From: an uncultured Lachnospiraceae bacterium
Lineage (GTDB): Bacteria; Bacillota; Clostridia; Lachnospirales; Lachnospiraceae
NCBI GenBank assembly: GCA_947174505.1
Contig: CAMWJF010000003.1
Location: 62,001-126,000, forward strand
Direction of reading: 5' to 3'
Length of the DNA: 64,000 nt
Below are positions 1 through 64,000 of this stretch, one piece after another; the first letter of the stretch is position 1, and each line of letters opens with the position of its first letter. A program made the position numbers and the translations under genes. The notes beneath the pieces are model-generated. The model had not been told where the DNA came from. It ran no database searches and saw only the letters and a list, made by a program, of their open reading frames with translations.

Positions 1-208
1 CCGACATCACCTGCTCCACCACTTCCTCGGCGCTGTAAAAGCTGTTCTTATTGCGGATATCCGCCACCTTTATCATATAGTTCATGTAGGCCATCCAGAG
101 CATGGTGGTAGCCAGAATCCCGATCATCGCCATCGCTATGATTACGATAACGATAGCGGAGCCTCTGTCGTCACGCCTCTTTTTTGCCCACCTGTAAAGC
201 TGTGCCAT
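1..208 (-). CDS. PilX-like prepilin, partial at the left edge
   Basis: Only the first 69 codons lie in the window. The protein starts with a basic stretch (KKRRDDRG), followed directly by a hydrophobic helix (SAIVIVIIAMAMIGIL), then a polar segment. This is the layout of a class III prepilin signal, with cleavage expected after the Gly. The Glu at mature position 5 seen in major pilins is absent, as in PilX-type minor pilins. The ATG at 208 is preceded by AGGCGGAAAA; an in-frame ATG at 229 (MKRAGGK) is an alternative start. It is the last pilus gene visible in the minus-strand cluster and follows the PilW/V-like gene after 195 bases of GC-rich sequence. The minor-pilin role is inferred from signal and position, because the C-terminal part is outside the window. 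Confidence 0.7.
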   Translation of the reverse strand, partial: MAQLYRWAKKRRDDRGSAIVIVIIAMAMIGILATTMLWMAYMNYMIKVADIRNKNSFYSAEEVVEQVMS

Positions 209-403
209 TTTTCCGCCTGCTCTTTTCATACCCCACACCCCATTATCCCTGTCGCTTCCGTCCATCCGCGCCGTCCGGCCTTCTCTCTGCCGTCCGCCGC
301 GCTCTCCCCTGTCTGTACGGCTGCTGTCCGGCTCTCCCCACCGACCGCACCGCTGCTGTCAGTGGGCCGCTGTCATTTTCTCCGTCCCGGCCACTGTCCG
401 CCG

Positions 404-1858
404 TCAGTTCGTCGTGCTTCCCCCGATCACGACCATCCGCATATCGTCGGGGAAGCCGCTGTCCGCCGCACCTTCTTTATAGACGCTGACCGTCACGTCG
501 TAAATCAGTTCCGTAGCTTCCCCAGGCGCCGCCGCTCTTCCCATGGGGCTGCGCACGCCGTCCAGCGTGAAAATGTTCATGTCGCTCCCACCGCTCAGAT
601 CCATGTTCGTCCCATTCACGGTAAACTGTGCAGGAAGCTCCAGCGGCGCTCCCGCCAGATAGTTTTTGCCCACCAGATTTAAACCGAGGTTCGTCTTTAA
701 GAAAAACTTCTCTTTGTCATGCGCGGCCCCGAGCCCGTCCTGTATCTCGACAGCCGCCTTATATGCCTGCTCCGCCGCCATCAGCTGCGGGTCCGACAAA
801 TACTCAGGATCACTCAGGTCGGGCATCCCCGGATTAGACACATCTTCTTTCTCATGCCGCTGCTTCGCGATCAGGAGATTTAAGTCAGCCCCCGAACCGT
901 TTCTTACAATGATCTTATCGGTGATCTTATCGGGTGTGGTCGCGTCGTAGAGGGGGTAATAAAAGAGATTGACGTTGATTTTATCGTCCTTCGTCTTCGT
1001 TATCCTGCCACAGGGCATGGCGTTCACCACGTATCCGGAACCAATATCGCCCTTTGTGCTCACGACTTTGGTTGTACCGTCCAAAAGACTGTATGTAAAA
1101 TCATAAGTCTGCGTAACCACCATATCCGCCTTCGGCCGTCCATCCTCATCCACTTCCGCACTAACCGACAGCTCTATTTCTATCGTCCGGCTGAACTGGT
1201 CAAAGAAAGTATGCAGATTCTTGTAGTGAACCGCATCCTGTATTTTCTGAAACTCACTGGTAAGCATGACGTCCGAAACCCCGGCCGCCCGCAGCCTGTT
1301 CTCTATGTCATTCTTTATGTCGCTGTCCTTAAAGACACTGGCAAGTGCCGCCTGCCTGTACTTCTCCGCCTCCACAAAGGTGCCGTTTTCCTTATCGATG
1401 CTTCTGGCATCCGCCAGCGCCGCATCGTTAAACTCATTGTCATGGGTGAGGGTGCCTGTCATATACCCCCTGCCGTCCACTTCGATCTTTGCGTCGTACT
1501 CGCTGCCCTGCATGGAAAGCTGCCGCATACTGAACACATAAAGTCCCGGCGCGGGATTGCCCGAAGGATCCACCTCAAGCCCAGTCTCCTCCGCCACGCT
1601 GCCCTTAATCAGCCGGCTGTCTATCACATAGAAACCGCTCGACGGGTCGGCAAACTGCGTTTTTATCTCCTCTATATCGTATGCCTTCAGTCCCTCCATA
1701 ATGTCCTGCGCCACGGTGGTGGCACGCAGGGTCTGTCTGGACTTGATATTGATCCTGTTGGAAGAGACAAACAGATTCATAAGCGGAATCACGATAATGG
1801 CAAGTATTACTACCGCAATCAGAAGCTCCACCAAGGAAAATCCGGCGTCCTTATTCAC
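404..1858 (-). CDS. PilW/PilV-like type IV prepilin, unusually long
   Basis: The product is 484 residues from the GTG at 1858. That start gives a classical prepilin leader (VNKDAG, then FSLVELLIAVVILAI) with Gly at -1, Phe at +1 and Glu at +5. The reading frame stays open to a TTG at 1936, which would place 26 unlikely residues before the leader, so GTG is preferred. The rest is a large soluble domain with no family I recognise. At about 480 residues it is far longer than a major pilin and resembles the big minor pilins annotated as PilW or PilV in Gram-positive pili. It lies between pilO and a PilX-like gene, so it is probably a minor or tip subunit processed by the PilD homologue at 4927-5682. 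Confidence 0.82.
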   Translation of the reverse strand: MNKDAGFSLVELLIAVVILAIIVIPLMNLFVSSNRINIKSRQTLRATTVAQDIMEGLKAYDIEEIKTQFADPSSGFYVIDSRLIKGSVAEETGLEVDPSGNPAPGLYVFSMRQLSMQGSEYDAKIEVDGRGYMTGTLTHDNEFNDAALADARSIDKENGTFVEAEKYRQAALASVFKDSDIKNDIENRLRAAGVSDVMLTSEFQKIQDAVHYKNLHTFFDQFSRTIEIELSVSAEVDEDGRPKADMVVTQTYDFTYSLLDGTTKVVSTKGDIGSGYVVNAMPCGRITKTKDDKINVNLFYYPLYDATTPDKITDKIIVRNGSGADLNLLIAKQRHEKEDVSNPGMPDLSDPEYLSDPQLMAAEQAYKAAVEIQDGLGAAHDKEKFFLKTNLGLNLVGKNYLAGAPLELPAQFTVNGTNMDLSGGSDMNIFTLDGVRSPMGRAAAPGEATELIYDVTVSVYKEGAADSGFPDDMRMVVIGGSTTN

Positions 1859-1930
1859 TTTTCGCCTGTCTTCTGCTGTCGTCAAACCGCTGTCCCCCTG
1901 TCTTCTGCCGCATCTGTTCCATCCACACGG

Positions 1931-2112
1931 CCTCAACGTCTTCCGCGCCCTTACTCCTTCTGCGCGGCCTCCGCGTCTTCCGCACTATTACTCCTCTGCA
2001 TAGCCTCCGCGTCTTCCGCACTATTACTCCTCTGCACGGCCTCCGCGTCTTCCGCATCCTTACTCCTTCTGTGCCGCCGCCGCGTCTTCGTCCGCCGTTA
2101 CTCCTCTGCCGC
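1931..2112 (-). repeat. Degenerate 36-37 bp tandem repeat at the end of pilO
   Basis: About five units with starts near 1931, 1968, 2004, 2040 and 2077 fill the gap between pilO and the PilW-like gene. The unit overlapping the pilO stop resembles the last pilO codons (GAGGACGCGGCAGAGGAGTAA on the minus strand differs little from the unit core), so the array may be an amplified gene end. In pilO's own frame a 36-bp unit would read AEDAEAxQRSNS. In another frame each central unit carries AGGAG-TAATA-GTG, a ribosome site correctly spaced from a GTG. There are no unique spacers, so this is not CRISPR. Confidence 0.8.
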
Positions 2113-2931
2113 GTCCTCGCCCGCTTCACCTTCCGCGCCGTCCTCCAGATCGGGAAGACTGCCCTCGCTGCGGATCACCCGCGTGCCGAAAATATTGTCC
2201 GTGCCGAGAAGCACGCCGCCAAAGTCAGGTTCCTCGTACACCTTGCCCTCCTGGTCTGGCACACAGAACATATTCACCGCCGTGACGCCTCTCAGGAGCC
2301 CCGTCTGCTCGTCATAAACCACCGACAGGTTATCAATCACCATGCGGTCTGTCTGCATACAGATATTTTTGACACTCCGTTTCAGCCCCTCATAGGAAAC
2401 TTCATAGTTGATCGTCGCTTTACGGTTCATCAGATGAAACGGATTCACGCCCGCCGCGCTCTGCGTATCTCCCGCTTCGGGCGTAGGCGCCTCCTGCGTT
2501 CCTGTCGCGTCCTCGATCTCCTCCACCTCTTCGATCTCATAGGTGGCGTCAGGCATTTCCTCCTGCTGCAGCTCTTCCGCAAAGGGCACCTCCACCAGCG
2601 CGTCTATGGTGACGGACTGTATCTTCATCGGGGAGAGCAGTTCCTGATTGATCGCTAAGAGAACCGCGTTCTCCTCCCGCACATCCACCGGGAAAAGCTG
2701 GTAGATTTCCTCTATTTCCCGCCGCATTTGCGCCGTCTCGCTCTCATACGAATCCCTGTTCGCAGATTTGCCCTGCAGATCCGCGATCCGCAGCTCAAGC
2801 TGCTCGTTCTCCTCCGTAAGCGCTTCCATTTTCTCCATCGTCGGCTGGAACACTAACATATAGGAACAGACAACGGCAAGCACCCCAAGCAGGCCAAGTA
2901 ACAATAATACGTCTCTCTTTGATACCTTCAT
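2098..2931 (-). CDS. pilO: PilO-like pilus alignment-complex protein
   Basis: A 277-residue bitopic protein: short cytoplasmic start (MKVSKRD), one membrane helix at about residues 8-28, then a coiled-coil (TMEKMEALTEENEQLELRI) and a periplasm-side domain. This is the build of PilO, which pairs with PilN next to the inner-membrane platform. It lies 12 bases after the pilM-pilN fusion and is surely co-transcribed. The C-terminus is a low-complexity acidic tail (AEGEAGEDAAEE), and the sequence beyond the stop repeats this end several times. PilO proteins diverge strongly, so the assignment rests on topology and position. Confidence 0.8.
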   Translation of the reverse strand: MKVSKRDVLLLLGLLGVLAVVCSYMLVFQPTMEKMEALTEENEQLELRIADLQGKSANRDSYESETAQMRREIEEIYQLFPVDVREENAVLLAINQELLSPMKIQSVTIDALVEVPFAEELQQEEMPDATYEIEEVEEIEDATGTQEAPTPEAGDTQSAAGVNPFHLMNRKATINYEVSYEGLKRSVKNICMQTDRMVIDNLSVVYDEQTGLLRGVTAVNMFCVPDQEGKVYEEPDFGGVLLGTDNIFGTRVIRSEGSLPDLEDGAEGEAGEDAAEE

Positions 2932-2943
2932 CTTCTGCGCCTC

Positions 2944-4713
2944 CTATTCTGCCGCTTCGTCCGCAGCCACTGTATCTGCATCATCCGCAGCAGCCGTTTC
3001 CGCCCCGCCGGTTCCATCCGCTTCTCCCGTTCCGTCCAGACCGTCGTCCCCTTCCGTTTCCTCCGGCTCGTATCCCACATCCTGATACGCCGCCGTCACC
3101 GTGAAGTTCACCACATGCTCCCCGCTCTCCTCGTTCTCCTCCTCCACAAGGGACGTCACCGTCACCCGCTCCGGGATAAGTGAGTGGAAAGTGCGCATCT
3201 GCTCCACAGTCTCGCCCGCATCATCCTTCGTCTGTACCTTCATATTGATGGTTACTTCGTAGGCATCGCTGGAAAACGAAACCACATTCACACTGGCGGG
3301 CAGCTTATCCTCCAGCTCGCCAAGAAACTCTTCCAGCCCTTCATTCCGGCTCTCTGTCACCTCATACATGGCGCCCACCATGGCGCGCTCCGTCTTGACC
3401 TCCACATATTCATTGTAAATTGGGATAATTTCTTCCAGACTGCCCGCTTCCGACTTCAGCTCCATATTGGTCTTCGTCAGCTTCGCGTAGCCGATCATCG
3501 GAACCGCCGCGAGCGCGACCGCCGCCACAAGACCGACGCCAAAAACACTGTAAGCCAGCGGCGCCCAGTTCGTTCCCTTTTCGCCGCCTTCCTTTTTCGC
3601 CTTCTCCCTGCCGCGCTTCTCAGACTCCTGCTTAAAGCCCAGAGGGGCGACAGCCGCGCCCACACAGGCTATGTACTCACTGAAACACTCGTTCTTAAAG
3701 TTGCGCATCAGGTTCCAGCCCGCCGCCTCCTTTAAGACTGCCACAGGCATATTGGTCTCACGGGAAAGCAGCTCGCCCATTCCCTTGAAATCCGCACCCA
3801 CACCTGTGATCAGGATTCGCTCAATAGACCCGCCCGCCCCTCTGGACGCATAATAATCGATAACTCTCGTAATACCGCTTATCAGCGGCATAATCGCCTC
3901 CCGCACATCCTCCATCGCCCTGTCCTTCGCGGACATCGCGGAAGCCTCCGCACTCTCAGAACCGCCGCCCTCCTCCGGGGCGATACACTCATTTCTCTGA
4001 AGAACGCGGATCGCCTGCTCCACGGAGCTGACCTCTCCCCAGCAGAGCGTATTCATCACTGTCTCCAGAACCTCTTCCACACCGTAGGCAACGCTTCTGG
4101 TAAACGTCAGCACGGAATTTTCCACTGCCATCACCAGGGACGACCTCTCGTCTATCTTAACAACGATGTGCTTCCCATTCGCACACTCGTCCTTCACTAC
4201 CTGGAAAATACTGTTGCCGGCGTAGTCGATCGCCGCCACTTCCAGCTTCAGCGCCTTTGCCAGCTCATAATACCCCGTCAGAAGCGCCGCTGGCACCGCC
4301 ATCACGAGCAGCTTATACTGCTGGGCGCCCTTGGTCTCGCCGATGGTTCCCAGAATGGTATAAGCAAGCTGGTACTGGCTTAAATCCACCGGGAAATAAT
4401 CCGTGGCATTGGCGTTGACCACATCCGCGATCCGGTTCTCTTTTACGAAAGGAATCGTGACCTCGCGGCTGGCGATCTTCGAGGATGTAATCGTGAATAC
4501 CACCTGTTTGGTCTTCACATGGTTCGCCGCAAGCGCGCGCCGCAAATTCTCCACGTACTCCGGGGAAACCATCAGCGCGCCGTCGTTGATGACCTCCGCG
4601 CCGTTCGATACCGTAAAGCTTTTATAGATCTTGTGCGTTTTCGCTTTGTAATCCACCTCGCAGATTTTGGTAAGCGAATAGCTGATCTCTATCGTAATCG
4701 CCTTAGCCGCCAT
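2944..4713 (-). CDS. pilMN: PilM-PilN fusion protein of the type IV pilus
   Basis: 589 residues joining two usually separate proteins. Residues 1 to about 350 are a PilM-type actin-like ATPase fold: it opens AKAITIEISYSLTKICEV, has KENRIADVVNANATDYFPVDLSQY typical of PilM split over residues near 90-115, and a late ITGVGADFKG glycine motif. A lysine/glutamate linker leads to a single membrane helix at about 383-406. A PilN-like region follows (coiled-coil, then LPASVNVVSFSS and a beta-rich domain), ending in a 35-40 residue acidic tail. PilM normally binds the cytoplasmic N-terminus of PilN, so fusion makes that contact permanent. pilO follows by 12 bases. A 214-base gap upstream separates it from pilD. 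Confidence 0.88.
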   Translation of the reverse strand: MAAKAITIEISYSLTKICEVDYKAKTHKIYKSFTVSNGAEVINDGALMVSPEYVENLRRALAANHVKTKQVVFTITSSKIASREVTIPFVKENRIADVVNANATDYFPVDLSQYQLAYTILGTIGETKGAQQYKLLVMAVPAALLTGYYELAKALKLEVAAIDYAGNSIFQVVKDECANGKHIVVKIDERSSLVMAVENSVLTFTRSVAYGVEEVLETVMNTLCWGEVSSVEQAIRVLQRNECIAPEEGGGSESAEASAMSAKDRAMEDVREAIMPLISGITRVIDYYASRGAGGSIERILITGVGADFKGMGELLSRETNMPVAVLKEAAGWNLMRNFKNECFSEYIACVGAAVAPLGFKQESEKRGREKAKKEGGEKGTNWAPLAYSVFGVGLVAAVALAAVPMIGYAKLTKTNMELKSEAGSLEEIIPIYNEYVEVKTERAMVGAMYEVTESRNEGLEEFLGELEDKLPASVNVVSFSSDAYEVTINMKVQTKDDAGETVEQMRTFHSLIPERVTVTSLVEEENEESGEHVVNFTVTAAYQDVGYEPEETEGDDGLDGTGEADGTGGAETAAADDADTVAADEAAE

Positions 4714-4802
4714 GTATCATTTCCTCCCTCACACATTTTACTCTGCCGTATTTTCTATACCGAAATTATGGAGCAGACTGTATATCTATAAAGAGACAAT
4801 AA

Positions 4803-4826
4803 ACCTGCCGGAAACACCGTGCAGGT
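4803..4826 (-). terminator. Hairpin between pilD and pilMN
   Basis: ACCTGC-CGG pairs with CCG-T-GCAGGT with one bulged base. On the minus strand it is followed by TTTATTG, which could end part of the pilD transcripts; on the plus strand it is followed by ATTTTT. The rest of the 4714-4926 gap shows nothing else that I recognise. Confidence 0.4.
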
Positions 4827-4926
4827 ATTTTTCTAAGTTCCTATGGCACAAACCATATATAATCTATGTCATTACGCTTCTGTCCCATCATATGCCGCCA
4901 TCTTAACCCGATGCCAACATATGGTG

Positions 4927-5682
4927 TCACAGAAACCGCCCGAAATACCAGTCGAGCATCTGCTCTCCCCACAGCGCCGCGATCAGGACGCCCATGGACA
5001 GATACGGACCCATCGCCAGCACGCGGCCCTCGCCGCTTGCCTTCATACGGATCACATGGATGACTGCGCCAAGGACACAGCCAAGCAGAAAGGCCAGAAT
5101 AATCAGTTTCCAGCCAAGCAGCAGCCCGCAGGCCGCCATCAGCTTCACATCGCCGCCGCCGATCGCCCTTCCGCCGGTGGCATAGCACAAAACAGCTAAC
5201 ACAATACTGACAGAAAAGAGGCCGGTCAGGTAGGTGAGGATATTGGAAAAGTCCGTCGCCGCCCGGACCAGCCCCAGTGCCAGTATAAACAGATTGATTC
5301 CAAAAGGAATCTCATATGTCCTAAAGTCGATCACGCTCAAAACGAGGAGCGCGGAAGCCATCAGACAATAGAGTAGGGATTCTACGCCGAGGCCGCCTGT
5401 CCATACGATACAAACGTATAAGATTCCGTTCGCCGCCTCAATCAGAGGATACTGGACAGAAAGTTTCGCGCCGCATTTGCGGCATTTACCCCGCAGTGCA
5501 AGGAAACTGCATACTGGGATCATGTCGTACCATTTCAGGTGATACCCACAGCTCATACAGTGGGAGGACGTCTTTACGATATCCTCCTTCTCCGGGATAC
5601 GGAAAATGCAGACATTCAGGAAGCTGCCGATCACGATGCCGAAGAGAAATATGGTGCTGTAAAGTAAGAGATCTGGTAACAT
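4927..5682 (-). CDS. pilD: Prepilin peptidase PilD (A24A family)
   Basis: A 251-residue polytopic membrane protease that cleaves prepilin leaders and N-methylates the new N-terminus. The cytoplasmic loop near residues 40-75 holds two CxxC pairs (CMSCG and CRKCG), the zinc site of full-length bifunctional prepilin peptidases. The catalytic aspartates are visible in VIDFRTYEIP and in GGGDVKLMA (the family's GxGD motif). Length and roughly seven hydrophobic segments fit the family. It lies between pilA and pilMN in the same orientation. A G10 homopolymer (minus strand) lies about 40 bases upstream of the start, which may make expression variable. Confidence 0.94.
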   Translation of the reverse strand: MLPDLLLYSTIFLFGIVIGSFLNVCIFRIPEKEDIVKTSSHCMSCGYHLKWYDMIPVCSFLALRGKCRKCGAKLSVQYPLIEAANGILYVCIVWTGGLGVESLLYCLMASALLVLSVIDFRTYEIPFGINLFILALGLVRAATDFSNILTYLTGLFSVSIVLAVLCYATGGRAIGGGDVKLMAACGLLLGWKLIILAFLLGCVLGAVIHVIRMKASGEGRVLAMGPYLSMGVLIAALWGEQMLDWYFGRFL

Positions 5683-5721
5683 ATTGTTTCCTTCTGTGGG
5701 ATATTGTTCTGTAACGTATTA

Positions 5722-5731
5722 CCCCCCCCCC
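5722..5731 (-). repeat. Homopolymer of ten G (minus strand) upstream of pilD
   Basis: The plus strand reads ten consecutive C at 5722-5731, in the leader between pilA and pilD. Tracts of this length are prone to slippage. It is outside any coding frame I support, so an effect would be on promoter spacing or transcript structure. Confidence 0.6.
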
Positions 5732-5732
5732 A

Positions 5733-5768
5733 TGCAAAAAAGCGTTTTTTGAGGTTCGCTTTTCTGCA
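5733..5768 (-). terminator. Hairpin between pilA and pilD
   Basis: TGCAAAAAAGCG (5733-5744) and CGCTTTTCTGCA (5757-5768) form an 11-of-12 bp stem. On the minus strand it lies about 65 bases after the pilA stop and runs straight into the G10 tract. It could attenuate read-through from the strongly expressed pilin gene into pilD, but no U-run follows, so the termination role is uncertain. Confidence 0.4.
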
Positions 5769-5834
5769 CGAGGGGCGAGGGGTTATGCCGTGTTACTTAT
5801 GTTTTGGTTTTCAGTATTGTATGTAACCTAGTAC

Positions 5835-6311
5835 TTAAGGGGTCCCGCCAGCAGTCGCAAGCTGTCCAGAAACTTCAACGCCACTACCGCTCGCTGCTTC
5901 TACATTCCAGATTTTGTTCGTAGAATCATAAACCAATCTGATATCTAAACTAACAGTCGAATATGCGGTAGACTGTAATTTACCGCCACCTGCAGTAGTA
6001 GAATCCAGCATTCCTTGAGATACAAATAAACTCGATAAGTCACTTGAAACTGTGATCGTGTTAGAGGTATTATTCTTTATCGAATACTTGTCAGCTGCAC
6101 CAGCAGTTAGCGTAACATCCGGATCAGCTGCAAGAACCTGCATCGCGTTGATATACTCAACGATGGTGGTCTGGTCGGATGATACTCTACTCTTCTCCAC
6201 ATATCTCAGGTACTGAGGCGCCAGCACTACGATCAGGATTGCCATGATGGCAATAACGATGATCAGCTCGACGAGGGAGAAACCTTTGTCATTCATGTTC
6301 TGTTTCTTCAT
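5835..6311 (-). CDS. pilA: Major type IV pilin PilA
   Basis: A 158-residue prepilin. The leader MKKQNMNDKG is followed by the canonical mature start FSLVELIIVIAIMAIL, with Gly-1, Phe+1 and Glu+5, then the long alpha1 helix (YLRYVEKSR). The small, Ser/Thr-rich globular head has no cysteines, so there is no disulfide-bounded D-region. The start is fixed by AAGGAGAAGGAAACA just upstream. The 205-base leader carries a TATAAT box at 6461-6466 (minus strand) without a convincing -35 at normal distance. I looked there for a c-di-GMP riboswitch, known upstream of some clostridial pilin genes, and saw none. It is likely the main fibre subunit, built by PilB and PilC and retracted by PilT. Confidence 0.95.
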   Translation of the reverse strand: MKKQNMNDKGFSLVELIIVIAIMAILIVVLAPQYLRYVEKSRVSSDQTTIVEYINAMQVLAADPDVTLTAGAADKYSIKNNTSNTITVSSDLSSLFVSQGMLDSTTAGGGKLQSTAYSTVSLDIRLVYDSTNKIWNVEAASGSGVEVSGQLATAGGTP

Positions 6312-6516
6312 TGTTTCCTTCTCCTTTTCATCATAAAAATTGGGGTTTGTAGTTACATTTATCTTAAACGCGGCCTTCCCTACTCAGCGCGCTTAATTCA
6401 GAAATTCGCTTTCTATACAAGAAACGCATCATAATATTTCATCAGCATCTCGTCCGTTGTATTATATAAGTTTTCCCCGGCAAAATAATCCGTCAATTCT
6501 TCAATGCAAAAACAAC

Positions 6517-7731
6517 TTACAGATTATCCAGCGCCGAGTACATCGTCACCATAGGCGCCATCACCGCACCAATCAGGAAACCGACAACGCCCGCCAGCAC
6601 AATAATGATCATAGGCTCCATAGCAGCCATCAGGGACTGCACCGCCATCTCCACTTCTTCTTCGTAATAATCAGCCAGCTTATTGAGCATATCCTCCGTA
6701 GAGCCGGCTTCCTCGCCGATCCGCATCATATGGTAAACCATGGGCGGAAACAGGCCGCAGGTTCGTACAGGCTGGGACAGGGGCACACCGATCATAATCT
6801 GCTCGACCGCCTCCTTGAGAGCCTCCTTAAACCAGATGTTCGTCATGGTGTCCGCCACGATGTCCACTGCCTCGATCAGCGGCACACCCGCCGTCAGCAG
6901 GGTACTCAGCGTCCTTGCCATCTGTGCGCTGGCGGATTTCACCACCAGATTTTTAACCGCCGGAATCTTTAACTGCAGTTTCCCGAAAAGATGTTTGCCG
7001 GAACCGGTCTTTCCGTAAGCCTTAAGGGCAAATACGGCAGCCGCCACGACCGGGATAATTATGTACCAGTTGTTTTGTATAAAATTGCTCAGGGCTACTA
7101 CCGCAAGTGTGATGCCCGGAAGTTCCGTCCCCAGCTGCTCAAACATATCCATATAACGCGGAATAACAAACACCAGCATGACGATCACGACCGCAACCGC
7201 AACAAGCGCCACCACAATCGGATAGATCATCGCCTTCTTGACCATAGCCTGTGTCTTGGCGGACTTCTCAAACTGCACCGCCATACGCTCCATGGCCGTA
7301 TCCAGACTGCCTGACGCCTCGCCCGCTCTGGCCATCTGCACCAGAAGTTCCGGGAACACCGCCGGATGTCCCGCAAGGGAATCCGCGAAGCTCTCGCCCT
7401 TCTCCACGTCCGCACGCACGGCGTAAAGAGCCTTCTGCATCTTCTTATTTTCCGTGGAATCCGCCAGCATGTTTAAGGTCTCAATGATCGTAACACCAGC
7501 TCTGGTGATGCTGGCAAACTGCCGACAGAACACCGCCATGTCGCGGGGTGTGGGCTTGCCTCCGAAATCGAGACTGATATCCCTTGTCAGCGCATTCTGT
7601 TCTGTCAGTTCCAGCACAATAAGACCCTGATTCTTCAGATCCCTGAGTGCAAGATCCTTATTATCAGCGTCTTTACTTCCTTTTATCTCTTTTCCGCCCT
7701 TATCGATCGCGACATATCCCCAGACCGCCAT
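6517..7731 (-). CDS. pilC: PilC inner-membrane platform protein (GspF family)
   Basis: 404 residues from the ATG at 7731 (MAVWGYVAIDKGGKEIKG), preceded by GGGGGAAATGCT; the frame opens 18 codons earlier but those residues fit no PilC start. Two T2SSF repeats are visible, each a four-helix cytoplasmic bundle (first with CRQFASITRAGV, second with ARTLSTLLTAGVPLIEAV) followed by membrane helices near the middle (PIVVALVAVAVVIVMLVF) and the C-terminus. PilC couples ATPase motion to pilin addition and removal. The gene has its own promoter at 7874-7902, because an Rpn-type gene separates it from pilB. Confidence 0.94.
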   Translation of the reverse strand: MAVWGYVAIDKGGKEIKGSKDADNKDLALRDLKNQGLIVLELTEQNALTRDISLDFGGKPTPRDMAVFCRQFASITRAGVTIIETLNMLADSTENKKMQKALYAVRADVEKGESFADSLAGHPAVFPELLVQMARAGEASGSLDTAMERMAVQFEKSAKTQAMVKKAMIYPIVVALVAVAVVIVMLVFVIPRYMDMFEQLGTELPGITLAVVALSNFIQNNWYIIIPVVAAAVFALKAYGKTGSGKHLFGKLQLKIPAVKNLVVKSASAQMARTLSTLLTAGVPLIEAVDIVADTMTNIWFKEALKEAVEQIMIGVPLSQPVRTCGLFPPMVYHMMRIGEEAGSTEDMLNKLADYYEEEVEMAVQSLMAAMEPMIIIVLAGVVGFLIGAVMAPMVTMYSALDNL

Positions 7732-7873
7732 AGCATTTCCCCCGTACTTCCCCTTCGTACTTCCCTGCAGGAGCCATCCCTGCAAGAAATTGCCTGCGTC
7801 CCCCCCTGACTCAATGCCAGAGATACTAGCGCCGATCCCTATCTTCGGTACTAATTTACTATATATAGTTATT

Positions 7874-7902
7874 ACTATAGCACTTTTTCCCTAAGATTGC
7901 AA
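7874..7902 (-). promoter_or_regulatory. Sigma-A-type promoter for pilC
   Basis: On the minus strand TTGCAA (7897-7902) and TATAGT (7874-7879) are separated by 17 bases. The predicted leader of about 135 bases up to pilC contains a G7 run at 7800-7806 and two close copies of GGGAAGTACG. An 11-base GGCGCTAGTAT occurs both upstream and downstream of the promoter. The rest of 7732-8059 shows nothing else recognised. Confidence 0.6.
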
Positions 7903-8059
7903 GTACCGGAAATAAGCATAAAAAATACTAGCGCCGCAAACAGCAGGATACCAACCATCCCCACATAACACACAAGGTTATCATCCCGCCCCATTACATG
8001 GGAATCCAGAAAAGAAAAGCAGTCCCCCGTCCGCCACCGCCGACAGTGCCACCCCTATT

Positions 8060-8989
8060 CTATGTAAGAGCGGATATTTCTGCTTCATGTTCTCTCTCAT
8101 ATCCTTCCCTGTACAAGCTGTCAGCCTCCTCTTCTTTTAGCTGGAAACAGGTCTGCAGCATGCCCTTAATATATTCTTTGGACTGTTTTTGTAATACGGA
8201 TTCTTTCACGAATGCTGTCGCATTACGAATTTTTTCTTCCTGTATACCCCGTTGCCTTCCTTCCTGTCTTCCTCTCTCCACATACATGCTTACCGCATAT
8301 CCCATCGTGATTTCTCCTCCTTCCTCCCGCCTCTTCTGAAGCTCTTCCATGTTGTCTATAAAATTTGTCTCACCTGTCAATGCATACAGCATACGCATCG
8401 TTGCTTCCACATCAACTATTTCCTGATCTGTCGGTATATACTTTTCCCCTTCCGCCAGATAATCGACCACTACTCTCATATCACTCCGAAATCTCTGTCT
8501 GGTTTCCCGTGGCAGACATCTCATTGAATACATGTGCAAGCGGACATTATCAATATACTTTCTGGCCATACCGTGAATCCTTTTCTTGCGAAAGAACTTA
8601 TGCAAATCCGAGCTGGTATTCCATGCTGCGTCACCCCAATACAACACAAGCGTAATTGCCGGATAGGTGTCTTTACCGTCATACTGCTGTCTGTAAATTG
8701 CTCCTTCATACCCCGCCTTACGGAGCAGAATCTTATAGTCCGGCCTGGACTGATTCTCCAGTGTATACTGCATGGCAATCCTGCCATCCCTTATTTCATA
8801 TTTGCTCACATCACTGTATTGATTGCGCAGCATGCCATCCTCTGCCGGATATAAAGACTCTGTCGGCGCCGGCTGTAAATCCTTCGGAAAAACCACCCGA
8901 CCTCCTTCAAAAATGAGTGCGTTGATAATGTCGGCAAATACTTCCGGGCTGCGCTCAAACTGTTTGGCTGCCAAATCCTTCTGTCCCAT
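8060..8989 (-). CDS. Rpn-family nuclease / putative transposase (PD-(D/E)XK)
   Basis: 309 residues from the ATG at 8989, which has AAGGAG eight bases upstream; an upstream in-frame start at 9052 lacks this support. The N-terminal half (FERSPEVFADIINALIF, then YTLENQSRPDYKILLRKAGYEG) matches the Rpn/YhgA-like family common in clostridia, with a restriction-like nuclease core of which the ENQ motif is part. The C-terminal third is charged and helical (EEKIRNATAFVKESV). RpnA of E. coli is a recombination-promoting nuclease. Here the gene sits between pilB and pilC with its own promoter and has no pilus function that I can infer. No terminal inverted repeats were found around it. Confidence 0.8.
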   Translation of the reverse strand: MGQKDLAAKQFERSPEVFADIINALIFEGGRVVFPKDLQPAPTESLYPAEDGMLRNQYSDVSKYEIRDGRIAMQYTLENQSRPDYKILLRKAGYEGAIYRQQYDGKDTYPAITLVLYWGDAAWNTSSDLHKFFRKKRIHGMARKYIDNVRLHMYSMRCLPRETRQRFRSDMRVVVDYLAEGEKYIPTDQEIVDVEATMRMLYALTGETNFIDNMEELQKRREEGGEITMGYAVSMYVERGRQEGRQRGIQEEKIRNATAFVKESVLQKQSKEYIKGMLQTCFQLKEEEADSLYREGYEREHEAEISALT

Positions 8990-9063
8990 CTGTCTCTCCT
9001 TATGTGTGCAGAGTCTCCGGGACATCCTTTTATCCTGCTTTCCGTCCTGCAAACCCTGCCTGT

Positions 9064-9160
9064 GTCTGTGAAATTATGGCAGAATCTGCCAGAATAACTG
9101 ATGCGGATACGATATCCGCCTATAGAGACAGCCGGCCCCATACACCATGATGACCGGCTG
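9064..9160 (-). other. Three successive hairpins in the Rpn gene leader
   Basis: Between the promoter and the gene the minus strand can form CAGCCGG...CCGGCTG (about 9130-9160), GCGGATA-TCG-TATCCGC (about 9102-9118) and TGGCAGA-TTC-TGCCA (about 9073-9091). They may limit translation or end pilB read-through. They do not belong to either repeat family described elsewhere in this window. Confidence 0.45.
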
Positions 9161-9170
9161 CTTAATTACC

Positions 9171-9199
9171 AGAATATCTCTTCGACAAAGATTTGTCAA
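9171..9199 (-). promoter_or_regulatory. Strong sigma-A promoter for the Rpn gene
   Basis: Minus strand TTGACA (9194-9199) and TATTCT (9171-9176) with exactly 17 bases between, inside an AT-rich stretch following pilB. It shows the Rpn gene is an independent unit within the pilus cluster. Confidence 0.72.
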
Positions 9200-9260
9200 G
9201 CTTTTTTACAAAATTTATTAACTAAATTTCGTTTATTTATCAAACCATACTTCCACGCTC

Positions 9261-10955
9261 CTACAGATCAAAGGACACCCGCATCATTTCCTGTACAGAA
9301 GTAATTCCCTCCAGCACATACTTGGTTGCGCTCATGCGAAGGGTATTCATCCCCTCCTCCAGCGCCTTCTCCTTAATATCCTCAGCGGAACCGTTTTTGC
9401 TGATAATGGACTTTAAAGGCTGGGTTACCTCCATGATCTCGTAAACGCCGATACGCCCCTTAAACCCGGTGCCATCGCATCTCGGACAGCCGCAGGGTTC
9501 ATAGATTGTCACCTCCGCGTCCGGCGCAAGCTGTAAAAGCTCCAATTCCTCCGCATCCGCCTTTTTCTGCCGCTTGCACTCGGGACAGAGCCTGCGCACC
9601 AGTCTCTGGGCAATCACGCCTATCGTGGAGTCCGCTATCAGATACGGCTCGATCCCCATATCCGCCAGACGGGTAATGGTGCTGGCGGCGGAGTTTGTGT
9701 GCAGGGTCGAAACCACCAGATGGCCCGTGATGGAAGCCTGCACGGCGATGGAGGCGGTCTCCTGGTCCCGGATCTCACCGATCATAATAATATCCGGATC
9801 CTGACGCAGAATCGAACGCAGGGCGGAGGCAAACGTCAGATTCGCCTTATTGTTGACCTGTACCTGATTGATGCCGTCGATATTCGCCTCCACCGGATCC
9901 TCCACGGTAATAATGTTCACGTCCTCCTTATTCAGCTCGCTGAGGGCCGTGTACAGGGTGGTGGATTTACCGCTTCCCGTAGGGCCTGTCACCAGCAGAA
10001 TGCCGTGCGGGTTTTTCAGGATATGGTCGAATTTCTTCAGCTCTTCAGGTTTTAAGCCAAGCTGGCTCTTCTCCTTCGTCAGCGCGTTCTTGGATGTAAG
10101 ACGCATAACGATCTTCTCCCCGTAGACCGTCGGCAGAATGGATACACGGATATCAAACTCTTTCCTGTCCACGATCTGGGTGATACGGCCGTCCTGAGGC
10201 TTTCTTTTCTCAGAGATATCCATACCGCCAATGATCTTGATACGCGCCACAATCGCCGGCAGAAGCCGGATGCTGTAAACCGCTTTCTCATAGAGGGCGC
10301 CGTCGATACGGTAACGGATCCGAACCTGTCTCTCCATCGGCTCAATGTGAATATCGGAGGCGCGCTGCCTGACAGCCTGATCGATCATGCCCTTAACGAG
10401 CTGCACAATGGGGGAGTTGTTCACATCCTCACTGTACATATCCTCCTGCTCGATCATCTGGCTCTCTTTTTCCCTTGTGTATTCCTCCAGGGCGGAATTT
10501 ACCTCCGCCTGCCCGTAATACCGGTCGATTGCCAGCATAACGCTGCCCATGGTGGCAACCACAGGCTCCACCTGAAGATTCGTGATGATATTGATATCGT
10601 CCATGGCCCCAATGTCCATGGGATCAGACATGGCTACCCGGAGCACGTTCATGTTGTCCGGCGAATATTCAAAGGGGATTGCCCGGTGTTTCTTTAAGAC
10701 ATTCGCGGGCACAAGATCCAGAATCTCCTGGGGTATCTCGGTGTTCTGCAGATCCACCATATCATAATGGAACTGATTACTCAGCGCCCTGGCAATATTC
10801 TCCTCGGTGGCAATCCCTTCATCCACCAGCGTTTCGCCCAGCTTACGGCCACTGCCCTTCTGCCGCTCCAGACCTCTTTGCAGATCCTCCTCCGTAATAA
10901 CGCCGTTTTGTACAAGCACGTCTCCCAGACGCATTTTTTTTCTTTTAAAATCCAT
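9261..10955 (-). CDS. pilB: PilB extension ATPase (GspE family)
   Basis: 564 residues from the ATG at 10955 (MDFKRKKMRLGDVL). The N-terminal MshEN-type domain (LVQNGVITEEDLQRGLERQ) is the kind that binds c-di-GMP in some PilB/MshE proteins. The C-terminal ATPase has Walker A GPTGSGKST at about residue 322, Asp box ITVEDPVE, Walker B DPDIIMIGEIRD and His box TGHLVVSTLHTN. A tetracysteine zinc site (CPEC...CGCPRC) precedes the C-terminal subdomain, as in assembly ATPases. It hydrolyses ATP to extend the pilus through PilC. It starts 48 bases after pilT, so the two are surely one transcript; 200 AT-rich bases follow. Confidence 0.95.
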   Translation of the reverse strand: MDFKRKKMRLGDVLVQNGVITEEDLQRGLERQKGSGRKLGETLVDEGIATEENIARALSNQFHYDMVDLQNTEIPQEILDLVPANVLKKHRAIPFEYSPDNMNVLRVAMSDPMDIGAMDDINIITNLQVEPVVATMGSVMLAIDRYYGQAEVNSALEEYTREKESQMIEQEDMYSEDVNNSPIVQLVKGMIDQAVRQRASDIHIEPMERQVRIRYRIDGALYEKAVYSIRLLPAIVARIKIIGGMDISEKRKPQDGRITQIVDRKEFDIRVSILPTVYGEKIVMRLTSKNALTKEKSQLGLKPEELKKFDHILKNPHGILLVTGPTGSGKSTTLYTALSELNKEDVNIITVEDPVEANIDGINQVQVNNKANLTFASALRSILRQDPDIIMIGEIRDQETASIAVQASITGHLVVSTLHTNSAASTITRLADMGIEPYLIADSTIGVIAQRLVRRLCPECKRQKKADAEELELLQLAPDAEVTIYEPCGCPRCDGTGFKGRIGVYEIMEVTQPLKSIISKNGSAEDIKEKALEEGMNTLRMSATKYVLEGITSVQEMMRVSFDL

Positions 10956-11002
10956 AGTCAGCCCCCATTTGGCCACAACCCGCAGGTTTATGGCCACACA
11001 AT

Positions 11003-12058
11003 TTACATCACCTTATTCTGCATCCCGTCAGGATCCTGCGCGAACTGGATCGCCATTTCCCGGTCGATCTTTCCCTCATAAAACAGCTGTATGATCGCGT
11101 CGTCCATGGTAATCATCCCCATCTTGCGGTTAGTCTGCATAACGGATGCCAGCTGATGCGACTTTCCCTCACGGATCAGGTTCCTGACCGCATGGTTCGC
11201 GTGCATAACCTCAAAAGCCGCCACACGGCCCAAGCCGTCTATGGTCGGAATAAGCTGCTGCGAAATCACGGCCTCCAAAACATTCGCAAGCTGTACTCTG
11301 ATCTGCTGCTGCTGATGGGGCGGAAATACGTCGATCACACGGTCCACGGTGCTGGCCGCACCGATGGTATGCAGGGTGGAAAGCACAAGGTGGCCGGTCT
11401 CAGCCGCCGTGATTGCCACGCTTATCGTCTCAAAATCGCGCATCTCACCGACCAGAATAACGTCCGGGTCTTCACGAAGCGCCGCCCTCAGGGCATTGGC
11501 ATAGCTCTGGGAATCCAGCCCGATCTCTCTCTGGTTTACCATCGCCATCTTATGCTGATGCAGATACTCGATCGGGTCCTCCAGCGTAATCACATGGGCG
11601 TCCCTGTTATTATTGATCTTATCAATGATGGCCGCGAGCGTAGTAGACTTACCGCTTCCCGTAGGGCCTGTCACGAGAATCAGCCCACGCTTGCGTTCAT
11701 AAAGGTTGATGACAGACTCCGGCACGCCCAGCTTCTCCGGCGCCGGAACCACCGTGCCCACCAGGCGCAGCGCCAAGGCCGCAGAACCTCTCTGCTTGTA
11801 GGCATTGACACGGTACCTTCCCAGCTCCGGGATCGAGAAGGACATATCATACTCCCCGCGCTCCTCAAAACGCTCCCGCTGCACATCACTCATAATCGAA
11901 TAGGCAAGCGTCAGCGTATCCTGCGGCATCATCTTCTGATACTCCATCGTAATCAGGTTTCCGTTGACACGCATTTTCGGCGGTATTCCCACCGTGATAT
12001 GTACATCTGATGCACCGGCGTCGTTGGCCGTCCGCATAATCTCCTGTATCGTCGGCAT
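11003..12058 (-). CDS. pilT: PilT retraction ATPase
   Basis: 351 residues, full length for PilT. It begins MPTIQEIMRTANDAGASDVHIT, has Walker A GPTGSGKST near residue 130, ITLEDPIEYLH, Walker B REDPDVILVGEMRD, a His box (TGHLVLSTLHT) and the retraction-specific AVRNLIREGK motif near the C-terminus, matching the AIRNLIRE signature needed for retraction in other species. It lacks the zinc cysteines of PilB. It powers depolymerisation of the pilus and so twitching. It lies 37 bases after an HD-domain gene and 48 bases before pilB. Confidence 0.96.
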   Translation of the reverse strand: MPTIQEIMRTANDAGASDVHITVGIPPKMRVNGNLITMEYQKMMPQDTLTLAYSIMSDVQRERFEERGEYDMSFSIPELGRYRVNAYKQRGSAALALRLVGTVVPAPEKLGVPESVINLYERKRGLILVTGPTGSGKSTTLAAIIDKINNNRDAHVITLEDPIEYLHQHKMAMVNQREIGLDSQSYANALRAALREDPDVILVGEMRDFETISVAITAAETGHLVLSTLHTIGAASTVDRVIDVFPPHQQQQIRVQLANVLEAVISQQLIPTIDGLGRVAAFEVMHANHAVRNLIREGKSHQLASVMQTNRKMGMITMDDAIIQLFYEGKIDREMAIQFAQDPDGMQNKVM

Positions 12059-12095
12059 TTTCCTTTTCCCCCTCCTGCCGTTTTTGTTTCACTTC

Positions 12096-13223
12096 TCAGA
12101 TAATCGGGACCTCCACGTACTCCGCCTCCTCGATTTCTATCCCGTTTTGTTTTAACAGATCCAGATTCATCACATGACGGTTGTCCAGCGTCCTCATAAT
12201 ATCCTTGATCTCCAGATCCTCATACAGTTCTGCATCCGACAGATCGATTACGCTGTTATCCCGGAACATCAGAATCGTGGGTCTCAGGATGTCCGCCTCG
12301 TTCGCAGTAAGAACAAGCGCCTTCTCGCCGGTATTCAGCTCCACGCTGACCCCTGGCACAAGAATATTGACAGACTGAATCAGCGCATCCACCACTTTGC
12401 TGTGGTATACTTTTGGATGGTTCAGAAGGAATTTCAACGCCTCCACCTCGGAAGCCGGTTCCTCGTCCATTTTCATGGCAGTCATCCTGTCGTAGGTTTC
12501 CGCCACAGCCAGCACCCGCGCCCCGTTCACAAGACGGATCGAGGAGATGTCCTCTCCCGTTTTCATGCTTGCCAGCATCTTATAGGCCTGAGAGCAGATC
12601 CGTTTGATGTTGGGCTTCGTGGAAAAAGCTTCTTCCAGAAGAGCGTGTCCCCTCTCCTCCCGGATTTCCGTCGTCATATCGATCAAAACGCCCCCTGCAG
12701 CGGCTTCGTCCTGAAAACGCATGATCTTTCCGATATCATGGACAAGCGCTGCCTGCACCGTCTCCATCTGCTCTTCCACTTTCATATTCATAACATGTGT
12801 CATCATTGCGCAGAGAATCGCCACATTCAGGGAATGTTTATATATGTAGTCCTCCTTGCTCCGCAGATTCTGCAGGAAATTAATTCTGGCGTCCATGTGT
12901 CCGTAGTTCTTGATGATATTGGAAGCAATCGTCTGGGTTCTCTGGGCGCGCCCACTCTCCGCAATCGCATCCAGTTCTTCCCTGATCGAAAACACGCACA
13001 TGGTCTGAAAGCGCTCAAACTCCACGTCCGCCCTTGTCATGGGCGGCACGGGCTCCGCGGGCTCCAGAATAAAAATTCCCAGCAGCCCGAAATTTTTCAC
13101 GCTGTTGATCCCCTGCAGGGTCAGCTTAGAGTTTCTCTCATACAGCAGAACGCCGTTTTTATTGTAGATAGGACGCGCCAATCTCATTCCGGTCTTTAGA
13201 TCTTCGCTCTTTATAAAACGCAT
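12096..13223 (-). CDS. Degenerate HD-GYP-like signalling protein upstream of pilT
   Basis: 375 residues. After about 100 N-terminal residues resembling the DUF3391-like start of some HD-GYP proteins (SEDLKTGMRLARPIYNKNG), the HD domain shows KHSLNVAILCA (His130) and LVHDIGK (His162-Asp163). The later family signature HHExxDGxGYP is missing; the equivalent stretch is SQAYKMLASMKTGEDIS, although ARVLAVAETYDRMTA is kept. It is therefore probably not an ordinary c-di-GMP phosphodiesterase; it may bind a nucleotide or hydrolyse something else. Its place just before pilT suggests control of pilus dynamics, perhaps through c-di-GMP, which the MshEN domain of PilB may also sense. The last part (ALVLTANEADILRPTILMF) looks like a PilZ-like or similar beta domain, not certain. 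Confidence 0.75.
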   Translation of the reverse strand: MRFIKSEDLKTGMRLARPIYNKNGVLLYERNSKLTLQGINSVKNFGLLGIFILEPAEPVPPMTRADVEFERFQTMCVFSIREELDAIAESGRAQRTQTIASNIIKNYGHMDARINFLQNLRSKEDYIYKHSLNVAILCAMMTHVMNMKVEEQMETVQAALVHDIGKIMRFQDEAAAGGVLIDMTTEIREERGHALLEEAFSTKPNIKRICSQAYKMLASMKTGEDISSIRLVNGARVLAVAETYDRMTAMKMDEEPASEVEALKFLLNHPKVYHSKVVDALIQSVNILVPGVSVELNTGEKALVLTANEADILRPTILMFRDNSVIDLSDAELYEDLEIKDIMRTLDNRHVMNLDLLKQNGIEIEEAEYVEVPII

Positions 13224-13281
13224 TGTCCCGTTTCCTCCATTCTATCTTCAGGCCGGACTTCACGTCCGTGCCAAATCCTGT

Positions 13282-13926
13282 TCATGCTATACCGCAGGAC
13301 TCATAGCCCTCCCTCAGCTTTTCCAATGCCCTTTTTTCAATTCTGGACACATAGCTTCTGGAAATACCGAGCCTGTGGCCGATTTCTCTCTGGGTAATCT
13401 CCTGTCCGCCCGAAAGGCCGTAACGCATCAGAATAATCTCCCGCTCCCTGTCAGAGAGTCTGTCGGTAATCAGACCTTTCAGCCTGTGCAGCTTATCCTC
13501 CACTTCCATCCTGTCAATCACGTCCACCTGATCCTGTTCAATCACGTCAAGCAGGCTGATCTCGTTGCCCTCCCGGTCCGTACCGATGGGTTCATACAAA
13601 GATACTTCACGGGAAGTTTTTTTCTTCGCCCGGAGGAGCATCAGCAGCTCATTGTCTATACAACGCGACGCATAGGTACTGAGTTTTCCTTTCCCCGCAT
13701 CAAAGGAATCTATCGCCTTAATCAATCCGATGGTGCCGATGGATATCAGATCTTCCATGTCCTCGTCCACGTTCTGGTACTTCTTGGCAATATGTGCCAC
13801 CAGACGTAAATTCCGCTCCACCAGAATCCCTTTGGCCTCCCCGCGCTCTCTTTCGCTTCCTGTTTTAAGCCGCCCCAGATAAACGGCCTCATCCTTCGCA
13901 GAAAGTGGCTGACTGAATGTTTTCAA
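13282..13926 (-). CDS. sigK: Sporulation sigma factor SigK
   Basis: 214 residues. The start MKTFSQPLSAKDEAVYLGRL resembles the SigK N-terminus. Region 2 is clear (LVERNLRLVAHIAKKYQN, DLISIGTIGLIKAIDSFD, STYASRCIDNELLMLLR), followed by SREVSLYEPIGTDREGNEISL, a SigK/SigE hallmark, and region 4 with a helix-turn-helix (TQREIGHRLGISRSYVSRIEKRALEKL). SigK directs late mother-cell transcription in sporulation. The reading frame is uninterrupted, with no skin-like element. Only a short N-terminal stretch precedes the core, so any pro-sequence is short. It lies downstream of hemW after a 312-base structured gap. Confidence 0.88.
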   Translation of the reverse strand: MKTFSQPLSAKDEAVYLGRLKTGSERERGEAKGILVERNLRLVAHIAKKYQNVDEDMEDLISIGTIGLIKAIDSFDAGKGKLSTYASRCIDNELLMLLRAKKKTSREVSLYEPIGTDREGNEISLLDVIEQDQVDVIDRMEVEDKLHRLKGLITDRLSDREREIILMRYGLSGGQEITQREIGHRLGISRSYVSRIEKRALEKLREGYESCGIA

Positions 13927-14010
13927 AAGGAGCCTCCAAAGTCCATTTACTCTATTCTATGACCCGGCGGCTTCTCAAGTGCCTTTCCATCTGTCCCAAT
14001 TTATATCCGC

Positions 14011-14139
14011 TCAGAACCAGGCAAATTGCACTGGAAAGACGCAACGAATGCTTGCATTCAGAAGCGTATTTTCAGGGCAATTTATTTGGCGAGAGCCAAA
14101 TACCTCGAAAACACACAGTGTTTTCGAGGCTGGTTCTGA
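14011..14139 (-). other. Multi-branched palindromic structure between hemW and sigK
   Basis: An outer 10-bp stem (14011-14020 with 14130-14139, TCAGAACCAG/CTGGTTCTGA) encloses three perfect hairpins: GAATGC-TT-GCATTC (14046-14059), an 8-bp stem closed by a GAGA tetraloop (14083-14102), and a 12-bp stem with loop ACA (14103-14129). A separate hairpin GCAGAGGT/ACCTCTGC lies at 14210-14230 near the hemW stop. The region may be a structured RNA or a mobile palindromic repeat. No coding frame fits. Confidence 0.65.
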
Positions 14140-14238
14140 ACCAGACAAATCGTTACTATATATTATACAAGCATAACAGGGGAAATTCAATACCGTTCCC
14201 CTCCGTTTCGCAGAGGTGAAAAACCTCTGCCCCGCATA

Positions 14239-15480
14239 TCAGAAAAGAAAGGCTGCGAAAACGGCATTACTCACATCAACGCCCCGCGGCGTAAGACGGA
14301 GCCGCCGTCCCTCCTGCTCCAAAAGACCCTGCTCCGTAAAAGAGCTGATCTGTTTTCCGTAAATCTCCTCCGCGGTTTTTCCAAAATACCTCTGAAATTC
14401 CTGTAAATCCACCCCCTCTGTCAGGCGCAGTCCCAGAAACATAAATTCCTCCATCTGCTCCTGTAAGGTCAGCTCCTGCACCTCGCGGCGATCCGTCTGC
14501 CGCAGCATTTCCGCAAAGTCCATACCCTGCAGACTGCTTTTTTCCATACGCGCCGCCCGGTCTGTCTCCGTCTCTGTGATGTCTGCCATGCGCTTCAGAG
14601 CGTCCGCCTCCATCTTCTCCACACAGGCCGCATAAGCCGCATGTTCCTCCGGGTTTTTCCACCTCACGTTTTGCACCATGGAGGACGCGCCCAGCCCAAA
14701 GCCCACGTAATCGCCCCTGCGCCAGTACACCTTATTGTGGCGGCATTCCCACCCTTCTCTTGCATAATTGGATATCTCGTAACGCTGGAATCCGGCTTCT
14801 CCCAGATACCGTCCCGTCAGCTCATACATCTCCCGATCTTCCTCCTCATTGGGAAAGGTATAAGACTCTCGGTTTACATAAAGCGGAGTCTCCTCCTCCA
14901 GAATCAGACTGTAGGCGGAAATATGTTCCGGTGAAAGCGCAGCCACACGCTCCAGTGTCTTTCTGTATGAGGCGAGGCTCTGACCAGGCAGTCCTGCCAT
15001 CAGATCAATATTGATATTGCGAAATCCCGCCTCCCGCGCCAGCCTGTAAGTCTCCAGAAAACTGGCGTAATCGTGAATCCGCCCGATGCGCGCCAGTTCC
15101 CCGTCATCCGTAGACTGCAGGCCGATGCTGAGACGATTAATACCATATGTTATGTAATTTTCCAGCTTCTCCGCCGTCACCGTGCCCGGATTGCACTCTA
15201 TGGTAATCTCCGCATTCTCCGCCAGCGCAAAATCTTCTCTGACCCGCTCCAGAATCCGCCCTGTCTCCCACGCCGGGAGAAGGGACGGCGTACCCCCGCC
15301 AAGAAAGATGGAGACCACCCTGTGATCTCCATAAAATATCGACTGTTTTTCAATTTCCCGCAGCAGTAAGTTTACATAACTTTCCATCTCCCCGTCACAT
15401 GCAGGGCCGGAAAGAAAGTCGCAGTAAAAACATTTCCTGACACAGAACGGAATATGGATATAGATACTTAAGTTTCTCAT
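14239..15480 (-). CDS. hemW: HemW-like radical SAM protein
   Basis: 413 residues from the ATG at 15480 with GGAGG six bases upstream. The start MRNLSIYIHIPFCVRKCFYC contains the radical-SAM CxxxCxxC cluster motif followed by D-F, as in HemW, plus the family's IFLGGGTPSLL and the GLPGQS motif. HemW is now regarded as a heme chaperone; older annotations call it oxygen-independent coproporphyrinogen III oxidase. The gene lies downstream of lepA, the standard clostridial order. Confidence 0.92.
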   Translation of the reverse strand: MRNLSIYIHIPFCVRKCFYCDFLSGPACDGEMESYVNLLLREIEKQSIFYGDHRVVSIFLGGGTPSLLPAWETGRILERVREDFALAENAEITIECNPGTVTAEKLENYITYGINRLSIGLQSTDDGELARIGRIHDYASFLETYRLAREAGFRNINIDLMAGLPGQSLASYRKTLERVAALSPEHISAYSLILEEETPLYVNRESYTFPNEEEDREMYELTGRYLGEAGFQRYEISNYAREGWECRHNKVYWRRGDYVGFGLGASSMVQNVRWKNPEEHAAYAACVEKMEADALKRMADITETETDRAARMEKSSLQGMDFAEMLRQTDRREVQELTLQEQMEEFMFLGLRLTEGVDLQEFQRYFGKTAEEIYGKQISSFTEQGLLEQEGRRLRLTPRGVDVSNAVFAAFLF

Positions 15481-15557
15481 TTTTTCCTCCATGCCGAATC
15501 ATTCTGCTTATAACATTTCTGCAATTTCACCATTACAGTCATCTATTCCATTCCTTT

Positions 15558-17372
15558 TTAGTTGTCATCCAGCTTCAACACGCTCATAAAGGCACTCTGG
15601 GGAATCTCCACATTACCTACCTGCCGCATCCGCTTCTTACCCTCTTTCTGCTTTTCAAGCAGCTTTTTCTTCCGGGTGATATCTCCCCCGTAGCACTTGG
15701 CAAGGACGTCCTTCCTCATGGCCTTGACCGTCTCCCTTGCAATGATCTTGCCGCCCACCGCCGCCTGAATGGGGATCTCAAAAAGATGCCTCGGAATTTC
15801 ATCTTTCAATTTTTCGCACATCCTCCTGCCGCGCTCATAAGCGCTGTCCGCATGGACGATGAAGGAAAGCGCGTCCACCTCGTCATGGTTAATCAGGATA
15901 TCCAGCTTCACAAGCTTCGACTGCTCGTACCCCTTCAGCTCATAGTCAAAGGAAGCATAACCTCTGGAACGGGATTTCAGCGCGTCAAAAAAGTCGTAAA
16001 TAATCTCGTTTAAAGGCAGATCGTATTTTAGGAGCGCACGGGAAGCCTCAATGTACTCGGTACTGGTATAACGGCCTCTCCGTTCCTGACAGAGCTGCAT
16101 GATCGGGCCGATAAACTCCGTGGTCACCATGATCTCCGCACTGACCACCGGCTCCTCCATATAGTCGATCTCGGAAGGATCAGGCAGGTTGGAAGGATTG
16201 GTCAGCTCTATCATCTCCCCGTTGGTTTTATACACCCTGTAAATAACGCCCGGCGCGGTGGTCACCAGGTCCAGATTGTACTCCCGCTCCAGACGCTCCT
16301 GTATGATTTCCAGATGCAGAAGCCCCAGAAAACCACAGCGGAACCCAAAACCTAGGGCAATGGAAGTCTCCGGCTCATAGTTCAGGGAAGCGTCGTTTAA
16401 TTTCAGCTTTTCCAGCGCGTCCCGCAGATCCGGGTACTTGGCCCCGTCCGCCGGATACATGCCGCAGTAGACCATGGAATTGACTTTTTTATAGCCGGGC
16501 AGCGGCTCCGCGCATGGATTGTTCACGTCCGTCACCGTATCGCCCACGGCGGTGTCCTTCACATTCTTGATGGAAGCGGTGAGGTATCCCACCATTCCCG
16601 CCGTCAGCTCATCGCAGGGAATAAACTGTCCTGCGCCGAAATATCCCACCTCCACTACCTCCGCGGCAGCACCTGTGGCCATCATCTTAATCTTCGTGCC
16701 TTTTTTGACCCTGCCCTCCTTGATGCGGCAGAACACAATCACGCCCTTGTAGGAATCGTACACGGAATCAAAGATCAGCGCCTGCAGCGGATTGTCGGGA
16801 CTGCCGCCGGGTGCGGGAATTTTCTCCACAATAGCCTCCAGCACGTCCTCGATGCCAATGCCGTTCTTCGCGGAAATAAGCGGTGCATCCTGCGCCTCAA
16901 TGCCTATCACATCCTCTATCTCATTTTTCACGCGCTCAGGCTCCGCGCTGGGCAGGTCGATCTTATTAATGACAGGGAACACGTCCAGATCATGATCCAG
17001 CGCCAGATATACATTCGCCAGCGTCTGCGCCTCGATGCCCTGCGCCGCATCCACCACGAGAATCGCCCCGTCGCAGGCCGCAAGGGAACGGCTGACCTCA
17101 TAATTGAAATCCACATGGCCAGGCGTGTCAATCAGATTAAAAATATACTCGTTTCCATCTTTCGCCTGATAGACGATGCGCACAGTCTGGGCTTTGATGG
17201 TAATCCCACGCTCCCGCTCCAAATCCATATTATCCAGTATCTGCGCCTGCATTTCACGGCTTGTCAGAAGTCCGGTCTGCTCGATGATCCGGTCCGCCAG
17301 CGTGGACTTGCCGTGATCGATGTGGGCCACGATACAAAAGTTTCTGATTTTGCTCTGATCTGTTATTGACAT
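15558..17372 (-). CDS. lepA: Elongation factor 4 (LepA)
   Basis: 604 residues from the ATG at 17372 ([12 protein letters not shown]). The translational GTPase motifs are intact: [10 protein letters not shown] (G1), RGITI (G2), DTPGHVDF (G3), NKIDLP (G4) and SAKNGIG (G5). The LepA-specific C-terminal domain is present, with [21 protein letters not shown] split around residues 560-580. LepA acts on ribosomes, affecting initiation and back-translocation. It is followed by hemW after 77 bases and preceded by spoIIP. Confidence 0.97.
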
Positions 17373-17477
17373 ACCTGTAATCCTCTCTACCGTCCGGCAC
17401 GCGCCCATCCGAAAAATGCGCGTTTCGCCGCGTCACAATTTAAAACAGTATATCAAATCCACAGCAGGATGTCCACA

Positions 17478-18785
17478 TCAATCGCCCTCCGGCGCATCCT
17501 CCCCCCGCTCTGGCTCCCTGCCGCCAAAAACCAGATCCAGCACGTGCGCCAAAACATCACATGCGTTATGTATTTCCTCCTCCGTATTGTTCTGCGCGCC
17601 CAGCTCAATCAGCAGGGATTTCGGACAAAGGTGCATATTGTAGCGGTATGCTTTCAGGTAGATTCTGCGGGCGATCCCGGGATAATACTCATTGCACGCC
17701 GCCTGCATCTGGAAGGACAACGCCAGATTGTCCGGCAGATACGGATTTTCCAGCTGCTCAATCTCTCCCTTTGTGGTGCGGCACAGCCCGTTAAAAAACA
17801 TAAACTGCGCGGTGGGCCGCCCCTGCAGATCCATAACCAGACGCCTGTCCGCCGGCATTTCATCCCGGTGCAGGTCAATCACCGCCTCAATGGTGGGGTA
17901 TTCGGCAAGGATCGCCTCCACGGCTGGCAGCGAATTGTTGTACGCATAAGCCCTGTCCTCATCATAACATCCGTTATGGTGAATCACATTATACCCATAA
18001 TTCTCCCGCAAAAGCTCCGCCAGATACTCCCCCGCTCCCAAAATCCCGCTGTTTTCGTCACCCGGCACAGAATCGACAAAGTTCTCCTTGGAATGCGTAT
18101 GGTAAATCAAAATCTGGGGCGCATCCGCATCCCCATGGATCCGCATATCCTTTTCCAGAAGCGTCTGCGCCTGCAGAAGTCCCTCTCCCGCAACGGTGGT
18201 GCTGTCCACCGCGTAAAACGCCTTGATCAGCGCTTCGTAGGAGGACAATTCCTCCCATTGGTACTGGTAGCTTTTCTCCACCGCCTGAACAAACGATTGT
18301 TCCTCCGGCATATCTTCCGCCGTCTCTCCCTGTTCTTCCTGTTCCGACGATAAATAGAGCTCGTTTTCCTTTAAAAGGGCCGATTCCAGATTCTTTTCCA
18401 GATGCATGGCGTCGTCGCCGTACTCAAGAGCCTCCTCCGGCAGCCCCCTGTAATCCTCGTCACTTCCCTCCGGCAAAAGAAGTCTGGCATAGTCGCTCTC
18501 GGTCACACCCTCCCCTCCGTTTTCCAGCGCATAGAGCAGCCCCGGATATTGGGCAAGCAGGGCCTTGCGCAAAAAGTCGTCCCCCGACGCACGGTGGTTC
18601 GTCTCGCCCATCCTGCGGATTCCCGGCAGATAAGGCTCCATCACCAGCTCCTCCGCAATCCCGTGAAATGCGGAGCCTTCTGTTTTTTTCTCCCGCTCCC
18701 GCAAAAGTTCTGTGCAGACAAACACAAAAGTTATCATAACTACTACTATTAAAATGATTTTCAACCGCTTTCCATTCATGTACAT
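17478..18785 (-). CDS. spoIIP: Stage II sporulation protein P (SpoIIP)
   Basis: 435 residues with an N-terminal membrane anchor (residues 9-27, IILIVVVMITFVFVCTELL) and an extracellular peptidoglycan hydrolase domain. Visible motifs are ILIYHTHSKENF, VIDLHRDEM and LLIELGAQNNT, typical of the SpoIIP amidase/endopeptidase fold with metal-binding His and Glu. SpoIIP works with SpoIID and SpoIIM to thin septal peptidoglycan and drive engulfment. The gene lies between gpr and lepA, a conserved order. The shine-dalgarno region before 18785 is weak, and MNGKRLK at 18779 is an alternative. Confidence 0.92.
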   Translation of the reverse strand: MYMNGKRLKIILIVVVMITFVFVCTELLREREKKTEGSAFHGIAEELVMEPYLPGIRRMGETNHRASGDDFLRKALLAQYPGLLYALENGGEGVTESDYARLLLPEGSDEDYRGLPEEALEYGDDAMHLEKNLESALLKENELYLSSEQEEQGETAEDMPEEQSFVQAVEKSYQYQWEELSSYEALIKAFYAVDSTTVAGEGLLQAQTLLEKDMRIHGDADAPQILIYHTHSKENFVDSVPGDENSGILGAGEYLAELLRENYGYNVIHHNGCYDEDRAYAYNNSLPAVEAILAEYPTIEAVIDLHRDEMPADRRLVMDLQGRPTAQFMFFNGLCRTTKGEIEQLENPYLPDNLALSFQMQAACNEYYPGIARRIYLKAYRYNMHLCPKSLLIELGAQNNTEEEIHNACDVLAHVLDLVFGGREPERGEDAPEGD

Positions 18786-18822
18786 ACTAAGTTATATGCA
18801 CAGCGAATAGAAATATTTCGTA

Positions 18823-19689
18823 TCAAAGATTCAGCGCCCCGTTTATCCCGTCACAGATAATATGACTGATCTGACGGATCTGCTGATCTACGTCCTTTGT
18901 GGTCACATACATATTATTCAGCTCCTTAAGTGTTGCAGGCCGCTCTCCCATGGCGTCCCCCACAATCGTGGCCGCATCCACTACCGTCGGCACGCCCAGC
19001 GCCAGCACCGGAATATGCAGTGTCTCCTCCGTAATGGCGTTTCTGTGGTTACCCACACCGGAGCCGGGATGAATGCCTGTGTTTGTAATCTGGATCGTCC
19101 GGTTTAAGCGCTTGGTGGACCGGGCTGCCAGCGCGTCGATCACAATCACCATATCCGGCTTCGTCTCCCCGATCACACCCCTGATGATCTCCGCGGACTC
19201 CATACCTGTCTTCGCCATAACGCCCGGCACCAGACTGCTCACCAGATGCATCTTCGTCCGGTTGTAAGCCACCTTACCATACTCCAGCACGATATGCCTG
19301 TTGACAAAGAGATTGTCAACCACATTCGGCCCAAGGGAATCCGCCGTAACCTCCCGGTTCCCCAGCCCCACCACCAGAATCGACTGCTCCTTATCCGGAT
19401 TCGGCAAAATCCCCCGAAGCTGCTCCGCCAGAATACCGGATATTTCCTGATGATAGTCTTCCTCCGGCTCTGTCATGGCGGGCGCCTCCAGGGTGATATA
19501 GGTTCCCATAGGTTTCCCCAGCGCCTTAGCGCCGTTTTTCGTCTCTATAACCACCCGGGTAATATGCACGTCACATTCCTCGTCATAATGCTCCTCGACT
19601 ATCACTCCATGAAGCCCGGACTCTTTTTCTCCAATACCTTCTCTGGCTTCCAACGCCAAGTCCGTCCTGACATTTGACCAGCTATCCAT
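18823..19689 (-). CDS. gpr: Germination protease GPR
   Basis: About 288 residues. The start MDSWSNVRTDLALEAREG carries the RTDLA region where pro-GPR is processed. An ATG at 19701 (METAMDSW) is equally possible; the upstream open frame (to 19953) has no GPR character. Family motifs include LVVGLGNREVTADSLGP, VVIDALAARS and IGVHPGSG-like (TGIHPGSGVGNHR). GPR is an aspartate-dependent A25 protease that degrades small acid-soluble spore proteins at germination. It is expected under SigG control, though I could not point to a clear SigG box. It precedes spoIIP by 37 bases. Confidence 0.93.
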   Translation of the reverse strand: MDSWSNVRTDLALEAREGIGEKESGLHGVIVEEHYDEECDVHITRVVIETKNGAKALGKPMGTYITLEAPAMTEPEEDYHQEISGILAEQLRGILPNPDKEQSILVVGLGNREVTADSLGPNVVDNLFVNRHIVLEYGKVAYNRTKMHLVSSLVPGVMAKTGMESAEIIRGVIGETKPDMVIVIDALAARSTKRLNRTIQITNTGIHPGSGVGNHRNAITEETLHIPVLALGVPTVVDAATIVGDAMGERPATLKELNNMYVTTKDVDQQIRQISHIICDGINGALNL

Positions 19690-19701
19690 AGCAGTTTCCA
19701 T

Positions 19702-19934
19702 TCCTTTCCATTTTGGCAAGCCTACCGCATACGATGATCCTCTTAACTCGCAAACCCGCGCTTTCAGCGCTCTATGTCCGATTTCATCGGACGTTTGCCT
19801 GTTAATACTGCAAGAAAAGCAAATGTCTGCTTCGCAGCCGCTTACTTTTCTTTTGCAACTATTATATTTTATGCGCCAATTCTCCGCCTGCCCATTTTGT
19901 TTTCTATTTTTTGCAAAAATAAACAAAATATGTA
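19702..19934. other. Palindrome-rich leader between gpr and rpsT
   Basis: This gap between the divergent gpr and rpsT genes contains a perfect 7-bp hairpin with loop TTC (GTCCGAT/ATCGGAC, 19776-19792), a small AGCGC-type hairpin near 19757-19771, CTGC-TTC-GCAG near 19834-19845, and inverted A/G-rich segments around 19810-19858. It resembles the other multi-hairpin intergenic pieces of this window but lacks the GAGAATGCC hairpin. No gene is supported in it. Confidence 0.45.
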
Positions 19935-19963
19935 TTGACATCCCCATTTCCATAATCTAAAAT
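19935..19963 (+). promoter_or_regulatory. Promoter of rpsT
   Basis: TTGACA (19935-19940), 17 bases, TAAAAT (19958-19963). Transcription would begin about 60 bases before the rpsT start, leaving a short leader. Confidence 0.7.
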
Positions 19964-20033
19964 AATATGCGTGTGTCTCTGTCCAATATAAAAGAAGAAA
20001 ATAAAATGCAAATGTTTTAAAATGGAGGATGTT

Positions 20034-20297
20034 ATGGCTAATATCAAATCTGCGAAAAAGAGAATTCTGGTAAACAAGACGAAGGCTGACAGAAACAAGT
20101 CCATCAAGTCCGGCGTTAAGACAGCAATCAAGAAGGTATACGCTGCCATTGAGGCGAATGACAAGGCTGCTGCACAGAGCGCGCTGCTTGCCGCAACTTC
20201 CGCTATCGACAAGGCTACCAAGAAGGGCGTATACCACAAAAATACCTCTGCCAGAAAGGTTTCCCGCATGAACCTTGCCGTAAATAAGATGGCGTAA
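20034..20297 (+). CDS. rpsT: 30S ribosomal protein S20
   Basis: 87 residues from the ATG at 20034, set by GGAGG with a 5-base gap (an in-frame start at 20022 overlaps that site). MANIKSAKKRILVNKTKADRN is the S20 signature start; the protein is Lys/Ala-rich and helical and ends MNLAVNKMA. S20 binds 16S rRNA at the base of the 30S body. It is transcribed alone and ends at a clear terminator. Divergent orientation to gpr is the usual clostridial arrangement. Confidence 0.98.
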   Translation: MANIKSAKKRILVNKTKADRNKSIKSGVKTAIKKVYAAIEANDKAAAQSALLAATSAIDKATKKGVYHKNTSARKVSRMNLAVNKMA

Positions 20298-20332
20298 GAA
20301 GCGGTATTCTCTTAATGATATGACATTACGAA

Positions 20333-20366
20333 AGGCGAGTGCATCTGCACCCGCCTATTCTTTTTA
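20333..20366 (+). terminator. Rho-independent terminator of rpsT
   Basis: GGCG-A-GTGCA / TGCAC-C-CGCC stem (20334-20355) followed by TATTCTTTTTAT. Confidence 0.85.
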
Positions 20367-20380
20367 TGCTAAAACAACGC

Positions 20381-20516
20381 GGAGAATGCCCGTATTTTGG
20401 CATTCTCCTATGTGAGACGGAAGTTGCCACGCAACTCCTGGAACTTCTCCACGAAACAGCCTCTGCCGGTGAGCCTGACTTGCTCCGCAAGTCGAGAAGT
20501 TCTTCTCACATTGTTA
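20381..20516 (-). repeat. Interspersed palindromic element A, copy 1
   Basis: Read on the minus strand it begins with the stop codon of the TPM gene (TAACAATGTGAGAAGAA), forms several hairpins (GAGAAG-AA-CTTCTC; GACTTGC/GCAAGTC; AGTTGC/GCAACT), closes with TCTCACA pairing to TGTGAGA, and ends in a perfect 10-bp hairpin (20381-20408, GGAGAATGCC/GGCATTCTCC). No U-run follows, so it is not an ordinary terminator. Related copies lie at 22429, 42604 and 44636. Confidence 0.72.
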
Positions 20517-21389
20517 CCGGCTGCGTCCCCCGCCGCCGTGATGTCCGCCTCCGCCGCCATGGCTTCTTCCTCCGCCGCCGCTGCCACCGCTGCTTGTCTG
20601 AATTTTGCGCTGTGTCACCGTCTTTCTCAAAAATCTGTCCTGAGACGCCCGGAAAACAGGCTCCCTGCCCGCCACATAGGTAGTCGCCGTGGTCGTCTTT
20701 TTCCCCTCCTTGGACCGCCAGTTTACAGCCGCAAAAATAACAGCCGCTATTATTCCTATCAGCCAAGGGATAAATCCCGGCACATACAAACGGGATACCT
20801 TCCATCCCATCATATCATGGTAAAAGTCATTAACATAAGTCTTGTACGCACGGTAAGGGTTCTTCTCCACATAGCGGTAAACGTTGCCAAGAAGATGGTC
20901 GATATCCTCCACATAGTAGGCGTCCCTCGCCCGCCCGGTGGTGCACAGCCATGTATGTATTCTGCCGTCATCCTCCCTTGACCAGTTGTCCACCAGCATC
21001 ACGCCGTCACCGTCCGGCCTGTCGTATCCAAAACCGTCGTTCTCCCAGCGCTGCTCCGCATACACCCTCACATATTCCTCCGAAACCACGCCCGGTTCAA
21101 TCGCTCTGGCGTAATCTTCCAAAGCCTCGTCCAGTGTGACAAGAACGATATCACAGCCCGTCTGCTTCTCTCGCTTAGCAATCAGACGGCGCAGCTTCTC
21201 CTCCTCCTTGTCCGTCAGCACATCCGCATTGTCAAAAACCCTCTCACCGGTAACACATTCTGTATTTGTCCGCTGGTAATCCATTGTCTTCCCCAGCATC
21301 CAGTGCCCCAAGTGAAGCACGGCGGCCAGAAGCGCGGCGGCAGCCAGAACGATATACAGCCATCTAAAATAACGAAAATATTCTCTCAC
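20514..21389 (-). CDS. TPM-domain membrane protein
   Basis: 291 residues, starting at a GTG. An N-terminal membrane helix (LYIVLAAAALLAAVLHL) precedes a TPM domain (VFDNADVLTDKEEEKLRRLI, then CDIVLVTLDEA and DGVMLVDNWSREDDGR), the fold found in TLP18.3/YgcG/Psb32 proteins, some with phosphatase activity. A second helix (IPWLIGIIAAVIFAAVNW) and a Gly/His-rich C-terminal tail (GGSGGGGRSHGGGGGHHGGGG) follow, as in YgcG. It starts 18 bases after the zinc-ribbon gene and is likely co-transcribed. In other Firmicutes such pairs occur beside SPFH proteins; here the SPFH gene is 8 kb away. The cellular role is unknown. Confidence 0.8.
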   Translation of the reverse strand: MREYFRYFRWLYIVLAAAALLAAVLHLGHWMLGKTMDYQRTNTECVTGERVFDNADVLTDKEEEKLRRLIAKREKQTGCDIVLVTLDEALEDYARAIEPGVVSEEYVRVYAEQRWENDGFGYDRPDGDGVMLVDNWSREDDGRIHTWLCTTGRARDAYYVEDIDHLLGNVYRYVEKNPYRAYKTYVNDFYHDMMGWKVSRLYVPGFIPWLIGIIAAVIFAAVNWRSKEGKKTTTATTYVAGREPVFRASQDRFLRKTVTQRKIQTSSGGSGGGGRSHGGGGGHHGGGGRSR

Positions 21390-21407
21390 AGCTCTCGCCC
21401 ATCCCTT

Positions 21408-22391
21408 CTATAATATCTCCAGCACATGAACCGCTATGTAACAGAGAGCCGTCACCGCCGCAAACACCGATGCGCTGTAGGCCAGCACTTTTCCCCGGGA
21501 AACAGGCGTTACGCCGATCACTTTCCCCGTCTGCCCGTTCACATGGTACAGATAGGATTTATCCTTATAGCGGTAAACATACTGCCAGACAGGCATCAGC
21601 GCATAGCAGAAGCCCTCTCTGGTCAGATTCAGGTTTTTTCGGTAGGGCCGCACCGTGGTATACCCGGATATGGAGCTTTGCATCAGTTCCTCCGAAGCCT
21701 GCCTGACCTTTGCCTGCGCCCTTCCATCCAGCTCCTCCGCCTTCTGATTATAAACCTCCCCGAAAAAACCGGACATGTACTGCGGCTCAAAATCCGCAAG
21801 CGCCCGGTAATCATAAGGTTCCATCAGATCCATCACGCCGTCGTCCATGGCAATGGAAGCATCCACCGGGATCTGTTCAAAATCCACGTCCATCTGCCGG
21901 ATCACCTCGAAATAAGAAGTTTCCGTATACTCCGTGTCCCCGCTCCGCCAGGTTCTGATCCGGGTGCCCTCTCCCGCAAAATCATAGTACGCGCCATAAT
22001 CATAGAGCCAGAAAGGCACATAAATCCCTTCCATTCTCTCCAGACTCTTCGCTGACAGGAAATCGGCGGGCGCAAAAAGCCGTCTGGAAAATTCCTTCTC
22101 CATGGCTGCCACCGCACCCTCTTTTCCTATACAGAAAGGCAGGATCAGCCGCGGCTCAAAGACACCTTCCACCCGTTCGTTAAATATCAGGTAGGTGCCA
22201 CAGTGCTCACATCTGCTGGCAGAAGTATATGACGTGATCTGTAAAGGCGCACCGCAGTTTACGCATTGCACAAGGGAGCTGTCCCCGATTTTTTCCTCAC
22301 TGTCCGTACTCTCACAGTGCGGGCAGTACATTTTCTTCTTCTCCGGCAAATACACCGTATTGCCGCCGCAGTTCCTACACTTGAAAATCAT
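21408..22391 (-). CDS. Zinc-ribbon membrane protein
   Basis: 327 residues. The first 75 residues carry three zinc-ribbon half-site pairs (CRNCG, CPHC, CVNCG, CEHCG), and a C-terminal membrane helix (VLAYSASVFAAVTALCYIAVHVL) lies at about 300-322. The middle part has the VPFWLYDY and GFCYALMPVWQYVYRYKDKSYLYHVNGQTGK features of bacterial proteins annotated as TFIIB-type zinc-ribbon or double-zinc-ribbon proteins related to Bacillus YdjG. It forms a two-gene unit with the TPM protein. A function in the membrane is plausible but unproven. Confidence 0.72.
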   Translation of the reverse strand: MIFKCRNCGGNTVYLPEKKKMYCPHCESTDSEEKIGDSSLVQCVNCGAPLQITSYTSASRCEHCGTYLIFNERVEGVFEPRLILPFCIGKEGAVAAMEKEFSRRLFAPADFLSAKSLERMEGIYVPFWLYDYGAYYDFAGEGTRIRTWRSGDTEYTETSYFEVIRQMDVDFEQIPVDASIAMDDGVMDLMEPYDYRALADFEPQYMSGFFGEVYNQKAEELDGRAQAKVRQASEELMQSSISGYTTVRPYRKNLNLTREGFCYALMPVWQYVYRYKDKSYLYHVNGQTGKVIGVTPVSRGKVLAYSASVFAAVTALCYIAVHVLEIL

Positions 22392-22428
22392 GTATGTATG
22401 TCAATCCTTTCACGAAGCTAAATCCGCA

Positions 22429-22460
22429 CAGAGAATGCCGTATTTCTTCTCACATTGTTA
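22429..22460 (-). repeat. Element A, copy 2, internally deleted
   Basis: The minus strand reads TAACAATGTGAGAAGAA directly from the stop codon of the PurF-like gene, identical over 17 bases to copy 1, then jumps to the ATACGGCATTCTC end of the terminal hairpin. It looks like copy 1 with about 100 internal bases removed. Confidence 0.65.
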
Positions 22461-23864
22461 TTCGCGCCCATCCCAACAGTATGTACACAGTTTACATTTG
22501 TCAATACCGACGGAAGCGATCATATCATCCAGACGATGATACCTCAGCGTGGTAAAGTTCAGCTTTTCCCTTATCTTTTCCAGCATCCGCCCGTACTCCG
22601 CGCTGTCAGGGTCTGCATAGACAGCCAGATTCGGGTATTTATTTTCTCCCTCCAGTTCCTGAATCACCCGCCTTGCAATCAGCTCCAGCTCCGAAGTGGA
22701 ACGGGAAAAATTCAGGTATTTGCAGCCATAAAGCAGAGGCGGACAGGCAGGACGGATATGTACCTCCTTCGCGCCGCTCTGGTAAAGGAACTCCGTCGTC
22801 TCCCGAAGCTGCGTCCCCCGCACGATGGAATCGTCAATCAGAAGAAGGCTCCTGTCCTTAATCAGGTCATGCACCGGAATGAGTTTCATCTTTGCGATCA
22901 GATTCCTCTTACTCTGGATCGTAGGCATAAAAGAACGGGGCCATGTGGGTGTATACTTGATGAACGGCCTGGAAAAGGGAATCCCCGACTCGTTGGCGTA
23001 GCCAATGGCGTGGGCTGTCCCGGAATCCGGAACGCCCGCCACGATATCCGGCTTCGCATCGTCCCGCTTCGCCAGCATCGCCCCACAGTTGTAACGCATC
23101 TCCTCCACACTGATTCCCTCATAGGACGAAGAGGGATAGCCATAATAGATCCACAAAAACGTACAGATTTTCATATCCTTACCCGGCGCGGCAAGCGTCT
23201 GCACACCCTCCGCCGTCACGATGACCACTTCTCCGGGTCCAAGCTCGCGCTCCGGCACATAACCGAGATTCAGATAGGCAAAGCTCTCAAAGGACACACA
23301 ACAGGCGTCCCCCTTCTTTCCGATGGTGACAGGCGTGCGCCCCATCCGGTCCCTCGCCGCATAAATCCCCTTCGGCGTCATAATCAGTATGGTCATGGAG
23401 CCGTCAATCAGCTCCTGCGCATACTGGATGCCCTCGATCAGATTGTCACGCTGGTTAATCACAGCCGCCACCAGCTCCGTGGCATTGATATCGCCGCCGC
23501 TCATCTCCAGAAAATGCCCTTTGCCGTTCTGAAAGATTTCCGACACGATCTCGTCTTTATTGTTGATCCTGCCTACCGTGGTAATCGCATAGGTGCCATG
23601 GTGGGAACGGATAATCAGGGGCTGCGGCTCAAAATCCGAGATACAGCCGATGCCCAGCGTCCCGTACATCTTGTTTACATCCTTGTCAAATTTGGTACGG
23701 AACGGCGTATTCTCTATGTTGTGGATGGCGCGGTTAAATCCCGCCTCCGCATCATAAACTGCCATGCCAGCCCGTCTGGTTCCCAGATGGGAATGATAAT
23801 CCGTCCCAAAAAACAGATCAAAAATACAATTCTCCTTCGATGCCACTCCAAAAAAGCCGCCCAT
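22458..23864 (-). CDS. PurF-like protein without the N-terminal catalytic cysteine
   Basis: 468 residues with the full two-domain layout of amidophosphoribosyltransferase. The Ntn glutaminase-like half begins MGGFFGVASKENC, where PurF would have a processed Cys in CGVFG; here that position is Gly. The phosphoribosyltransferase half has the PRPP loop LLLIDDSIVRGTQ, and the C-terminus carries CKLCTYC, with a further Cys in ACPPLLYGC, matching the 4Fe-4S ligands of Bacillus-type PurF. It probably cannot use glutamine in the normal way, though ammonia-dependent or regulatory activity is possible. It is preceded by a GGDEF-like gene 17 bases upstream and is far from any purine operon seen here. 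The start has GGGAGG upstream. Confidence 0.82.
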   Translation of the reverse strand: MGGFFGVASKENCIFDLFFGTDYHSHLGTRRAGMAVYDAEAGFNRAIHNIENTPFRTKFDKDVNKMYGTLGIGCISDFEPQPLIIRSHHGTYAITTVGRINNKDEIVSEIFQNGKGHFLEMSGGDINATELVAAVINQRDNLIEGIQYAQELIDGSMTILIMTPKGIYAARDRMGRTPVTIGKKGDACCVSFESFAYLNLGYVPERELGPGEVVIVTAEGVQTLAAPGKDMKICTFLWIYYGYPSSSYEGISVEEMRYNCGAMLAKRDDAKPDIVAGVPDSGTAHAIGYANESGIPFSRPFIKYTPTWPRSFMPTIQSKRNLIAKMKLIPVHDLIKDRSLLLIDDSIVRGTQLRETTEFLYQSGAKEVHIRPACPPLLYGCKYLNFSRSTSELELIARRVIQELEGENKYPNLAVYADPDSAEYGRMLEKIREKLNFTTLRYHRLDDMIASVGIDKCKLCTYCWDGRE

Positions 23865-23881
23865 ATATTCCTCCCGTTTTC

Positions 23882-24433
23882 TTATATTGTATATATTTCA
23901 CAGCCGCAGCGTCCGCCCTCTTTCACCCGGTGCAATACCTTCTGCGCCTGCCGGTACATCTCCTTATAGCTTTCGCCCGATTCCCCCAAGGCCGCTCCCG
24001 CACTCAGCGTAACGGTGGGCATATCCTGATCCCCGTGCAGCAGCCTGTCGTTCACAACGGCAATCCGCCTGCGAATGCCGCTCACCTGATCGGCCGAAAG
24101 CCCCTCAATCCAGATACCGAAGGTATCCTCCGAAAGCCGCCCTATGCCGTCCCCGCCTCTGAAATACTCCCGCAGCGTGGCATAGACAGTCTGCAGCACC
24201 CGGTCCCCTGTGTCCCTGCCGTAGTGGTCATTGACTTCCTGCATACGGTCTACATCCACTAAAAGAAGACAGCCTTGCATATGCTCGCCTGTCAATGCAT
24301 CCTCCACCATTTTCTGAAAGGTACTTCTGTTCACCGCACCCGTGAGCGCATCCCGCTTCCCGGGGCCGTAACTTTTCCCGGCCGCCCTGCCCTGAGGCTG
24401 CTGTGCCGGGGAACGCCGTAAAATGTTTAACAC
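23882..24433 (-). CDS. Short GGDEF-like domain protein with degenerate active site
   Basis: 183 residues from a GTG with GGGGG upstream. Residues 28 to 183 form a GGDEF fold (RDALTGAVNRSTFQKMVEDAL, LLLVDVDRMQEVNDHYG, GDRVLQTVYATLREYFRGGDG), but the signature motif reads SEDTF in place of GGDEF. DVD for substrate/metal is kept. No sensor domain or membrane helix precedes it. It is therefore more likely a GTP- or c-di-GMP-binding protein than an active diguanylate cyclase. It lies just before the PurF-like gene, probably in one transcript. Confidence 0.78.
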   Translation of the reverse strand: MLNILRRSPAQQPQGRAAGKSYGPGKRDALTGAVNRSTFQKMVEDALTGEHMQGCLLLVDVDRMQEVNDHYGRDTGDRVLQTVYATLREYFRGGDGIGRLSEDTFGIWIEGLSADQVSGIRRRIAVVNDRLLHGDQDMPTVTLSAGAALGESGESYKEMYRQAQKVLHRVKEGGRCGCEIYTI

Positions 24434-24744
24434 TGATGTTACCCCCTGGTATCCACCTCTTTATCTTACTGTATATTGGGGCTGGTTGCAAATAGATTTT
24501 ACGTTTTAACCTCCTCCCCAACAGACACATCGTCCCGACTGTCCCGTCTTTGTCCCAACCAATAGTATCAATGTCCTGACCATTATAGAATACGTGGAAC
24601 CTAAATTCTTCATTTGACAGGCATACAGCTTTCTGAATTTCCCTTTATCGCAAAAAAAGATAGAACAGCTTGACAACCCAAAATTACAATTTGAAATCTG
24701 CTGAGGAATGTGAAAAAATCTTTGAAGAATATTATTTTAGCTAA
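24434..24744. other. Gene-free gap before the toxin-antitoxin pair
   Basis: About 310 bases between the GGDEF-like gene and the antitoxin promoter. AT content rises toward the right. I see no gene, RNA or strong hairpin in it; a TTGACA at about 24674 has no well-placed partner. Confidence 0.5.
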
Positions 24745-24778
24745 AACAATTGCTCAAATTGTTCGATTTAGATATAAT
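24745..24778 (+). promoter_or_regulatory. Promoter with inverted-repeat operator for the antitoxin operon
   Basis: TATAAT at 24773-24778 with TTGCTC at 24750-24755 (17-base spacing). A perfect 7-bp inverted repeat AACAATT-GCTCA-AATTGTT (24745-24763) covers the -35 and spacer, the expected place for autorepression by the antitoxin. Confidence 0.65.
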
Positions 24779-24804
24779 AATAGTACAAAGGAAGGAGTGG
24801 TTGT

Positions 24805-25020
24805 ATGTCGATCAGTGCAACAGAGCTTAAAAATAATCTTGGAAAATATCTGATAATATGCGCTACAGAAGATGTCTTTATCACGAAAAACGGAAAAGTA
24901 ATAGCAAAACTGACCAATCCCTATCAGGACAGAGTGGAAACTGCAAAATCCTTATTTGGCATCCTGCCCAAAGAGGCCAATATAGAGGAATCAAAAAGAG
25001 AAAGGCTTGGTACAAAATAA
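24805..25020 (+). CDS. Phd/YefM-type antitoxin
   Basis: 71 residues: MSISATELKNNLGKYLIICATEDVFITKNGKVIAKL is the Phd/YefM DNA-binding dimer fold, with the TKNGKVIA strand. The C-terminal tail (TAKSLFGILPKEANIEESKRERLG) is the expected toxin-binding segment. GGAAGGAG lies seven bases upstream. The stop codon is directly followed by the toxin start. It should repress its own promoter through the inverted repeat at 24745-24763 and neutralise the PIN toxin. Confidence 0.88.
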   Translation: MSISATELKNNLGKYLIICATEDVFITKNGKVIAKLTNPYQDRVETAKSLFGILPKEANIEESKRERLGTK

Positions 25021-25440
25021 TTGAAAGTGTTGATCGATACAAATGTGATCATTGACGCACTGACCTCCAGAGAACCTTGGAATAAAAGTGCCGAAGCAAT
25101 CTTTATTATGGCTGCGAACCATATAATGGATATGTATATTACTGCGAGTTCCGCAACAAATATTTACTATCTGGTGAGAAAATACCTTCACAGTGCAGAC
25201 CAGGCTAAACAGGTAATGGAGAAATTGTATTCCCTTGTTGGAATACTCACGGTGTCAGGTGCTGAATGTATAGATGCTCTTGCATCGTCTATCAGTGATT
25301 ATGAAGATGCTGTTGTTGAAAGAGTATCTGTAAAAGCAGATATGGATTACATTATTACGAGAAATGTAAAAGACTATCATCAGGGAATGGTGAAAGCAGT
25401 TTCCCCTGATGATTTTATTGTCTTAATGAACGACAAATAG
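25021..25440 (+). CDS. PIN-domain toxin (VapC-like ribonuclease)
   Basis: 139 residues. MKVLIDTNVIIDAL holds the first catalytic Asp, followed by the PIN-fold helices (ITASSATNIYYLVRKYL) and acidic residues in DYEDAVVERVSV and MDYIITRNVKDY. The start is a TTG immediately after the antitoxin TAA, so translation is coupled; a GTG two codons on is the alternative. PIN toxins cleave RNA, often initiator tRNA or rRNA. Base composition is more AT-rich than the neighbours, suggesting acquisition. A short hairpin follows. Confidence 0.87.
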   Translation: MKVLIDTNVIIDALTSREPWNKSAEAIFIMAANHIMDMYITASSATNIYYLVRKYLHSADQAKQVMEKLYSLVGILTVSGAECIDALASSISDYEDAVVERVSVKADMDYIITRNVKDYHQGMVKAVSPDDFIVLMNDK

Positions 25441-25460
25441 GTAAGCCTTTAAGGGCTTAC
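25441..25460. terminator. Convergent hairpin between toxin and rlmD-like gene
   Basis: GTAAGCC-TTTAAG-GGCTTAC directly after the toxin stop. It has no strong U-run, and it also contains the stop codon of the minus-strand methyltransferase gene at 25449. Confidence 0.45.
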
Positions 25461-27164
25461 TGATAAGTAAAAAGGAGTGTGAGAAAAATCCAGTTCCGCA
25501 TCAATGTAATCGTCTGGTTTTAGTTGGGACAAAAGTACAACCGTCTCCACCCCCGCCGTCCACGGAAACTGGTCGACCGCCACGCACCTCTCTGCTCTGT
25601 ACCCCCTCGCCAGAAAGACTTCCAGGTCCCTCGCCAGGCTGCTCGCCTTGCAGGAGATATACAGAATATGCTCCACCCCGTAATCTATGATCTTCGTGAG
25701 CGCCTTCGGGTGTACACCGTCCCGGGGCGGGTCAAGAATAATCACATCCGGCTTCTCCGCAATCCCATCCAGCACTTTCAGCACATCCCCGGCAATAAAT
25801 TCACAGTTATGTAAACCATTTAGCGCCGCATTTTTTCTTGCCGCCTCCACGGCCTCCTCCACGATCTCCACGCCGATCACCTTTTTTGCCACAGGCGCCA
25901 TCAGCTGCGCGATGGTTCCCGTGCCGCTGTAGAGGTCATACACGATCTTTCCCCGCACGGGTTCATCCATTTCCTCCCGTCCGGCTTCGTCCGCCGTTCC
26001 CTGCGCCGTCTTCTTCCCGGTTCCATCCGCCGCTCCGGCCGACGATGATATATAGCCAGAAATATACTCCCTCGCTATGCTGTAGAGCAGTTCCGCACCA
26101 AGGCTGTTCGTCTGGAAAAAGGAAAACAGCGAAATTTTAAAACGGAGGCCAAGGAGCTCTTCATAAAAATAATCCCGCCCGTACAGAACCGCAGTCCCGT
26201 CGCTTTGCACCACATCCGCCGCGGAGTCATTTCTCACATGCAGGAAGCCCACGATCCTGCCGTCAAGCGGCAGGGCCAGAAGCCGGTCTCTAAGTCCAGC
26301 CAGCAGCTCCCTCTCACCTATACCTTCCTCTGACGCGCTGCGCTCCTGTCCGTCCACCCCCCGTCTCTGTTCACCCGCATTCCGACCGCGTACACCGTCA
26401 CTCTCCTGCAAGCCGTCCTGCGCATCCTGCCACTTTGCCGCATCCTGTCCATGTATCACGCCGCCCGCTGTCTGTGAGACGGGCACCTGGGAGGTCGTCA
26501 CCAGCGCCACCAGAATTTCTCCCGTCTTCGCCGCCCTGCGCACCACAAGATGCCGCAGCCAGCCCGTATGCCGCAGCCTGTGATAAAAGGAAACATCCAT
26601 CCCCTGCTCCCGCAGTCCCGAAAAATAGTCCCTGACACAGCGCAGAATTTTCCGGTAATCCTCTTCCACAATCTGACAGTCCGTCACGGACACGATATCA
26701 TAAAAGCTCCCCCGCTTATGCATTCCAAGGGACAGCGGTCCGTCCTTCACCTCATCCCCGAAGGTAAACTCCATCTTATTCCGGTAACCAAAAACCGCCG
26801 GAGACGCCTTTACCGTCTCAAACAGGCATTCCCCGTCCTGCTTTTCCAGCACAGGCGCAAGCAGCCTCCGCACCTGCCCCTCCTTGATTTTCAGACTCTC
26901 CTCATAGGGAAAGGACAGATAAGTACATCCCCCGCAGCTCCCGAAATGGGGGCAGGGACTTCCCGTCTCCACCGGGGAATGCTCCAACACTTCCAGAAGT
27001 CTTCCTTCGTATCTCCCGTTTCTCGCCTTATTGACAGCCGCCCGCACTTTTTGTCCCAGCAGGGCGTTTTTCACCGTGCAGACGCCCTCCCCGCAGATTA
27101 CGATCCCCTTATTCGGAAAATCCATCCGTTCCACAATACCTTCTATGATCTGTCCTTTTTTCAT
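25449..27164 (-). CDS. rlmD: 23S rRNA (uracil-5-)-methyltransferase, RlmD/RlmCD type
   Basis: 571 residues from the ATG at 27164 (MKKGQIIEGIVERMDFPNKG) with GGAG upstream; the 73 codons before it overlap a palindromic repeat and are not protein-like. The TRAM-like start is followed by the 4Fe-4S motif (CPHFGSCGGCTYLSF), the SAM site (YDLYSGTGTIAQLMA), DPPRDGVHPKAL and the catalytic ISCKASSLARDLE. About 50 low-complexity residues (GRNAGEQRRGVDGQERSASE region) are inserted between strands, and a second insert follows ISGYIS. The C-terminus (SQLKPDDYIDAELDF) starts like the longer tail of related clostridial proteins but stops soon after, next to the toxin gene. Confidence 0.9.
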   Translation of the reverse strand: MKKGQIIEGIVERMDFPNKGIVICGEGVCTVKNALLGQKVRAAVNKARNGRYEGRLLEVLEHSPVETGSPCPHFGSCGGCTYLSFPYEESLKIKEGQVRRLLAPVLEKQDGECLFETVKASPAVFGYRNKMEFTFGDEVKDGPLSLGMHKRGSFYDIVSVTDCQIVEEDYRKILRCVRDYFSGLREQGMDVSFYHRLRHTGWLRHLVVRRAAKTGEILVALVTTSQVPVSQTAGGVIHGQDAAKWQDAQDGLQESDGVRGRNAGEQRRGVDGQERSASEEGIGERELLAGLRDRLLALPLDGRIVGFLHVRNDSAADVVQSDGTAVLYGRDYFYEELLGLRFKISLFSFFQTNSLGAELLYSIAREYISGYISSSAGAADGTGKKTAQGTADEAGREEMDEPVRGKIVYDLYSGTGTIAQLMAPVAKKVIGVEIVEEAVEAARKNAALNGLHNCEFIAGDVLKVLDGIAEKPDVIILDPPRDGVHPKALTKIIDYGVEHILYISCKASSLARDLEVFLARGYRAERCVAVDQFPWTAGVETVVLLSQLKPDDYIDAELDFSHTPFYLSVSP

Positions 27165-27288
27165 GTTGTCTCCGTCCTCATGCCTGTATGGCGTCTGCTG
27201 TTGTGTCTTTTCGGACTCTGTCCGTATGCCTTTTCTTCCGCGGCCGGGCCTGTTCACAAACATACATCCCGGCTGCGACCTTCCTCTC

Positions 27289-27341
27289 ACGCGATAAGCA
27301 GGTCGGGATGCTTCGTATCTCTTCCGACTCTGCCTATGCGT
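27289..27341 (-). repeat. Palindromic element B, short copy
   Basis: ACGCGATAAGCAG at the left and CGACTCTGCCTATGCGT at the right form imperfect terminal inverted repeats around a GGGATGCTTCGTATCTC core, the same layout as the elements at 34135-34399. It lies in the leader of the methyltransferase gene. Confidence 0.65.
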
Positions 27342-27402
27342 ACAAAAGGCCGCCGGGAAAGATACATTCCCGCCGGCCCTCACATTCTCTCACAGAAAAA
27401 TT

Positions 27403-27678
27403 CTACACACCTGTGTCCTCGTCTTCATCCTCATCCTCGAAAAAATCGTCATCGAAATCATCGTCGAAGTCGTCCTCAAAATCCTCAAGATAATCGGGCG
27501 TCAGGTAACGGTACACGGCATATGCGATAGCTGCTACCGCCGCAACAGCGCCGATCACTGCAAATATCCATAAAATACTGTTTTTCTTCTCTTCCTCATG
27601 TTTCCTGCCGAGAAGCTCATTCACACCCGCATTGTCCATGATCTCATCCAATTTATTCAAAATCTCCTTCTTGCTCAT
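27403..27678 (-). CDS. Small single-pass membrane protein with acidic tail
   Basis: 91 residues: a charged cytoplasmic part (MSKKEILNKLDEIMDNAGVNELLGRKHEEE), one membrane helix at about 34-57 (ILWIFAVIGAVAAVAAIAYAVY), and a tail made almost only of Asp, Glu and Phe (DDFDDDFDDDFFEDEDEDED). I do not recognise a named family; similar proteins are common in Lachnospiraceae. The acidic tail could bind cations or basic partners. It lies upstream of the methyltransferase gene, separated by element B, and has its own 236-base AT-rich leader up to pcrA. Confidence 0.72.
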   Translation of the reverse strand: MSKKEILNKLDEIMDNAGVNELLGRKHEEEKKNSILWIFAVIGAVAAVAAIAYAVYRYLTPDYLEDFEDDFDDDFDDDFFEDEDEDEDTGV

Positions 27679-27914
27679 CCTGTAGCCCTCTCTTTCCCAT
27701 ACATTGTGACCGCGCTAATCTGACAAAATCGTCTGCAAGCAGCCATTCTGCCATCTTACCGTATGGCACTGCTCCTTGCCATCACGCATAGTATACCACC
27801 TTTTTTCAGATTTTACTATATGTGAATATTTTATTTTATGAAAATTATGTAAAAATATGCATCCGCTCGCGGCGATTTTAAAAATTTTTCTCATTTTTTG
27901 CAACGACTGCGTCC

Positions 27915-30287
27915 TCAGACCTTCTGTAGCTTTGCAAATCCCGCATACATGATCTTCTGTCCGGCTTCGTCGAAAACCACCGTCACCTGACTGTCCCTTG
28001 GGCCGGGTTCAATCTTTAGGACCGTACCCTCTCCGTAACGGGCGTGGCGCACCCGGTCCCCCTCTCCGTAACCGATCCTTCCGGGAGCCGCAGGCGCATC
28101 CGCCCCTGCCGGGCCGGATGCGGTGTTCCCCGCTCCAAAAGGATTGCCGCCCACCGTAACCGGCGCTTTCCCTGCGCCGCGCTTAATCGGCGCCGCGTAA
28201 GCCTTCTTTCTCTCCGTATACGCACCCGGCGCCGCCGCATAAGGTTTGACAGGCTCCATGTAGGATTTTGGCGCCGCCCCGTAAGGCTTCGTCCGCAGAA
28301 GGCTGCGCTCCTGCGAGTCGTCCTCGTATATTTCTTCCATCCTCTTCTTTACCGGCACAGGCGTGCCGTCCAAAAGCTGAGGCGGGATTTCCCGCACAAA
28401 ACGACTGATGGGATTATACTGCGTCTCGCCTCTGATCATGCGCTGTTTCGCACAGGTAAGAGTCAGCTCCTCTCTGGCTCTGGTAATTCCCACATAGGCG
28501 AGTCTCCTCTCCTCCTCGATCTCCATGGGATCGTCCGAGGTGATCGTCATATAGCTTGGAAACACACCGTCCTCCATGCCCGCCAGATAGATATGTTCAA
28601 ACTCCAGTCCCTTGGCGCTGTGCAGGGTCATAAGCAGCACCCGGTCGCCGTCGCCGTCCACCCGGTCGATGTCCGCCACCAGCGCCACCTCTTCCAGAAA
28701 CTCACTCAGGGAAGGTTCGTCGTTTTCCTCCTCATAGGCCACCACTTTGCTGACTAACTCCTCGATATTCTCAACACGGTCTGCCGCGTCCTCCTCGTCG
28801 GATTCCTCCAGCTCCTTCAAATACCCCGTGAGATCCAGCACATCCTTGACAAGCTCTTCCAGACTGTAAAACTCCTGTTTGCTGCGGAAGCTCTGTATCA
28901 TGGTCACAAATGGTTTCAGTTTCCCCGCGCTCCTGCCGATCGTCACAATCTGATCCGCCTCCGTGAGCGCGTCAAAAAAGCTGATATTCCTCTCATCGGC
29001 ATATTCCTGCACCCGCACAATAGTGGCCGCGCCGATGCCCCGTCTGGGCACGTTGATAATCCGCTTCACCGCCACATCGTCCCTGCCGTTGTCTATGGTT
29101 TTCAGATACGCAAGCACATCCTTGATCTCCCGTCTGGAATAAAAATTTGTGCCGCCGACCACATCGTAGGGAATGCCCTCCATAATAAAACGCTCTTCCA
29201 GAAGACGTGCCTGGGCGTTGGTGCGGTAGAGCACGGCGCACGCCCCGTAGGAAATCTGCCCCTTTCTCTTCTTTTTTGCCACATCCCCGGCGATGTATTC
29301 CGCCTCCTCGTAACCCGTGTCAAACTGCCGAAAGCCGATGCGGGCTCCTTCCGCCTTATCCGTCCAAAGGGCCTTTTCCTTGCGGCCCTTGTTGTTTTTG
29401 ATGACCGCGTTGGCAGCGTCCAGAACCATCTGGGTGGAGCGGTAATTCTGCTCCAGCTTGACAACGAAAGCGTCCGGGTAAACCTTCTCAAAATCGAGGA
29501 TGTTGCGGATATTCGCCCCCCTGAACTTATAGATGGACTGGTCGTCATCGCCCACCACACAGAGGTTTCTGTGTTTGGCTGCCAGGAGCCGGATCAGTTC
29601 GAACTGCGCCGTGTTGGTATCCTGATACTCGTCCACCATAATATAGCGGAATCTGTCCTGATAGGAGGAAAGCACCTGGGCATCCGCCTTGAAAAGCTCC
29701 ACCGTCTTCATGATGAGGTCGTCAAAATCCAGCGCGTTGTTTTTCTTTAAAGTGGCCTGATACTCCCGGTACGCCTTGGCAATCTTACTGCCATTATAAT
29801 CGAAACCGTTCTGCATCTCATATTCCTGCGGATCGATCAGCTCGTCCTTGGCAGAGGAGATGGCGCTTAATATCGTGCGCTCCTTCAGCATCTTCGTGTC
29901 GATCTGCAGTTTCTTGCAGACCTCCTTCATAATCCCCTTCTGGTCGTCGGTATCGTAAATCGTAAAATGGTTGTCATAGCCCAGTCTGTCTATGTACCGG
30001 CGTAAGATACGCACGCAGGTGGAGTGGAAGGTAGATACCCAGATCTGCTCCGCGCCAAAACCCACGATCTTGTCCACGCGTTCCCGCATCTCTCCCGCCG
30101 CCTTGTTCGTAAATGTAATCGCCAGAATGTGATAGGGCGCCACACCCGCCCTGTCGATCAGGTATGCCACCCTATGCGTTAAAACTCTGGTTTTGCCGGA
30201 ACCGGCGCCTGCCAGAATCAGCACAGGCCCCTCCGTCTGCATGACGGCCTGCCTCTGCTTCTCATTTAATGTGTCATATATGCTCAT
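27915..30287 (-). CDS. pcrA: ATP-dependent DNA helicase PcrA/UvrD
   Basis: 790 residues from the ATG at 30287 (MSIYDTLNEKQRQAVMQTEG). Superfamily 1A motifs are complete: LAGAGSGKTRVLTHR (Walker A), ITFTNKAA (Ia), VDEYQDTN (II), VGDDDQSIYKFRGA (III), LEQNYRST (IV), LMTLHSAKGLEF (V) and YVGITRARE (VI). The C-terminal linker is Pro/Ala-rich and ends in a Tudor-like domain (GDRVRHARYGEGTVLKIE) that in PcrA contacts RNA polymerase. It unwinds 3'-5' in repair and clears replication-transcription conflicts. The ribosome site before 30287 is weak; an upstream non-ATG start is possible. Confidence 0.96.
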   Translation of the reverse strand: MSIYDTLNEKQRQAVMQTEGPVLILAGAGSGKTRVLTHRVAYLIDRAGVAPYHILAITFTNKAAGEMRERVDKIVGFGAEQIWVSTFHSTCVRILRRYIDRLGYDNHFTIYDTDDQKGIMKEVCKKLQIDTKMLKERTILSAISSAKDELIDPQEYEMQNGFDYNGSKIAKAYREYQATLKKNNALDFDDLIMKTVELFKADAQVLSSYQDRFRYIMVDEYQDTNTAQFELIRLLAAKHRNLCVVGDDDQSIYKFRGANIRNILDFEKVYPDAFVVKLEQNYRSTQMVLDAANAVIKNNKGRKEKALWTDKAEGARIGFRQFDTGYEEAEYIAGDVAKKKRKGQISYGACAVLYRTNAQARLLEERFIMEGIPYDVVGGTNFYSRREIKDVLAYLKTIDNGRDDVAVKRIINVPRRGIGAATIVRVQEYADERNISFFDALTEADQIVTIGRSAGKLKPFVTMIQSFRSKQEFYSLEELVKDVLDLTGYLKELEESDEEDAADRVENIEELVSKVVAYEEENDEPSLSEFLEEVALVADIDRVDGDGDRVLLMTLHSAKGLEFEHIYLAGMEDGVFPSYMTITSDDPMEIEEERRLAYVGITRAREELTLTCAKQRMIRGETQYNPISRFVREIPPQLLDGTPVPVKKRMEEIYEDDSQERSLLRTKPYGAAPKSYMEPVKPYAAAPGAYTERKKAYAAPIKRGAGKAPVTVGGNPFGAGNTASGPAGADAPAAPGRIGYGEGDRVRHARYGEGTVLKIEPGPRDSQVTVVFDEAGQKIMYAGFAKLQKV

Positions 30288-30349
30288 ACTTTTTACTGTC
30301 CCCTGTCTCCATACCGTTACCCGGCTTACCATCCGCTATTTTTTGTATT

Positions 30350-30562
30350 TCAGAACATACCATGCACAATCCCGCCTCGTCTGTCTCTAAGAGCTGAAAA
30401 TATCTTCTTATAATGACATCCGCTGACAGAATGTTCACCACCGATATGTTCAGGCATATCCGACCTGTATCCGCGCCGGTGACAGAGCGGACAGCTATTT
30501 AGCCATTTCTCTATTCCCGGATAGCTCTTGATATACCAGTCAATCTCTCTTTGACGACTCAT
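30350..30562 (-). CDS. Small Cys/His protein translationally coupled to the SPFH gene
   Basis: 70 residues. The start codon overlaps the SPFH stop in ATGA, strong evidence that it is real and coupled. It contains CPLCHRRGY and later HIGGEH and GCHYKK, a likely zinc site made of two Cys from CPLC plus His/Cys further on. No signal or membrane helix is present. I do not recognise the family. The coupling suggests an equimolar partner of the SPFH protein, whose own C-terminus also ends in zinc ribbons. Confidence 0.65.
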   Translation of the reverse strand: MSRQREIDWYIKSYPGIEKWLNSCPLCHRRGYRSDMPEHIGGEHSVSGCHYKKIFSALRDRRGGIVHGMF

Positions 30563-31542
30563 AAAAGCTGATTGCCGCAGTTGCCGCAGAATTTGGAGCC
30601 CGTAGTAGGCGTGCCGCAGTTCGGACAGAACTTCGGTCCCTGTCCCCCCTGTGCTGCAGGCTGTCCCATCTGCTGTCCCTGTCCGGCCGCATTCGCGCCG
30701 CCCATATTCATCTGGTTTACCATCTGCTGTCCGATGGCCATACCCATCTGTAAGCCCACCATATCAGCGGCCATACCGGTGCCGCTGCCGCCCTTCCCGA
30801 TGGAGTCAGCCGCCGCCATCTGGGTGTACTTATTCATATCGCCCACCATGGACTGCGCCGCCGCCTTCTCCTGCATCTTCCGAATCTCTTCCGGGTAGGA
30901 GAAGCTCTCGATCGTAAAGCCCGAGATCGCGATACCAAGCGTCCTCATGTCCGCGTCCAGCTCACTCTCAATGCCCTTGGCAATATTTCTTGCATCCGCC
31001 TGCAGGTTGAACATGTCCCTGCCTTCCTTGCTGATCCAGCTCATCAGGAGCTGGTCCAGGCTTGCAATGATGCGCTCCTTCACATCTCCCACCGTATAGG
31101 TCTGTCTGATACCCGCCAGCTTTTCAATCAGCACATCATGCGCCGCCACCCTGCAGTTGAACGCACCGAAGGCCCGGATCGGCATACCGCCGGGAAGGCC
31201 GGGCGCAGGCAGATTGATGGCATTTTTCGTGCCCCATTTCACCAGCAGCTCCTTGGTGTTGATGAAGAGCACCTCCGCCCGAAGCGGCGTGCTGAAACCG
31301 AACTTAAAGCTCTTTAAAGTGGTCAGGAAGGGAATGATATCGGACTCAATGTCGTAGTCTCCGTCCTCCTCGAAAATACCTTCCACCCTGCCGTTATAAA
31401 GAAAGATCGCATCCTGCCCCGGGCGGATAATCAGCCGGGAACCTTTCTTGATCTCCTGATTCTGAAACTTATAAAACAATACGCCCGCACCGTTTTCATT
31501 CCACTCGATGACGCTTGAAAACTGATTTTTTAAAAATCCCAT
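30559..31542 (-). CDS. SPFH-domain protein with C-terminal zinc ribbon (YdjI-like)
   Basis: 327 residues from the ATG at 31542 (MGFLKNQFSSVIEWNE) with GGAGG upstream. An SPFH/band-7 type domain covers residues 1 to about 230 (LIIRPGQDAIFLYNG, then GFTIESFSYPEEIRKMQEKAAAQ), followed by a Met/Gly/Gln-rich linker and a double zinc ribbon (CPNCGTPTTGSKFCGNCG) at the end. Bacillus YdjI has this layout and works with YdjG/YdjH and a PspA protein in membrane-stress response. Here the TPM and zinc-ribbon genes of that type lie at 20.5-22.4 kb. Overlaps the next gene by 4 bases. Confidence 0.83.
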   Translation of the reverse strand: MGFLKNQFSSVIEWNENGAGVLFYKFQNQEIKKGSRLIIRPGQDAIFLYNGRVEGIFEEDGDYDIESDIIPFLTTLKSFKFGFSTPLRAEVLFINTKELLVKWGTKNAINLPAPGLPGGMPIRAFGAFNCRVAAHDVLIEKLAGIRQTYTVGDVKERIIASLDQLLMSWISKEGRDMFNLQADARNIAKGIESELDADMRTLGIAISGFTIESFSYPEEIRKMQEKAAAQSMVGDMNKYTQMAAADSIGKGGSGTGMAADMVGLQMGMAIGQQMVNQMNMGGANAAGQGQQMGQPAAQGGQGPKFCPNCGTPTTGSKFCGNCGNQLL

Positions 31543-31588
31543 TTTTCCCTCCACTTTTCTTCTACTATATCTCAGGTTCCCTTATGTA

Positions 31589-33073
31589 TCAGCTCCGGCT
31601 CTGGTTAAGCTGTTTTGCCTGACCACTCAGATCCTCCACCAGTCTGTCTACCTCTGCCACAATCTTCGTATTGTTCTCACTCACCCGGAATGTCTCCTGC
31701 GAATGCGCGGACACTTCCTGCATGATCGCCGAGATCGTCTGGATACTCTCCACAATCACCCGGTTGGCCTCCGCCAGCTGCTTCACAGAACCGTCCAGCC
31801 GCCTGCTCTGTTCGTCCACCTGATCGGTGTCAGCCGCAATCTTCTCAAAGCTGTCGGCTGCATGCACTGCGGATTCACTCTGCCTGCGGTTGCTCTCCAT
31901 CAGCTCCTCCACCGTACCGGCGGCGGTCTTTAATTTATCCGAAACACTGCGGATAACATCTGTGATATCGACCGTCGCTCCCTGCGTCTGGTTGGCCAGG
32001 TTGGAAATCTCCGTAGCCACCACCGCAAAGCCCCTGCCGGCCTCCCCGGCACGCGCCGCCTCAATGCTGGCATTTAAGGCAAGCAGACTAGTCTGGCTGG
32101 CTACGCTGGTAATCATATCTATGATCGTCTGCATATTGGCGGTATACTCTGCCAGCCCCTCCATTTCCTCTACGGCCTGCGCCCCCGCCTTCTCCGAGTG
32201 TTCCATCTGTCTGTTCAATATCTGCAGATTCTCCCTGCCCAGCCGCACACTTTCCTTCGTCTCCGCCATGTGCTGCGTGATCGCTTCCATCACGTCCGCC
32301 ATCTGGCCGATATGGTTCTGAATTTCCTCTGTCTGCCCAAGCTGATTCTGAATGGACTGTGCCGTCTCATTGGTGCCGGCAGAAACCTCCTGCATGGCGT
32401 CTCTCGTCTCCGATACCGCGCTCCCCAGCTCGCGCATCTGTCCGGCCACATCAAGAATGCCCCCTGACATTTGTTCGGATATCCGCATCACCTTTTCCAG
32501 CAGTTCTGAGACGTTGTCCTTCTCCCGGTCCAGCTCTGCCAGCTTGGCCGCATTGATCTTTTCCAGCGTCTTTGTGGCAAGGCAGAGAAAAACCGCCACA
32601 AGCAGAAGAAGCGCCATTCGAATTTCGTAGGTTGCCATATCTTCGGCCCTAATACCGCCGGTCATGCCCTGCCAGACCAAAAATGCCAGGTTGATGACAA
32701 CGCCCGCCCCCGACACTCCGGCGCAGAGCTTTACATCCGAATAGAGAATGAGCACCAGACAGATCGGTATTATATAAGTAAAGGCAAGCATACTGACCGT
32801 GGTAAACACCACAAAAAGATAAAAGAGGCTGTAAGTCACGCCTATCACATATTTCAGACGCGTATCCGACGGCTCCCTGTTATACAGGAAAACCGCAAGC
32901 GCCACCGGCAGAATCGCAACCAGCGAAAAGACCACATAATACCCTATGGTTCTGCTGCCCTTGAGCACTTCGATCAAATAGGCGATCTCCAGCACGGCCA
33001 CGATCACCGTATGACAGGCGACCGCCATCTTATTCATCGCCCTCGCACCGTCAAATGTACCATTATTATCCAT
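31589..33073 (-). CDS. Methyl-accepting chemotaxis protein
   Basis: 494 residues. Five to six membrane helices fill residues 15 to about 175, with almost no extracellular sensor domain; no HAMP domain is evident. The cytoplasmic signalling helices carry the receptor hairpin [21 protein letters not shown] followed by [17 protein letters not shown], and long heptad repeats on either side. The compact membrane sensor suggests sensing of lipid-soluble or membrane-state signals. No che genes are in the window. The signal could feed flagella or, speculatively, type IV pili. AGGAGG precedes the start. Confidence 0.92.
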
Positions 33074-33234
33074 TTCCTGTCCTCCTTTTTATGTTAGAAC
33101 ATTTAGAAAACAAAAAACAAAATTATGGTTTAGTATACCATATCATCTTGTACGGGGACAACACTTTTATGCGATATCCCCTGCTTTCGGAATACTTTGC
33201 CGTTTTTACGGTATACTTTGCGCCCCAGATTCCG

Positions 33235-34095
33235 CTAGCTCACCCCGATCACAATTCCGGCAATGATAATGGCGGCGCAGATGAGCTTGTGCGCGGTATT
33301 CTTTTCCTTAAACAAAAACCGTCCTGCCAGAATCGTCACCACACAGCCCGCCTGTTTTAAGAGCGTCATCATCGTAACGCGGCTTCCCTCCATGCCGTTT
33401 GCCACGAAAAGCGCCCTGTCCGCAATCACAATCAGCAGGCTTAAAAGCCACACCCACTTATTGCAGACTGCCCGTTTCCAGTTCACCGGCGTGCGGGAAA
33501 TCAGAATGAACAGCAGATAAAGCAGCGTCAGAAACAGCAGATACCAGAACTGCAGCTGGGAGCTTGTGATCTCCCGCATCAGAATCTTGTCAAGCAGCCC
33601 CGAAACCGCATTCAGCAGACAGGAGGCAAAGGCCATCACCACATACCTGATTTCCACGGACTCTCCCGCGCTCTTTGCCGCCTCCCGCACGCTCCTGGGA
33701 TGATACTTTAATAAAAGAAGCCCTGCCGACACGAGAAGCAGGCCAATGACCTGAAATGTGCCAAGCGCCTCCTGCAGTACGATGACTCCCAGCATGGTTG
33801 CGAAGAGCACACGGGACAGATCCAGCACACCGTAAAGGCTGATGGGCATTCTTTTGATGGCGCGGAAGCTGCACATCCACGCCAGAAAAATGACAAAGGA
33901 CTTCATCGCAATATAAAAATAGCAGCGTGGTTCCACTCCCATCGACACACCGGCGGACGGTAAAACCATCACAAAAGACAGGAAAGTGTATACAAACAGT
34001 ACCTCTATGGTAGAGTTTTTCTCCAAGGCCTTTTTCTTCACGATCTCCCGCACGCCTTTTAGAACGCCGTATAACAAAACCAGCCAGATCCACAT
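33235..34095 (-). CDS. DMT-superfamily (EamA) transporter
   Basis: 286 residues from the ATG at 34095 (MWIWLVLLYGVLKG), with GGAGG nine bases upstream. Ten hydrophobic segments form two EamA repeats, including LSRVLFATMLGVIVLQEALG (repeat 1 end) and GSRVTMMTLLKQAGCVVTILAGRFLFKEK (repeat 2, given here as a description of residues about 235-265). Such proteins export or import small metabolites; the substrate cannot be told. The upstream open frame runs into element B repeats and was not used. Confidence 0.82.
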   Translation of the reverse strand: MWIWLVLLYGVLKGVREIVKKKALEKNSTIEVLFVYTFLSFVMVLPSAGVSMGVEPRCYFYIAMKSFVIFLAWMCSFRAIKRMPISLYGVLDLSRVLFATMLGVIVLQEALGTFQVIGLLLVSAGLLLLKYHPRSVREAAKSAGESVEIRYVVMAFASCLLNAVSGLLDKILMREITSSQLQFWYLLFLTLLYLLFILISRTPVNWKRAVCNKWVWLLSLLIVIADRALFVANGMEGSRVTMMTLLKQAGCVVTILAGRFLFKEKNTAHKLICAAIIIAGIVIGVS

Positions 34096-34134
34096 TTCTT
34101 TAGTACCTCCCGCTTTCCAGCAAAACACTGTTCT

Positions 34135-34399
34135 GCGCATAAGCAGACTCGAAATGCTACGCATTTCTCGTTCGCAGTCTTCGTTCCCTTCGGCACGCGC
34201 ATAAGCAGATCGAGATGCTTCGCATCTCTCACTCGCGTTGCTCGTCATAAACAGTCATAGCCCGTTTCTGACTCTGCGCATAAGCAGACTCGAAATGCTT
34301 CGCATTTCTCGTTCGCGTTGCTCGCCGTAAGTCCCCCGAACCATCTGCTCATGCAAACATGGCATCTGTTTCGTGTGCCTTCCGACTCTGCTTATGCGC
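34135..34399. repeat. Palindromic element B, long compound copy
   Basis: Three direct copies of GCGCATAAGCAGA start at 34135, 34197 and 34276, each followed by a hairpin of the form GAAATGC-TTC-GCATTTC. The region closes with the inverted end CGACTCTGCTTATGCGC at 34383-34399. It therefore looks like a nested or tandem insertion of a MITE-like unit with about 17-bp terminal inverted repeats. Spacing is irregular and inner segments are related, so it is not CRISPR. It lies between the DMT transporter and tRNA-Gly. Confidence 0.72.
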
Positions 34400-34449
34400 G
34401 AAAAAAATAGCTGTAAAGCGGGGTGGCTTTACAACTATGTTGCTGAGAG

Positions 34450-34519
34450 CAGGCGAGGGGAATCGAACCCCCCTCCCAAGCTTGGGAAGCTTGTATTCTA
34501 CCGATGAACTACGCCTGCA
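34450..34519 (-). tRNA. tRNA-Gly (anticodon CCC)
   Basis: The minus strand folds into a complete 70-nt cloverleaf: acceptor GCAGGCG/CGCCTGC, D arm GTTC...GAAT, anticodon stem CAAGC/GCTTG with loop TTCCCAA (CCC at 34-36), and T loop TTCGATT. CCA is not encoded. It would read GGG codons. Confidence 0.93.
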
Positions 34520-34645
34520 AACTTACGACTTAAACAGTATACCATTTTCTCTCGAAAAAGAAAAGCACTTTTTTTTCTTCCGCATAAACTATAGTAAAAT
34601 TTCTTTTATGGATTGCCCGTAAGAGGCGGCAATCCGAGGAGGAAC

Positions 34646-35659
34646 ATGAAAAAAACTGGCAGCATATTACTTACGGCGCTTCTGCTTATGGGCGTCCTCT
34701 GGGGCTGTGGAGGCAGGCCCGGCGAAAGCGCTCCCGCTTCTTCCGGCAAGACACCCGTGGTATTAAACGAGGTAGCCCACTCCATTTTCTACGCACCCAT
34801 GTATGTGGCGATCGAGGAAGGCTATTTTGCCGATGAGGGCATCGACTTAACCCTGATTACAGGCTTCGGCGCCGACAAGACAATGACCGCACTCTTAACA
34901 GGAGAGGCCGATATCGGCTTTATGGGCAGCGAAAGCACCATCTACACCTACAAGGAAGGCGCATCCGACTATGCGGTGAACTTCGCGCAGCTCACCCAGC
35001 GGGCTGGCAATTTCCTGGTATCCAGAGAACCCATCGAAAACTTCACATGGGACATGATAATCGGCAAGGATGTGCTGGGCGGTCGGGCAGGCGGCATGCC
35101 TGAAATGGTATTCGAGTACATTTTAAAGAAGAACAATATCGATCCTGCAAACGACCTTTCAATCGACCAGAGCATCGACTTCGGTTCCACTGCAGCCGCT
35201 TTCTCCGGTGGGCAGGGAGATTTTTCGGTTGAATTCGAACCCCACGCCACCTCTCTGGAGACAAAGGGCGACGGCTATGTGGTTGCCTCCCTCGGAGAAG
35301 ATTCCGGTTATGTTCCTTACACCGCCTTCTCCGCCAGAAAGAGCTATATCGAGAAAAACCCCGCCGTGATCGAAGCCTTCACCCGCGCCCTGCAAAAGGG
35401 CATGGACTATGTGCAGACCCACACGCCTGCGGAAATCGCAAAAGTGATCGCGCCCCAGTTTGCGGAGACGGAGCTTTCCACCATAGAGACCATCGTTGGC
35501 CGATATGCCGCACAGGACACATGGAAGTCAGACCTCGTCTTTTCGGAAGACAGCTTCACCCTCTTAGAAAATATTCTGGAAGAGGCCGGGGAACTGGACG
35601 GCCGGGTGCCCTACGCCGATCTGGTAGACACTACCTTTGCCAAAAAAGTTCTGCAGTAG
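34646..35659 (+). CDS. ABC-type solute-binding lipoprotein (NMT1/SsuA-like)
   Basis: 337 residues from the ATG at 34646, which has GAGGAGGAAC directly upstream. A lipoprotein signal (MKKTGSILLTALLLMGVLWGCGG) gives lipidation at Cys. The mature part is a type 2 periplasmic-binding fold of the NMT1/THI5-SsuA group (FYAPMYVAIEEGYFADEGID, TALLTGEADIGFMGSEST). Relatives bind pyrimidine precursors, sulfonates or nitrate. No permease or ATPase gene is next to it, so it is an orphan component here. No TPP riboswitch signature was seen upstream. An element B copy begins right after the stop. Confidence 0.87.
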   Translation: MKKTGSILLTALLLMGVLWGCGGRPGESAPASSGKTPVVLNEVAHSIFYAPMYVAIEEGYFADEGIDLTLITGFGADKTMTALLTGEADIGFMGSESTIYTYKEGASDYAVNFAQLTQRAGNFLVSREPIENFTWDMIIGKDVLGGRAGGMPEMVFEYILKKNNIDPANDLSIDQSIDFGSTAAAFSGGQGDFSVEFEPHATSLETKGDGYVVASLGEDSGYVPYTAFSARKSYIEKNPAVIEAFTRALQKGMDYVQTHTPAEIAKVIAPQFAETELSTIETIVGRYAAQDTWKSDLVFSEDSFTLLENILEEAGELDGRVPYADLVDTTFAKKVLQ

Positions 35660-35660
35660 C

Positions 35661-35734
35661 GCGTAAGCACCGTTCGCGCTGCCCGTCATAAATCGGCGCA
35701 GACTGTCTCTCATGCAGACCAGCTCTGCTTACGC
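35661..35734. repeat. Palindromic element B, diverged copy
   Basis: GCGTAAGCA (35661-35669) and TGCTTACGC (35726-35734) are terminal inverted repeats of the GCGCATAAGCAGA family, with CCCGTCATAAA inside as in the 34-kb copy (CTCGTCATAAA). It starts one base after the stop codon of the lipoprotein gene. Confidence 0.55.
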
Positions 35735-35766
35735 AAAATAACGCCCGGCTTATCCGCCGGGCGTTA
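35735..35766 (-). terminator. Terminator of the DUF1836-Hpt operon
   Basis: A perfect 10-bp stem (AACGCCCGGC/GCCGGGCGTT, loop 6) 20 bases after the Hpt stop; on the minus strand it is followed by ATTTTG. Confidence 0.75.
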
Positions 35767-35784
35767 TGTATTATGTAAGCCAAA

Positions 35785-36156
35785 CTATTCCCCTAAAAGC
35801 TCCTTCAGGGCATCCACCACAAACTGATACTGCGTCAGCATTTCCTCCACACCCACTTCCATGACCGAATGATTTCCCTCTGCCACCGCCGTCTCCTGTT
35901 CCGCGGCAAGCTGTGAAAGATAGGTGGCTCCTATGGAACGCATGGCATTTTTCAGCCCATGCACCTCTATGCGGTAGCGCTCATAATCTTTCTTCTCATA
36001 AATGCTCCGAATCAGAGGGATTTTCTCCTTTCCCTCCTCCATAGCTGCCCAGAGCACTTCCATGTAAATTTCTTCATCATCCCCGCACAGCCTGATACCT
36101 TCCTTCACATCAAATCCTTTGATTGTCAGATCCTCAAACGACCGAATCATTCCCAT
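35785..36156 (-). CDS. Hpt-domain phosphotransfer protein
   Basis: 123 residues from the ATG at 36156 with AGGAGG upstream. A stand-alone histidine phosphotransfer bundle: the phosphorylated His is His66 in RIEVHGLKNAMRSIGA, the xHxLKxxxxxxGA signature. It lies 1 base after the DUF1836 gene. The hybrid kinase 1.2 kb away has two receiver domains but no Hpt domain, so this protein is a good candidate for the missing step of that phosphorelay. Confidence 0.88.
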   Translation of the reverse strand: MGMIRSFEDLTIKGFDVKEGIRLCGDDEEIYMEVLWAAMEEGKEKIPLIRSIYEKKDYERYRIEVHGLKNAMRSIGATYLSQLAAEQETAVAEGNHSVMEVGVEEMLTQYQFVVDALKELLGE

Positions 36157-36157
36157 T

Positions 36158-36796
36158 TTACTCTTCCTCCTGACCTTTACCCTTTTTTCTTTTATCACCG
36201 CCGCGTCTGTCCGTAATACCGTCGATCATCTTCTCGATCAGCAGTCTTTTGACATAAACGTCGAAGCTTAACATGCAGATAAAGGAAAAAAATTTCAAAA
36301 AGCCCTGGTCTTCTTCGGGCGCATCCCCAAAAGTATTCTGGGCAATCCGAAACTTTTCCACAACATCTGCCTTTAAGACATCCTTCTGCTCCCGCTCCAG
36401 TCCAAAGACCTCCTCATAAACACGGGAAAGATCATACGCCTCTCCATTCTGGAAAAACCGGCCCTTTATCGGCTCTAAAAGCTCCTGAATATCGCTGATG
36501 GATAATATCCCCTTATAATAGTAGATAAAGATCAGAAGAAGCACATGATCCTTTGAGTATTTTTTTCTTAAAGGCGGCGGAAGAAGATTATTCTTCGCGT
36601 AATTATTTATCATGGTCTTTGTCAGAATCTTGTCGGAAACAGGGTTCCTTGTCGTATTTCTCAAATGGGACTCCATGAACGTCGTCACCTGATCCATATA
36701 GAGATCAATATCGGGAATATCTTCCGCCCTGATATATTCGATCCTGTCCAGACTTCCCTGGATGCTGTTTAACAAATCCTCTATATTGATCGTCAT
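36158..36796 (-). CDS. DUF1836-domain protein
   Basis: 212 residues from the ATG at 36796. The body matches DUF1836, a clostridial family: LTKTMINNYAKNNLLPPP, then KKYSKDHVLLLIFIYYYKGILSISDIQELL. The N-terminal part resembles a MerR-type winged helix (NYAKNNLL), so DNA binding is plausible. The C-terminus is Lys/Glu-rich. It is first gene of a two-gene operon with the Hpt protein and is divergent from yerC. Function is not established. Confidence 0.82.
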   Translation of the reverse strand: MTINIEDLLNSIQGSLDRIEYIRAEDIPDIDLYMDQVTTFMESHLRNTTRNPVSDKILTKTMINNYAKNNLLPPPLRKKYSKDHVLLLIFIYYYKGILSISDIQELLEPIKGRFFQNGEAYDLSRVYEEVFGLEREQKDVLKADVVEKFRIAQNTFGDAPEEDQGFLKFFSFICMLSFDVYVKRLLIEKMIDGITDRRGGDKRKKGKGQEEE

Positions 36797-36888
36797 TTTC
36801 CGCACCTTCCGCCTTCCTATGACTCTTATTATATATTTTTCATTTGCGCATGACAAGTATTTTATCTCGTTCAAAAGCAGACGGACGG

Positions 36889-36917
36889 TTTACAAAAAAG
36901 TGTACCTGTGGTATATT
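36889..36917 (+). promoter_or_regulatory. Promoter of the yerC-like gene
   Basis: TTTACA (36889-36894), 17 bases, TATATT (36912-36917), about 70 bases before the start. Confidence 0.65.
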
Positions 36918-36985
36918 TTTACATGAAGATTGTAAAGTTTTAACGTACGAAAGCATAATTCTTTCTGATACGGAATGGAGGAACC

Positions 36986-37273
36986 ATGAATAAAAAACTC
37001 AAAACCGACGCTGTCGACCATCTGTTCCAGGCTGTCCTCTGCCTGCAGACGCAGGAGGAATGCTATGATTTCTTTGAGGATCTTTGTACCGTAAACGAGC
37101 TTCTTTCCCTCTCCCAGCGCTTCGAAGTGGCATCCATGCTGAAGCAGCACAGGACGTATCTCGAAATTGCGGAAAAGACAGGCGCTTCGACAGCCACCAT
37201 CAGCCGCGTAAACCGTTCCCTGAATTACGGAAACGATGGTTATGACCTGATTTTTGACCGTCTGGGCTCCTAG
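36986..37273 (+). CDS. TrpR-like YerC/YecD family regulator
   Basis: 95 residues. The C-terminal half has the TrpR-superfamily helix-turn-helix (NELLSLSQRFEVASMLKQHRTYLEIAEKTGASTATISRVNRSL), described here as residues about 37-82. The family, called YerC or YecD, is widespread in Firmicutes; its ligand is unknown. It is preceded by a good promoter and GGAGG. It sits between the divergent DUF1836-Hpt operon and the hybrid kinase. Confidence 0.9.
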   Translation: MNKKLKTDAVDHLFQAVLCLQTQEECYDFFEDLCTVNELLSLSQRFEVASMLKQHRTYLEIAEKTGASTATISRVNRSLNYGNDGYDLIFDRLGS

Positions 37274-37322
37274 AAACCGCCGTTTTCACATATACGAAAT
37301 TTTCTGCAAAACCTTTCCCATA

Positions 37323-37351
37323 TTGACACAAATTTACTGACTTGTTAGAAT
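37323..37351 (+). promoter_or_regulatory. Promoter of the hybrid kinase gene
   Basis: TTGACA (37323-37328), 17 bases, TAGAAT (37346-37351), within the 119-base gap after yerC. Confidence 0.75.
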
Positions 37352-37392
37352 AAATATAATAAAAAAATTCACATGGGCAGAGGGAAGCAGAT

Positions 37393-40300
37393 ATGTATAC
37401 TTGTAGTCTCCATATTTATTTCGCAGGGCATCCCAGCCACGCTGTGGACGTGATTAAGAAGATGCCTTCTCTTGAACATTTTACCCATATTTTTTCTGAA
37501 AGCGACGAGGCCGAGGCTTCTTTATCCCAAAAAGCGGATGTAATCATAGCCGATCTGTCTCATACAGACATGCAGTCTGCGCTTCAGGTCATACTGCCAA
37601 ACCGCCGCGGCGATGCGCAGGTTATTTTGCTTGCGGACAAAAGGCAGATGCAGCTTCTTAGCGCTGATCCGGCATTAAAGGATATCACGGACATCTGGGT
37701 TATGCCCATGACTGACGAGGAGCTCCGCTTTCGTTTCCTGAGATGGCAGCAGACCCTTAAGCTGCGCAAGGATTTCTGGGAAACCAGCCACTTCCTTGAA
37801 GCTACGATCAACAACATTCCCAATCTGGTCTGGTATAAGGACAAGGACGGCGTCCATGAAAAAGTAAACAACAGTTTCTGTCAGGCAGTCAATAAGACCA
37901 TGCAGCAGGTGGAAGGCCGACGGCACGCCTATATCTGGGATGTAGCGGAAGACGATCCGGCCTGCATCGAATCGGAACACCGGGTCATGAGCACAAGGCA
38001 GACGCTTGTGTCCGAGGAGACCATTAAGGCAGGGGACGAAACCCGGACACTGATGACTTACAAGTCTCCCCTGTATAACTGTGACGGCACTGTAATGGGA
38101 ACCGTCGGCGTGGGCGTCGATGTGACGCAGGAGCGCGCCTATGAGCAGGAAATTATCAAGAAAAACAAGACGCTGGAGACAATCCTTGCCACCATCGACT
38201 GTGGCGTGATGAATCACAGCCGGAACGATTCGCGTATCCTGAACATAAACAGGGCCGCCCTTAAAATTCTCGGCTATGAAACGCTGGATGAAATGACGGC
38301 TGACGGTTTTGACCTGGTTGCCTCTTCCGTGATGGATGAAGACAGGGACCGTCTCCGCGACAGCATTAAAATGCTGAAAAAAGCCGGGGACACTGTAAAT
38401 GTCGAATACCGCGTACAGCATAAAAACGGTGAAATCCTCCACGTTATGGGGAATATCAAGCTCTACGAAGAAAACGGTGAGCTCTTCTGCCAGCGTTTCC
38501 TTCTGGATGTCACCGAGCAGAAATTGCAGGAAAAGAAAAACGAGAGGCGGCAGATGGAGCTGGTACAGGCTTTAAGCCTCGACTTCACGCTTGTATGCTT
38601 CGTAGATGCCGACACGGGTATCCTTGTCCCTGTCCGCACTGGCAGACGCGAGCTTGACAACATTTTTGAAAATAAAATTTCCCTGCAGGAAAGCATGGCG
38701 CAGTACATAGAGGAGATGGTATATGAAGAGGACCGGGAAACGCTGCGGCACGCCGTTTCCCTGGACACACTGAATAAGGAGCTGAACGCAAAGCAGGTAT
38801 ACTCGGTAAATTACCGCAAGCAGCAGGACGGCCAGATCGTCTATTTCCAGATGAAGGCCGTAAGTGCAGGCGCGGAGGACGGAAGCCGTGGAATCGTTCT
38901 CGGCTTCCGAAGCGTAGATGCGGAAATCCGCCGGGAGATGGAGCAGAACACCCTGCTTGAAGCCGCTCTTTCCCAGGCTAACCGGGCAAGTAAAGCCAAA
39001 AGCGTATTTTTATCGAATATGTCCCACGACATCCGTACACCTATGAATGCCATTGTAGGCTTTACAAATCTGGCCATCACGCATATCGACCAGACAGAGC
39101 TTGTTACGGAATACCTGAAAAAAATCCAGACTTCCGGAAACCATCTGCTGAGTCTGATTAACGACATACTGGATATGAGCCATATCGAAAGCGGGAAGAT
39201 CCATCTGGAAGAAAAGCTCTGCAGCCTTCCCGAAATTCTGCATGGCCTGCGCAATATTTTACAGGCGGATATCCACGCCAAGCAGCTCGAGCTGCAGATT
39301 GATACGGTTGATGTCGTGGACGAAGCCATTTACTGTGACAAGCTCCGGCTCAATCAGGTGCTTTTGAACCTGTTAAGCAATGCCGTCAAATATACCGGGG
39401 CCGGCGGTCATGTCAGTATGCGCATTACGGAAAAACCGGGCGCGCCCGACGGATACGCCAACTATACCTTTACCATCAAAGACACGGGCATCGGCATGAG
39501 CCCGGAGTTTGTCGCACGTATTTTCGAACCGTTTGAGCGGGAACGCAACAGCACTATCAGCAAAATTCAGGGTACCGGGCTCGGCATGGCCATCACGAAA
39601 AATATTGTGGATATGATGAACGGCTCCATTTCCGTTACGAGTGAGCCGGACGTTGGAACCGAATTTACAGTTTCCTTCACGTTCCGCCTGCACGAGGAAA
39701 AGAAGGAACCGCTTATCCTGCCGGAATTAAAGGACTGCAAAGCCCTGGTGGTGGACGACGATTTCAACACATGCGACAGCGTTTCCTATATGCTGGGACA
39801 GCTCGGCATGCAGGCCGAGTGGACGCTGTCCGGCAAAGAGGCGGTGCTCCGCAGCCATCAGGCTGTCATGCGCCACACAAACTACTCCGTATATATCGTG
39901 GACTGGCTGCTTCCTGACATGAACGGTGTCGAGGTGACCCGGCGAATCCGAAAGGAAACCGGCGAGCATGTGCCCATTATCGTTCTGACCGCTTATGACT
40001 GGTCAGATATCGAGGCAGAGGCAAAAGAGGCCGGCGTTACGGCATTCTGCAACAAGCCGCTGTTCCTGTCAGAATTGAGCGCCTGCCTTCAGTCCGTGCT
40101 GCAACCGAAGCCGCAGGAAGATGAAAACGCCGAAAACGAGATCAGACCCCGCCATACCGGACGGATCCTGCTGGCAGAAGATGTGGAGATGAATCAGGAA
40201 CTCGCCGTGGCAATTCTGGAAAATGCGGGCTTCCTCGTAGATGTGGCGGACAATGGCCAGATTGCCTTTGAAATGCTGAAAAAATCGGAACCGGGCTACT

Positions 40301-40530
40301 ATCAGACCATACTGATGGATATCCAGATGCCTGTGATGGACGGCTACGAGGCTACCAGACGCATCAGAAGTCTGGAAAACCATGAGCTGGCCTCCATCCC
40401 GATCATCGCCATGACCGCCAACGCCTTTACCGAAGACCGGGAAGAAGCGCTCAAAAGCGGCATGAACGGCCATATTTCCAAGCCCATTGATGTACAGGTA
40501 TTGTTCCAGACACTGGACACGGTTTTATAG
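37393..40530 (+). CDS. PAS-containing hybrid histidine kinase with two receiver domains
   Basis: 1045 residues, soluble. Order: an N-terminal receiver-like domain (1-118) without a clear phosphoacceptor site; PAS domains near 130-250 and 258-380, plus a third PAS-like stretch to about 505; a HisKA helix with SHDIRTPMNAIVG (His545); a HATPase with DTGIGM and GTGLGMAI; receiver 1 with DDD and Asp837 in VDWLLPDMNG; receiver 2 with Asp976 in MDIQMPVMDG and a SKPID lysine. No membrane helix, so it senses a cytoplasmic signal. No output domain exists, so phosphate probably leaves through the separate Hpt protein at 35785-36156. Confidence 0.93.
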   Translation: MYTCSLHIYFAGHPSHAVDVIKKMPSLEHFTHIFSESDEAEASLSQKADVIIADLSHTDMQSALQVILPNRRGDAQVILLADKRQMQLLSADPALKDITDIWVMPMTDEELRFRFLRWQQTLKLRKDFWETSHFLEATINNIPNLVWYKDKDGVHEKVNNSFCQAVNKTMQQVEGRRHAYIWDVAEDDPACIESEHRVMSTRQTLVSEETIKAGDETRTLMTYKSPLYNCDGTVMGTVGVGVDVTQERAYEQEIIKKNKTLETILATIDCGVMNHSRNDSRILNINRAALKILGYETLDEMTADGFDLVASSVMDEDRDRLRDSIKMLKKAGDTVNVEYRVQHKNGEILHVMGNIKLYEENGELFCQRFLLDVTEQKLQEKKNERRQMELVQALSLDFTLVCFVDADTGILVPVRTGRRELDNIFENKISLQESMAQYIEEMVYEEDRETLRHAVSLDTLNKELNAKQVYSVNYRKQQDGQIVYFQMKAVSAGAEDGSRGIVLGFRSVDAEIRREMEQNTLLEAALSQANRASKAKSVFLSNMSHDIRTPMNAIVGFTNLAITHIDQTELVTEYLKKIQTSGNHLLSLINDILDMSHIESGKIHLEEKLCSLPEILHGLRNILQADIHAKQLELQIDTVDVVDEAIYCDKLRLNQVLLNLLSNAVKYTGAGGHVSMRITEKPGAPDGYANYTFTIKDTGIGMSPEFVARIFEPFERERNSTISKIQGTGLGMAITKNIVDMMNGSISVTSEPDVGTEFTVSFTFRLHEEKKEPLILPELKDCKALVVDDDFNTCDSVSYMLGQLGMQAEWTLSGKEAVLRSHQAVMRHTNYSVYIVDWLLPDMNGVEVTRRIRKETGEHVPIIVLTAYDWSDIEAEAKEAGVTAFCNKPLFLSELSACLQSVLQPKPQEDENAENEIRPRHTGRILLAEDVEMNQELAVAILENAGFLVDVADNGQIAFEMLKKSEPGYYQTILMDIQMPVMDGYEATRRIRSLENHELASIPIIAMTANAFTEDREEALKSGMNGHISKPIDVQVLFQTLDTVL

Positions 40531-40562
40531 CCCGTCATAAACGGAAAAAGCGAAAATAATGC

Positions 40563-40591
40563 TTTACATTTTATAAGATTTATGCTATCCT
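40563..40591 (+). promoter_or_regulatory. Promoter of csp
   Basis: TTTACA (40563-40568), 17 bases, TATCCT (40586-40591). The leader to the start codon is about 45 bases, short for a cold-shock gene. Confidence 0.6.
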
Positions 40592-40641
40592 ATGGTTGTT
40601 GTCAATCAACGTAATTTTTATCATTTTTGGAGGTATCTACA

Positions 40642-40842
40642 ATGAACAAAGGTACAGTAAAGTGGTTTAACAACCAGAAGGGCTACGGTTTCATCTCTGA
40701 CGAGCAGGGTAACGACGTATTCGTTCACTATTCCGGACTCAACATGGAAGGTTTCAAGTCTCTCGAAGAGGGCGCAGAGGTTGAGTATGAGGTAGTAAAC
40801 GGTGAAAAGGGACCTCAGGCCGTAAACGTAACAAAGTTATAA
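40642..40842 (+). CDS. csp: Cold-shock protein (CspA family)
   Basis: 66 residues from the ATG at 40642 with GGAGG nine bases upstream. [32 protein letters not shown] contains RNP1 (KGYGFI) and RNP2 (VFVHY) of the single OB-fold. It binds single-stranded RNA/DNA as a chaperone. Codon use is that of a highly expressed gene. Single-gene unit ending at a shared terminator. Confidence 0.97.
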
Positions 40843-40974
40843 GAGCTGACGCTTCTTATGACATCGATAATCAGTATCACGATGTGCCTGTTCTTAAATA
40901 TATTGTTCTTAAAATAATCACGTAAGACTTTGTTATTTAGAATCAGCTATTGTTGTAACGGATTAGAGAAGAAG

Positions 40975-41003
40975 AAAAACCTGTCTGCACGGCAGGTTTT
41001 TTT
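40975..41003. terminator. Bidirectional terminator between csp and hisA
   Basis: AAACCTGTC-TGCAC-GGCAGGTTT stem with A-run on the left and T-run on the right, so it can serve both converging genes. Confidence 0.85.
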
Positions 41004-41012
41004 CTTTTTCCT

Positions 41013-41792
41013 TTATGCCCTTTCCATGTACGCCAGCACATCCCAGAAAGGCATCTCTCCCCCGAAAAGATCCAGCGCGCTTCCGATGGTCACGTCCACT
41101 TTTCCCTTTCCCAGCTCTTTTATTTTATCAAGATCTGCAAAGCTGTGCACGCCGCCCGCGTAAGTAATTGGAATTTTCCCCCAGTCTCCCAGAACTTTTG
41201 CCACAGGTTCCTCAATGCCCGCACTTTTTCCCTCCACGTCCACCGCATGAACCAGAAATTCATCACAATATGCGGAAAGCTCGTCGAGAAGCCGCTTTGT
41301 CAGCTCAACGGACGTATATTTCTGCCATCTGTCGGTCACAATATAATACCGGCCGTCAAGACTCCGCACACTCAAATCAAGAACCAGCTTTTCCTTCCCT
41401 GTTACCTTTACCAAAGTCCGAAGCCTGTCATACTGTATCTGTCCCCCTGAAAAAACATAGGAGGTAACAATCACGTGGCTGGCGCCAGCTTCCAGAAAAA
41501 CCGCCGCGTTCTCCGGCGTGATACCGCCGCCTGCCTGCAGACCTCCCGGATATGCCCCAAGCGCCGAAAGCGCCTGTCTCTTCGTCTCCTCATAATAAGG
41601 CGAAGACAGCGGATTTAAAAGAATGATATGTCCTCCTCTTATACCCTTTTCCCGGTAAAGTCCGGCATAAAAGGCGGCGTCCTGCCCGGATACAAAATTT
41701 TCCAGCGCCCTGTCTCCCGCATCCTTAAGGCTTCCCCCCACAATCTGTTTGACACTGCCGTTATGAATATCAATACAAGGTCGAAATTTCAT
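41013..41792 (-). CDS. hisA: Eukaryote-type HisA (ProFAR isomerase)
   Basis: 259 residues from the ATG at 41792 (MKFRPCIDIHNGSVKQIVGG). It has a TIM-barrel with LQAGGGITPENA, SHVIVTSYVF, LVLDLSVRSLDGRYYIVTDRW and ITYAGGVHSFADL. These match the HisA variant of fungi and plants (HIS6 type), found also in some clostridia, better than ordinary bacterial HisA, which starts xxPAIDLxxGxxVRLxQG. It isomerises ProFAR to PRFAR in histidine synthesis. No other his gene is nearby. AAGGA lies before the start; upstream codons to 41945 are not supported. Confidence 0.85.
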   Translation of the reverse strand: MKFRPCIDIHNGSVKQIVGGSLKDAGDRALENFVSGQDAAFYAGLYREKGIRGGHIILLNPLSSPYYEETKRQALSALGAYPGGLQAGGGITPENAAVFLEAGASHVIVTSYVFSGGQIQYDRLRTLVKVTGKEKLVLDLSVRSLDGRYYIVTDRWQKYTSVELTKRLLDELSAYCDEFLVHAVDVEGKSAGIEEPVAKVLGDWGKIPITYAGGVHSFADLDKIKELGKGKVDVTIGSALDLFGGEMPFWDVLAYMERA

Positions 41793-41996
41793 ATTTTTTC
41801 CTTTTCTGTTTTGATTCTGTTCAAACCCTGCCAAAAACCAGCCGTTCATCCTATATTTTTTGGTAATTTGCCCGGTTCCAGGCAGGATGCATATTTTAAT
41901 TTCTAACTGACATAATAACATAAGAACAGGAAGTTTATCAAACATTCTGTTTCTAATAGTATATAAGATTCAGCAATCGAGCAAAGGAGTGAAATC

Positions 41997-42497
41997 ATGA
42001 AAAGAATAAAAACTTTACTTTTTGTCTCTCTCATGGTTCTGAGCATGGCCGCGCTGACCGCCTGCGGCAACAGAAACGCAGCCGGAAACACGGATAACGG
42101 CACGGGCACACAGAACGGAACCGGAACTGCCGGCACAGGTACGGATAACGGAACCGGAACTGCCGGCACAGATACGGACAACGGAATCGGTATGGGCACT
42201 ACCGGCACAACTGACACCGGTACAGGTACCACAGGCACAGGTACAGACGCCACAGGCACAGGCATGGGCGGCACAGATACAGACGGCACCATGAACGACA
42301 ACGACAATGTAAACGACGCTACCGCAGGCACAAACAATGCAGACGACGGCTCCATCGCCGATGATGTGGGCAACGCCATCGGAGATGCCGGCAACGCGGC
42401 CTCCGACATTATTGACGACGCTGCGACAGGCGTGGAAAACATGGTGGACGATGTGACCGGCAATAACAACACCGGCGCTTCCTCCAAGATACGCTAA
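41997..42497 (+). CDS. Low-complexity Thr/Gly-rich lipoprotein
   Basis: 166 residues. A lipoprotein signal ends at LTACGN. The mature chain to about residue 95 is built of imperfect NGTGTAGTGTD-type repeats, then an acidic Asn/Asp-rich part and an amphipathic stretch (IADDVGNAIGDAGNAASDIIDDAATGVENMVDD, residues about 120-152). I do not recognise a family. It is likely an extended, surface-attached spacer or stalk. AAAGGAGTGA precedes the start, and a strong terminator follows. Confidence 0.82.
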   Translation: MKRIKTLLFVSLMVLSMAALTACGNRNAAGNTDNGTGTQNGTGTAGTGTDNGTGTAGTDTDNGIGMGTTGTTDTGTGTTGTGTDATGTGMGGTDTDGTMNDNDNVNDATAGTNNADDGSIADDVGNAIGDAGNAASDIIDDAATGVENMVDDVTGNNNTGASSKIR

Positions 42498-42520
42498 ACA
42501 AAAGTTTCAATACAGCGACA

Positions 42521-42560
42521 AAGAGTTCCCGAGGCAATGCCCCCGAGAACTCTTTTTATT
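42521..42560 (+). terminator. Terminator of the lipoprotein gene
   Basis: AGAGTTC...GAACTCT stem with inner CGAGG/CCCCG pairing, followed by TTTTTATT. Confidence 0.8.
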
Positions 42561-42603
42561 GTATAGGAAATTATGTCAGCGCAAATCAGTGTAAACCATT
42601 CAA

Positions 42604-42652
42604 GGAGAATGCGCAGCATTCTCTAAATCGAGCGCTAGCGCTCGATTTGTTA
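42604..42652 (-). repeat. Element A, copy 4 (short)
   Basis: On the minus strand it starts with the fbp stop codon (TAACAAATCG), forms a perfect 24-base palindrome (42625-42648, centre GCTAGC) and then the hairpin GAGAATGC-TGC-GCATTCTC (42605-42623). It shares the stop-codon junction and final hairpin with the copies at 20381, 22429 and 44636. Confidence 0.65.
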
Positions 42653-44608
42653 TCCTTTTTCAATTAAAATGCCGTCCCTGTAAGCCTGCAAAAGCTCCTC
42701 CAACTGGTGAATGATCTCCCGAAGCTCTGCACCTGTCTCCGTATCCGCGATTTTCTGCCTGGACGCGGCAGTCTCCAGAATGAAGGAATCCGAAAAAATA
42801 TCCGACTCGTGGAGGATCGCCGATTCCGTGGACTCAAAAGGCTCATGTGCCACCAGCCGCATCCCGTAGGAATTCACCACCAGTGTATATCCGGCAATGC
42901 CTGTCTTATCCTGATAGGCCTTGGAAAAACCGCCGTCGATGACAAGCAGTTTTCCGCCGCACCGGATGGGCGTCTCTCCTTTTTTCCGTTCCACAGGCAC
43001 ATGGCCGTTCACGATATGGGAACGCGACTCGTCCAGTCCAAATTCCTGCAGGATCCGGTTTACCACCATTTCACTGTCAAGCAGTCTGTAATAAGCGTTC
43101 TTCGTCTCCTTGTGAAGCTCCTTATCCTCCACCAGATACCGCTCAAAGGTGGCCATCTTGTCCTTACCGAAAACCGGGGAGTTTGGTCCCGCCCAAATAT
43201 ACCAGATAATATCCTGCCCTTTTAACTTCTCTTTCAGATCATGGGAATAATAGCCTTTTCTGGCATAATGTTCCAGCACGTCGTACAGCTCCTTGCCGCT
43301 GTATTCCTCCCCGTAAACATTGACCTTATTGAAGTTTCCTTCCTCATCCATAGGCACACAGCCGTGGTAAAGCAGATTGGAATTATAAATTTTATAAAGC
43401 CCTCCCTTGGAAAACAGAAAACGCACATGTTTCTGGAGCTTTTCACATTTGACGAAAGCCTGCCGCAGCCGCTCCATCACCTGTTCCTCCTGCTCTGTCA
43501 GCTCGTAGGGCCTGTTTCTGTTGATCGTCGGGAAATCCACATCCTTCAGGGTATAGGAAACCCCATTAAGCACAAGCGCCTTATTCTCATAATCAATGTG
43601 CTCCAACAGCAGCCTGTCCTGCATGGCAAATTCAGGGCGTCTCATAATCAGCTGGCCCTCCAGCTTAAACTGCAGAACGGCTATCGCCTTGTGCATCTTC
43701 ATATCCAGACTCAGATCTTTGGTATCGTAATCCGTATTGTACTTGATGGCAAAAGCCTCGCAGTCCGCATCCTTATAGACGTCCAGCGCAAAGGTTGCCA
43801 GCGGGATCAGGTTGATACCGTAACCCTCCTCCAGCGTATCCAGATTCCCGTATCTTGCCGCCATGCGGATCACATTCGCTATGCAGGCCAGATGGCCGCT
43901 GGCCGCTCCCATCCACACAATATCGTGGTTGCCCCACTGCACGTCCACCGAATGATACTGGCAGAGCGTGTCCAGAATGATATGCGGACCCGGCCCCCTG
44001 TCGTAAATATCCCCCACAATATGCAGATGGTCGATCACCAGCCGCTGGATCAGGTTGCTCAATGCAACGATAAACTCCTGCGCCCTGCCGATGCGGATAA
44101 TGGTGCGGATAATCTCGTTATAATAGGCCTCCTTATCCTGCACCTCCGCCTTCTCCGTGATCAGCTCCTCAATGATATAGGAAAAGTCCTGCGGCAGCGC
44201 CTTTCTCACCTTAGAGCGGGTGTATTTTGAAGAAACCCGCTTCGTAATCTGCACCAGCCTGTGCAGCGTGATCTTATACCAGTCCTCGATAGAAGCCTCG
44301 TCCTCCTGCTGTGTGACAATATCCAGCTTCTCCTCGGGATAATAGATTAACGTCGCCAGGCTCTTCTTATCCTTGATGCTCAACGTATTGCCAAACTCCT
44401 CGTCGATCTTTCTGCGCACGGAGCCGGATCCGTTTTTCAGGATATGGTTAAACTGCTCATACTCCCCGTGGATATCCGTCATAAAATGTTCCGTGCCCTT
44501 GGGCAGATTCAAAATCGCCTGTAAATTGATGATCTCCGTGGAGGCCGACGCAATGGTCGGATACTGCTTGGCAAGGCTCTTTAAGTATTTTAATTCCAAA
44601 TCGTCCAT
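42650..44608 (-). CDS. fbp: Fructose-1,6-bisphosphatase class III
   Basis: 652 residues, typical for the Firmicutes class III enzyme (Bacillus Fbp). Start MDDLELKYLKSLAKQYPT; metallophosphatase motifs are visible as MTDIHGEYEQF, VGDIYDRGPG, GNHDIVWMG and the later NGHVPV, all binding metal. It converts fructose-1,6-bisphosphate to fructose-6-phosphate in gluconeogenesis. The gene is flanked on both sides by element A copies, suggesting a single-gene unit. GGGGGAACAG precedes the start. Confidence 0.96.
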   Translation of the reverse strand: MDDLELKYLKSLAKQYPTIASASTEIINLQAILNLPKGTEHFMTDIHGEYEQFNHILKNGSGSVRRKIDEEFGNTLSIKDKKSLATLIYYPEEKLDIVTQQEDEASIEDWYKITLHRLVQITKRVSSKYTRSKVRKALPQDFSYIIEELITEKAEVQDKEAYYNEIIRTIIRIGRAQEFIVALSNLIQRLVIDHLHIVGDIYDRGPGPHIILDTLCQYHSVDVQWGNHDIVWMGAASGHLACIANVIRMAARYGNLDTLEEGYGINLIPLATFALDVYKDADCEAFAIKYNTDYDTKDLSLDMKMHKAIAVLQFKLEGQLIMRRPEFAMQDRLLLEHIDYENKALVLNGVSYTLKDVDFPTINRNRPYELTEQEEQVMERLRQAFVKCEKLQKHVRFLFSKGGLYKIYNSNLLYHGCVPMDEEGNFNKVNVYGEEYSGKELYDVLEHYARKGYYSHDLKEKLKGQDIIWYIWAGPNSPVFGKDKMATFERYLVEDKELHKETKNAYYRLLDSEMVVNRILQEFGLDESRSHIVNGHVPVERKKGETPIRCGGKLLVIDGGFSKAYQDKTGIAGYTLVVNSYGMRLVAHEPFESTESAILHESDIFSDSFILETAASRQKIADTETGAELREIIHQLEELLQAYRDGILIEKG

Positions 44609-44635
44609 CTGTTCCCCCTATTGACTCTAATCTCA

Positions 44636-44756
44636 AGACAAGCAGGCTTGTCTGGGAGAATGCCTCTTTTCAGGCATTCTCTTACGCGAAACTTAATACT
44701 TCCAGGCGTTCCGTCCTATGGCGGGACGTCTTTAGAAATACTTTTCGCGTTTCTCA
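44636..44756 (-). repeat. Element A, copy 3
   Basis: On the minus strand it starts at the dapB stop (TGAGAAACGCGAAAAG), pairs ACGCGAAA with TTTCGCGT (44743-44750 and 44684-44691), encloses a CGTCC/GGACG hairpin, then has GAGAATGCCT/AGGCATTCTC (44656-44681, perfect 10 bp) and AGACAAGC/GCTTGTCT (44636-44653). It fills almost the whole gap up to fbp. No U-run follows. Confidence 0.72.
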
Positions 44757-45509
44757 CGCTATCACATCGGCCATATCGTACAGTCCCGCCTGTTTTCCTG
44801 CGAGGAACTTGGCCGCCTGAATGGCTCCTTTTCCAAAAACGGCTTTCGAGTAAGCCCTGTGTGAAAAGGTAACCACCTCGTCCGCTCCCGCAAAAATCAC
44901 GTCATGGTCGCCCACGATGGTTCCGCCCCTGACTGCGCTGATGCCGATCTCCCTGGCATCCCTCTTCTGCCTGACCTGACTTCTGTCATACACATATTCG
45001 AAGCTGCCCCCCAGCTCCTCGTTGATGGAATCCGCCAGCGCCAGCGCCGTGCCGCTGGGCGCGTCCAGCTTCTGGTTGTGGTGCTTTTCCACGATTTCGA
45101 TGTCGAAACCCGCCGGGGAAAGCGTCTGCGCCGCCTCTTTCAAAAGCTTCAACAGCATGTTGATGCCCAGGGACATATTCGCAGATTTTAAAACAGCGAC
45201 CTGCTCCGCCGCTTTCTTCACCTTCTCAAGCTGCGCTTCGGAAAGCCCTGTGGTACACAGAACGCAGGGCAGCTTCTTCTCCACACAGTATTCCAGCAGA
45301 CCGTCCACCGCCGCCGCCACGGAAAAATCGATCACCGCGTCCGCCTCCACGGTACATTCCGAAATGCTGTTAAAGACGGGATAGTCGTTTTTTCCGCTGT
45401 CCACGGCGTCAATGCCCGCCACAATTTCAATCTCCTCATCCGCCGCAGTCAGGGATGAAATCATCTGTCCCATCTTACCGTTGCAGCCGTGCATAATCAC
45501 CTTTACCAT
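44754..45509 (-). CDS. dapB: 4-hydroxy-tetrahydrodipicolinate reductase DapB
   Basis: 251 residues. MVKVIMHGCNGKMGQMI is the dinucleotide-binding start; EKHHNQKLDAPSGTALALAD contains the catalytic His/Lys motif (HHxxKxDAPSGTA) of DapB. It reduces the DapA product on the way to diaminopimelate and lysine, and in spore formers to dipicolinate. It lies 78 bases after dapA; the gap has a CATCTG/CAGATG hairpin. GGAGG precedes the start. It is controlled together with dapA by the lysine riboswitch. Confidence 0.97.
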   Translation of the reverse strand: MVKVIMHGCNGKMGQMISSLTAADEEIEIVAGIDAVDSGKNDYPVFNSISECTVEADAVIDFSVAAAVDGLLEYCVEKKLPCVLCTTGLSEAQLEKVKKAAEQVAVLKSANMSLGINMLLKLLKEAAQTLSPAGFDIEIVEKHHNQKLDAPSGTALALADSINEELGGSFEYVYDRSQVRQKRDAREIGISAVRGGTIVGDHDVIFAGADEVVTFSHRAYSKAVFGKGAIQAAKFLAGKQAGLYDMADVIA

Positions 45510-45587
45510 TTGCCGTTTCCTCCCTTATCTGTTTCAATCAGAAAACATCTGCCGGAGCCCTCCCCGACAGATGCCTGTGTTTATTCC

Positions 45588-46472
45588 TTATAAAATCCCG
45601 TAAGCCTGCATCGCCTTTTTCAGCCGCTCCACGTTTGCCGGTTCCATATCGGACAGGGGCATATGTAAGCCGCCCACTTCCTTACCCATCAGGTTCAGGG
45701 CCGCCTTCACGGGAATCGGATTCACCTCACAGAAAAGCGCGTCGCACAGCTCGATCGCACGGAGCTGCTCCTTCCTGCTGCCCTCCACATCACCGTCCAA
45801 AAACTTCTGACAGATATCGTGAGTCTGCCCCGGCGCCACGTTGGACAGGACAGAGATCACACCGATACCGCCAAGGGACATGACCGGCACGATCTGGTCG
45901 TCATTGCCGGAGTACAGATCCACCTTATCCCCCGCCAGCGCCATAAGCTTGGCGATCTGGGAAATATTGCCGCTGGCTTCCTTGATGCCCACAATGTTAT
46001 CCACTTCCGTGCAGAGTCTCGCCGCCGTCTGGGGCTGGATATTACAGCCTGTGCGGCTGGGCACGTTATAGAGGATAATAGGCAGCTTCACAGAGTCTGC
46101 GATCTTTTTATAATGGGCATACAGACCGTTCTGGGTCGCTTTGTTATAGTAGGGCGTCACCAGAAGCAGGCCGTCCGCGCCGTATTTCTCCGCCTCCGTC
46201 GACAGATAAACCGCCGTCTCCGTACAGTTCGATCCGGTTCCCGCTACCACGGGAATCCTGCCTTTCACTGTCTCAATACAGAAGCGGATCAGCTCCAGAT
46301 GTTCCTCGTGGGTCAGCGTGGAAGACTCTCCCGTCGTGCCGCAGACAATAATAGCGTCAGTGCCTCCCGCAATCTGGAACTCCACAAGCTCCGCAAATTT
46401 CTCATAATTAATGCTGCCGTCCTCATGAAATGGGGTGACAATCGCCACGCCCGCTCCCTTAAAAATTGCCAT
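45588..46472 (-). CDS. dapA: 4-hydroxy-tetrahydrodipicolinate synthase DapA
   Basis: 294 residues from the ATG at 46472 (MAIFKGAGVAIVTPFHEDGS) with GGAG upstream; the 40 earlier codons lie in the riboswitch terminator region. Motifs: CGTTGESSTLTHEEH, LLVTPYYNKATQ with Tyr, YNVPSRTGCNI, and the Schiff-base Lys in IVGIKEASGNI. It condenses pyruvate with aspartate semialdehyde, first step of the lysine branch. Controlled by the upstream L-box element. Confidence 0.97.
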   Translation of the reverse strand: MAIFKGAGVAIVTPFHEDGSINYEKFAELVEFQIAGGTDAIIVCGTTGESSTLTHEEHLELIRFCIETVKGRIPVVAGTGSNCTETAVYLSTEAEKYGADGLLLVTPYYNKATQNGLYAHYKKIADSVKLPIILYNVPSRTGCNIQPQTAARLCTEVDNIVGIKEASGNISQIAKLMALAGDKVDLYSGNDDQIVPVMSLGGIGVISVLSNVAPGQTHDICQKFLDGDVEGSRKEQLRAIELCDALFCEVNPIPVKAALNLMGKEVGGLHMPLSDMEPANVERLKKAMQAYGIL

Positions 46473-46572
46473 ATTTATCTCCTCTCTGCACAATCTGGCC
46501 GGGAAACGCTTCTCCCTATCCGCCGCGCGGGGCACATGCTCTATATCAGCAATATGCCATATGTACCCCTGC

Positions 46573-46800
46573 GCATAATAAGAGCCGGCCACGCAGGGCC
46601 AGCTCCATAATTCTTCCGTTTCCGGTCTGGATAGCGCCCCATCATTACGATGACAGTCATACAGCTCTTAACTGTATGCCCAAGGTAAAAACTCGCAGGC
46701 CGTCTCTCCTTTCGGCGTCCTCTCCTTTCCGAACATTTCCCCTGTGCCTGTCACATCCATGCCCGTACTGATAGATAACGCAACCTCTATCAAACTTTAT
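46573..46800 (-). promoter_or_regulatory. Lysine riboswitch (L box) with terminator, upstream of dapA
   Basis: On the minus strand from 46791 the order of conserved L-box parts is GATAGAGGTTGCG, ATCAGTA, GGAAAGGAGAGGACGCCGAA, ACTGTCATCG...GGGGCGCTATC (ends 46630). These align by eye with the Bacillus lysC leader. A terminator (GAGCTGGCC/GGCCGGCTC, 46582-46605, then TTATTAT) lies just downstream and about 100 bases before dapA. Lysine binding should favour the terminator and lower dapA-dapB expression. The first base of P1 and small loops were not checked in detail. Confidence 0.88.
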
Positions 46801-46897
46801 AATGTTATCGTTCACAACATTAGAAATTCCGCTTTCAGCATTGCAGAAATTGTTATGTTGTTTACTATGGTCATCATAACACCCGGGCGCATCCATG

Positions 46898-47398
46898 TCA
46901 ATCCCATATCTTAAAATGCATGGTCTCCACCTTCGTCACCTGATCCGCCAGCGCGCAGACCCTGTCGTTTAAGGTGATGCCCGTCATAATGATTTCCATC
47001 TCCTCCGGCTTTCCCGAAAGAAGGTTTTTCAGCTCCTCCACTGTGATAATGCCGTTGTCGATCAGCCCCAGCACCTCATCCAGAATCAGCAGGGAGCATT
47101 CTCCCGTGTTCAGGATCTTTTTTGCAAAGTTCAGGCCGTTTCTGATATTGCTGCCTTCCTCCGCCTTGCGCGCATCGGAGAGCTGTGAAAAATCCTCCTC
47201 CGACTTCTCAAAACGGAAAATCTTAATCTCCGGCTCCAGGCGCTTCACAAACTCCGACTCCGCCAGACCCCTTCCCTTCAGAAACTGTATGATAACGACA
47301 TATTCTCCGTCACAGGCCGACTGAATCGCACGGCCCAGCGCCGCCGGGGATTTCCCATGCCCTTCCCCGCTGTATATCTGAATCCTGCCTTTTTCCAT
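46898..47398 (-). CDS. CobO/BtuR-like ATP-binding protein
   Basis: 166 residues from the ATG at 47398 (MEKGRIQIYSGEGHGKSPAALG). The P-loop has the CobO spacing (GxGxGK) but reads GKS-P where corrinoid adenosyltransferases have GKT-T. FLKGRGLAESEF, LLILDEVLGLIDNGIIT and a final MTGITLN follow the CobO pattern. CobO adenylates cob(I)alamin; the altered loop and lack of any cobalamin gene nearby leave the activity open. It lies between the SSB-like gene and the lysine riboswitch. Confidence 0.78.
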   Translation of the reverse strand: MEKGRIQIYSGEGHGKSPAALGRAIQSACDGEYVVIIQFLKGRGLAESEFVKRLEPEIKIFRFEKSEEDFSQLSDARKAEEGSNIRNGLNFAKKILNTGECSLLILDEVLGLIDNGIITVEELKNLLSGKPEEMEIIMTGITLNDRVCALADQVTKVETMHFKIWD

Positions 47399-47546
47399 CG
47401 CCAGCACCCCGTATTTTCATATTTAAATAGATAAACTCAGAATAGCACAAACCTTTGGGGGATGCAAGCCGTTACTTCCCACCCGCATCATGCTTTTGCT
47501 GTCCGGCGTCGGAGCAGGCGCCAAAACGCACATGGAACCGCAAGCC

Positions 47547-48179
47547 TCACTCTTCCTCCACCAGCTCCAGCTTGCTGACGGAAACCTCGTAAGCAATCCT
47601 TCTTTCCAGCTGCTCCTCCGACAGTTTTTTCATATATTCCCGGCTCTGGATCCTGCCCCAGATGGCGCAGCGGCTCCCCACCTCAAAGTTACTGGCAAAT
47701 CTGGCGTTGCGCCCCCAGCAGATGCAGGGTATGTAATCCGATTTCCCGTAAGGCCTGTTTACTGCCAGAAGCAGATCGGCAATCTCCCTGCCAAGCGGAG
47801 TCTTGCGGTAAACCGGCGCTTTACAGATATAACCGTCTAAAAAAATCTGGTTCGTCTTTGCCCCTTCCCCGATATCGTCCACAAACTCGATTTCCCGGGC
47901 AAAAACAGACAGAACCAGCCTGTTCTTTCTCTCCTCATGCCTGTTATAGGAGCGGAACTGTCCCGTGATGCATATCTTCAAGCCCTTGTAATCCTCATTT
48001 ACGTCAATGAGCCTCTCAGACACCATCACCGGTATGATATCAGTTGACTCACTGAGTCGATCTACGCTGATATCTACCATATAAAAGCCCTCTCCGAAAA
48101 TCTCGTGGCTGAAGGAAAAATCGCTTACAATCTCCCCCATAACCGCCACCTGGTTGTTTTCAATTACCTTATCCGTCAT
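47547..48179 (-). CDS. SSB-like protein with tandem OB folds
   Basis: 210 residues from the ATG at 48179 with GGAGG upstream. Two OB-fold segments are seen: residues 1 to about 100 (ISVDRLSESTDIIPVMVSERL, GLKICITGQFRSYNRHE) and about 110 to 200 (IFLDGYICKAPVYRKTPLGREIADLLLAVNRPYG region, YIPCICWGRNARFAS, RCAIWGRIQSREY). The second has the strand pattern of bacterial SSB/PriB. There is no acidic SSB tail, so it is not the main SSB. Widely found in Lachnospiraceae; role unknown, perhaps a specialised ssDNA- or RNA-binding protein. Confidence 0.75.
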   Translation of the reverse strand: MTDKVIENNQVAVMGEIVSDFSFSHEIFGEGFYMVDISVDRLSESTDIIPVMVSERLIDVNEDYKGLKICITGQFRSYNRHEERKNRLVLSVFAREIEFVDDIGEGAKTNQIFLDGYICKAPVYRKTPLGREIADLLLAVNRPYGKSDYIPCICWGRNARFASNFEVGSRCAIWGRIQSREYMKKLSEEQLERRIAYEVSVSKLELVEEE

Positions 48180-48288
48180 GTTTTCCTCCATTCTGCTCAA
48201 GTATTTCAACACCGTGCCAAATTCCGGCCCTGAACTGTTATTGTATTATCAATATATAAGATACGGCGGGAAAATAGAACTGTAAGGG

Positions 48289-48621
48289 GTCGCGCGCATA
48301 AGGAACAGGAACCTATTTTTGTCACCAAAAACGGGTATAGCGACTTAGTTGTTATGAGTAGTGAATTGTATGATAAATTTGCTAGGATTAACCGCATCGA
48401 TCAGGCTATCTTTGAATCCGAACAGGAAAAGGCAAACGACGCGGAAGCTATTGATGCAGAAACAGTTTTTGCAGAACTGGAAAAGCGTAATGAGGGCAGA
48501 TTATGCCAAAAAAAATTATCGACAGTTACTAACCGATAACTATATCGCCATTTTCCGAATTGATGAAGCAAACAAAATCGTATGTGTTGTTACGATACAA
48601 TATCAGGGGAGATACTTATAA
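48289..48621 (+). pseudogene. Remnant of a Phd-type antitoxin and ParE-type toxin pair
   Basis: The frame through 48300-48490 encodes HKEQEPIFVTKNGYSDLVVMS followed by a helical tail, the C-terminal two thirds of a Phd/YefM-like antitoxin; its N-terminus with a proper start is missing. The next frame begins MRADYAKKNYRQLLTDNYIAI and ends IVCVVTIQYQGRYL, which looks like the first residues of a ParE/RelE toxin joined to its last strands with the middle deleted. Neither gene can give a full protein. About 70 bases further on, a short frame (MPAARAAELEKLRAEL) may be another relic. Confidence 0.65.
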
Positions 48622-48667
48622 AAGCGAAGTCAGCAAATGCCCGCCGCACGGGCCGCAGAATTAGAAA

Positions 48668-48692
48668 AACTCCGCGCTGAACTTGCGGAGTT
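48668..48692 (-). terminator. Terminator at the end of the glycan operon
   Basis: AACTCCGC/GCGGAGTT 8-bp stem; on the minus strand followed by TTTCT, about 20 bases after the last gene of the glycan operon (stop at 48710). Confidence 0.7.
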
Positions 48693-48709
48693 AAAAAGTT
48701 GAGCTGCAT

Positions 48710-50836
48710 TTACAGCATATCCACCATATCCGTCATCCGGTTAAAAAACGGATCCTCCACCTTTAGGTTTAGGAAATCCTGATCTGTAACCTCCACGCGG
48801 TGAATCATGGATAAAAAGACTTCATCCAGCCTTTTATTTATTTTTCTGGCGGATATGGGGCACAGCTTCAGGTATTCCCGGAAGTACCCCCGGATCCCTT
48901 CCTGCGCTTCCTGAAAACATCGAATATCGCCCGCTTTTCTGGTTTCACGCTCATACATGGGATTCCCCTTTTCATCAAACCCTTTTATGGATGGCATAGG
49001 CGCTGTCAGCATGGTCTCAAGGATATAATAATCCTGAAAAATAGCGCTGGTATTCCTCTCCGCATCATTATAAAAAGATATGATGTCCAGATTTTTTCCC
49101 CGCATCTGTTCCTCATCCAGTCGGAGAAAATAGATGCCTTTCAAATGGCAGGGTAAGAGCCTGCTAATATACATCTGCGTGGTGCCTTTCGCAACAAAAT
49201 CAAAGAAGGCAGCGTCTCCCTCTTTTATATGCTGTTTCTCAATATATACACGATAATTTTCCCTGTTTTTTGCCGTGCGTTTAAAAATTTCCTCCTTATA
49301 GTCCAGCAGCTGCGCCCGTTCATCCATCTCATCCACACGGATTCCGAACCGCTTTTCAAGCTGTCCCGTCAGGCTTCCGCTGAATTTCATCTCCCCAACA
49401 TAACGGATATCTTCCTCATTCTCCATACATGCCCGTATCGCAGCCGTTCTGGACGTCAGAAAGTAAACAGAAGAAATACTGTTACACAGTTCGTCATACA
49501 GCTGCTTGACCAGATAACCGTCCCGGGCGCAGAAAAGTATATTTTCCAGCCGAAATTCCTTCACCTGTTCCCGAAACCACAGCACAAAATCACATATCAT
49601 CGGCGCGAAAAATACATACCCGATGTCATATGCAGCACTCACACCAATCCGCCGTTCCTTTGTCTCAAACTGAAACGGGCTGTTAAAGACACGGGCTGCA
49701 AACATGCCGATCCTGATCCTGTCCGACAGGGAGTCCGTATCGTCCCACACCCCCATATATCCTGCCAGTTCCAGAAGATCCATGCCACTGTAAAGGCGGC
49801 AGGCGGTGATTCCATTTTTTTCGGCATGCTCCACATCTGCAGTCCCGTCATCCCCGATATGCAGATACCGCTCCGCCTTCATCTCTTCCTTATACTTCTG
49901 AAAGAGCATCTGGGTTTTCCCCGTTTCAAACTCGCAGGAAACAAACACCTCCGTATATTGTGTGATACCGCACTTCTCCATAATGCCTGTGATCTGTTTC
50001 CTGTTATAGTAGGAATCCGATACGACAGAAACCTTTTTCCCGCACGCTGCCAGCCCCGAAAGTATCTCGCAGACATCCTTTCGGGGAATCAAAAGCCCAC
50101 AGTCTATCTCCCACTCCAGCACCGCCATCTGCTCCGGCTCGATTTCCGGTATCTGGTATGTATGCTTCATATGTGAGTAAATTTCCGTAAGTCCCGGCGC
50201 CCGTTCTCTTGACAGTTCCTTTTCACTGGCCATCCGCCTGGCTGGAAAATCCTCTATGACGATGCCGTGCTGCCGCAGCCTGTCGTCCACCAGCTCAAAC
50301 ACATCTGAGGGAAATAAAACCTGCCTCATAATCAGTGTATCAAACAAGTCAAAGCTGACGGCATCGTACTTTTCTATCTGCCGCATCAGCTCTTCTCTGG
50401 TAATCCCCTCTGCCTTTTGAAAATCATAAACCACACGCTGTATATCACACAGGTTGTTTCCCCGCACATCAAGCAGGGCGATATTCCGCTCCCGGCATGT
50501 CCCGCCGATCCTTCTGGCAATGGCACGGCAGGATCCCGGGCGGGCCGCCACGAGAATCAGTCTGACCTGCTTCTCAACCGCCTGCTCCAGCGAAATAATC
50601 GGTATTTCATATAAGATTCCGCTGCTTTGATAGCCGTCCAGCAGTCCAACTATCTGGCATATGCCGCCAATCTCCGCCAAAACTCTTTCGGTTTCTGTCC
50701 CCAGCCCGTAGACTGCGATTTTACTTCCTTGATATTTTGAAATGATATTCTGTAACTCAGACACCGTTTTTCTCTCTTTCCCCTTCAAGCTGCATCTGCA
50801 ATGCTTTCTCCGGCTCCTTTCCGTCTGCCGTTCCAT
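48710..50836 (-). CDS. Rossmann module plus HAD-like protein of the glycan operon
   Basis: Up to 708 residues. A GTG at 50764 (VSELQNIISKYQGSKIAVYG) is a likely true start; the ATG at 50836 would add 24 basic residues. First comes the operon's Rossmann-like module (SKIAVYGLGTETERVLAEIG, then VGLLDGYQSSG), then a HAD-type hydrolase domain (AVSFDLFDTLIMR with DxFDT, VVSDSYYNRKQI, HIGDDGTADVEHA), and a long C-terminal domain with LFCARDGYLVKQLYDEL and FFDFVAKGTTQMYISRLL. This HAD-plus-tail layout is known from surface-polysaccharide loci in Firmicutes without defined function. It may be a phosphatase or kinase acting on a sugar phosphate. Last gene of the operon, 0 bases after the preceding gene. 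Confidence 0.75.
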   Translation of the reverse strand: MERQTERSRRKHCRCSLKGKERKTVSELQNIISKYQGSKIAVYGLGTETERVLAEIGGICQIVGLLDGYQSSGILYEIPIISLEQAVEKQVRLILVAARPGSCRAIARRIGGTCRERNIALLDVRGNNLCDIQRVVYDFQKAEGITREELMRQIEKYDAVSFDLFDTLIMRQVLFPSDVFELVDDRLRQHGIVIEDFPARRMASEKELSRERAPGLTEIYSHMKHTYQIPEIEPEQMAVLEWEIDCGLLIPRKDVCEILSGLAACGKKVSVVSDSYYNRKQITGIMEKCGITQYTEVFVSCEFETGKTQMLFQKYKEEMKAERYLHIGDDGTADVEHAEKNGITACRLYSGMDLLELAGYMGVWDDTDSLSDRIRIGMFAARVFNSPFQFETKERRIGVSAAYDIGYVFFAPMICDFVLWFREQVKEFRLENILFCARDGYLVKQLYDELCNSISSVYFLTSRTAAIRACMENEEDIRYVGEMKFSGSLTGQLEKRFGIRVDEMDERAQLLDYKEEIFKRTAKNRENYRVYIEKQHIKEGDAAFFDFVAKGTTQMYISRLLPCHLKGIYFLRLDEEQMRGKNLDIISFYNDAERNTSAIFQDYYILETMLTAPMPSIKGFDEKGNPMYERETRKAGDIRCFQEAQEGIRGYFREYLKLCPISARKINKRLDEVFLSMIHRVEVTDQDFLNLKVEDPFFNRMTDMVDML

Positions 50837-52252
50837 TTACCGGGCTTCCTGCCCCTGCATCGGTGGCATGATCCGCAGGATGCTTTCCTCAAAAGCTTCC
50901 ATGGAAAACACCTTCTCGTAAACTTTCCTTGCCGGAATTCTCATATCTGCAATCTTCTGCGGATTTTCAATACACCAGACAATCCTCTCCGCAAGCTGCT
51001 CCACATCCTCACTTTTAAACACAATACCGTCCATCCCGTCCCGTATGTACTTCGCAGTACCCGTAGCATCCGACAGGATACATGGCACGCCATGCATCAT
51101 TGCCTCCGCTGCCACCGTGGGCATGGGGTCTTCTCTTGACGGGCAGACCAATACATCCGCTTTCTCCAGAATTTCATGAATTGCCTCCCTGCCTAAAACC
51201 CCTGTCATACAGACCTCCGGGATATCTGCCGTCCCCTCCCTGATCTGTCCCGCCATCCGGGATGAATCCTGTCCAACCATATAAAAAACTGATTTTCTGC
51301 GGATTTCTTTGGGGAGCCCGCAGATGGCCTCTGCCAGAATGTCCTGCCCCTTTCTCTCTTCTATGTAGCCGATGGTCACAAAGCACGTTTTACCATTACT
51401 CTCGTTTTTCGCCCTTACTCCCCCTGCCTCATCCGCCACGCCATATATAAGATCCTCCACCTGCATATCTTTACAGAACCTTGTGGCCGCTTCCCGCGCC
51501 ACAGGACTCACCGCACAGACTTTCATGTTCTTCCGGGGCATGCTGCGCAGTCTTTTCGGATTCACCCCGTCATAAAAGAAAGAGGAATCGTGCAGCCACC
51601 ATATAACGGGGATATCAGCATTTCGTTCCGACAGGAACACATGGAAATTAATTGTATTGCACACAATCAGGTAAAAGCCCTGTATCCATCCGGCTTCCTG
51701 CATGGTTTCCACCTGTAGGTTGACATCTACCACCGTCGGTATCCCCTCCGCTGTCAACACCTCCCGCAAGGGTCCGTCCAGCATGGACGCCATCACCACT
51801 TCCCTTCCCTGCTTCCGCAATGTCTGCGCCATGTGATAGAGCGCCAGAGCCGGCCCTCCCATGGTCAGGTCGTGTGATAATAGCAGGACAGCTCTAGATT
51901 TCTCCATCTTCTCTGCCCCGCAATAATATCGTACTGTTTTCTTATAATCCGCTTTCTGTCCATCACATCTACAACAGATCAAATCATGAAGATCATAGAA
52001 GTGATAAATCTTATCCTCCGGCACTCCCAGCTCTACAAGCTGCCGCTTCATTGCCTTTACATAGAAGCTCAGGATCACGACAGCATCATAGTCCAGCCGT
52101 ATGCCCTGCTCCGGGGACAGAATCTTTATACCGTCAATACAGGTATTCTGCTTATCCGGCGCGTTATCCAGTAAGGAAATGACCTCCTTCGGATCGAACC
52201 ATTTTCTGTATCTCTCATAGTAATCACCTGTGCCAAAAAGAAGAAACTTCAT
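50837..52252 (-). CDS. Rossmann module plus GT4 glycosyltransferase
   Basis: 471 residues from the ATG at 52252, which overlaps the previous stop (TGATG). Residues 1-95 are the Rossmann-like module (KFLLFGTGDYYERYRKWF, VISLLDNAPDKQN, YDAVVILSFYVKAMKRQL). From about 120 a GT-B family 4 glycosyltransferase follows: LLLSHDLTMGGPALAL, VIWWLHDSSFF, FVTIGYIEERKGQDIL, and ADVLVCPSREDPMPTVAAEAM with the GT4 EX7E motif. Acts on the cytoplasmic face, substrate unknown. Confidence 0.87.
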   Translation of the reverse strand: MKFLLFGTGDYYERYRKWFDPKEVISLLDNAPDKQNTCIDGIKILSPEQGIRLDYDAVVILSFYVKAMKRQLVELGVPEDKIYHFYDLHDLICCRCDGQKADYKKTVRYYCGAEKMEKSRAVLLLSHDLTMGGPALALYHMAQTLRKQGREVVMASMLDGPLREVLTAEGIPTVVDVNLQVETMQEAGWIQGFYLIVCNTINFHVFLSERNADIPVIWWLHDSSFFYDGVNPKRLRSMPRKNMKVCAVSPVAREAATRFCKDMQVEDLIYGVADEAGGVRAKNESNGKTCFVTIGYIEERKGQDILAEAICGLPKEIRRKSVFYMVGQDSSRMAGQIREGTADIPEVCMTGVLGREAIHEILEKADVLVCPSREDPMPTVAAEAMMHGVPCILSDATGTAKYIRDGMDGIVFKSEDVEQLAERIVWCIENPQKIADMRIPARKVYEKVFSMEAFEESILRIMPPMQGQEAR

Positions 52253-53433
52253 CACTCTTCTCCAAATACCTTAAAAATGTTCCCAATTGATAGGGTGTTT
52301 TTCATATCCTCAAACAGCTCTGTTACCGCGCATACCCTCGCATCTGATAAATCTGTCAGCTTCTTTCTGATACTCTCCACTTCTTCCACCAGAGAAATAA
52401 TAATCATGTCCACTGCCGGCGCTTGTCCATCCGGCAGATAAACCGAAACCATTTCTTCCTTCAGATATTCCGCATTCATGTCAATAAAATACTTTACGCA
52501 AACTTTCCCTTTATTCAGGCTGTGGTATAGTCTTTTCCCTATGTAGCTGAACCCATAAATTGCCACGGTGCGGATTCCCCTTCGCACCAGATAATCTTCC
52601 AGGCGAACCCCCTGTTCGTACAGATTCATCCATGTATGATACACAAAAAACATCTTTTGGAACTTGCTCAGCACCCTTATATGATCCTCTGCGGCACTTT
52701 CTACCGTCATATACAGTCTTTCCAGTTCTTTTCCTGTCAGGATCCCATTTTGTGCCACCTGCCAATACACTTCCCTCTCGGACTGTATCATATGCTCTGC
52801 ATTAATGGACTCATTACTTCCCTCTACTACATGTTCAAATAGAATTTCCTTATTTAAAGCAAATTTACAATCATCCACCAGCATGCAAATCCAAAGCAGC
52901 CAGTCATCCGCCCCGTTATGTTTTAACCCAATACGCCTCCAAATTTCGGGGATGCTGTCTTTCCTAAGTAATACCTGTCCGGGAGAGATAATGGGATTTC
53001 TAACCCCGACTATATATTCCCTGCTTATAACCTTTTCAAACGGCATTCTGGTATCATAAAACTGCCTGCCCTCATGAAGCAGTCTGCAAACAGACGCATC
53101 CGCTTCACCAATGCACTCTAGCTGGCTGGAAAAATACTCTGGTCTTATATGATCATCCTGATCCAGAAACAGGACATAGTCTCCCGTACACTGCTCCAAT
53201 CCTCTGACTCTGGCTCCATGAATACCTCTGTTTATGTCTGTTTCAATCACCTTTATCACTACTGTCTCTGAAAAACAACTGCCGATTGGTTCACAGGGAT
53301 CGTCATTAACTAAAAGAAGCTCCAGAATACATCTGCCATCGTACTCTGCCACACACCTTTCAAGTTGTACAATCATTCTGTCTATGTACTTTTTGCCATG
53401 AAATACAGGCACGATCACGCTAATAATTTGCAT
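52252..53433 (-). CDS. GT2 glycosyltransferase with C-terminal Rossmann module
   Basis: 393 residues. GT-A family 2 domain first: MQIISVIVPVFHGKKYID, LLLVNDDP, DYVLFLDQDDHI (DxD-type metal motif), GADDWLLWI. The Rossmann-like module is here at the C-terminus, about 280-385 (RTVAIYGFSYIGKRLYHSL, VKYFIDMNAEYL, VDMIIISLVEEVESI), the reverse order to its neighbours. Overlaps the next gene by one base. Confidence 0.87.
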   Translation of the reverse strand: MQIISVIVPVFHGKKYIDRMIVQLERCVAEYDGRCILELLLVNDDPCEPIGSCFSETVVIKVIETDINRGIHGARVRGLEQCTGDYVLFLDQDDHIRPEYFSSQLECIGEADASVCRLLHEGRQFYDTRMPFEKVISREYIVGVRNPIISPGQVLLRKDSIPEIWRRIGLKHNGADDWLLWICMLVDDCKFALNKEILFEHVVEGSNESINAEHMIQSEREVYWQVAQNGILTGKELERLYMTVESAAEDHIRVLSKFQKMFFVYHTWMNLYEQGVRLEDYLVRRGIRTVAIYGFSYIGKRLYHSLNKGKVCVKYFIDMNAEYLKEEMVSVYLPDGQAPAVDMIIISLVEEVESIRKKLTDLSDARVCAVTELFEDMKNTLSIGNIFKVFGEE

Positions 53434-53458
53434 ATATGACCCTCAAAATCTCTGCCTA

Positions 53459-54397
53459 TTACTCTTCTATCATATTCTTATGAATGTACGTCTGTTCTGT
53501 CGCCCCATTGCTAATCATCAGATATCCGTTGTCGTTAAGCAATTTCTTGATACCCCTGATCTTCTCCACGCTGTCAGGGAACATTCTGGCATGGGTTTCC
53601 AGACAGAGCTGGTCAAATTTAACACCTGATTCTAAAATTTCCGGTAGAGCCAAAAACTCCGAACCTTCCACATCCATCTTTAAAATATCCAGGTGGTCAT
53701 ATCCGTATCTGTCCATCAGCGTTGCCAGACGGTACATTTCAACCGTAATGGTTTTCTCCGACGTCCAGGCGGCAAAATACTCCGAATAGTCTGTATATGC
53801 CCGGTCACTGTTGGGACAATGAAACGCCTTTCTCCCATCCTGATCTGACAGTCCAAACGGGAAATAATGCAACTTCGCCAGTATATCACTCTTCTTCATA
53901 TATTCAATCACTTCCGGAGTCGGATCAAATGCATACACAACAGCTCCATATTTTTCCGTTAATTCTTTTTCAAACGTATAATCAAACCCTACCCCAAAAG
54001 AAAAGCATACAGGCTCAGCCTTCTTTTTTAATAATCTTTCCGCCAGCCTAAACGGCATTCCTTCTCCACAGGATACCAAATCCACTTCTACATCCTTTTC
54101 CCCCTGCAAAAAGGCCGGAAGATTCCTGTAATACTCCACTCCATGAGACTCCAGGGCTTCTGCCACCCGATTCTTTTCCTCCTCATCATCCATAGAAATG
54201 ACAAACGGGCTTTGTCCATGACTCCGCACTGCCTCTTCCATGTTTAAAACCTCACACCCCTTAAATAAAGTAACCTGATCTGCCACCTTATCACAAAACG
54301 CCTCCACATGGACATTCTGTTCCGTCAACATCTCAAAGTTTTTCGCTCCTCTGAGATTAACGCCATATATCACTACTGATTGGTTCCTGTTCAACAT
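53459..54397 (-). CDS. Rossmann module plus FkbM-type methyltransferase
   Basis: 312 residues from the ATG at 54397, preceded by GGGAGG nine bases away; an in-frame ATG at 54430 would overlap the previous gene. Residues 1-100: Rossmann-like module (QSVVIYGVNLRGAKNFEML, VEAFCDKVADQ). From about 105: FkbM SAM methyltransferase (SFGVGFDYTFEKELTEKYG, VYAFDPTPEVIEYM, DILKMDVEGSEFLALPEI, LCLETHARMFP). Probably O-methylates a sugar. Confidence 0.85.
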   Translation of the reverse strand: MLNRNQSVVIYGVNLRGAKNFEMLTEQNVHVEAFCDKVADQVTLFKGCEVLNMEEAVRSHGQSPFVISMDDEEEKNRVAEALESHGVEYYRNLPAFLQGEKDVEVDLVSCGEGMPFRLAERLLKKKAEPVCFSFGVGFDYTFEKELTEKYGAVVYAFDPTPEVIEYMKKSDILAKLHYFPFGLSDQDGRKAFHCPNSDRAYTDYSEYFAAWTSEKTITVEMYRLATLMDRYGYDHLDILKMDVEGSEFLALPEILESGVKFDQLCLETHARMFPDSVEKIRGIKKLLNDNGYLMISNGATEQTYIHKNMIEE

Positions 54398-54419
54398 CCT
54401 AATATTCCTCCCTGGCTTC

Positions 54420-55631
54420 CTAAATTTCATTCTCTAATACGCTAAGCCTTTCCCGCAACGGCGCAATAAATCTCGCGATTGTTGGGTCATAAATCACCGC
54501 TGATTTATGGTAATCCTCCAATCTGTTAAGATATAATCCATACCATTCATCCTGACTTGCCTTGCAATCCTTCAAATAGCCATATCCTCTTTGACACATC
54601 TTGTAATACATCTCTTCCTCTGATCTGGTAAAATAATGGTTGACACGCAGCTTCTCACAGCGTCCGTCAAAAAAAACCAGTTCCGTAATGTATGATCCAT
54701 TCTCACTCAGACACGCAAAACCGGAAATATAATCCATCAGATGAGGATGACACCTCTTTATCGTGCGAGGATTGGCGATCGTTTTAATATGGGCAGACTC
54801 CATCCGCTTTTCATCCAGACGGTACATATAATTTTCAATCACAAGGCCCTTCGGACGTTTCTTATGGCCGCCAGTTCCATAATAACGCCAGTTAATACCG
54901 ATCCCACCGCCTAACTGTTTCTGAATCCCATAATATTTCATATTTTTCCGATGTTCCGCCAATATTCCGTCCACGATCCCTGCCAGATAATCCTCTTTGG
55001 AATGATCTGCCGGAACAAGAAACTCATCCACGTCTATAACTGCCATATACTTGCTTTCGAACTTGTAATGGTCTACTGCATGCTGATATGCTTCCGACTG
55101 TCCGTCTGGCCAATATTGATATGTCACAATCCCCTGCTCTATGTATTCTGTAAGAAATTCCCGCAAATCATCCGTACTTTTATTATCATAAATATAAAAA
55201 TGTTCTATCCCCAACATGCGGTGATATTCCATCCACTCCCTCATATAAGAAGCCTCATTCTGAATGATCAAAACAATGGAAATCCGGTACGAGTACGTAC
55301 CTTCATAATATAAGTCATGCAGATAATCTATCAAAGAAATAACCTTCTTACTATCTGCCCCTTTTTCCACCAGAGATTCCCGTATTTCCTGAAAATACTT
55401 ATTGGTTGTGACTACAATATAATCATAGTCATCTCCGGAAATACCGCATATATCTCTTATCTCATATACCTGCTCTCCCACCGAAATTTTTTCGCCAAAC
55501 CGTTTTTTATTCCCGTCACAGAACGCGGTAATGGATATCCCCATTTCCATGGTCAAGCTCAGATACAAAGATTCTTCATCAAAATAAGTATGAAAATCCT
55601 GTCCGATTCCATAAACGATAATTCTTTGCAT
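54420..55631 (-). CDS. Rossmann module plus GT92-like glycosyltransferase
   Basis: 403 residues. Residues 1-110 are the Rossmann-like module (QRIIVYGIGQDFHTYF, ITAFCDGNKKRFG, YDYIVVTTNKYFQEIRESL). A GT92 (former DUF23) GT-A domain follows: LIIQNEASYMREWMEYHRMLG, HFYIYDNKSTDDL, YMAVIDVDEFLVP (DxD), RVNHYFTRSEEE. GT92 members transfer galactose in animals; bacterial substrates are mostly unknown. GGAGG before the ATG. Confidence 0.85.
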   Translation of the reverse strand: MQRIIVYGIGQDFHTYFDEESLYLSLTMEMGISITAFCDGNKKRFGEKISVGEQVYEIRDICGISGDDYDYIVVTTNKYFQEIRESLVEKGADSKKVISLIDYLHDLYYEGTYSYRISIVLIIQNEASYMREWMEYHRMLGIEHFYIYDNKSTDDLREFLTEYIEQGIVTYQYWPDGQSEAYQHAVDHYKFESKYMAVIDVDEFLVPADHSKEDYLAGIVDGILAEHRKNMKYYGIQKQLGGGIGINWRYYGTGGHKKRPKGLVIENYMYRLDEKRMESAHIKTIANPRTIKRCHPHLMDYISGFACLSENGSYITELVFFDGRCEKLRVNHYFTRSEEEMYYKMCQRGYGYLKDCKASQDEWYGLYLNRLEDYHKSAVIYDPTIARFIAPLRERLSVLENEI

Positions 55632-55686
55632 TGCTTTCCTCCGCCTTAATCGAATCTTTATCCGTTGTCGCTATTAAGCTTCTGGC

Positions 55687-56769
55687 TTATTCCTTTATTC
55701 CTCTGACAATTCCACGGCATAACCTTGTTGACACATAAGTCTGCCTTACCGTCCCAAAAAACCACATATATCCCTCCGTAACAGAAATTTCCATTCCATA
55801 TTTCATTAATATATTCTTGATTAATATTTCATCAAAATCCCCATGATAGGCACATATAGCGCACTTCAAATCATTCGATCGGGCAATTAGTTTTTCCGCC
55901 CCCAATAATGCATCCCATTCATTTCCCTCTATATCCATTTTAATAAAATTAACCGGCTCCTCTATCAACTGATCAAGCGTTGCATATTTCCCTAGATTTA
56001 TAGAAGTTATAAACTTCTTAATTATTATTACCTTATCTCCATAATTGCGGAATGTCTCCCGAAGCGCTTCGATCCATTCGTCATCCGACTCGATTATGTA
56101 CAATTTTGAAACCCGATCAACAATCTGCAAAGAGAAATTGCCTTCTGCAACACCAATATCCACCACAACATCTCCATCCTCAACACCAAAATTTTCATCC
56201 GTGTATTTATGTGGTGATCCGGCATCTTGTTCAATGAGTATACTTCTATAGTATTCTGCTGCTCTCTCCCTGCTTTTTAGCGACTTTGAAAAATACAGCC
56301 TTTTCCCATTATGGTATACAAAATACATGCTGCAATTCTCGTCAAACTGTATTTCAATTTCCAAGTTTCTATACTTTTCTGTAAAATCATAATTAAAAGT
56401 CTGTAAATCATTTGTCTGCAAGTAGTTTAATATTTGTATGATCTCAGGATCACGGCTGTCCTGATAGCGTTTTATAAGACTTTGTTTGTAAAAAAAACTC
56501 ATACTTTCAACTATATTTACCATTGGGGGAAATTCTCGTTCGATTTGTCTTTTTATTTCTTCATAACTTGCTGTTAATATCACAATTTTATCAGGCTGTA
56601 TTACCCCTAAAATACTCGATGCAAAAATTTCCCTGTTATAAAAATACGTTCCTATCTTATTAACATCATTATCAATAAAACCTAATACATCATATAAACT
56701 GAAAACATCGCACTGTTCAAGAGCCTGCTCCGATATCTTGCCCGTTCCCCAAATCAATATTTTTTCCAT
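55687..56769 (-). CDS. Rossmann module plus second FkbM-type methyltransferase
   Basis: 360 residues. Residues 1-95: EKILIWGTGKISEQALEQ, VLGFIDNDVNKIG, KIVILTASYEEIKRQI. From about 190: DGDVVVDIGVAEGNFSLQIV, LYIIESDDEWIEAL, VNFIKMDIEGNEWDALLGAE, ICAYHGDFDEI. Between them a beta-rich stretch (residues 115-180) has no match that I know. More AT-rich than the central genes. GAGGAA precedes the start. Confidence 0.85.
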   Translation of the reverse strand: MEKILIWGTGKISEQALEQCDVFSLYDVLGFIDNDVNKIGTYFYNREIFASSILGVIQPDKIVILTASYEEIKRQIEREFPPMVNIVESMSFFYKQSLIKRYQDSRDPEIIQILNYLQTNDLQTFNYDFTEKYRNLEIEIQFDENCSMYFVYHNGKRLYFSKSLKSRERAAEYYRSILIEQDAGSPHKYTDENFGVEDGDVVVDIGVAEGNFSLQIVDRVSKLYIIESDDEWIEALRETFRNYGDKVIIIKKFITSINLGKYATLDQLIEEPVNFIKMDIEGNEWDALLGAEKLIARSNDLKCAICAYHGDFDEILIKNILMKYGMEISVTEGYMWFFGTVRQTYVSTRLCRGIVRGIKE

Positions 56770-56819
56770 TCACGATTCCTCTGCAATCTCGTTTATGCTG
56801 TAGCCGACCAGAAACCATA

Positions 56820-58082
56820 CTACTCGAAAATATGAGCAACAACCTCTTTTTTATATTTGCTTATATAGTCATTCCTGTCATCCGTTGCCACTTCACCATA
56901 TTGCGTCACTTCACTGACATTTTTATATGGAATGCCGCAGCGCTTATCTACCCCCCGCAGATACCACTCATATTCTACATCCAGTTGACCAATATCGATA
57001 ACCCAATAACCTTCTTCTGCTAAATCATAAGCCAACACAGTTGCTGTCGGTCCTAATACCGCCAAAATCAGCTTATTTCGCCCCTGTTTTCGCACCTCAT
57101 CCACAATTTCCTTATATCGTGAAAATGCATTTTTTCCTGGAGCCAATACTCTTGAAACCACTGCAGCATTGTCTAACAGATCATTTCCTACACCAAATCT
57201 CGTATATTCTCCCTCTACGATTAAAACATCCTGCCCGTCCCAGATTTTTCTAATATTGTCAAATCGTTTACCCGCATTCTTTTTATTTCGATAAATAATA
57301 TATGGCCGGGATAAATAAGCATCATAATACTGCCGTTCTGAATCCAGCAATTTCATATGTTCTTTTCTTACTTTTTTGCTCATATATGATCTGATTGCTT
57401 CCGCATCTTCATCTGTATACTTATCCAATTTTCCATAATTATTTGCAATGGCAATCAGTAAATTCTCATTTTCGGAGGACAGAGCCTCCCTCAACCGCTG
57501 CCCAAGCTTTTCATCCACATCCTGAAATGCGGCACGTCGTCTCCCGCACATCAATTCAAATTCGCCGTCTCCAAATCTTGCCAGACATTTTCTGTCTTTC
57601 AACAGAATTTCTACCGTCCTGTCCACATCTGCTATCTTGGGACATCGACTCTGTACGGTTTCGGATTCCGCATAGATCTCATACGCCAGATTATCAAGTG
57701 TCGGTATTGCAACACCCCTGTAATGCTTCCACATTAGTTCAATCCGCCACTTATACGAATCAAGGACACTCCAGTATTCTTCATTGTCCGCATCAGAAAA
57801 ATCAAAAAAACATATGATTTTATCTGGTTTCACGCCCTGCAGGATTAATTTTTCTCTCGTGTCTTCATACTGCATCAGAGAAACAATAATGTAATCATAA
57901 CCGTCCGACAATTTATTCTGCCTGACAAGCGGTATCCCCTCCACCTCGCTCATAATATCTGCCTTATAATTATCAATAATTCCCAGAACTTGTGTTTTGT
58001 CCTTCATAAGGCATCTGTCAATATACGCTTTTCCCTTTCCCATCCCAAAAATATATAGCTTTTTCAAGTATCTTTTCTCCAC
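56820..58082 (-). CDS. Rossmann module plus GT-D (DUF1792) glycosyltransferase
   Basis: Up to 420 residues. The GTG at 58082 has no good ribosome site; a TTG at 58067 has GGAG nine bases upstream and overlaps the capG stop (TTGA), so it may be the true start (415 residues). Residues about 5-100 form the Rossmann-like module (KKLYIFGMGKGKAYIDRCL, VLGIIDNYKADI, YDYIIVSLMQYEDTREKL). Then DUF1792: CLARFGDGEFELMCG contains the DGE motif of the GT-D fold, plus VLIVEGEYTRFGVGNDLLDNA and LAVLGPTATVLAYDL. Known relatives extend serine-rich repeat glycoprotein glycans. Confidence 0.85.
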   Translation of the reverse strand: MEKRYLKKLYIFGMGKGKAYIDRCLMKDKTQVLGIIDNYKADIMSEVEGIPLVRQNKLSDGYDYIIVSLMQYEDTREKLILQGVKPDKIICFFDFSDADNEEYWSVLDSYKWRIELMWKHYRGVAIPTLDNLAYEIYAESETVQSRCPKIADVDRTVEILLKDRKCLARFGDGEFELMCGRRRAAFQDVDEKLGQRLREALSSENENLLIAIANNYGKLDKYTDEDAEAIRSYMSKKVRKEHMKLLDSERQYYDAYLSRPYIIYRNKKNAGKRFDNIRKIWDGQDVLIVEGEYTRFGVGNDLLDNAAVVSRVLAPGKNAFSRYKEIVDEVRKQGRNKLILAVLGPTATVLAYDLAEEGYWVIDIGQLDVEYEWYLRGVDKRCGIPYKNVSEVTQYGEVATDDRNDYISKYKKEVVAHIFE

Positions 58083-59251
58083 ACAAACCGATCCACAATA
58101 CCCGTATAACTCTGAATAATTTTCACCACTTTCGTGCTGACATTTTTCTCACTGTAATCATATACCGGCGATGCTGATTCCCCATCCATGTTCATCGCAA
58201 CCGCTAATTCTACCGCCTGCAATAATGACTCCTCACTGATCCCCGCCAACACAAAATTAGCCTTATCCATGGCTTCTGGTCTCTCGGTAGATGTACGTAT
58301 ACATACAGCCGGAAATGCATGTCCGTAGGATGCATAAAATGCGCTTTCTTCCGGTAATGTCCCTGAATCTGACACCACGACAAACGCATTCATTTGCAGA
58401 TTATTATAATCAAAAAACCCTAACGGCTCATGCCTTATAATCCGCTTGTCCAGGATAATCTCTGATTGCTCTATTCTTTTCTGTGAACGTGGATGGCAGG
58501 AATACAAAATCGGTATATCGTATTTTTCTGCCAATGCGTTCAAAGCATTGAATAGAGAATGAAAATTTTTTTCTGAATCTATGTTCTCCTCTCTATGCGC
58601 CGAAAGCAAAATATATTTTTGAGGTTTTAATGCCAGTCTTTCTATAATATCTGACCGCATAATGCCATCCAGATTATTATCAAGTACCTCCGTCATTGGA
58701 GATCCAGTCACAAAAACCCGTTCTTTTGGCAGCCCGCATTCGTGCAGATATTTTCTGGCATGCTCAGAATATGCCATATTTACATCGGAAATGATATCAA
58801 CGATACGTCTGTTGGTTTCCTCCGGCAGGCACTCATCCTTGCATCTGTTCCCAGCTTCCATATGAAAAATAGGTATATGCAGCCTTTTAGCAGCAAGAAC
58901 AGAAAGGCAGCTATTTGTATCCCCCAAAACCAGCAGGGCATCCGGTTCTGTCTGCCTCATCAGCTTGTACGAACAGTTAATAATATTTCCATATGTGGCT
59001 CCTAAATCATCTCCTGCCGCATTCATATAGACTTCCGGCGGTGCAATCTTTAACTCCTCAAAAAAAACGCCGTTCAAATTGTAATCATAGTTTTGCCCCG
59101 TATGCGCCAGTATACAGTCAAAATATTTTCTGCATTTACCGATCACAGCACTAAGCCTTATAATTTCAGGCCGCGTTCCTACTATAATTAGTAACCTTAA
59201 TTTTCCATTATTCTTAAAAGTAACATCTCCATAGTCTAATTTAATACCCAA
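58064..59251 (-). CDS. capG: UDP-sugar 2-epimerase, CapG/WecB type
   Basis: 395 residues from a TTG at 59251 with AGGAGG nine bases upstream. The UDP-GlcNAc 2-epimerase family motifs are clear: LIIVGTRPEIIRLSAVI, HTGQNYD, LVLGDTNSCLSVLAA, HMEAGNRCKDECLPEETNRR, LLSAHREENID, VVVSDSGTLPEES. As it follows capE and capF, it is most likely the third enzyme of UDP-L-FucNAc synthesis (CapG/FnlC) rather than ManNAc-forming WecB. Start lies 33 bases after capF. Confidence 0.86.
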   Translation of the reverse strand: MGIKLDYGDVTFKNNGKLRLLIIVGTRPEIIRLSAVIGKCRKYFDCILAHTGQNYDYNLNGVFFEELKIAPPEVYMNAAGDDLGATYGNIINCSYKLMRQTEPDALLVLGDTNSCLSVLAAKRLHIPIFHMEAGNRCKDECLPEETNRRIVDIISDVNMAYSEHARKYLHECGLPKERVFVTGSPMTEVLDNNLDGIMRSDIIERLALKPQKYILLSAHREENIDSEKNFHSLFNALNALAEKYDIPILYSCHPRSQKRIEQSEIILDKRIIRHEPLGFFDYNNLQMNAFVVVSDSGTLPEESAFYASYGHAFPAVCIRTSTERPEAMDKANFVLAGISEESLLQAVELAVAMNMDGESASPVYDYSEKNVSTKVVKIIQSYTGIVDRFVWRKDT

Positions 59252-59284
59252 GACGAGTCTCCTCCTGCCTTATTAACCTGTTAC

Positions 59285-60484
59285 TCACACCTTCTCAGAA
59301 AATGTGTCGGGGCACATCGGATCGAACTGTTCATTCGCCCACATCACCGTCACCAGATCTTCCGTCTCCGACAAATTGATAATATTATGTGTATAACCCG
59401 GAAGCATTTGTATTCCCTCTATCTTCTCTCCCGATACTTCATATCTCACGACCTCGTCAGATCCGATTTTTCTCTCTTCAATGAGTCCATGTCCTGCCAC
59501 AACAAAGAAAATTTCCCATTTGCTGTTATGCCAGTGCTGTCCTTTTGTAATCCCCGGTTTACTTATATTAACCGATACCTGTCCACATTTATCAGTCTTT
59601 AACAGTTCTGTAAAACTTCCCCTCTCATCTTTGTTCATTCTGAGTTCATAAACTGCTTTCTCCTTCGGCAGATAGGAAAGATATGTAGAATACAGTTTCT
59701 TCGCAAAGGATTCCGATGCGATTTCAGGCATAACCAATGTATCTGTCTGCTTGCGGAACTGTTCAAGCAGCTCGACAATATTGCCCAGCGTCGCATGATA
59801 TACCGTAGGAATAAAACAGAACTTTCCATTTTCATCCTCTGTCATTTTAAATTCATTCCACTCGCACCTATGTTCTTTCCCCTCCATGGCGGCAAACATT
59901 TCTTTGATCAGATCATCGATATAGACAAGATCCAATTCAACCGAGGCATCGTTTATCTGAATGGGCAAATCATTAGCAATGTTGTTGCAAAATGTCGCAA
60001 TCACTGAATTATAATTTGGCCTGCACCATTTTCCGAACATATTGGGAATTCGATAAACCAAAACCTTAACTCCTGTTTTTTCAGCATATTCAAATAACAA
60101 TTCTTCCGCTGCCAATTTACTTTTTCCATATTCACTGCCTGCAAATCTCCCATGTAACGTAGCCTGGATGGAAGACGCATACATGATAGGACATTTATTA
60201 TTCCACTTCTGCAATTCCTGAAGCAGATGACAGGGGAATTTATAATTGCCTGTCATAAATTCAGAATTTTCCCTGGGTCTGTTAATCCCGGCAAAATTAA
60301 ATACAAAATCTGCTCTCTGACAGAAATCGGACAGTTCTTCTTCAGACGTATTTAAATCGTATTCATATATTTCCTTAATATCCAGCTTCTCATGTATCCT
60401 GTCTTTTCCGTCTCTGACATTTTTTAGCGCCGCAACAAAATTTTTACCCATAAATCCGGCCGATCCTGTTACCAATACATTCAT
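59285..60484 (-). CDS. capF: CapF-type bifunctional reductase/epimerase
   Basis: 399 residues from the ATG at 60484, overlapping the capE stop (ATGA). N-terminal SDR domain (MNVLVTGSAGFMGKNFVAAL, FNFAGINRP, GKSKLAAEELLFEYA) and C-terminal cupin (KPGITKGQHWHNSKWEIFFV with metal-binding His/Glu, GYTHNIINL). In Staphylococcus CapF the cupin epimerises C3 and the SDR reduces C4 to give UDP-L-TalNAc, used by CapG. Confidence 0.94.
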   Translation of the reverse strand: MNVLVTGSAGFMGKNFVAALKNVRDGKDRIHEKLDIKEIYEYDLNTSEEELSDFCQRADFVFNFAGINRPRENSEFMTGNYKFPCHLLQELQKWNNKCPIMYASSIQATLHGRFAGSEYGKSKLAAEELLFEYAEKTGVKVLVYRIPNMFGKWCRPNYNSVIATFCNNIANDLPIQINDASVELDLVYIDDLIKEMFAAMEGKEHRCEWNEFKMTEDENGKFCFIPTVYHATLGNIVELLEQFRKQTDTLVMPEIASESFAKKLYSTYLSYLPKEKAVYELRMNKDERGSFTELLKTDKCGQVSVNISKPGITKGQHWHNSKWEIFFVVAGHGLIEERKIGSDEVVRYEVSGEKIEGIQMLPGYTHNIINLSETEDLVTVMWANEQFDPMCPDTFSEKV

Positions 60485-61554
60485 AAGGCAATCCCCTTTG
60501 TCCTTTTGATATTTTCCCACGCAACCAGCTCTTCCTGAATATAACGCAGTGACAATAGCTTTTCTTTCACCTGCTCTACATCTAAGATTTCTGTATTATT
60601 GCTGTTAAACTCTGACAAACTGACATGATTCGTGTTTCCGATTTTCACATATTTATCATAATTCAGATCCCGCTTGTCACAGGGAACCCTGTAAAAATTC
60701 CCCAGATCCTGAGCATGCGCGCATTCTTCCTGAGTGAGCAATGTTTCGCACTTCTTTTCCCCATGTCGGATGCCTATCGTTTTGATCTCATGTCCCGGAT
60801 CAAAAACCTCTGCCACTGCTTTTGCTAATGTCGCAATCGTACATGCCGGCGCTTTTTGCACCATGATATCTCCGCTGACTCCGTTCTCAAAAGCAAAGAG
60901 AACCAAATCCACCGCTTCTTCCAGTGACATGATAAAGCGTGTCATTGCAGGATCAGTAATTGTAATAGGATTTCCCTGTTTAATCTGGTCTATCCAAAGC
61001 GGAATGACAGATCCTCTTGAACACATGACATTTCCATATCTGGTGCAACATATTTTCGTATTACCCGCAATAACTGCCCTGGACTTTGCTACAATAACCT
61101 TTTCCATCATGGCCTTGGACGTCCCCATTGCATTGATTGGATACGCCGCCTTATCCGTTGATAAACATATAACGGCCTTTACATCCGCCGAAATCGCCGC
61201 AGTTAAAACATTATCTGTTCCCAAAACATTTGTTTTAACTGCTTCAACCGGAAAAAACTCGCAGGATGGAACCTGTTTTAGCGCCGCCGCATGAAATATG
61301 TAATCAACACCATTTACCGCACTTCTTATGGAATCAATATCCCTTACATCTCCGATATAAAATTTTATTTTGTCGGCCGCTTCCGGCATCCTGACCTGAA
61401 ATTCGTGCCGCATGTCGTCCTGTTTCTTTTCATCTCTGGAAAATATTCTGATCTCTCCGATATCCGTCTTCAAAAATCTGTTTAATATAGCATTACCAAA
61501 GGATCCTGTACCTCCGGTTATCAACAGTGTTTTACCTTTAAACATCTCATTCAT
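60481..61554 (-). CDS. capE: CapE-type UDP-GlcNAc 4,6-dehydratase/5-epimerase
   Basis: 357 residues. SDR of the extended dehydratase group: LLITGGTGSFGNAILNRFL, IRIFSRDEKKQDDMRHEF, HAAALKQVPSCEFFP, and SMKA-like MGTSKAMMEKV. It makes the 4-keto-6-deoxy sugar that starts UDP-L-FucNAc synthesis. First enzyme gene of the three; M4 (61545) is an alternative start. Follows a GT2 gene after six bases. Confidence 0.93.
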   Translation of the reverse strand: MNEMFKGKTLLITGGTGSFGNAILNRFLKTDIGEIRIFSRDEKKQDDMRHEFQVRMPEAADKIKFYIGDVRDIDSIRSAVNGVDYIFHAAALKQVPSCEFFPVEAVKTNVLGTDNVLTAAISADVKAVICLSTDKAAYPINAMGTSKAMMEKVIVAKSRAVIAGNTKICCTRYGNVMCSRGSVIPLWIDQIKQGNPITITDPAMTRFIMSLEEAVDLVLFAFENGVSGDIMVQKAPACTIATLAKAVAEVFDPGHEIKTIGIRHGEKKCETLLTQEECAHAQDLGNFYRVPCDKRDLNYDKYVKIGNTNHVSLSEFNSNNTEILDVEQVKEKLLSLRYIQEELVAWENIKRTKGIAL

Positions 61555-61560
61555 CTCCCA

Positions 61561-62736
61561 TTAGCTATCCCAGCAGTCCTCTTTTTTCAGCTTCAAAAAA
61601 AATGCTTTCCCAAGTGTATTCCTGTTCAATGGATGATACACAGACTGTTTCACTTTTTCATAATCCAATACTGATTTTTCGTAACACAGCAGTCCCTCCA
61701 GTAATTCATATATAAAGAAATATTTACTTGTACCCTCCAACGGCCGCTGCGCCAAAATCATTCTAAGACCTGACAAAATCCTGCTTTCCAGTTCTTCCTG
61801 GCGATCCGACTCCAATGCACATTCGCGAATAACCATATCCTCATAAATTCTTAGCGCCTCAGCCACTTTGTTTTCGGTTGTTAATTTACAATCCGGATGG
61901 CACAATGTATACAATTCATCAGTCAGCTCACCCATCCGCCTTTTTGACCAATATTCCTTTATATCACCCTCATATAAATTCCATGCTTTGTATAATAATT
62001 TGCTGCCCGTATATATGTCATTAAACATCTCATGAAGATAGGGATAATATTTCCCCTCCGATGCATTCATATGGGGAGAACTATATACCATAAAATCATA
62101 CACTGCTTCTTTCATGACAAACGCTGTATTAATGTCATCCGCTATCGCTATATTAAATAGAGTATCTGCGCCATACACATCATTTCTGAATGGATGCTTC
62201 AACATCAATTCTCTTTTATACAAATTCGCCTGATTGTGATTCAATCCTTGAAGTGTCAAGGTAAACCAGGCGTTTCTCACTTCATCTGCACTAGATAAAA
62301 AAACATCTTTTTTTACCTTCTGATCCGATTGCCCATAATCATATTCTGTAATTCTCTGCTCCTCATCACATCTGTGCGACAGAACCTTTGTCCAAATCAC
62401 ATCCGGCTCATACTCTTCAACAATTTCCGTCATTCTCCTCAGTGCACCTTGTCGCATCCGGTCATCGGAATTTAATATGTATATGTACTTTCCCGCCGCC
62501 GCTTTTATGCCGTTATTGAAGCTTGCATATATCCATTGATTTTCCTGATGGATTACCCGGATTTTCTTGTCTTTTCCAGCCATCTCGTCAAGAATCTGCG
62601 GTGTATTGTCTGTAGAACCATCATCTATCAGAATATATTCGTAATCATCGATCCCCTGCTGCAATATACTTTCTACCGCACTTTTTACATACTTCTCATT
62701 GTTGTAAACAGGGGTAATAATCGAAAATAACGGCAT
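61561..62736 (-). CDS. GT2 glycosyltransferase
   Basis: 391 residues. MPLFSIITPVYNNEKYVK, YEYILIDDGSTDNTPQIL, KYIYILNSDDRM (DxD-like SDD), YGADTLFNIAIAD. The C-terminal 130 residues are helical without recognised match and lack the Rossmann module of the downstream genes. GGAGG before the start. Confidence 0.9.
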   Translation of the reverse strand: MPLFSIITPVYNNEKYVKSAVESILQQGIDDYEYILIDDGSTDNTPQILDEMAGKDKKIRVIHQENQWIYASFNNGIKAAAGKYIYILNSDDRMRQGALRRMTEIVEEYEPDVIWTKVLSHRCDEEQRITEYDYGQSDQKVKKDVFLSSADEVRNAWFTLTLQGLNHNQANLYKRELMLKHPFRNDVYGADTLFNIAIADDINTAFVMKEAVYDFMVYSSPHMNASEGKYYPYLHEMFNDIYTGSKLLYKAWNLYEGDIKEYWSKRRMGELTDELYTLCHPDCKLTTENKVAEALRIYEDMVIRECALESDRQEELESRILSGLRMILAQRPLEGTSKYFFIYELLEGLLCYEKSVLDYEKVKQSVYHPLNRNTLGKAFFLKLKKEDCWDS

Positions 62737-62757
62737 AATATCCTCCTGACAGCCTCA

Positions 62758-63999
62758 TCAGCACTTTTTACTTTTGCTAATATCCTCATACATTTCAATT
62801 ACTTTTCGGGTATTTTCGCTTTCATCATATAATGACAAAGCCCGCCTCCTTGCATTTTCAGAAAACTTTTGCGAAAGTTTTCGATTCCGCATCAATTTAT
62901 ACAGGTAAAATGCCAGCATATGCGGCTCATCAACTCGATAAATATAACCCTCTTTCGCATGTTCCATCATGCTACATACTCCGCCTACGTCTGCCGCAAT
63001 ACAAGGAACACCGAGTATCATGGCCTCCGCCAATGTATTAGGAGAGTTTTCACCTGAAGAAGGTAGCACAAAAACATTTGTCTTAAGAAACTGCTCCCAC
63101 ATTTTTTCTTCACATAAGGAACCTAAAAAGGTTATTTTGTCTTCCAATTGATATTTTTTTATGATTTGTTCTATATATTTCCCATACGAAGAAACATCTT
63201 TTCCCTGACATATATTTTGTCCGCCTATATAGACCTTTATCTCCGGAATCAATTCTTTTAACATACTAATAGCCTGTAGAAAAATATGCAGCCCTTTTGG
63301 CGGATAGGACGCTTGGCCCAAAAAGACAGAATATGGTTCGACAGCTTCTGCCTGCCATTGCCCTTCATAAAATTTTTTTCGCAATATCCTATTACATTTA
63401 AAATATTTACTCGAGGGATTCACTATCTTTACATATGCTTCATCAAAATCTGTTCTCCCCTCAAAAATTTTTATATGCCTGAATACATAACCTTCATACT
63501 GTCCCTGCATTTCAAATTTTTTCTTTTCTTTCTCAATACATCCTATTTTCCCTTTCTTAGTCATACGGGGAAATAATCTATCTTTTGCAGAAATGCCATC
63601 ACAATAATGCTTTGCTAAAAGACACATAATCCCTTGTATTGACATAACCATTCTATCCAGCTCAATCCCTGATCTTACGGCTGCATACGCATGATAATAC
63701 TCACTACCAAATAAGTGCACTACATCTGGTCGTTCCAGCATATATATTTCTTTTAAATCTTTTTCCATTTTTTTATCATAGGTATGCGATGCCATATCCT
63801 CATAAAATCCATAAAACATCACCTTCCCAATCTTTTTCTGAATCAATGCTTTCGTCCGATTCTGTGGAAAGCAATAGACAAATTCTATATTTTCCTTTTC
63901 TTTAAGATGGCTGGACAATGCTGGTAACCAACCACCTAATGAAGAATTAACTCCAATCCTCTCAGCCATTTCAGGCAAAGGTAAATTGGCAATCCACAT
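62758..63999 (-). CDS. GT4 glycosyltransferase, start at or beyond the right edge
   Basis: 413 residues visible. MWIANLPLPEMAERIGVNSS is near the usual start of GT4 enzymes (strand, then LPLPE), but the true start may lie beyond 64000. Later motifs: VHLFGSEYYHA, SVFLGQASYPPKGLHIFLQAI, DKITFLGSLCEEKMWEQFL, NVFVLPSSGENSPNTLAEAM with the EX7E pattern. AT-rich. Followed after 21 bases by the GT2 gene. Confidence 0.88.
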   Translation of the reverse strand: MWIANLPLPEMAERIGVNSSLGGWLPALSSHLKEKENIEFVYCFPQNRTKALIQKKIGKVMFYGFYEDMASHTYDKKMEKDLKEIYMLERPDVVHLFGSEYYHAYAAVRSGIELDRMVMSIQGIMCLLAKHYCDGISAKDRLFPRMTKKGKIGCIEKEKKKFEMQGQYEGYVFRHIKIFEGRTDFDEAYVKIVNPSSKYFKCNRILRKKFYEGQWQAEAVEPYSVFLGQASYPPKGLHIFLQAISMLKELIPEIKVYIGGQNICQGKDVSSYGKYIEQIIKKYQLEDKITFLGSLCEEKMWEQFLKTNVFVLPSSGENSPNTLAEAMILGVPCIAADVGGVCSMMEHAKEGYIYRVDEPHMLAFYLYKLMRNRKLSQKFSENARRRALSLYDESENTRKVIEMYEDISKSKKC

Positions 64000-64000
64000 T

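Follow-up and report, generated by a model that had tools for sequence, protein, structure and literature searches.

Seven consecutive genes of a glycan cluster in an uncultured Lachnospiraceae bacterium carry, as judged by profile comparison of their sequences, one homologous Rossmann-type module of about 95 residues. They lie in a 64,000-nucleotide stretch of contig CAMWJF010000003.1 (hereafter the window). An earlier note on this DNA had placed the module at the N terminus in six genes and at the C terminus in the GT2 protein, with HAD, GT4, GT2, two FkbM, GT92 and GT-D domains as partners. The seven ORFs and the module positions were confirmed and the partner domains matched by Pfam. The neighboring capE-like, capF-like and epimerase-like genes and two other glycosyltransferase genes, described there as lacking the module, gave no significant profile match. 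Two further modules, a stand-alone copy and a fusion, lie just beyond the window edge. The genes are:

48710..50836, minus strand: HAD-family protein, 708 aa; N-terminal module at ~50456-50737 (aa 34-127); Pfam HAD match barely above the cut-off
50837..52255, minus strand: GT4 glycosyltransferase, 472 aa; N-terminal module at ~51983-52255 (aa 1-91); by Pfam and module profile
52252..53433, minus strand: GT2 glycosyltransferase, 393 aa; C-terminal module at ~52303-52581 (aa 285-377); by Pfam and module profile
53459..54430, minus strand: first FkbM-type methyltransferase, 323 aa; N-terminal module at ~54104-54394 (aa 13-109); by Pfam and module profile
54420..55631, minus strand: GT92 glycosyltransferase, 403 aa; N-terminal module at ~55314-55631 (aa 1-106); by Pfam and module profile
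55687..56769, minus strand: second FkbM-type methyltransferase, 360 aa; N-terminal module at ~56485-56769 (aa 1-95); by Pfam and module profile
56820..58082, minus strand: GT-D (DUF1792/SP_1767-type) glycosyltransferase, 420 aa; N-terminal module at ~57789-58079 (aa 2-98); by Pfam, NCBIfam and module profile
58064..59251, minus strand: UDP-GlcNAc 2-epimerase-like (capG), no significant module match; enzyme named from the earlier note and by eye
59285..60520, minus strand: capF-like, without module; named likewise
60481..61554, minus strand: capE-like SDR, without module; named likewise
61561..62736, minus strand: GT2 glycosyltransferase without module; by Pfam and module profile
62758..64000, minus strand: GT4 glycosyltransferase without module, 416 aa, starting beyond the window edge; by Pfam and module profile
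G000:C3:126021-126470: stand-alone module, 149 aa, with a likely membrane helix; next gene upstream of the module-less GT4 gene
C3:126505-127812: module fusion, 435 aa, just outside the window
G000:C3:131196-133610: 804-aa gene, part of the window's cluster

Pairwise comparisons among the seven segments, by BLAST (best 1e-6, with many pairs giving no match) and phmmer, are too weak to settle the matter, so the relation of the modules depends on profiles. A test HMM was built from 14 modules on contigs C1 and C33 of the same genome, with window and C17 sequences excluded, and scored against every window ORF of 90 aa or more, 134 in total. The seven genes took exactly ranks 1-7, at 16.8-42.8 bits (E 3.8e-13 to 4.8e-5). 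Rank 8, the window's top score for a gene without the module, was the capE-like SDR at 8.2 bits (E 0.023). For shuffled versions of the seven proteins, 7000 in all, the maximum was 9.2 bits. With leave-one-out HMMs, from which the C17 counterpart was also dropped for HAD, GT4, GT2 and GT-D, the omitted gene scored 21.6-48.6 bits, and no ORF other than the seven exceeded 7.1. Profile-profile comparison with hhalign, the check proposed in the earlier note, joined 19 of the 21 module pairs at a probability of at least 91.5%, the exceptions being HAD-GT92 (14.9) and HAD-GT-D (56.0); the inputs were separate, very small alignments of 1-20 relatives each, the HAD module having only 1. Two of 63 module-control comparisons exceeded 50%: the capE-like SDR (75.3) and the GT-D catalytic part (96.1), the latter being gappy and false, the one control in 63 to come out falsely high. 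A common module in all seven genes is thus upheld by the ranks under an HMM from other loci of the genome and by the hhalign pairs. Two other accounts of the likeness were rejected: chance resemblance of Rossmann starts, because the capE-like SDR scores under all seven, and a single recent domain duplication, because identities are mostly 10-30% and the nearest modules are often on the same partner.

The module profile finds 25 distinct PDB chains at E<=0.01, a significant relation to the Rossmann-type nucleotide-binding superfamily. The best solved relative is the NAD-binding repressor Rex (1e-10), followed by 3nkl (8e-10), 2g6t (1.3e-7), VioB (4.5e-6) and WbaP (1.7e-5), with DapB- and diaminopimelate-dehydrogenase-type chains at 3e-6 to 2e-5. 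Pfam searches of 120 of the 247 modules (E<=1e-3) matched PglD_N (PF17836) in 12 (best 1.8e-7), C2185-like_N (PF22674) in 10, the second-commonest match, Methyltransf_14 in 5, CoA_binding (PF02629) in 4 and CoA_binding_2 (PF13380) in 1. The complete list at this threshold has 13 families and does not include PF13727, yet the module profile finds WbaP. The Rossmann-type, PglD_N-like character suggested earlier is supported, PglD_N being the closest of the three families then named. For the seven window proteins themselves, neither PglD_N (cut-off 23.4 bits) nor CoA_binding nor CoA_binding_2 is listed at E<=1; PglD_N gives 16.8-20.3 bits, under its cut-off, in four other module proteins of the genome. 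The cut-off of PF22674 (27 bits) is likewise unreached in the window (GT92 20.4, GT4 13.5, none at E<=1 for the other five), its best score being 24.6 bits among 19 other own-genome module proteins and one divergent one. It is the commonest Pfam match among 18 own-genome modules (5/18 at E<=0.1). By Pfam counts this C2185-like domain, for which we know of no function, is close to the module, although none of the seven is above its cut-off; we take PF22674 to be related to PDB 2g6t, which would agree with the module profile's own match to that structure.

The module shares with PglD_N (NeuD/VioB) a Rossmann-type beta-alpha-beta start, an aromatic-G-x-G/S turn and an Asp ending strand 2. PglD_N, however, forms part of a hexapeptide acetyltransferase, whose UDP-sugar it holds, whereas in a single genome the module accompanies enzymes of at least 15 Pfam types, a hexapeptide transferase among them. 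It is also reminiscent of the accessory domain of WbaP-like large phosphoglycosyl transferases and PglF-like dehydratases (PF13727, CoA_binding_3), as the profile matches to 3nkl and WbaP indicate, but that domain occurs on single enzymes with a membrane-helix bundle and the module across whole gene clusters. Classification as NeuD/PglD was rejected, as the architecture and the second Asp differ. The first glycine of the glycine loop is kept in 238/245 modules, the second in 213/245 and the Asp in 198/246, that is, 80-97% retention despite mostly 10-30% sequence identity, with the full GxGxxG plus Asp in 113/247. At the position of the second Asp, which reads uracil in PglD, an Asp is found in 2/246; given this and Rex as the top solved relative, UDP-sugar binding, as put forward in the earlier note, cannot be assumed. 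Because conservation falls on the hydrophobic core as well as on the glycine loop and Asp, without a recognisable shared surface, it fits ligand binding better than docking.

Three observations called for data beyond the window and lay outside the earlier note's reach: the genome-wide scale of the module, the arrays without multi-TM genes and their co-occurrence with Flagellin_N. The organism's own genome holds 37 profile matches at E<=1, and the 32 at E<1e-5 all lie within four gene clusters. A search of genome contigs with the GT-D protein as query gave one locus only. Matches at E<=1e-6 occur in 42/100 family genomes and 62/199 phylum genomes, and similar module arrays are present in relatives at both levels. 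Three profile rounds gave 306 module genes (292 from the first), including a few known relatives, such as a 229-aa NeuD-like gene in C17. Adjacent module pairs number 181, against 159.8 +- 4.5 when permuted (0/5000 as high), in 39 regions that were chosen for module presence and in which genes were called by a simple longest-ORF script. Among the matches listed from the open-access literature, no title or abstract describes such a shared module, and no paper was found there that joins flagellin glycosylation, Lachnospiraceae and glycosyltransferases.

To compare partners, Pfam was run on 115 of the 229 non-redundant fusions and on 137 of the 159 non-redundant genes that lack the module in the same loci, with 25 of 50 and 25 of 119 families listed, respectively. 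GT2 is strongly enriched with the module (39/115 versus 7/137, p 2e-9), GT4 is if anything commoner without it (5/115 versus 11/137), and the difference for epimerases (at most 2/115 versus 10/137) is not significant (p 0.07). Known relatives among the 115 fusions are PglD_N in 3 (E<=1e-5), perhaps true NeuD proteins, and Methyltransf_14 in 2. The nearest module is on the same partner in 147/267 fusions, against 9% by chance, implying that fusions persist; in the other 120/267, some inside one locus, it is on a different partner cluster, the 77 clusters coming from single linkage, which may split true families. An N-terminal hydrophobic helix is predicted in 16/32 stand-alone modules, a few of which may be truncated by region or contig ends, versus 11/274 fusions and 10/63 other small proteins; the other half of the stand-alone modules have no membrane helix.

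Inside the spans of the module arrays, a hydropathy rule finds 0/471 genes with at least four TM helices, which points to the absence of a flippase or polymerase there. All six PF02397 sites of the own genome are outside the four module clusters; at the C1 cluster, multi-TM genes of a glycan cluster of lipid-carrier type (assigned by eye) follow 6 kb further on. Flagellin-glycosylation islands typically lack a flippase, a polymerase and an initiating transferase. Flagellin_N (PF00669), which matches FlgL-type hook proteins too, is found in 17/17 family genomes with at least three module matches versus 37/83 others (p 7e-6), in 26/26 with at least two versus 28/74 (p 2.7e-9), although where a genome has only two, one may come from a protein of NeuD or WbpM size, and in 29/29 array genomes. 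A Flagellin_N gene shares the contig of 19/38 module clusters, the nearest at 4-73 kb, and the other 19 are without one, as is the window's own contig. Genes for FliD, FliS, CsrA, FlgK or Maf flank arrays in the three flanks examined closely. The 804-aa gene has homologues near three of the four own clusters and, in four relatives (G236, G255, G296 and G008), 2-6 kb from a Flagellin_N gene. Flagellin-glycosylation loci of Geobacillus and Clostridioides difficile are linked to flagellin and, like the arrays, contain glycosyltransferases, together with methyltransferases of FkbM type (PMC5109656) or a gene resembling phosphoserine phosphatase (PMC4441256); a common module does not figure in the parts of these descriptions available to us. 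The arrays resemble cytoplasmic flagellin-glycosylation islands more than capsule loci, and the window's own cluster may act on flagellin as well.

A capsule locus was the initial reading of the cluster and was dropped as such. That the window's cluster is nonetheless an ordinary capsule or exopolysaccharide locus with its export machinery elsewhere, so that the flagellin association of other arrays would not apply to it, is compatible with any account of the module but rather doubtful. The capE/F/G-like genes alongside, the contig without Flagellin_N and the multi-TM glycan cluster near C1 favor it, whereas the window cluster has no initiating transferase or multi-TM gene and includes the 804-aa gene, with its homologues near flagellin in four relatives, and FkbM methyltransferases and phosphoserine-phosphatase-like proteins are reported from the flagellin-modification loci cited above. 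Against the flagellin part of our proposal stand the window's contig and those of half of the clusters, which are without Flagellin_N, and the multi-TM glycan cluster near C1.

We tentatively favor, at a little under even confidence, that the module is an assembly domain on the enzymes of cytoplasmic, most probably flagellin-directed, glycosylation islands, pairing with other modules and with membrane-anchored copies. Island enzymes in Lachnospiraceae (apparently) and some other families of the phylum would have gained it repeatedly, at one terminus or the other. By analogy with the WbaP domain, which is reported to dimerise (PMC10942596), modules may pair with one another and with the stand-alone anchored copies, which would gather the enzymes that build and modify one glycan at the membrane, close to the flagellin exporter; binding at the retained G-x-G/Asp site, whether of a nucleotide or of an NDP-sugar, could act as an on/off signal. 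Docking on a membrane-anchored hub is our preferred mechanism on account of the catalysis-free copies, half with a likely membrane helix, and the bias to GT2 and other chain-acting enzymes, and the assembly line imagined in the earlier note is plausible. Several observations pull the other way: plain NAD(P)-binding proteins, Rex first, are among the top PDB relatives, the uracil-reading Asp is nearly always missing and the complete motif often so, half of the stand-alone modules have no helix, and GT4 is if anything commoner without the module.

The same site could instead make the module a nucleotide sensor that binds UMP/UDP, some other nucleotide or NAD and regulates the enzyme carrying it by allostery, without gathering others, which we consider unlikely. 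Catalysis-free modules would have nothing to tune, the uracil-reading Asp is lost, and methyltransferase, radical SAM and HAD partners would not yield UDP or UMP. Yet the phosphate-loop glycines and the Asp are among the best-conserved residues, the Asp aligning with the ribose-holding one of PglD-like enzymes (PMC8040287), and the WbaP report describes stabilisation of the domain by UMP/UDP/UTP and inhibition of WbaP by UMP (IC50 4.1 uM; PMC10942596). Allosteric tuning has been proposed for the WbaP domain. Less probable still is a handle that holds an NDP-sugar donor or acceptor glycan for its own catalytic domain. PglD_N and Methyltransf_14 are indeed among the relatives matched, and the C-terminal domain of a C-methyltransferase is another substrate-holding example. 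In PglD-like Pcryo_0637, the N-terminal domain supports the UDP moiety of the substrate (PMC8040287). Against a handle, the module occurs on very different enzyme families, at either end and alone, and the GT-D enzyme model is complete without it: this NCBIfam model (265 positions) covers aa 150-418 only, and of nine plasmid matches to the GT-D protein none begins before residue 146 (6 at 146-159, 3 at 291-296), these being local alignments that a diverged module could escape. We regard it as very improbable that the module has no present function and is selfish, neutral or mere debris, shuffled among glycan genes; the 120 fusions whose nearest module has changed partner would suit this, but the retained glycine loop and Asp and the excess of nearest modules on the same partner would not.

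A bolder version of the assembly explanation, possible but less likely than its general form, is a nucleotide-gated docking code, in which a module shuffled over dozens of enzyme types would tether flagellin-glycan enzymes to a membrane-anchored copy. Such a code would be comparable to the docking domains of polyketide synthases and the dockerins of cellulosomes, and a new enzyme could enter the assembly line merely by gaining the module. One accessory domain across a cluster, with anchored-looking, catalysis-free copies, makes an organised assembly of glycan enzymes directly testable by means of small soluble proteins. Should the flagellin association hold, it would also suggest what a large set of enzymes easily mistaken for capsule genes acts on, and would indicate heavily modified flagellins, apparently in Lachnospiraceae, many of which are gut inhabitants.

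We report that seven consecutive glycan genes of the window (48710..58082) share a Rossmann-type module of about 95 residues. Their ORFs lie where the earlier note had placed them, and Pfam agrees with its catalytic assignments, in order HAD, GT4, GT2, FkbM, GT92, FkbM and GT-D. Because pairwise searches between the seven segments gave weak similarity, we turned to a non-circular test: a profile of 14 modules from two other contigs of the same genome (C1 and C33), with window sequences and those of the counterpart cluster on contig C17 excluded. Precisely these seven genes ranked at the top of the 134 window ORFs scored (E 3.8e-13 to 4.8e-5), bearing out the proposal of one common module; the capE-like SDR, a neighbour lacking the module, came next (E 0.023), and the best of 7000 shuffled proteins reached 9.2 bits. 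The profile-profile comparison that the earlier note had suggested linked 19 of 21 module pairs at 91.5% or above, and failed for two (14.9 and 56.0), both involving the HAD module, for which a single relative was available. Two of its 63 controls stood out: a false match full of gaps (96.1) and a partial one with the capE-like SDR (75.3).

Across 247 non-redundant modules, an aromatic residue precedes the first glycine in 231/245, the three glycines of G-x-G-x-x-G are kept in 238/245, 213/245 and 157/245, and an Asp closes strand 2 in 198/246, followed by Asn in 88/246 and by Asp in 2/246. The first glycine and the Asp are retained in all seven window modules, while the second glycine is replaced by Ser in the GT2 protein and by Asn in the first FkbM protein. 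Among solved structures, the module profile matches Rex, 3nkl, 2g6t, VioB and WbaP; it picks up NAD(P)-dependent dehydrogenases and DapB-type reductases too, so homology alone does not imply a nucleotide-sugar ligand. In the PglD-like protein Pcryo_0637, the ribose is contacted by one Asp and the uracil by the residue after it, also Asp (PMC8040287); our own alignment would equate the strand-2 Asp of the module with the ribose-touching one. The related domain of WbaP forms a dimer via a beta-hairpin and gains stability from UMP, UDP and UTP; WbaP itself is inhibited by UMP with an IC50 of 4.1 uM (PMC10942596). In EpsZ the same region is modelled within a dimer promoted by a response regulator (PMC12802240).

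A search of the whole genome with 18 modules returned 37 matches at E<=1. All 32 below 1e-5 are confined to four clusters, and the five others are marginal, including by eye NeuD-, ThiF- and TrkA-like proteins. The clusters, and a riboswitch in the window, are:

C3:112-128 kb, module cluster 1, reaching into the window, which spans G000:C3:62001-126000 (whole-genome module search)
C17:36-51 kb, module cluster 2 (same search)
C1:49-70 kb, module cluster 3 (same search)
C33:19-26 kb, module cluster 4 (same search)
window 46624-46797, minus strand, lysine riboswitch matching RF00168 at 101 bits; the gene directly after it looks dapA-like by eye

Module partners in this genome (Pfam) are HAD, GT4, GT2, FkbM, GT92, GT-D, sulfatase-like, GT56-like, Gly_transf_sug, hexapeptide transferase, WbsX, DUF268, GT11, Methyltransf_11 and TylF. 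The C17 cluster keeps HAD, GT4, GT2 and GT-D in window order but lacks the three genes that separate GT2 from GT-D in the window; DNA identity to the window is 72% for the HAD gene and 69-71% for parts of the GT4 gene. Genomes of the same genus hold up to 34 module matches each (E<=1e-3), and at E<=1e-6 a match occurs in 42 of 100 family and 62 of 199 phylum genomes. Matches in frames of ~220 or ~620 aa probably represent NeuD and WbpM-like proteins, so genomes with at least two or at least three matches were also counted. The nearest GT-D relative has 64% identity.

Among 673 called genes of 39 array regions, 306 carry the module. Within spans, 181 adjacent pairs are both module genes, compared with 159.8 +- 4.5 after permutation (0/5000 as high), and runs of at least five occur in 18 regions versus 11.3 (3/5000 as high). 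GT2 domains are found in 39 of 115 scanned module-bearing genes and in 7 of 137 scanned genes lacking it; families listed among the latter include epimerases (10), aminotransferases (5) and nucleotidyltransferases. Taken by itself, the epimerase contrast does not reach significance (p 0.07), and GT4 is found more often in genes lacking the module (11/137 versus 5/115). Both sets contain methyltransferases and radical SAM proteins, and a cytidylyltransferase-like domain is present on one protein that bears the module; partner preference is thus a bias, not a law. Radical_SAM matches number 8/115 and 4/137, respectively, and an N-terminal module sits on a protein resembling radical SAM by eye (L045:1710-2804), a partner not expected in a glycan island.

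Sequence comparison shows the module to be an add-on to its enzymes, since on the GT-D protein the NCBIfam enzyme model spans only aa 150-418 and all nine plasmid matches begin at residue 146 or later (six at 146-159), leaving out the N-terminal module. The nearest module of 267 fusions belongs to a different partner cluster in 120 cases and to the same one in 147 (chance 9%), indicating that fusions are both inherited and reshuffled. The module also stands alone: 16 of 32 module proteins of up to 200 aa have an N-terminal hydrophobic helix, compared with 11/274 fusions and 10/63 other small proteins. One is the first gene beyond the window edge, directly upstream of the edge-crossing GT4 gene. 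Proteins of this size offer little room for a catalytic part as well, and no other single observation hints as strongly at a hub.

The glycine loop and the Asp are more strongly conserved than any visible surface, a pattern that speaks for ligand binding; docking draws its support from partner bias, from shuffling and from the stand-alone copies. The two can form a single mechanism, by analogy with WbaP, where one domain is credited with both dimerisation and the response to nucleotides. We tentatively prefer such a mechanism, in which the module would mediate ligand-gated assembly of enzymes on an anchored hub. Of the rival readings, a nucleotide sensor strikes us as rather unlikely, a substrate handle as improbable and debris as very improbable. 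Neither the fold family nor flagellin-glycosylation loci are new in kind, while no description of a promiscuous module with stand-alone copies was found among the literature matches listed from one open-access library.

No gene with at least four TM helices is found among the 471 (at least 150 aa) within module spans; for comparison, genes with five or more make up 5 of 33 in window 1-48000 and 20 of 51 in other flanks of this genome. Its six initiating-transferase (PF02397) sites all lie outside the module clusters. The C1 cluster continues via cytidylyltransferase and NeuB genes to multi-TM genes from 78 kb, so it may have a lipid-linked role. The cytidylyltransferase and NeuB-family genes (G000:C1:73352-75187; L037:15353-17188) suggest a nonulosonic acid in its glycan.

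Flagellin_N genes occur in 29/29 array genomes tested. Among the 100 family genomes they are present in 17/17 with at least three module matches versus 37/83 with fewer (p 7e-6), and in 26/26 with at least two versus 28/74 (p 2.7e-9); with our genus excluded, the figures are 15/15 (p 2.5e-5) and 24/24 (p 9e-9). Such a gene shares the contig in 19 of 38 testable clusters, its nearest copy 4-73 kb away, and is absent from the contig in the other 19. In 12 of these 19 contig-sharing clusters, the intervals from module to flagellin hold 111 genes of at least 150 aa, all with fewer than four TM helices. The C33 cluster is followed, ~2 kb past the FkbM fusion at C33:26631-27719, by a giant 1713-aa flagellin that matches both Flagellin_N and Flagellin_C (G000:C33:29805-34946; L039:2806-7947); Flagellin_N frames of ~1820 aa also occur on G002:C68, which carries an array, and G271:C95. 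FlgK, CsrA, FliD and FliS genes lie in flanks of relatives G236, G205 or G255, and in G205 two Maf-type glycosyltransferases are situated between array and flagellin.

A possible marker of the islands is an 804-aa gene that belongs to the window's cluster but lies beyond the window edge (L003:7197-9611 = G000:C3:131196-133610), and whose product has no Pfam match at E<=1e-3. Homologues are found close to the C3, C17 and C1 clusters; in the relatives G236, G255, G296 and G008, at 32-54% identity, they stand 2-6 kb away from a Flagellin_N gene. Between it and an aminotransferase-like gene, two overlapping short ORFs (L003:6325-7142) look like one broken gene. Close to the 804-aa-type gene of C3 and of the C17 cluster, a recombinase-like stretch adjoins, by eye, a zinc-ribbon (TnpB-like) stretch (L003:9915-11615, L104:13812-16356), as if the same mobile element bordered both islands.

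No Flagellin_N gene was found on the window's own contig, so for its cluster a flagellin role is one we infer. Taken together, the lack of multi-TM genes, the location of PF02397 elsewhere, the co-occurrence and linkage with flagellin and the 804-aa homologues lead us to read the arrays as cytoplasmic, flagellin-type glycosylation islands.
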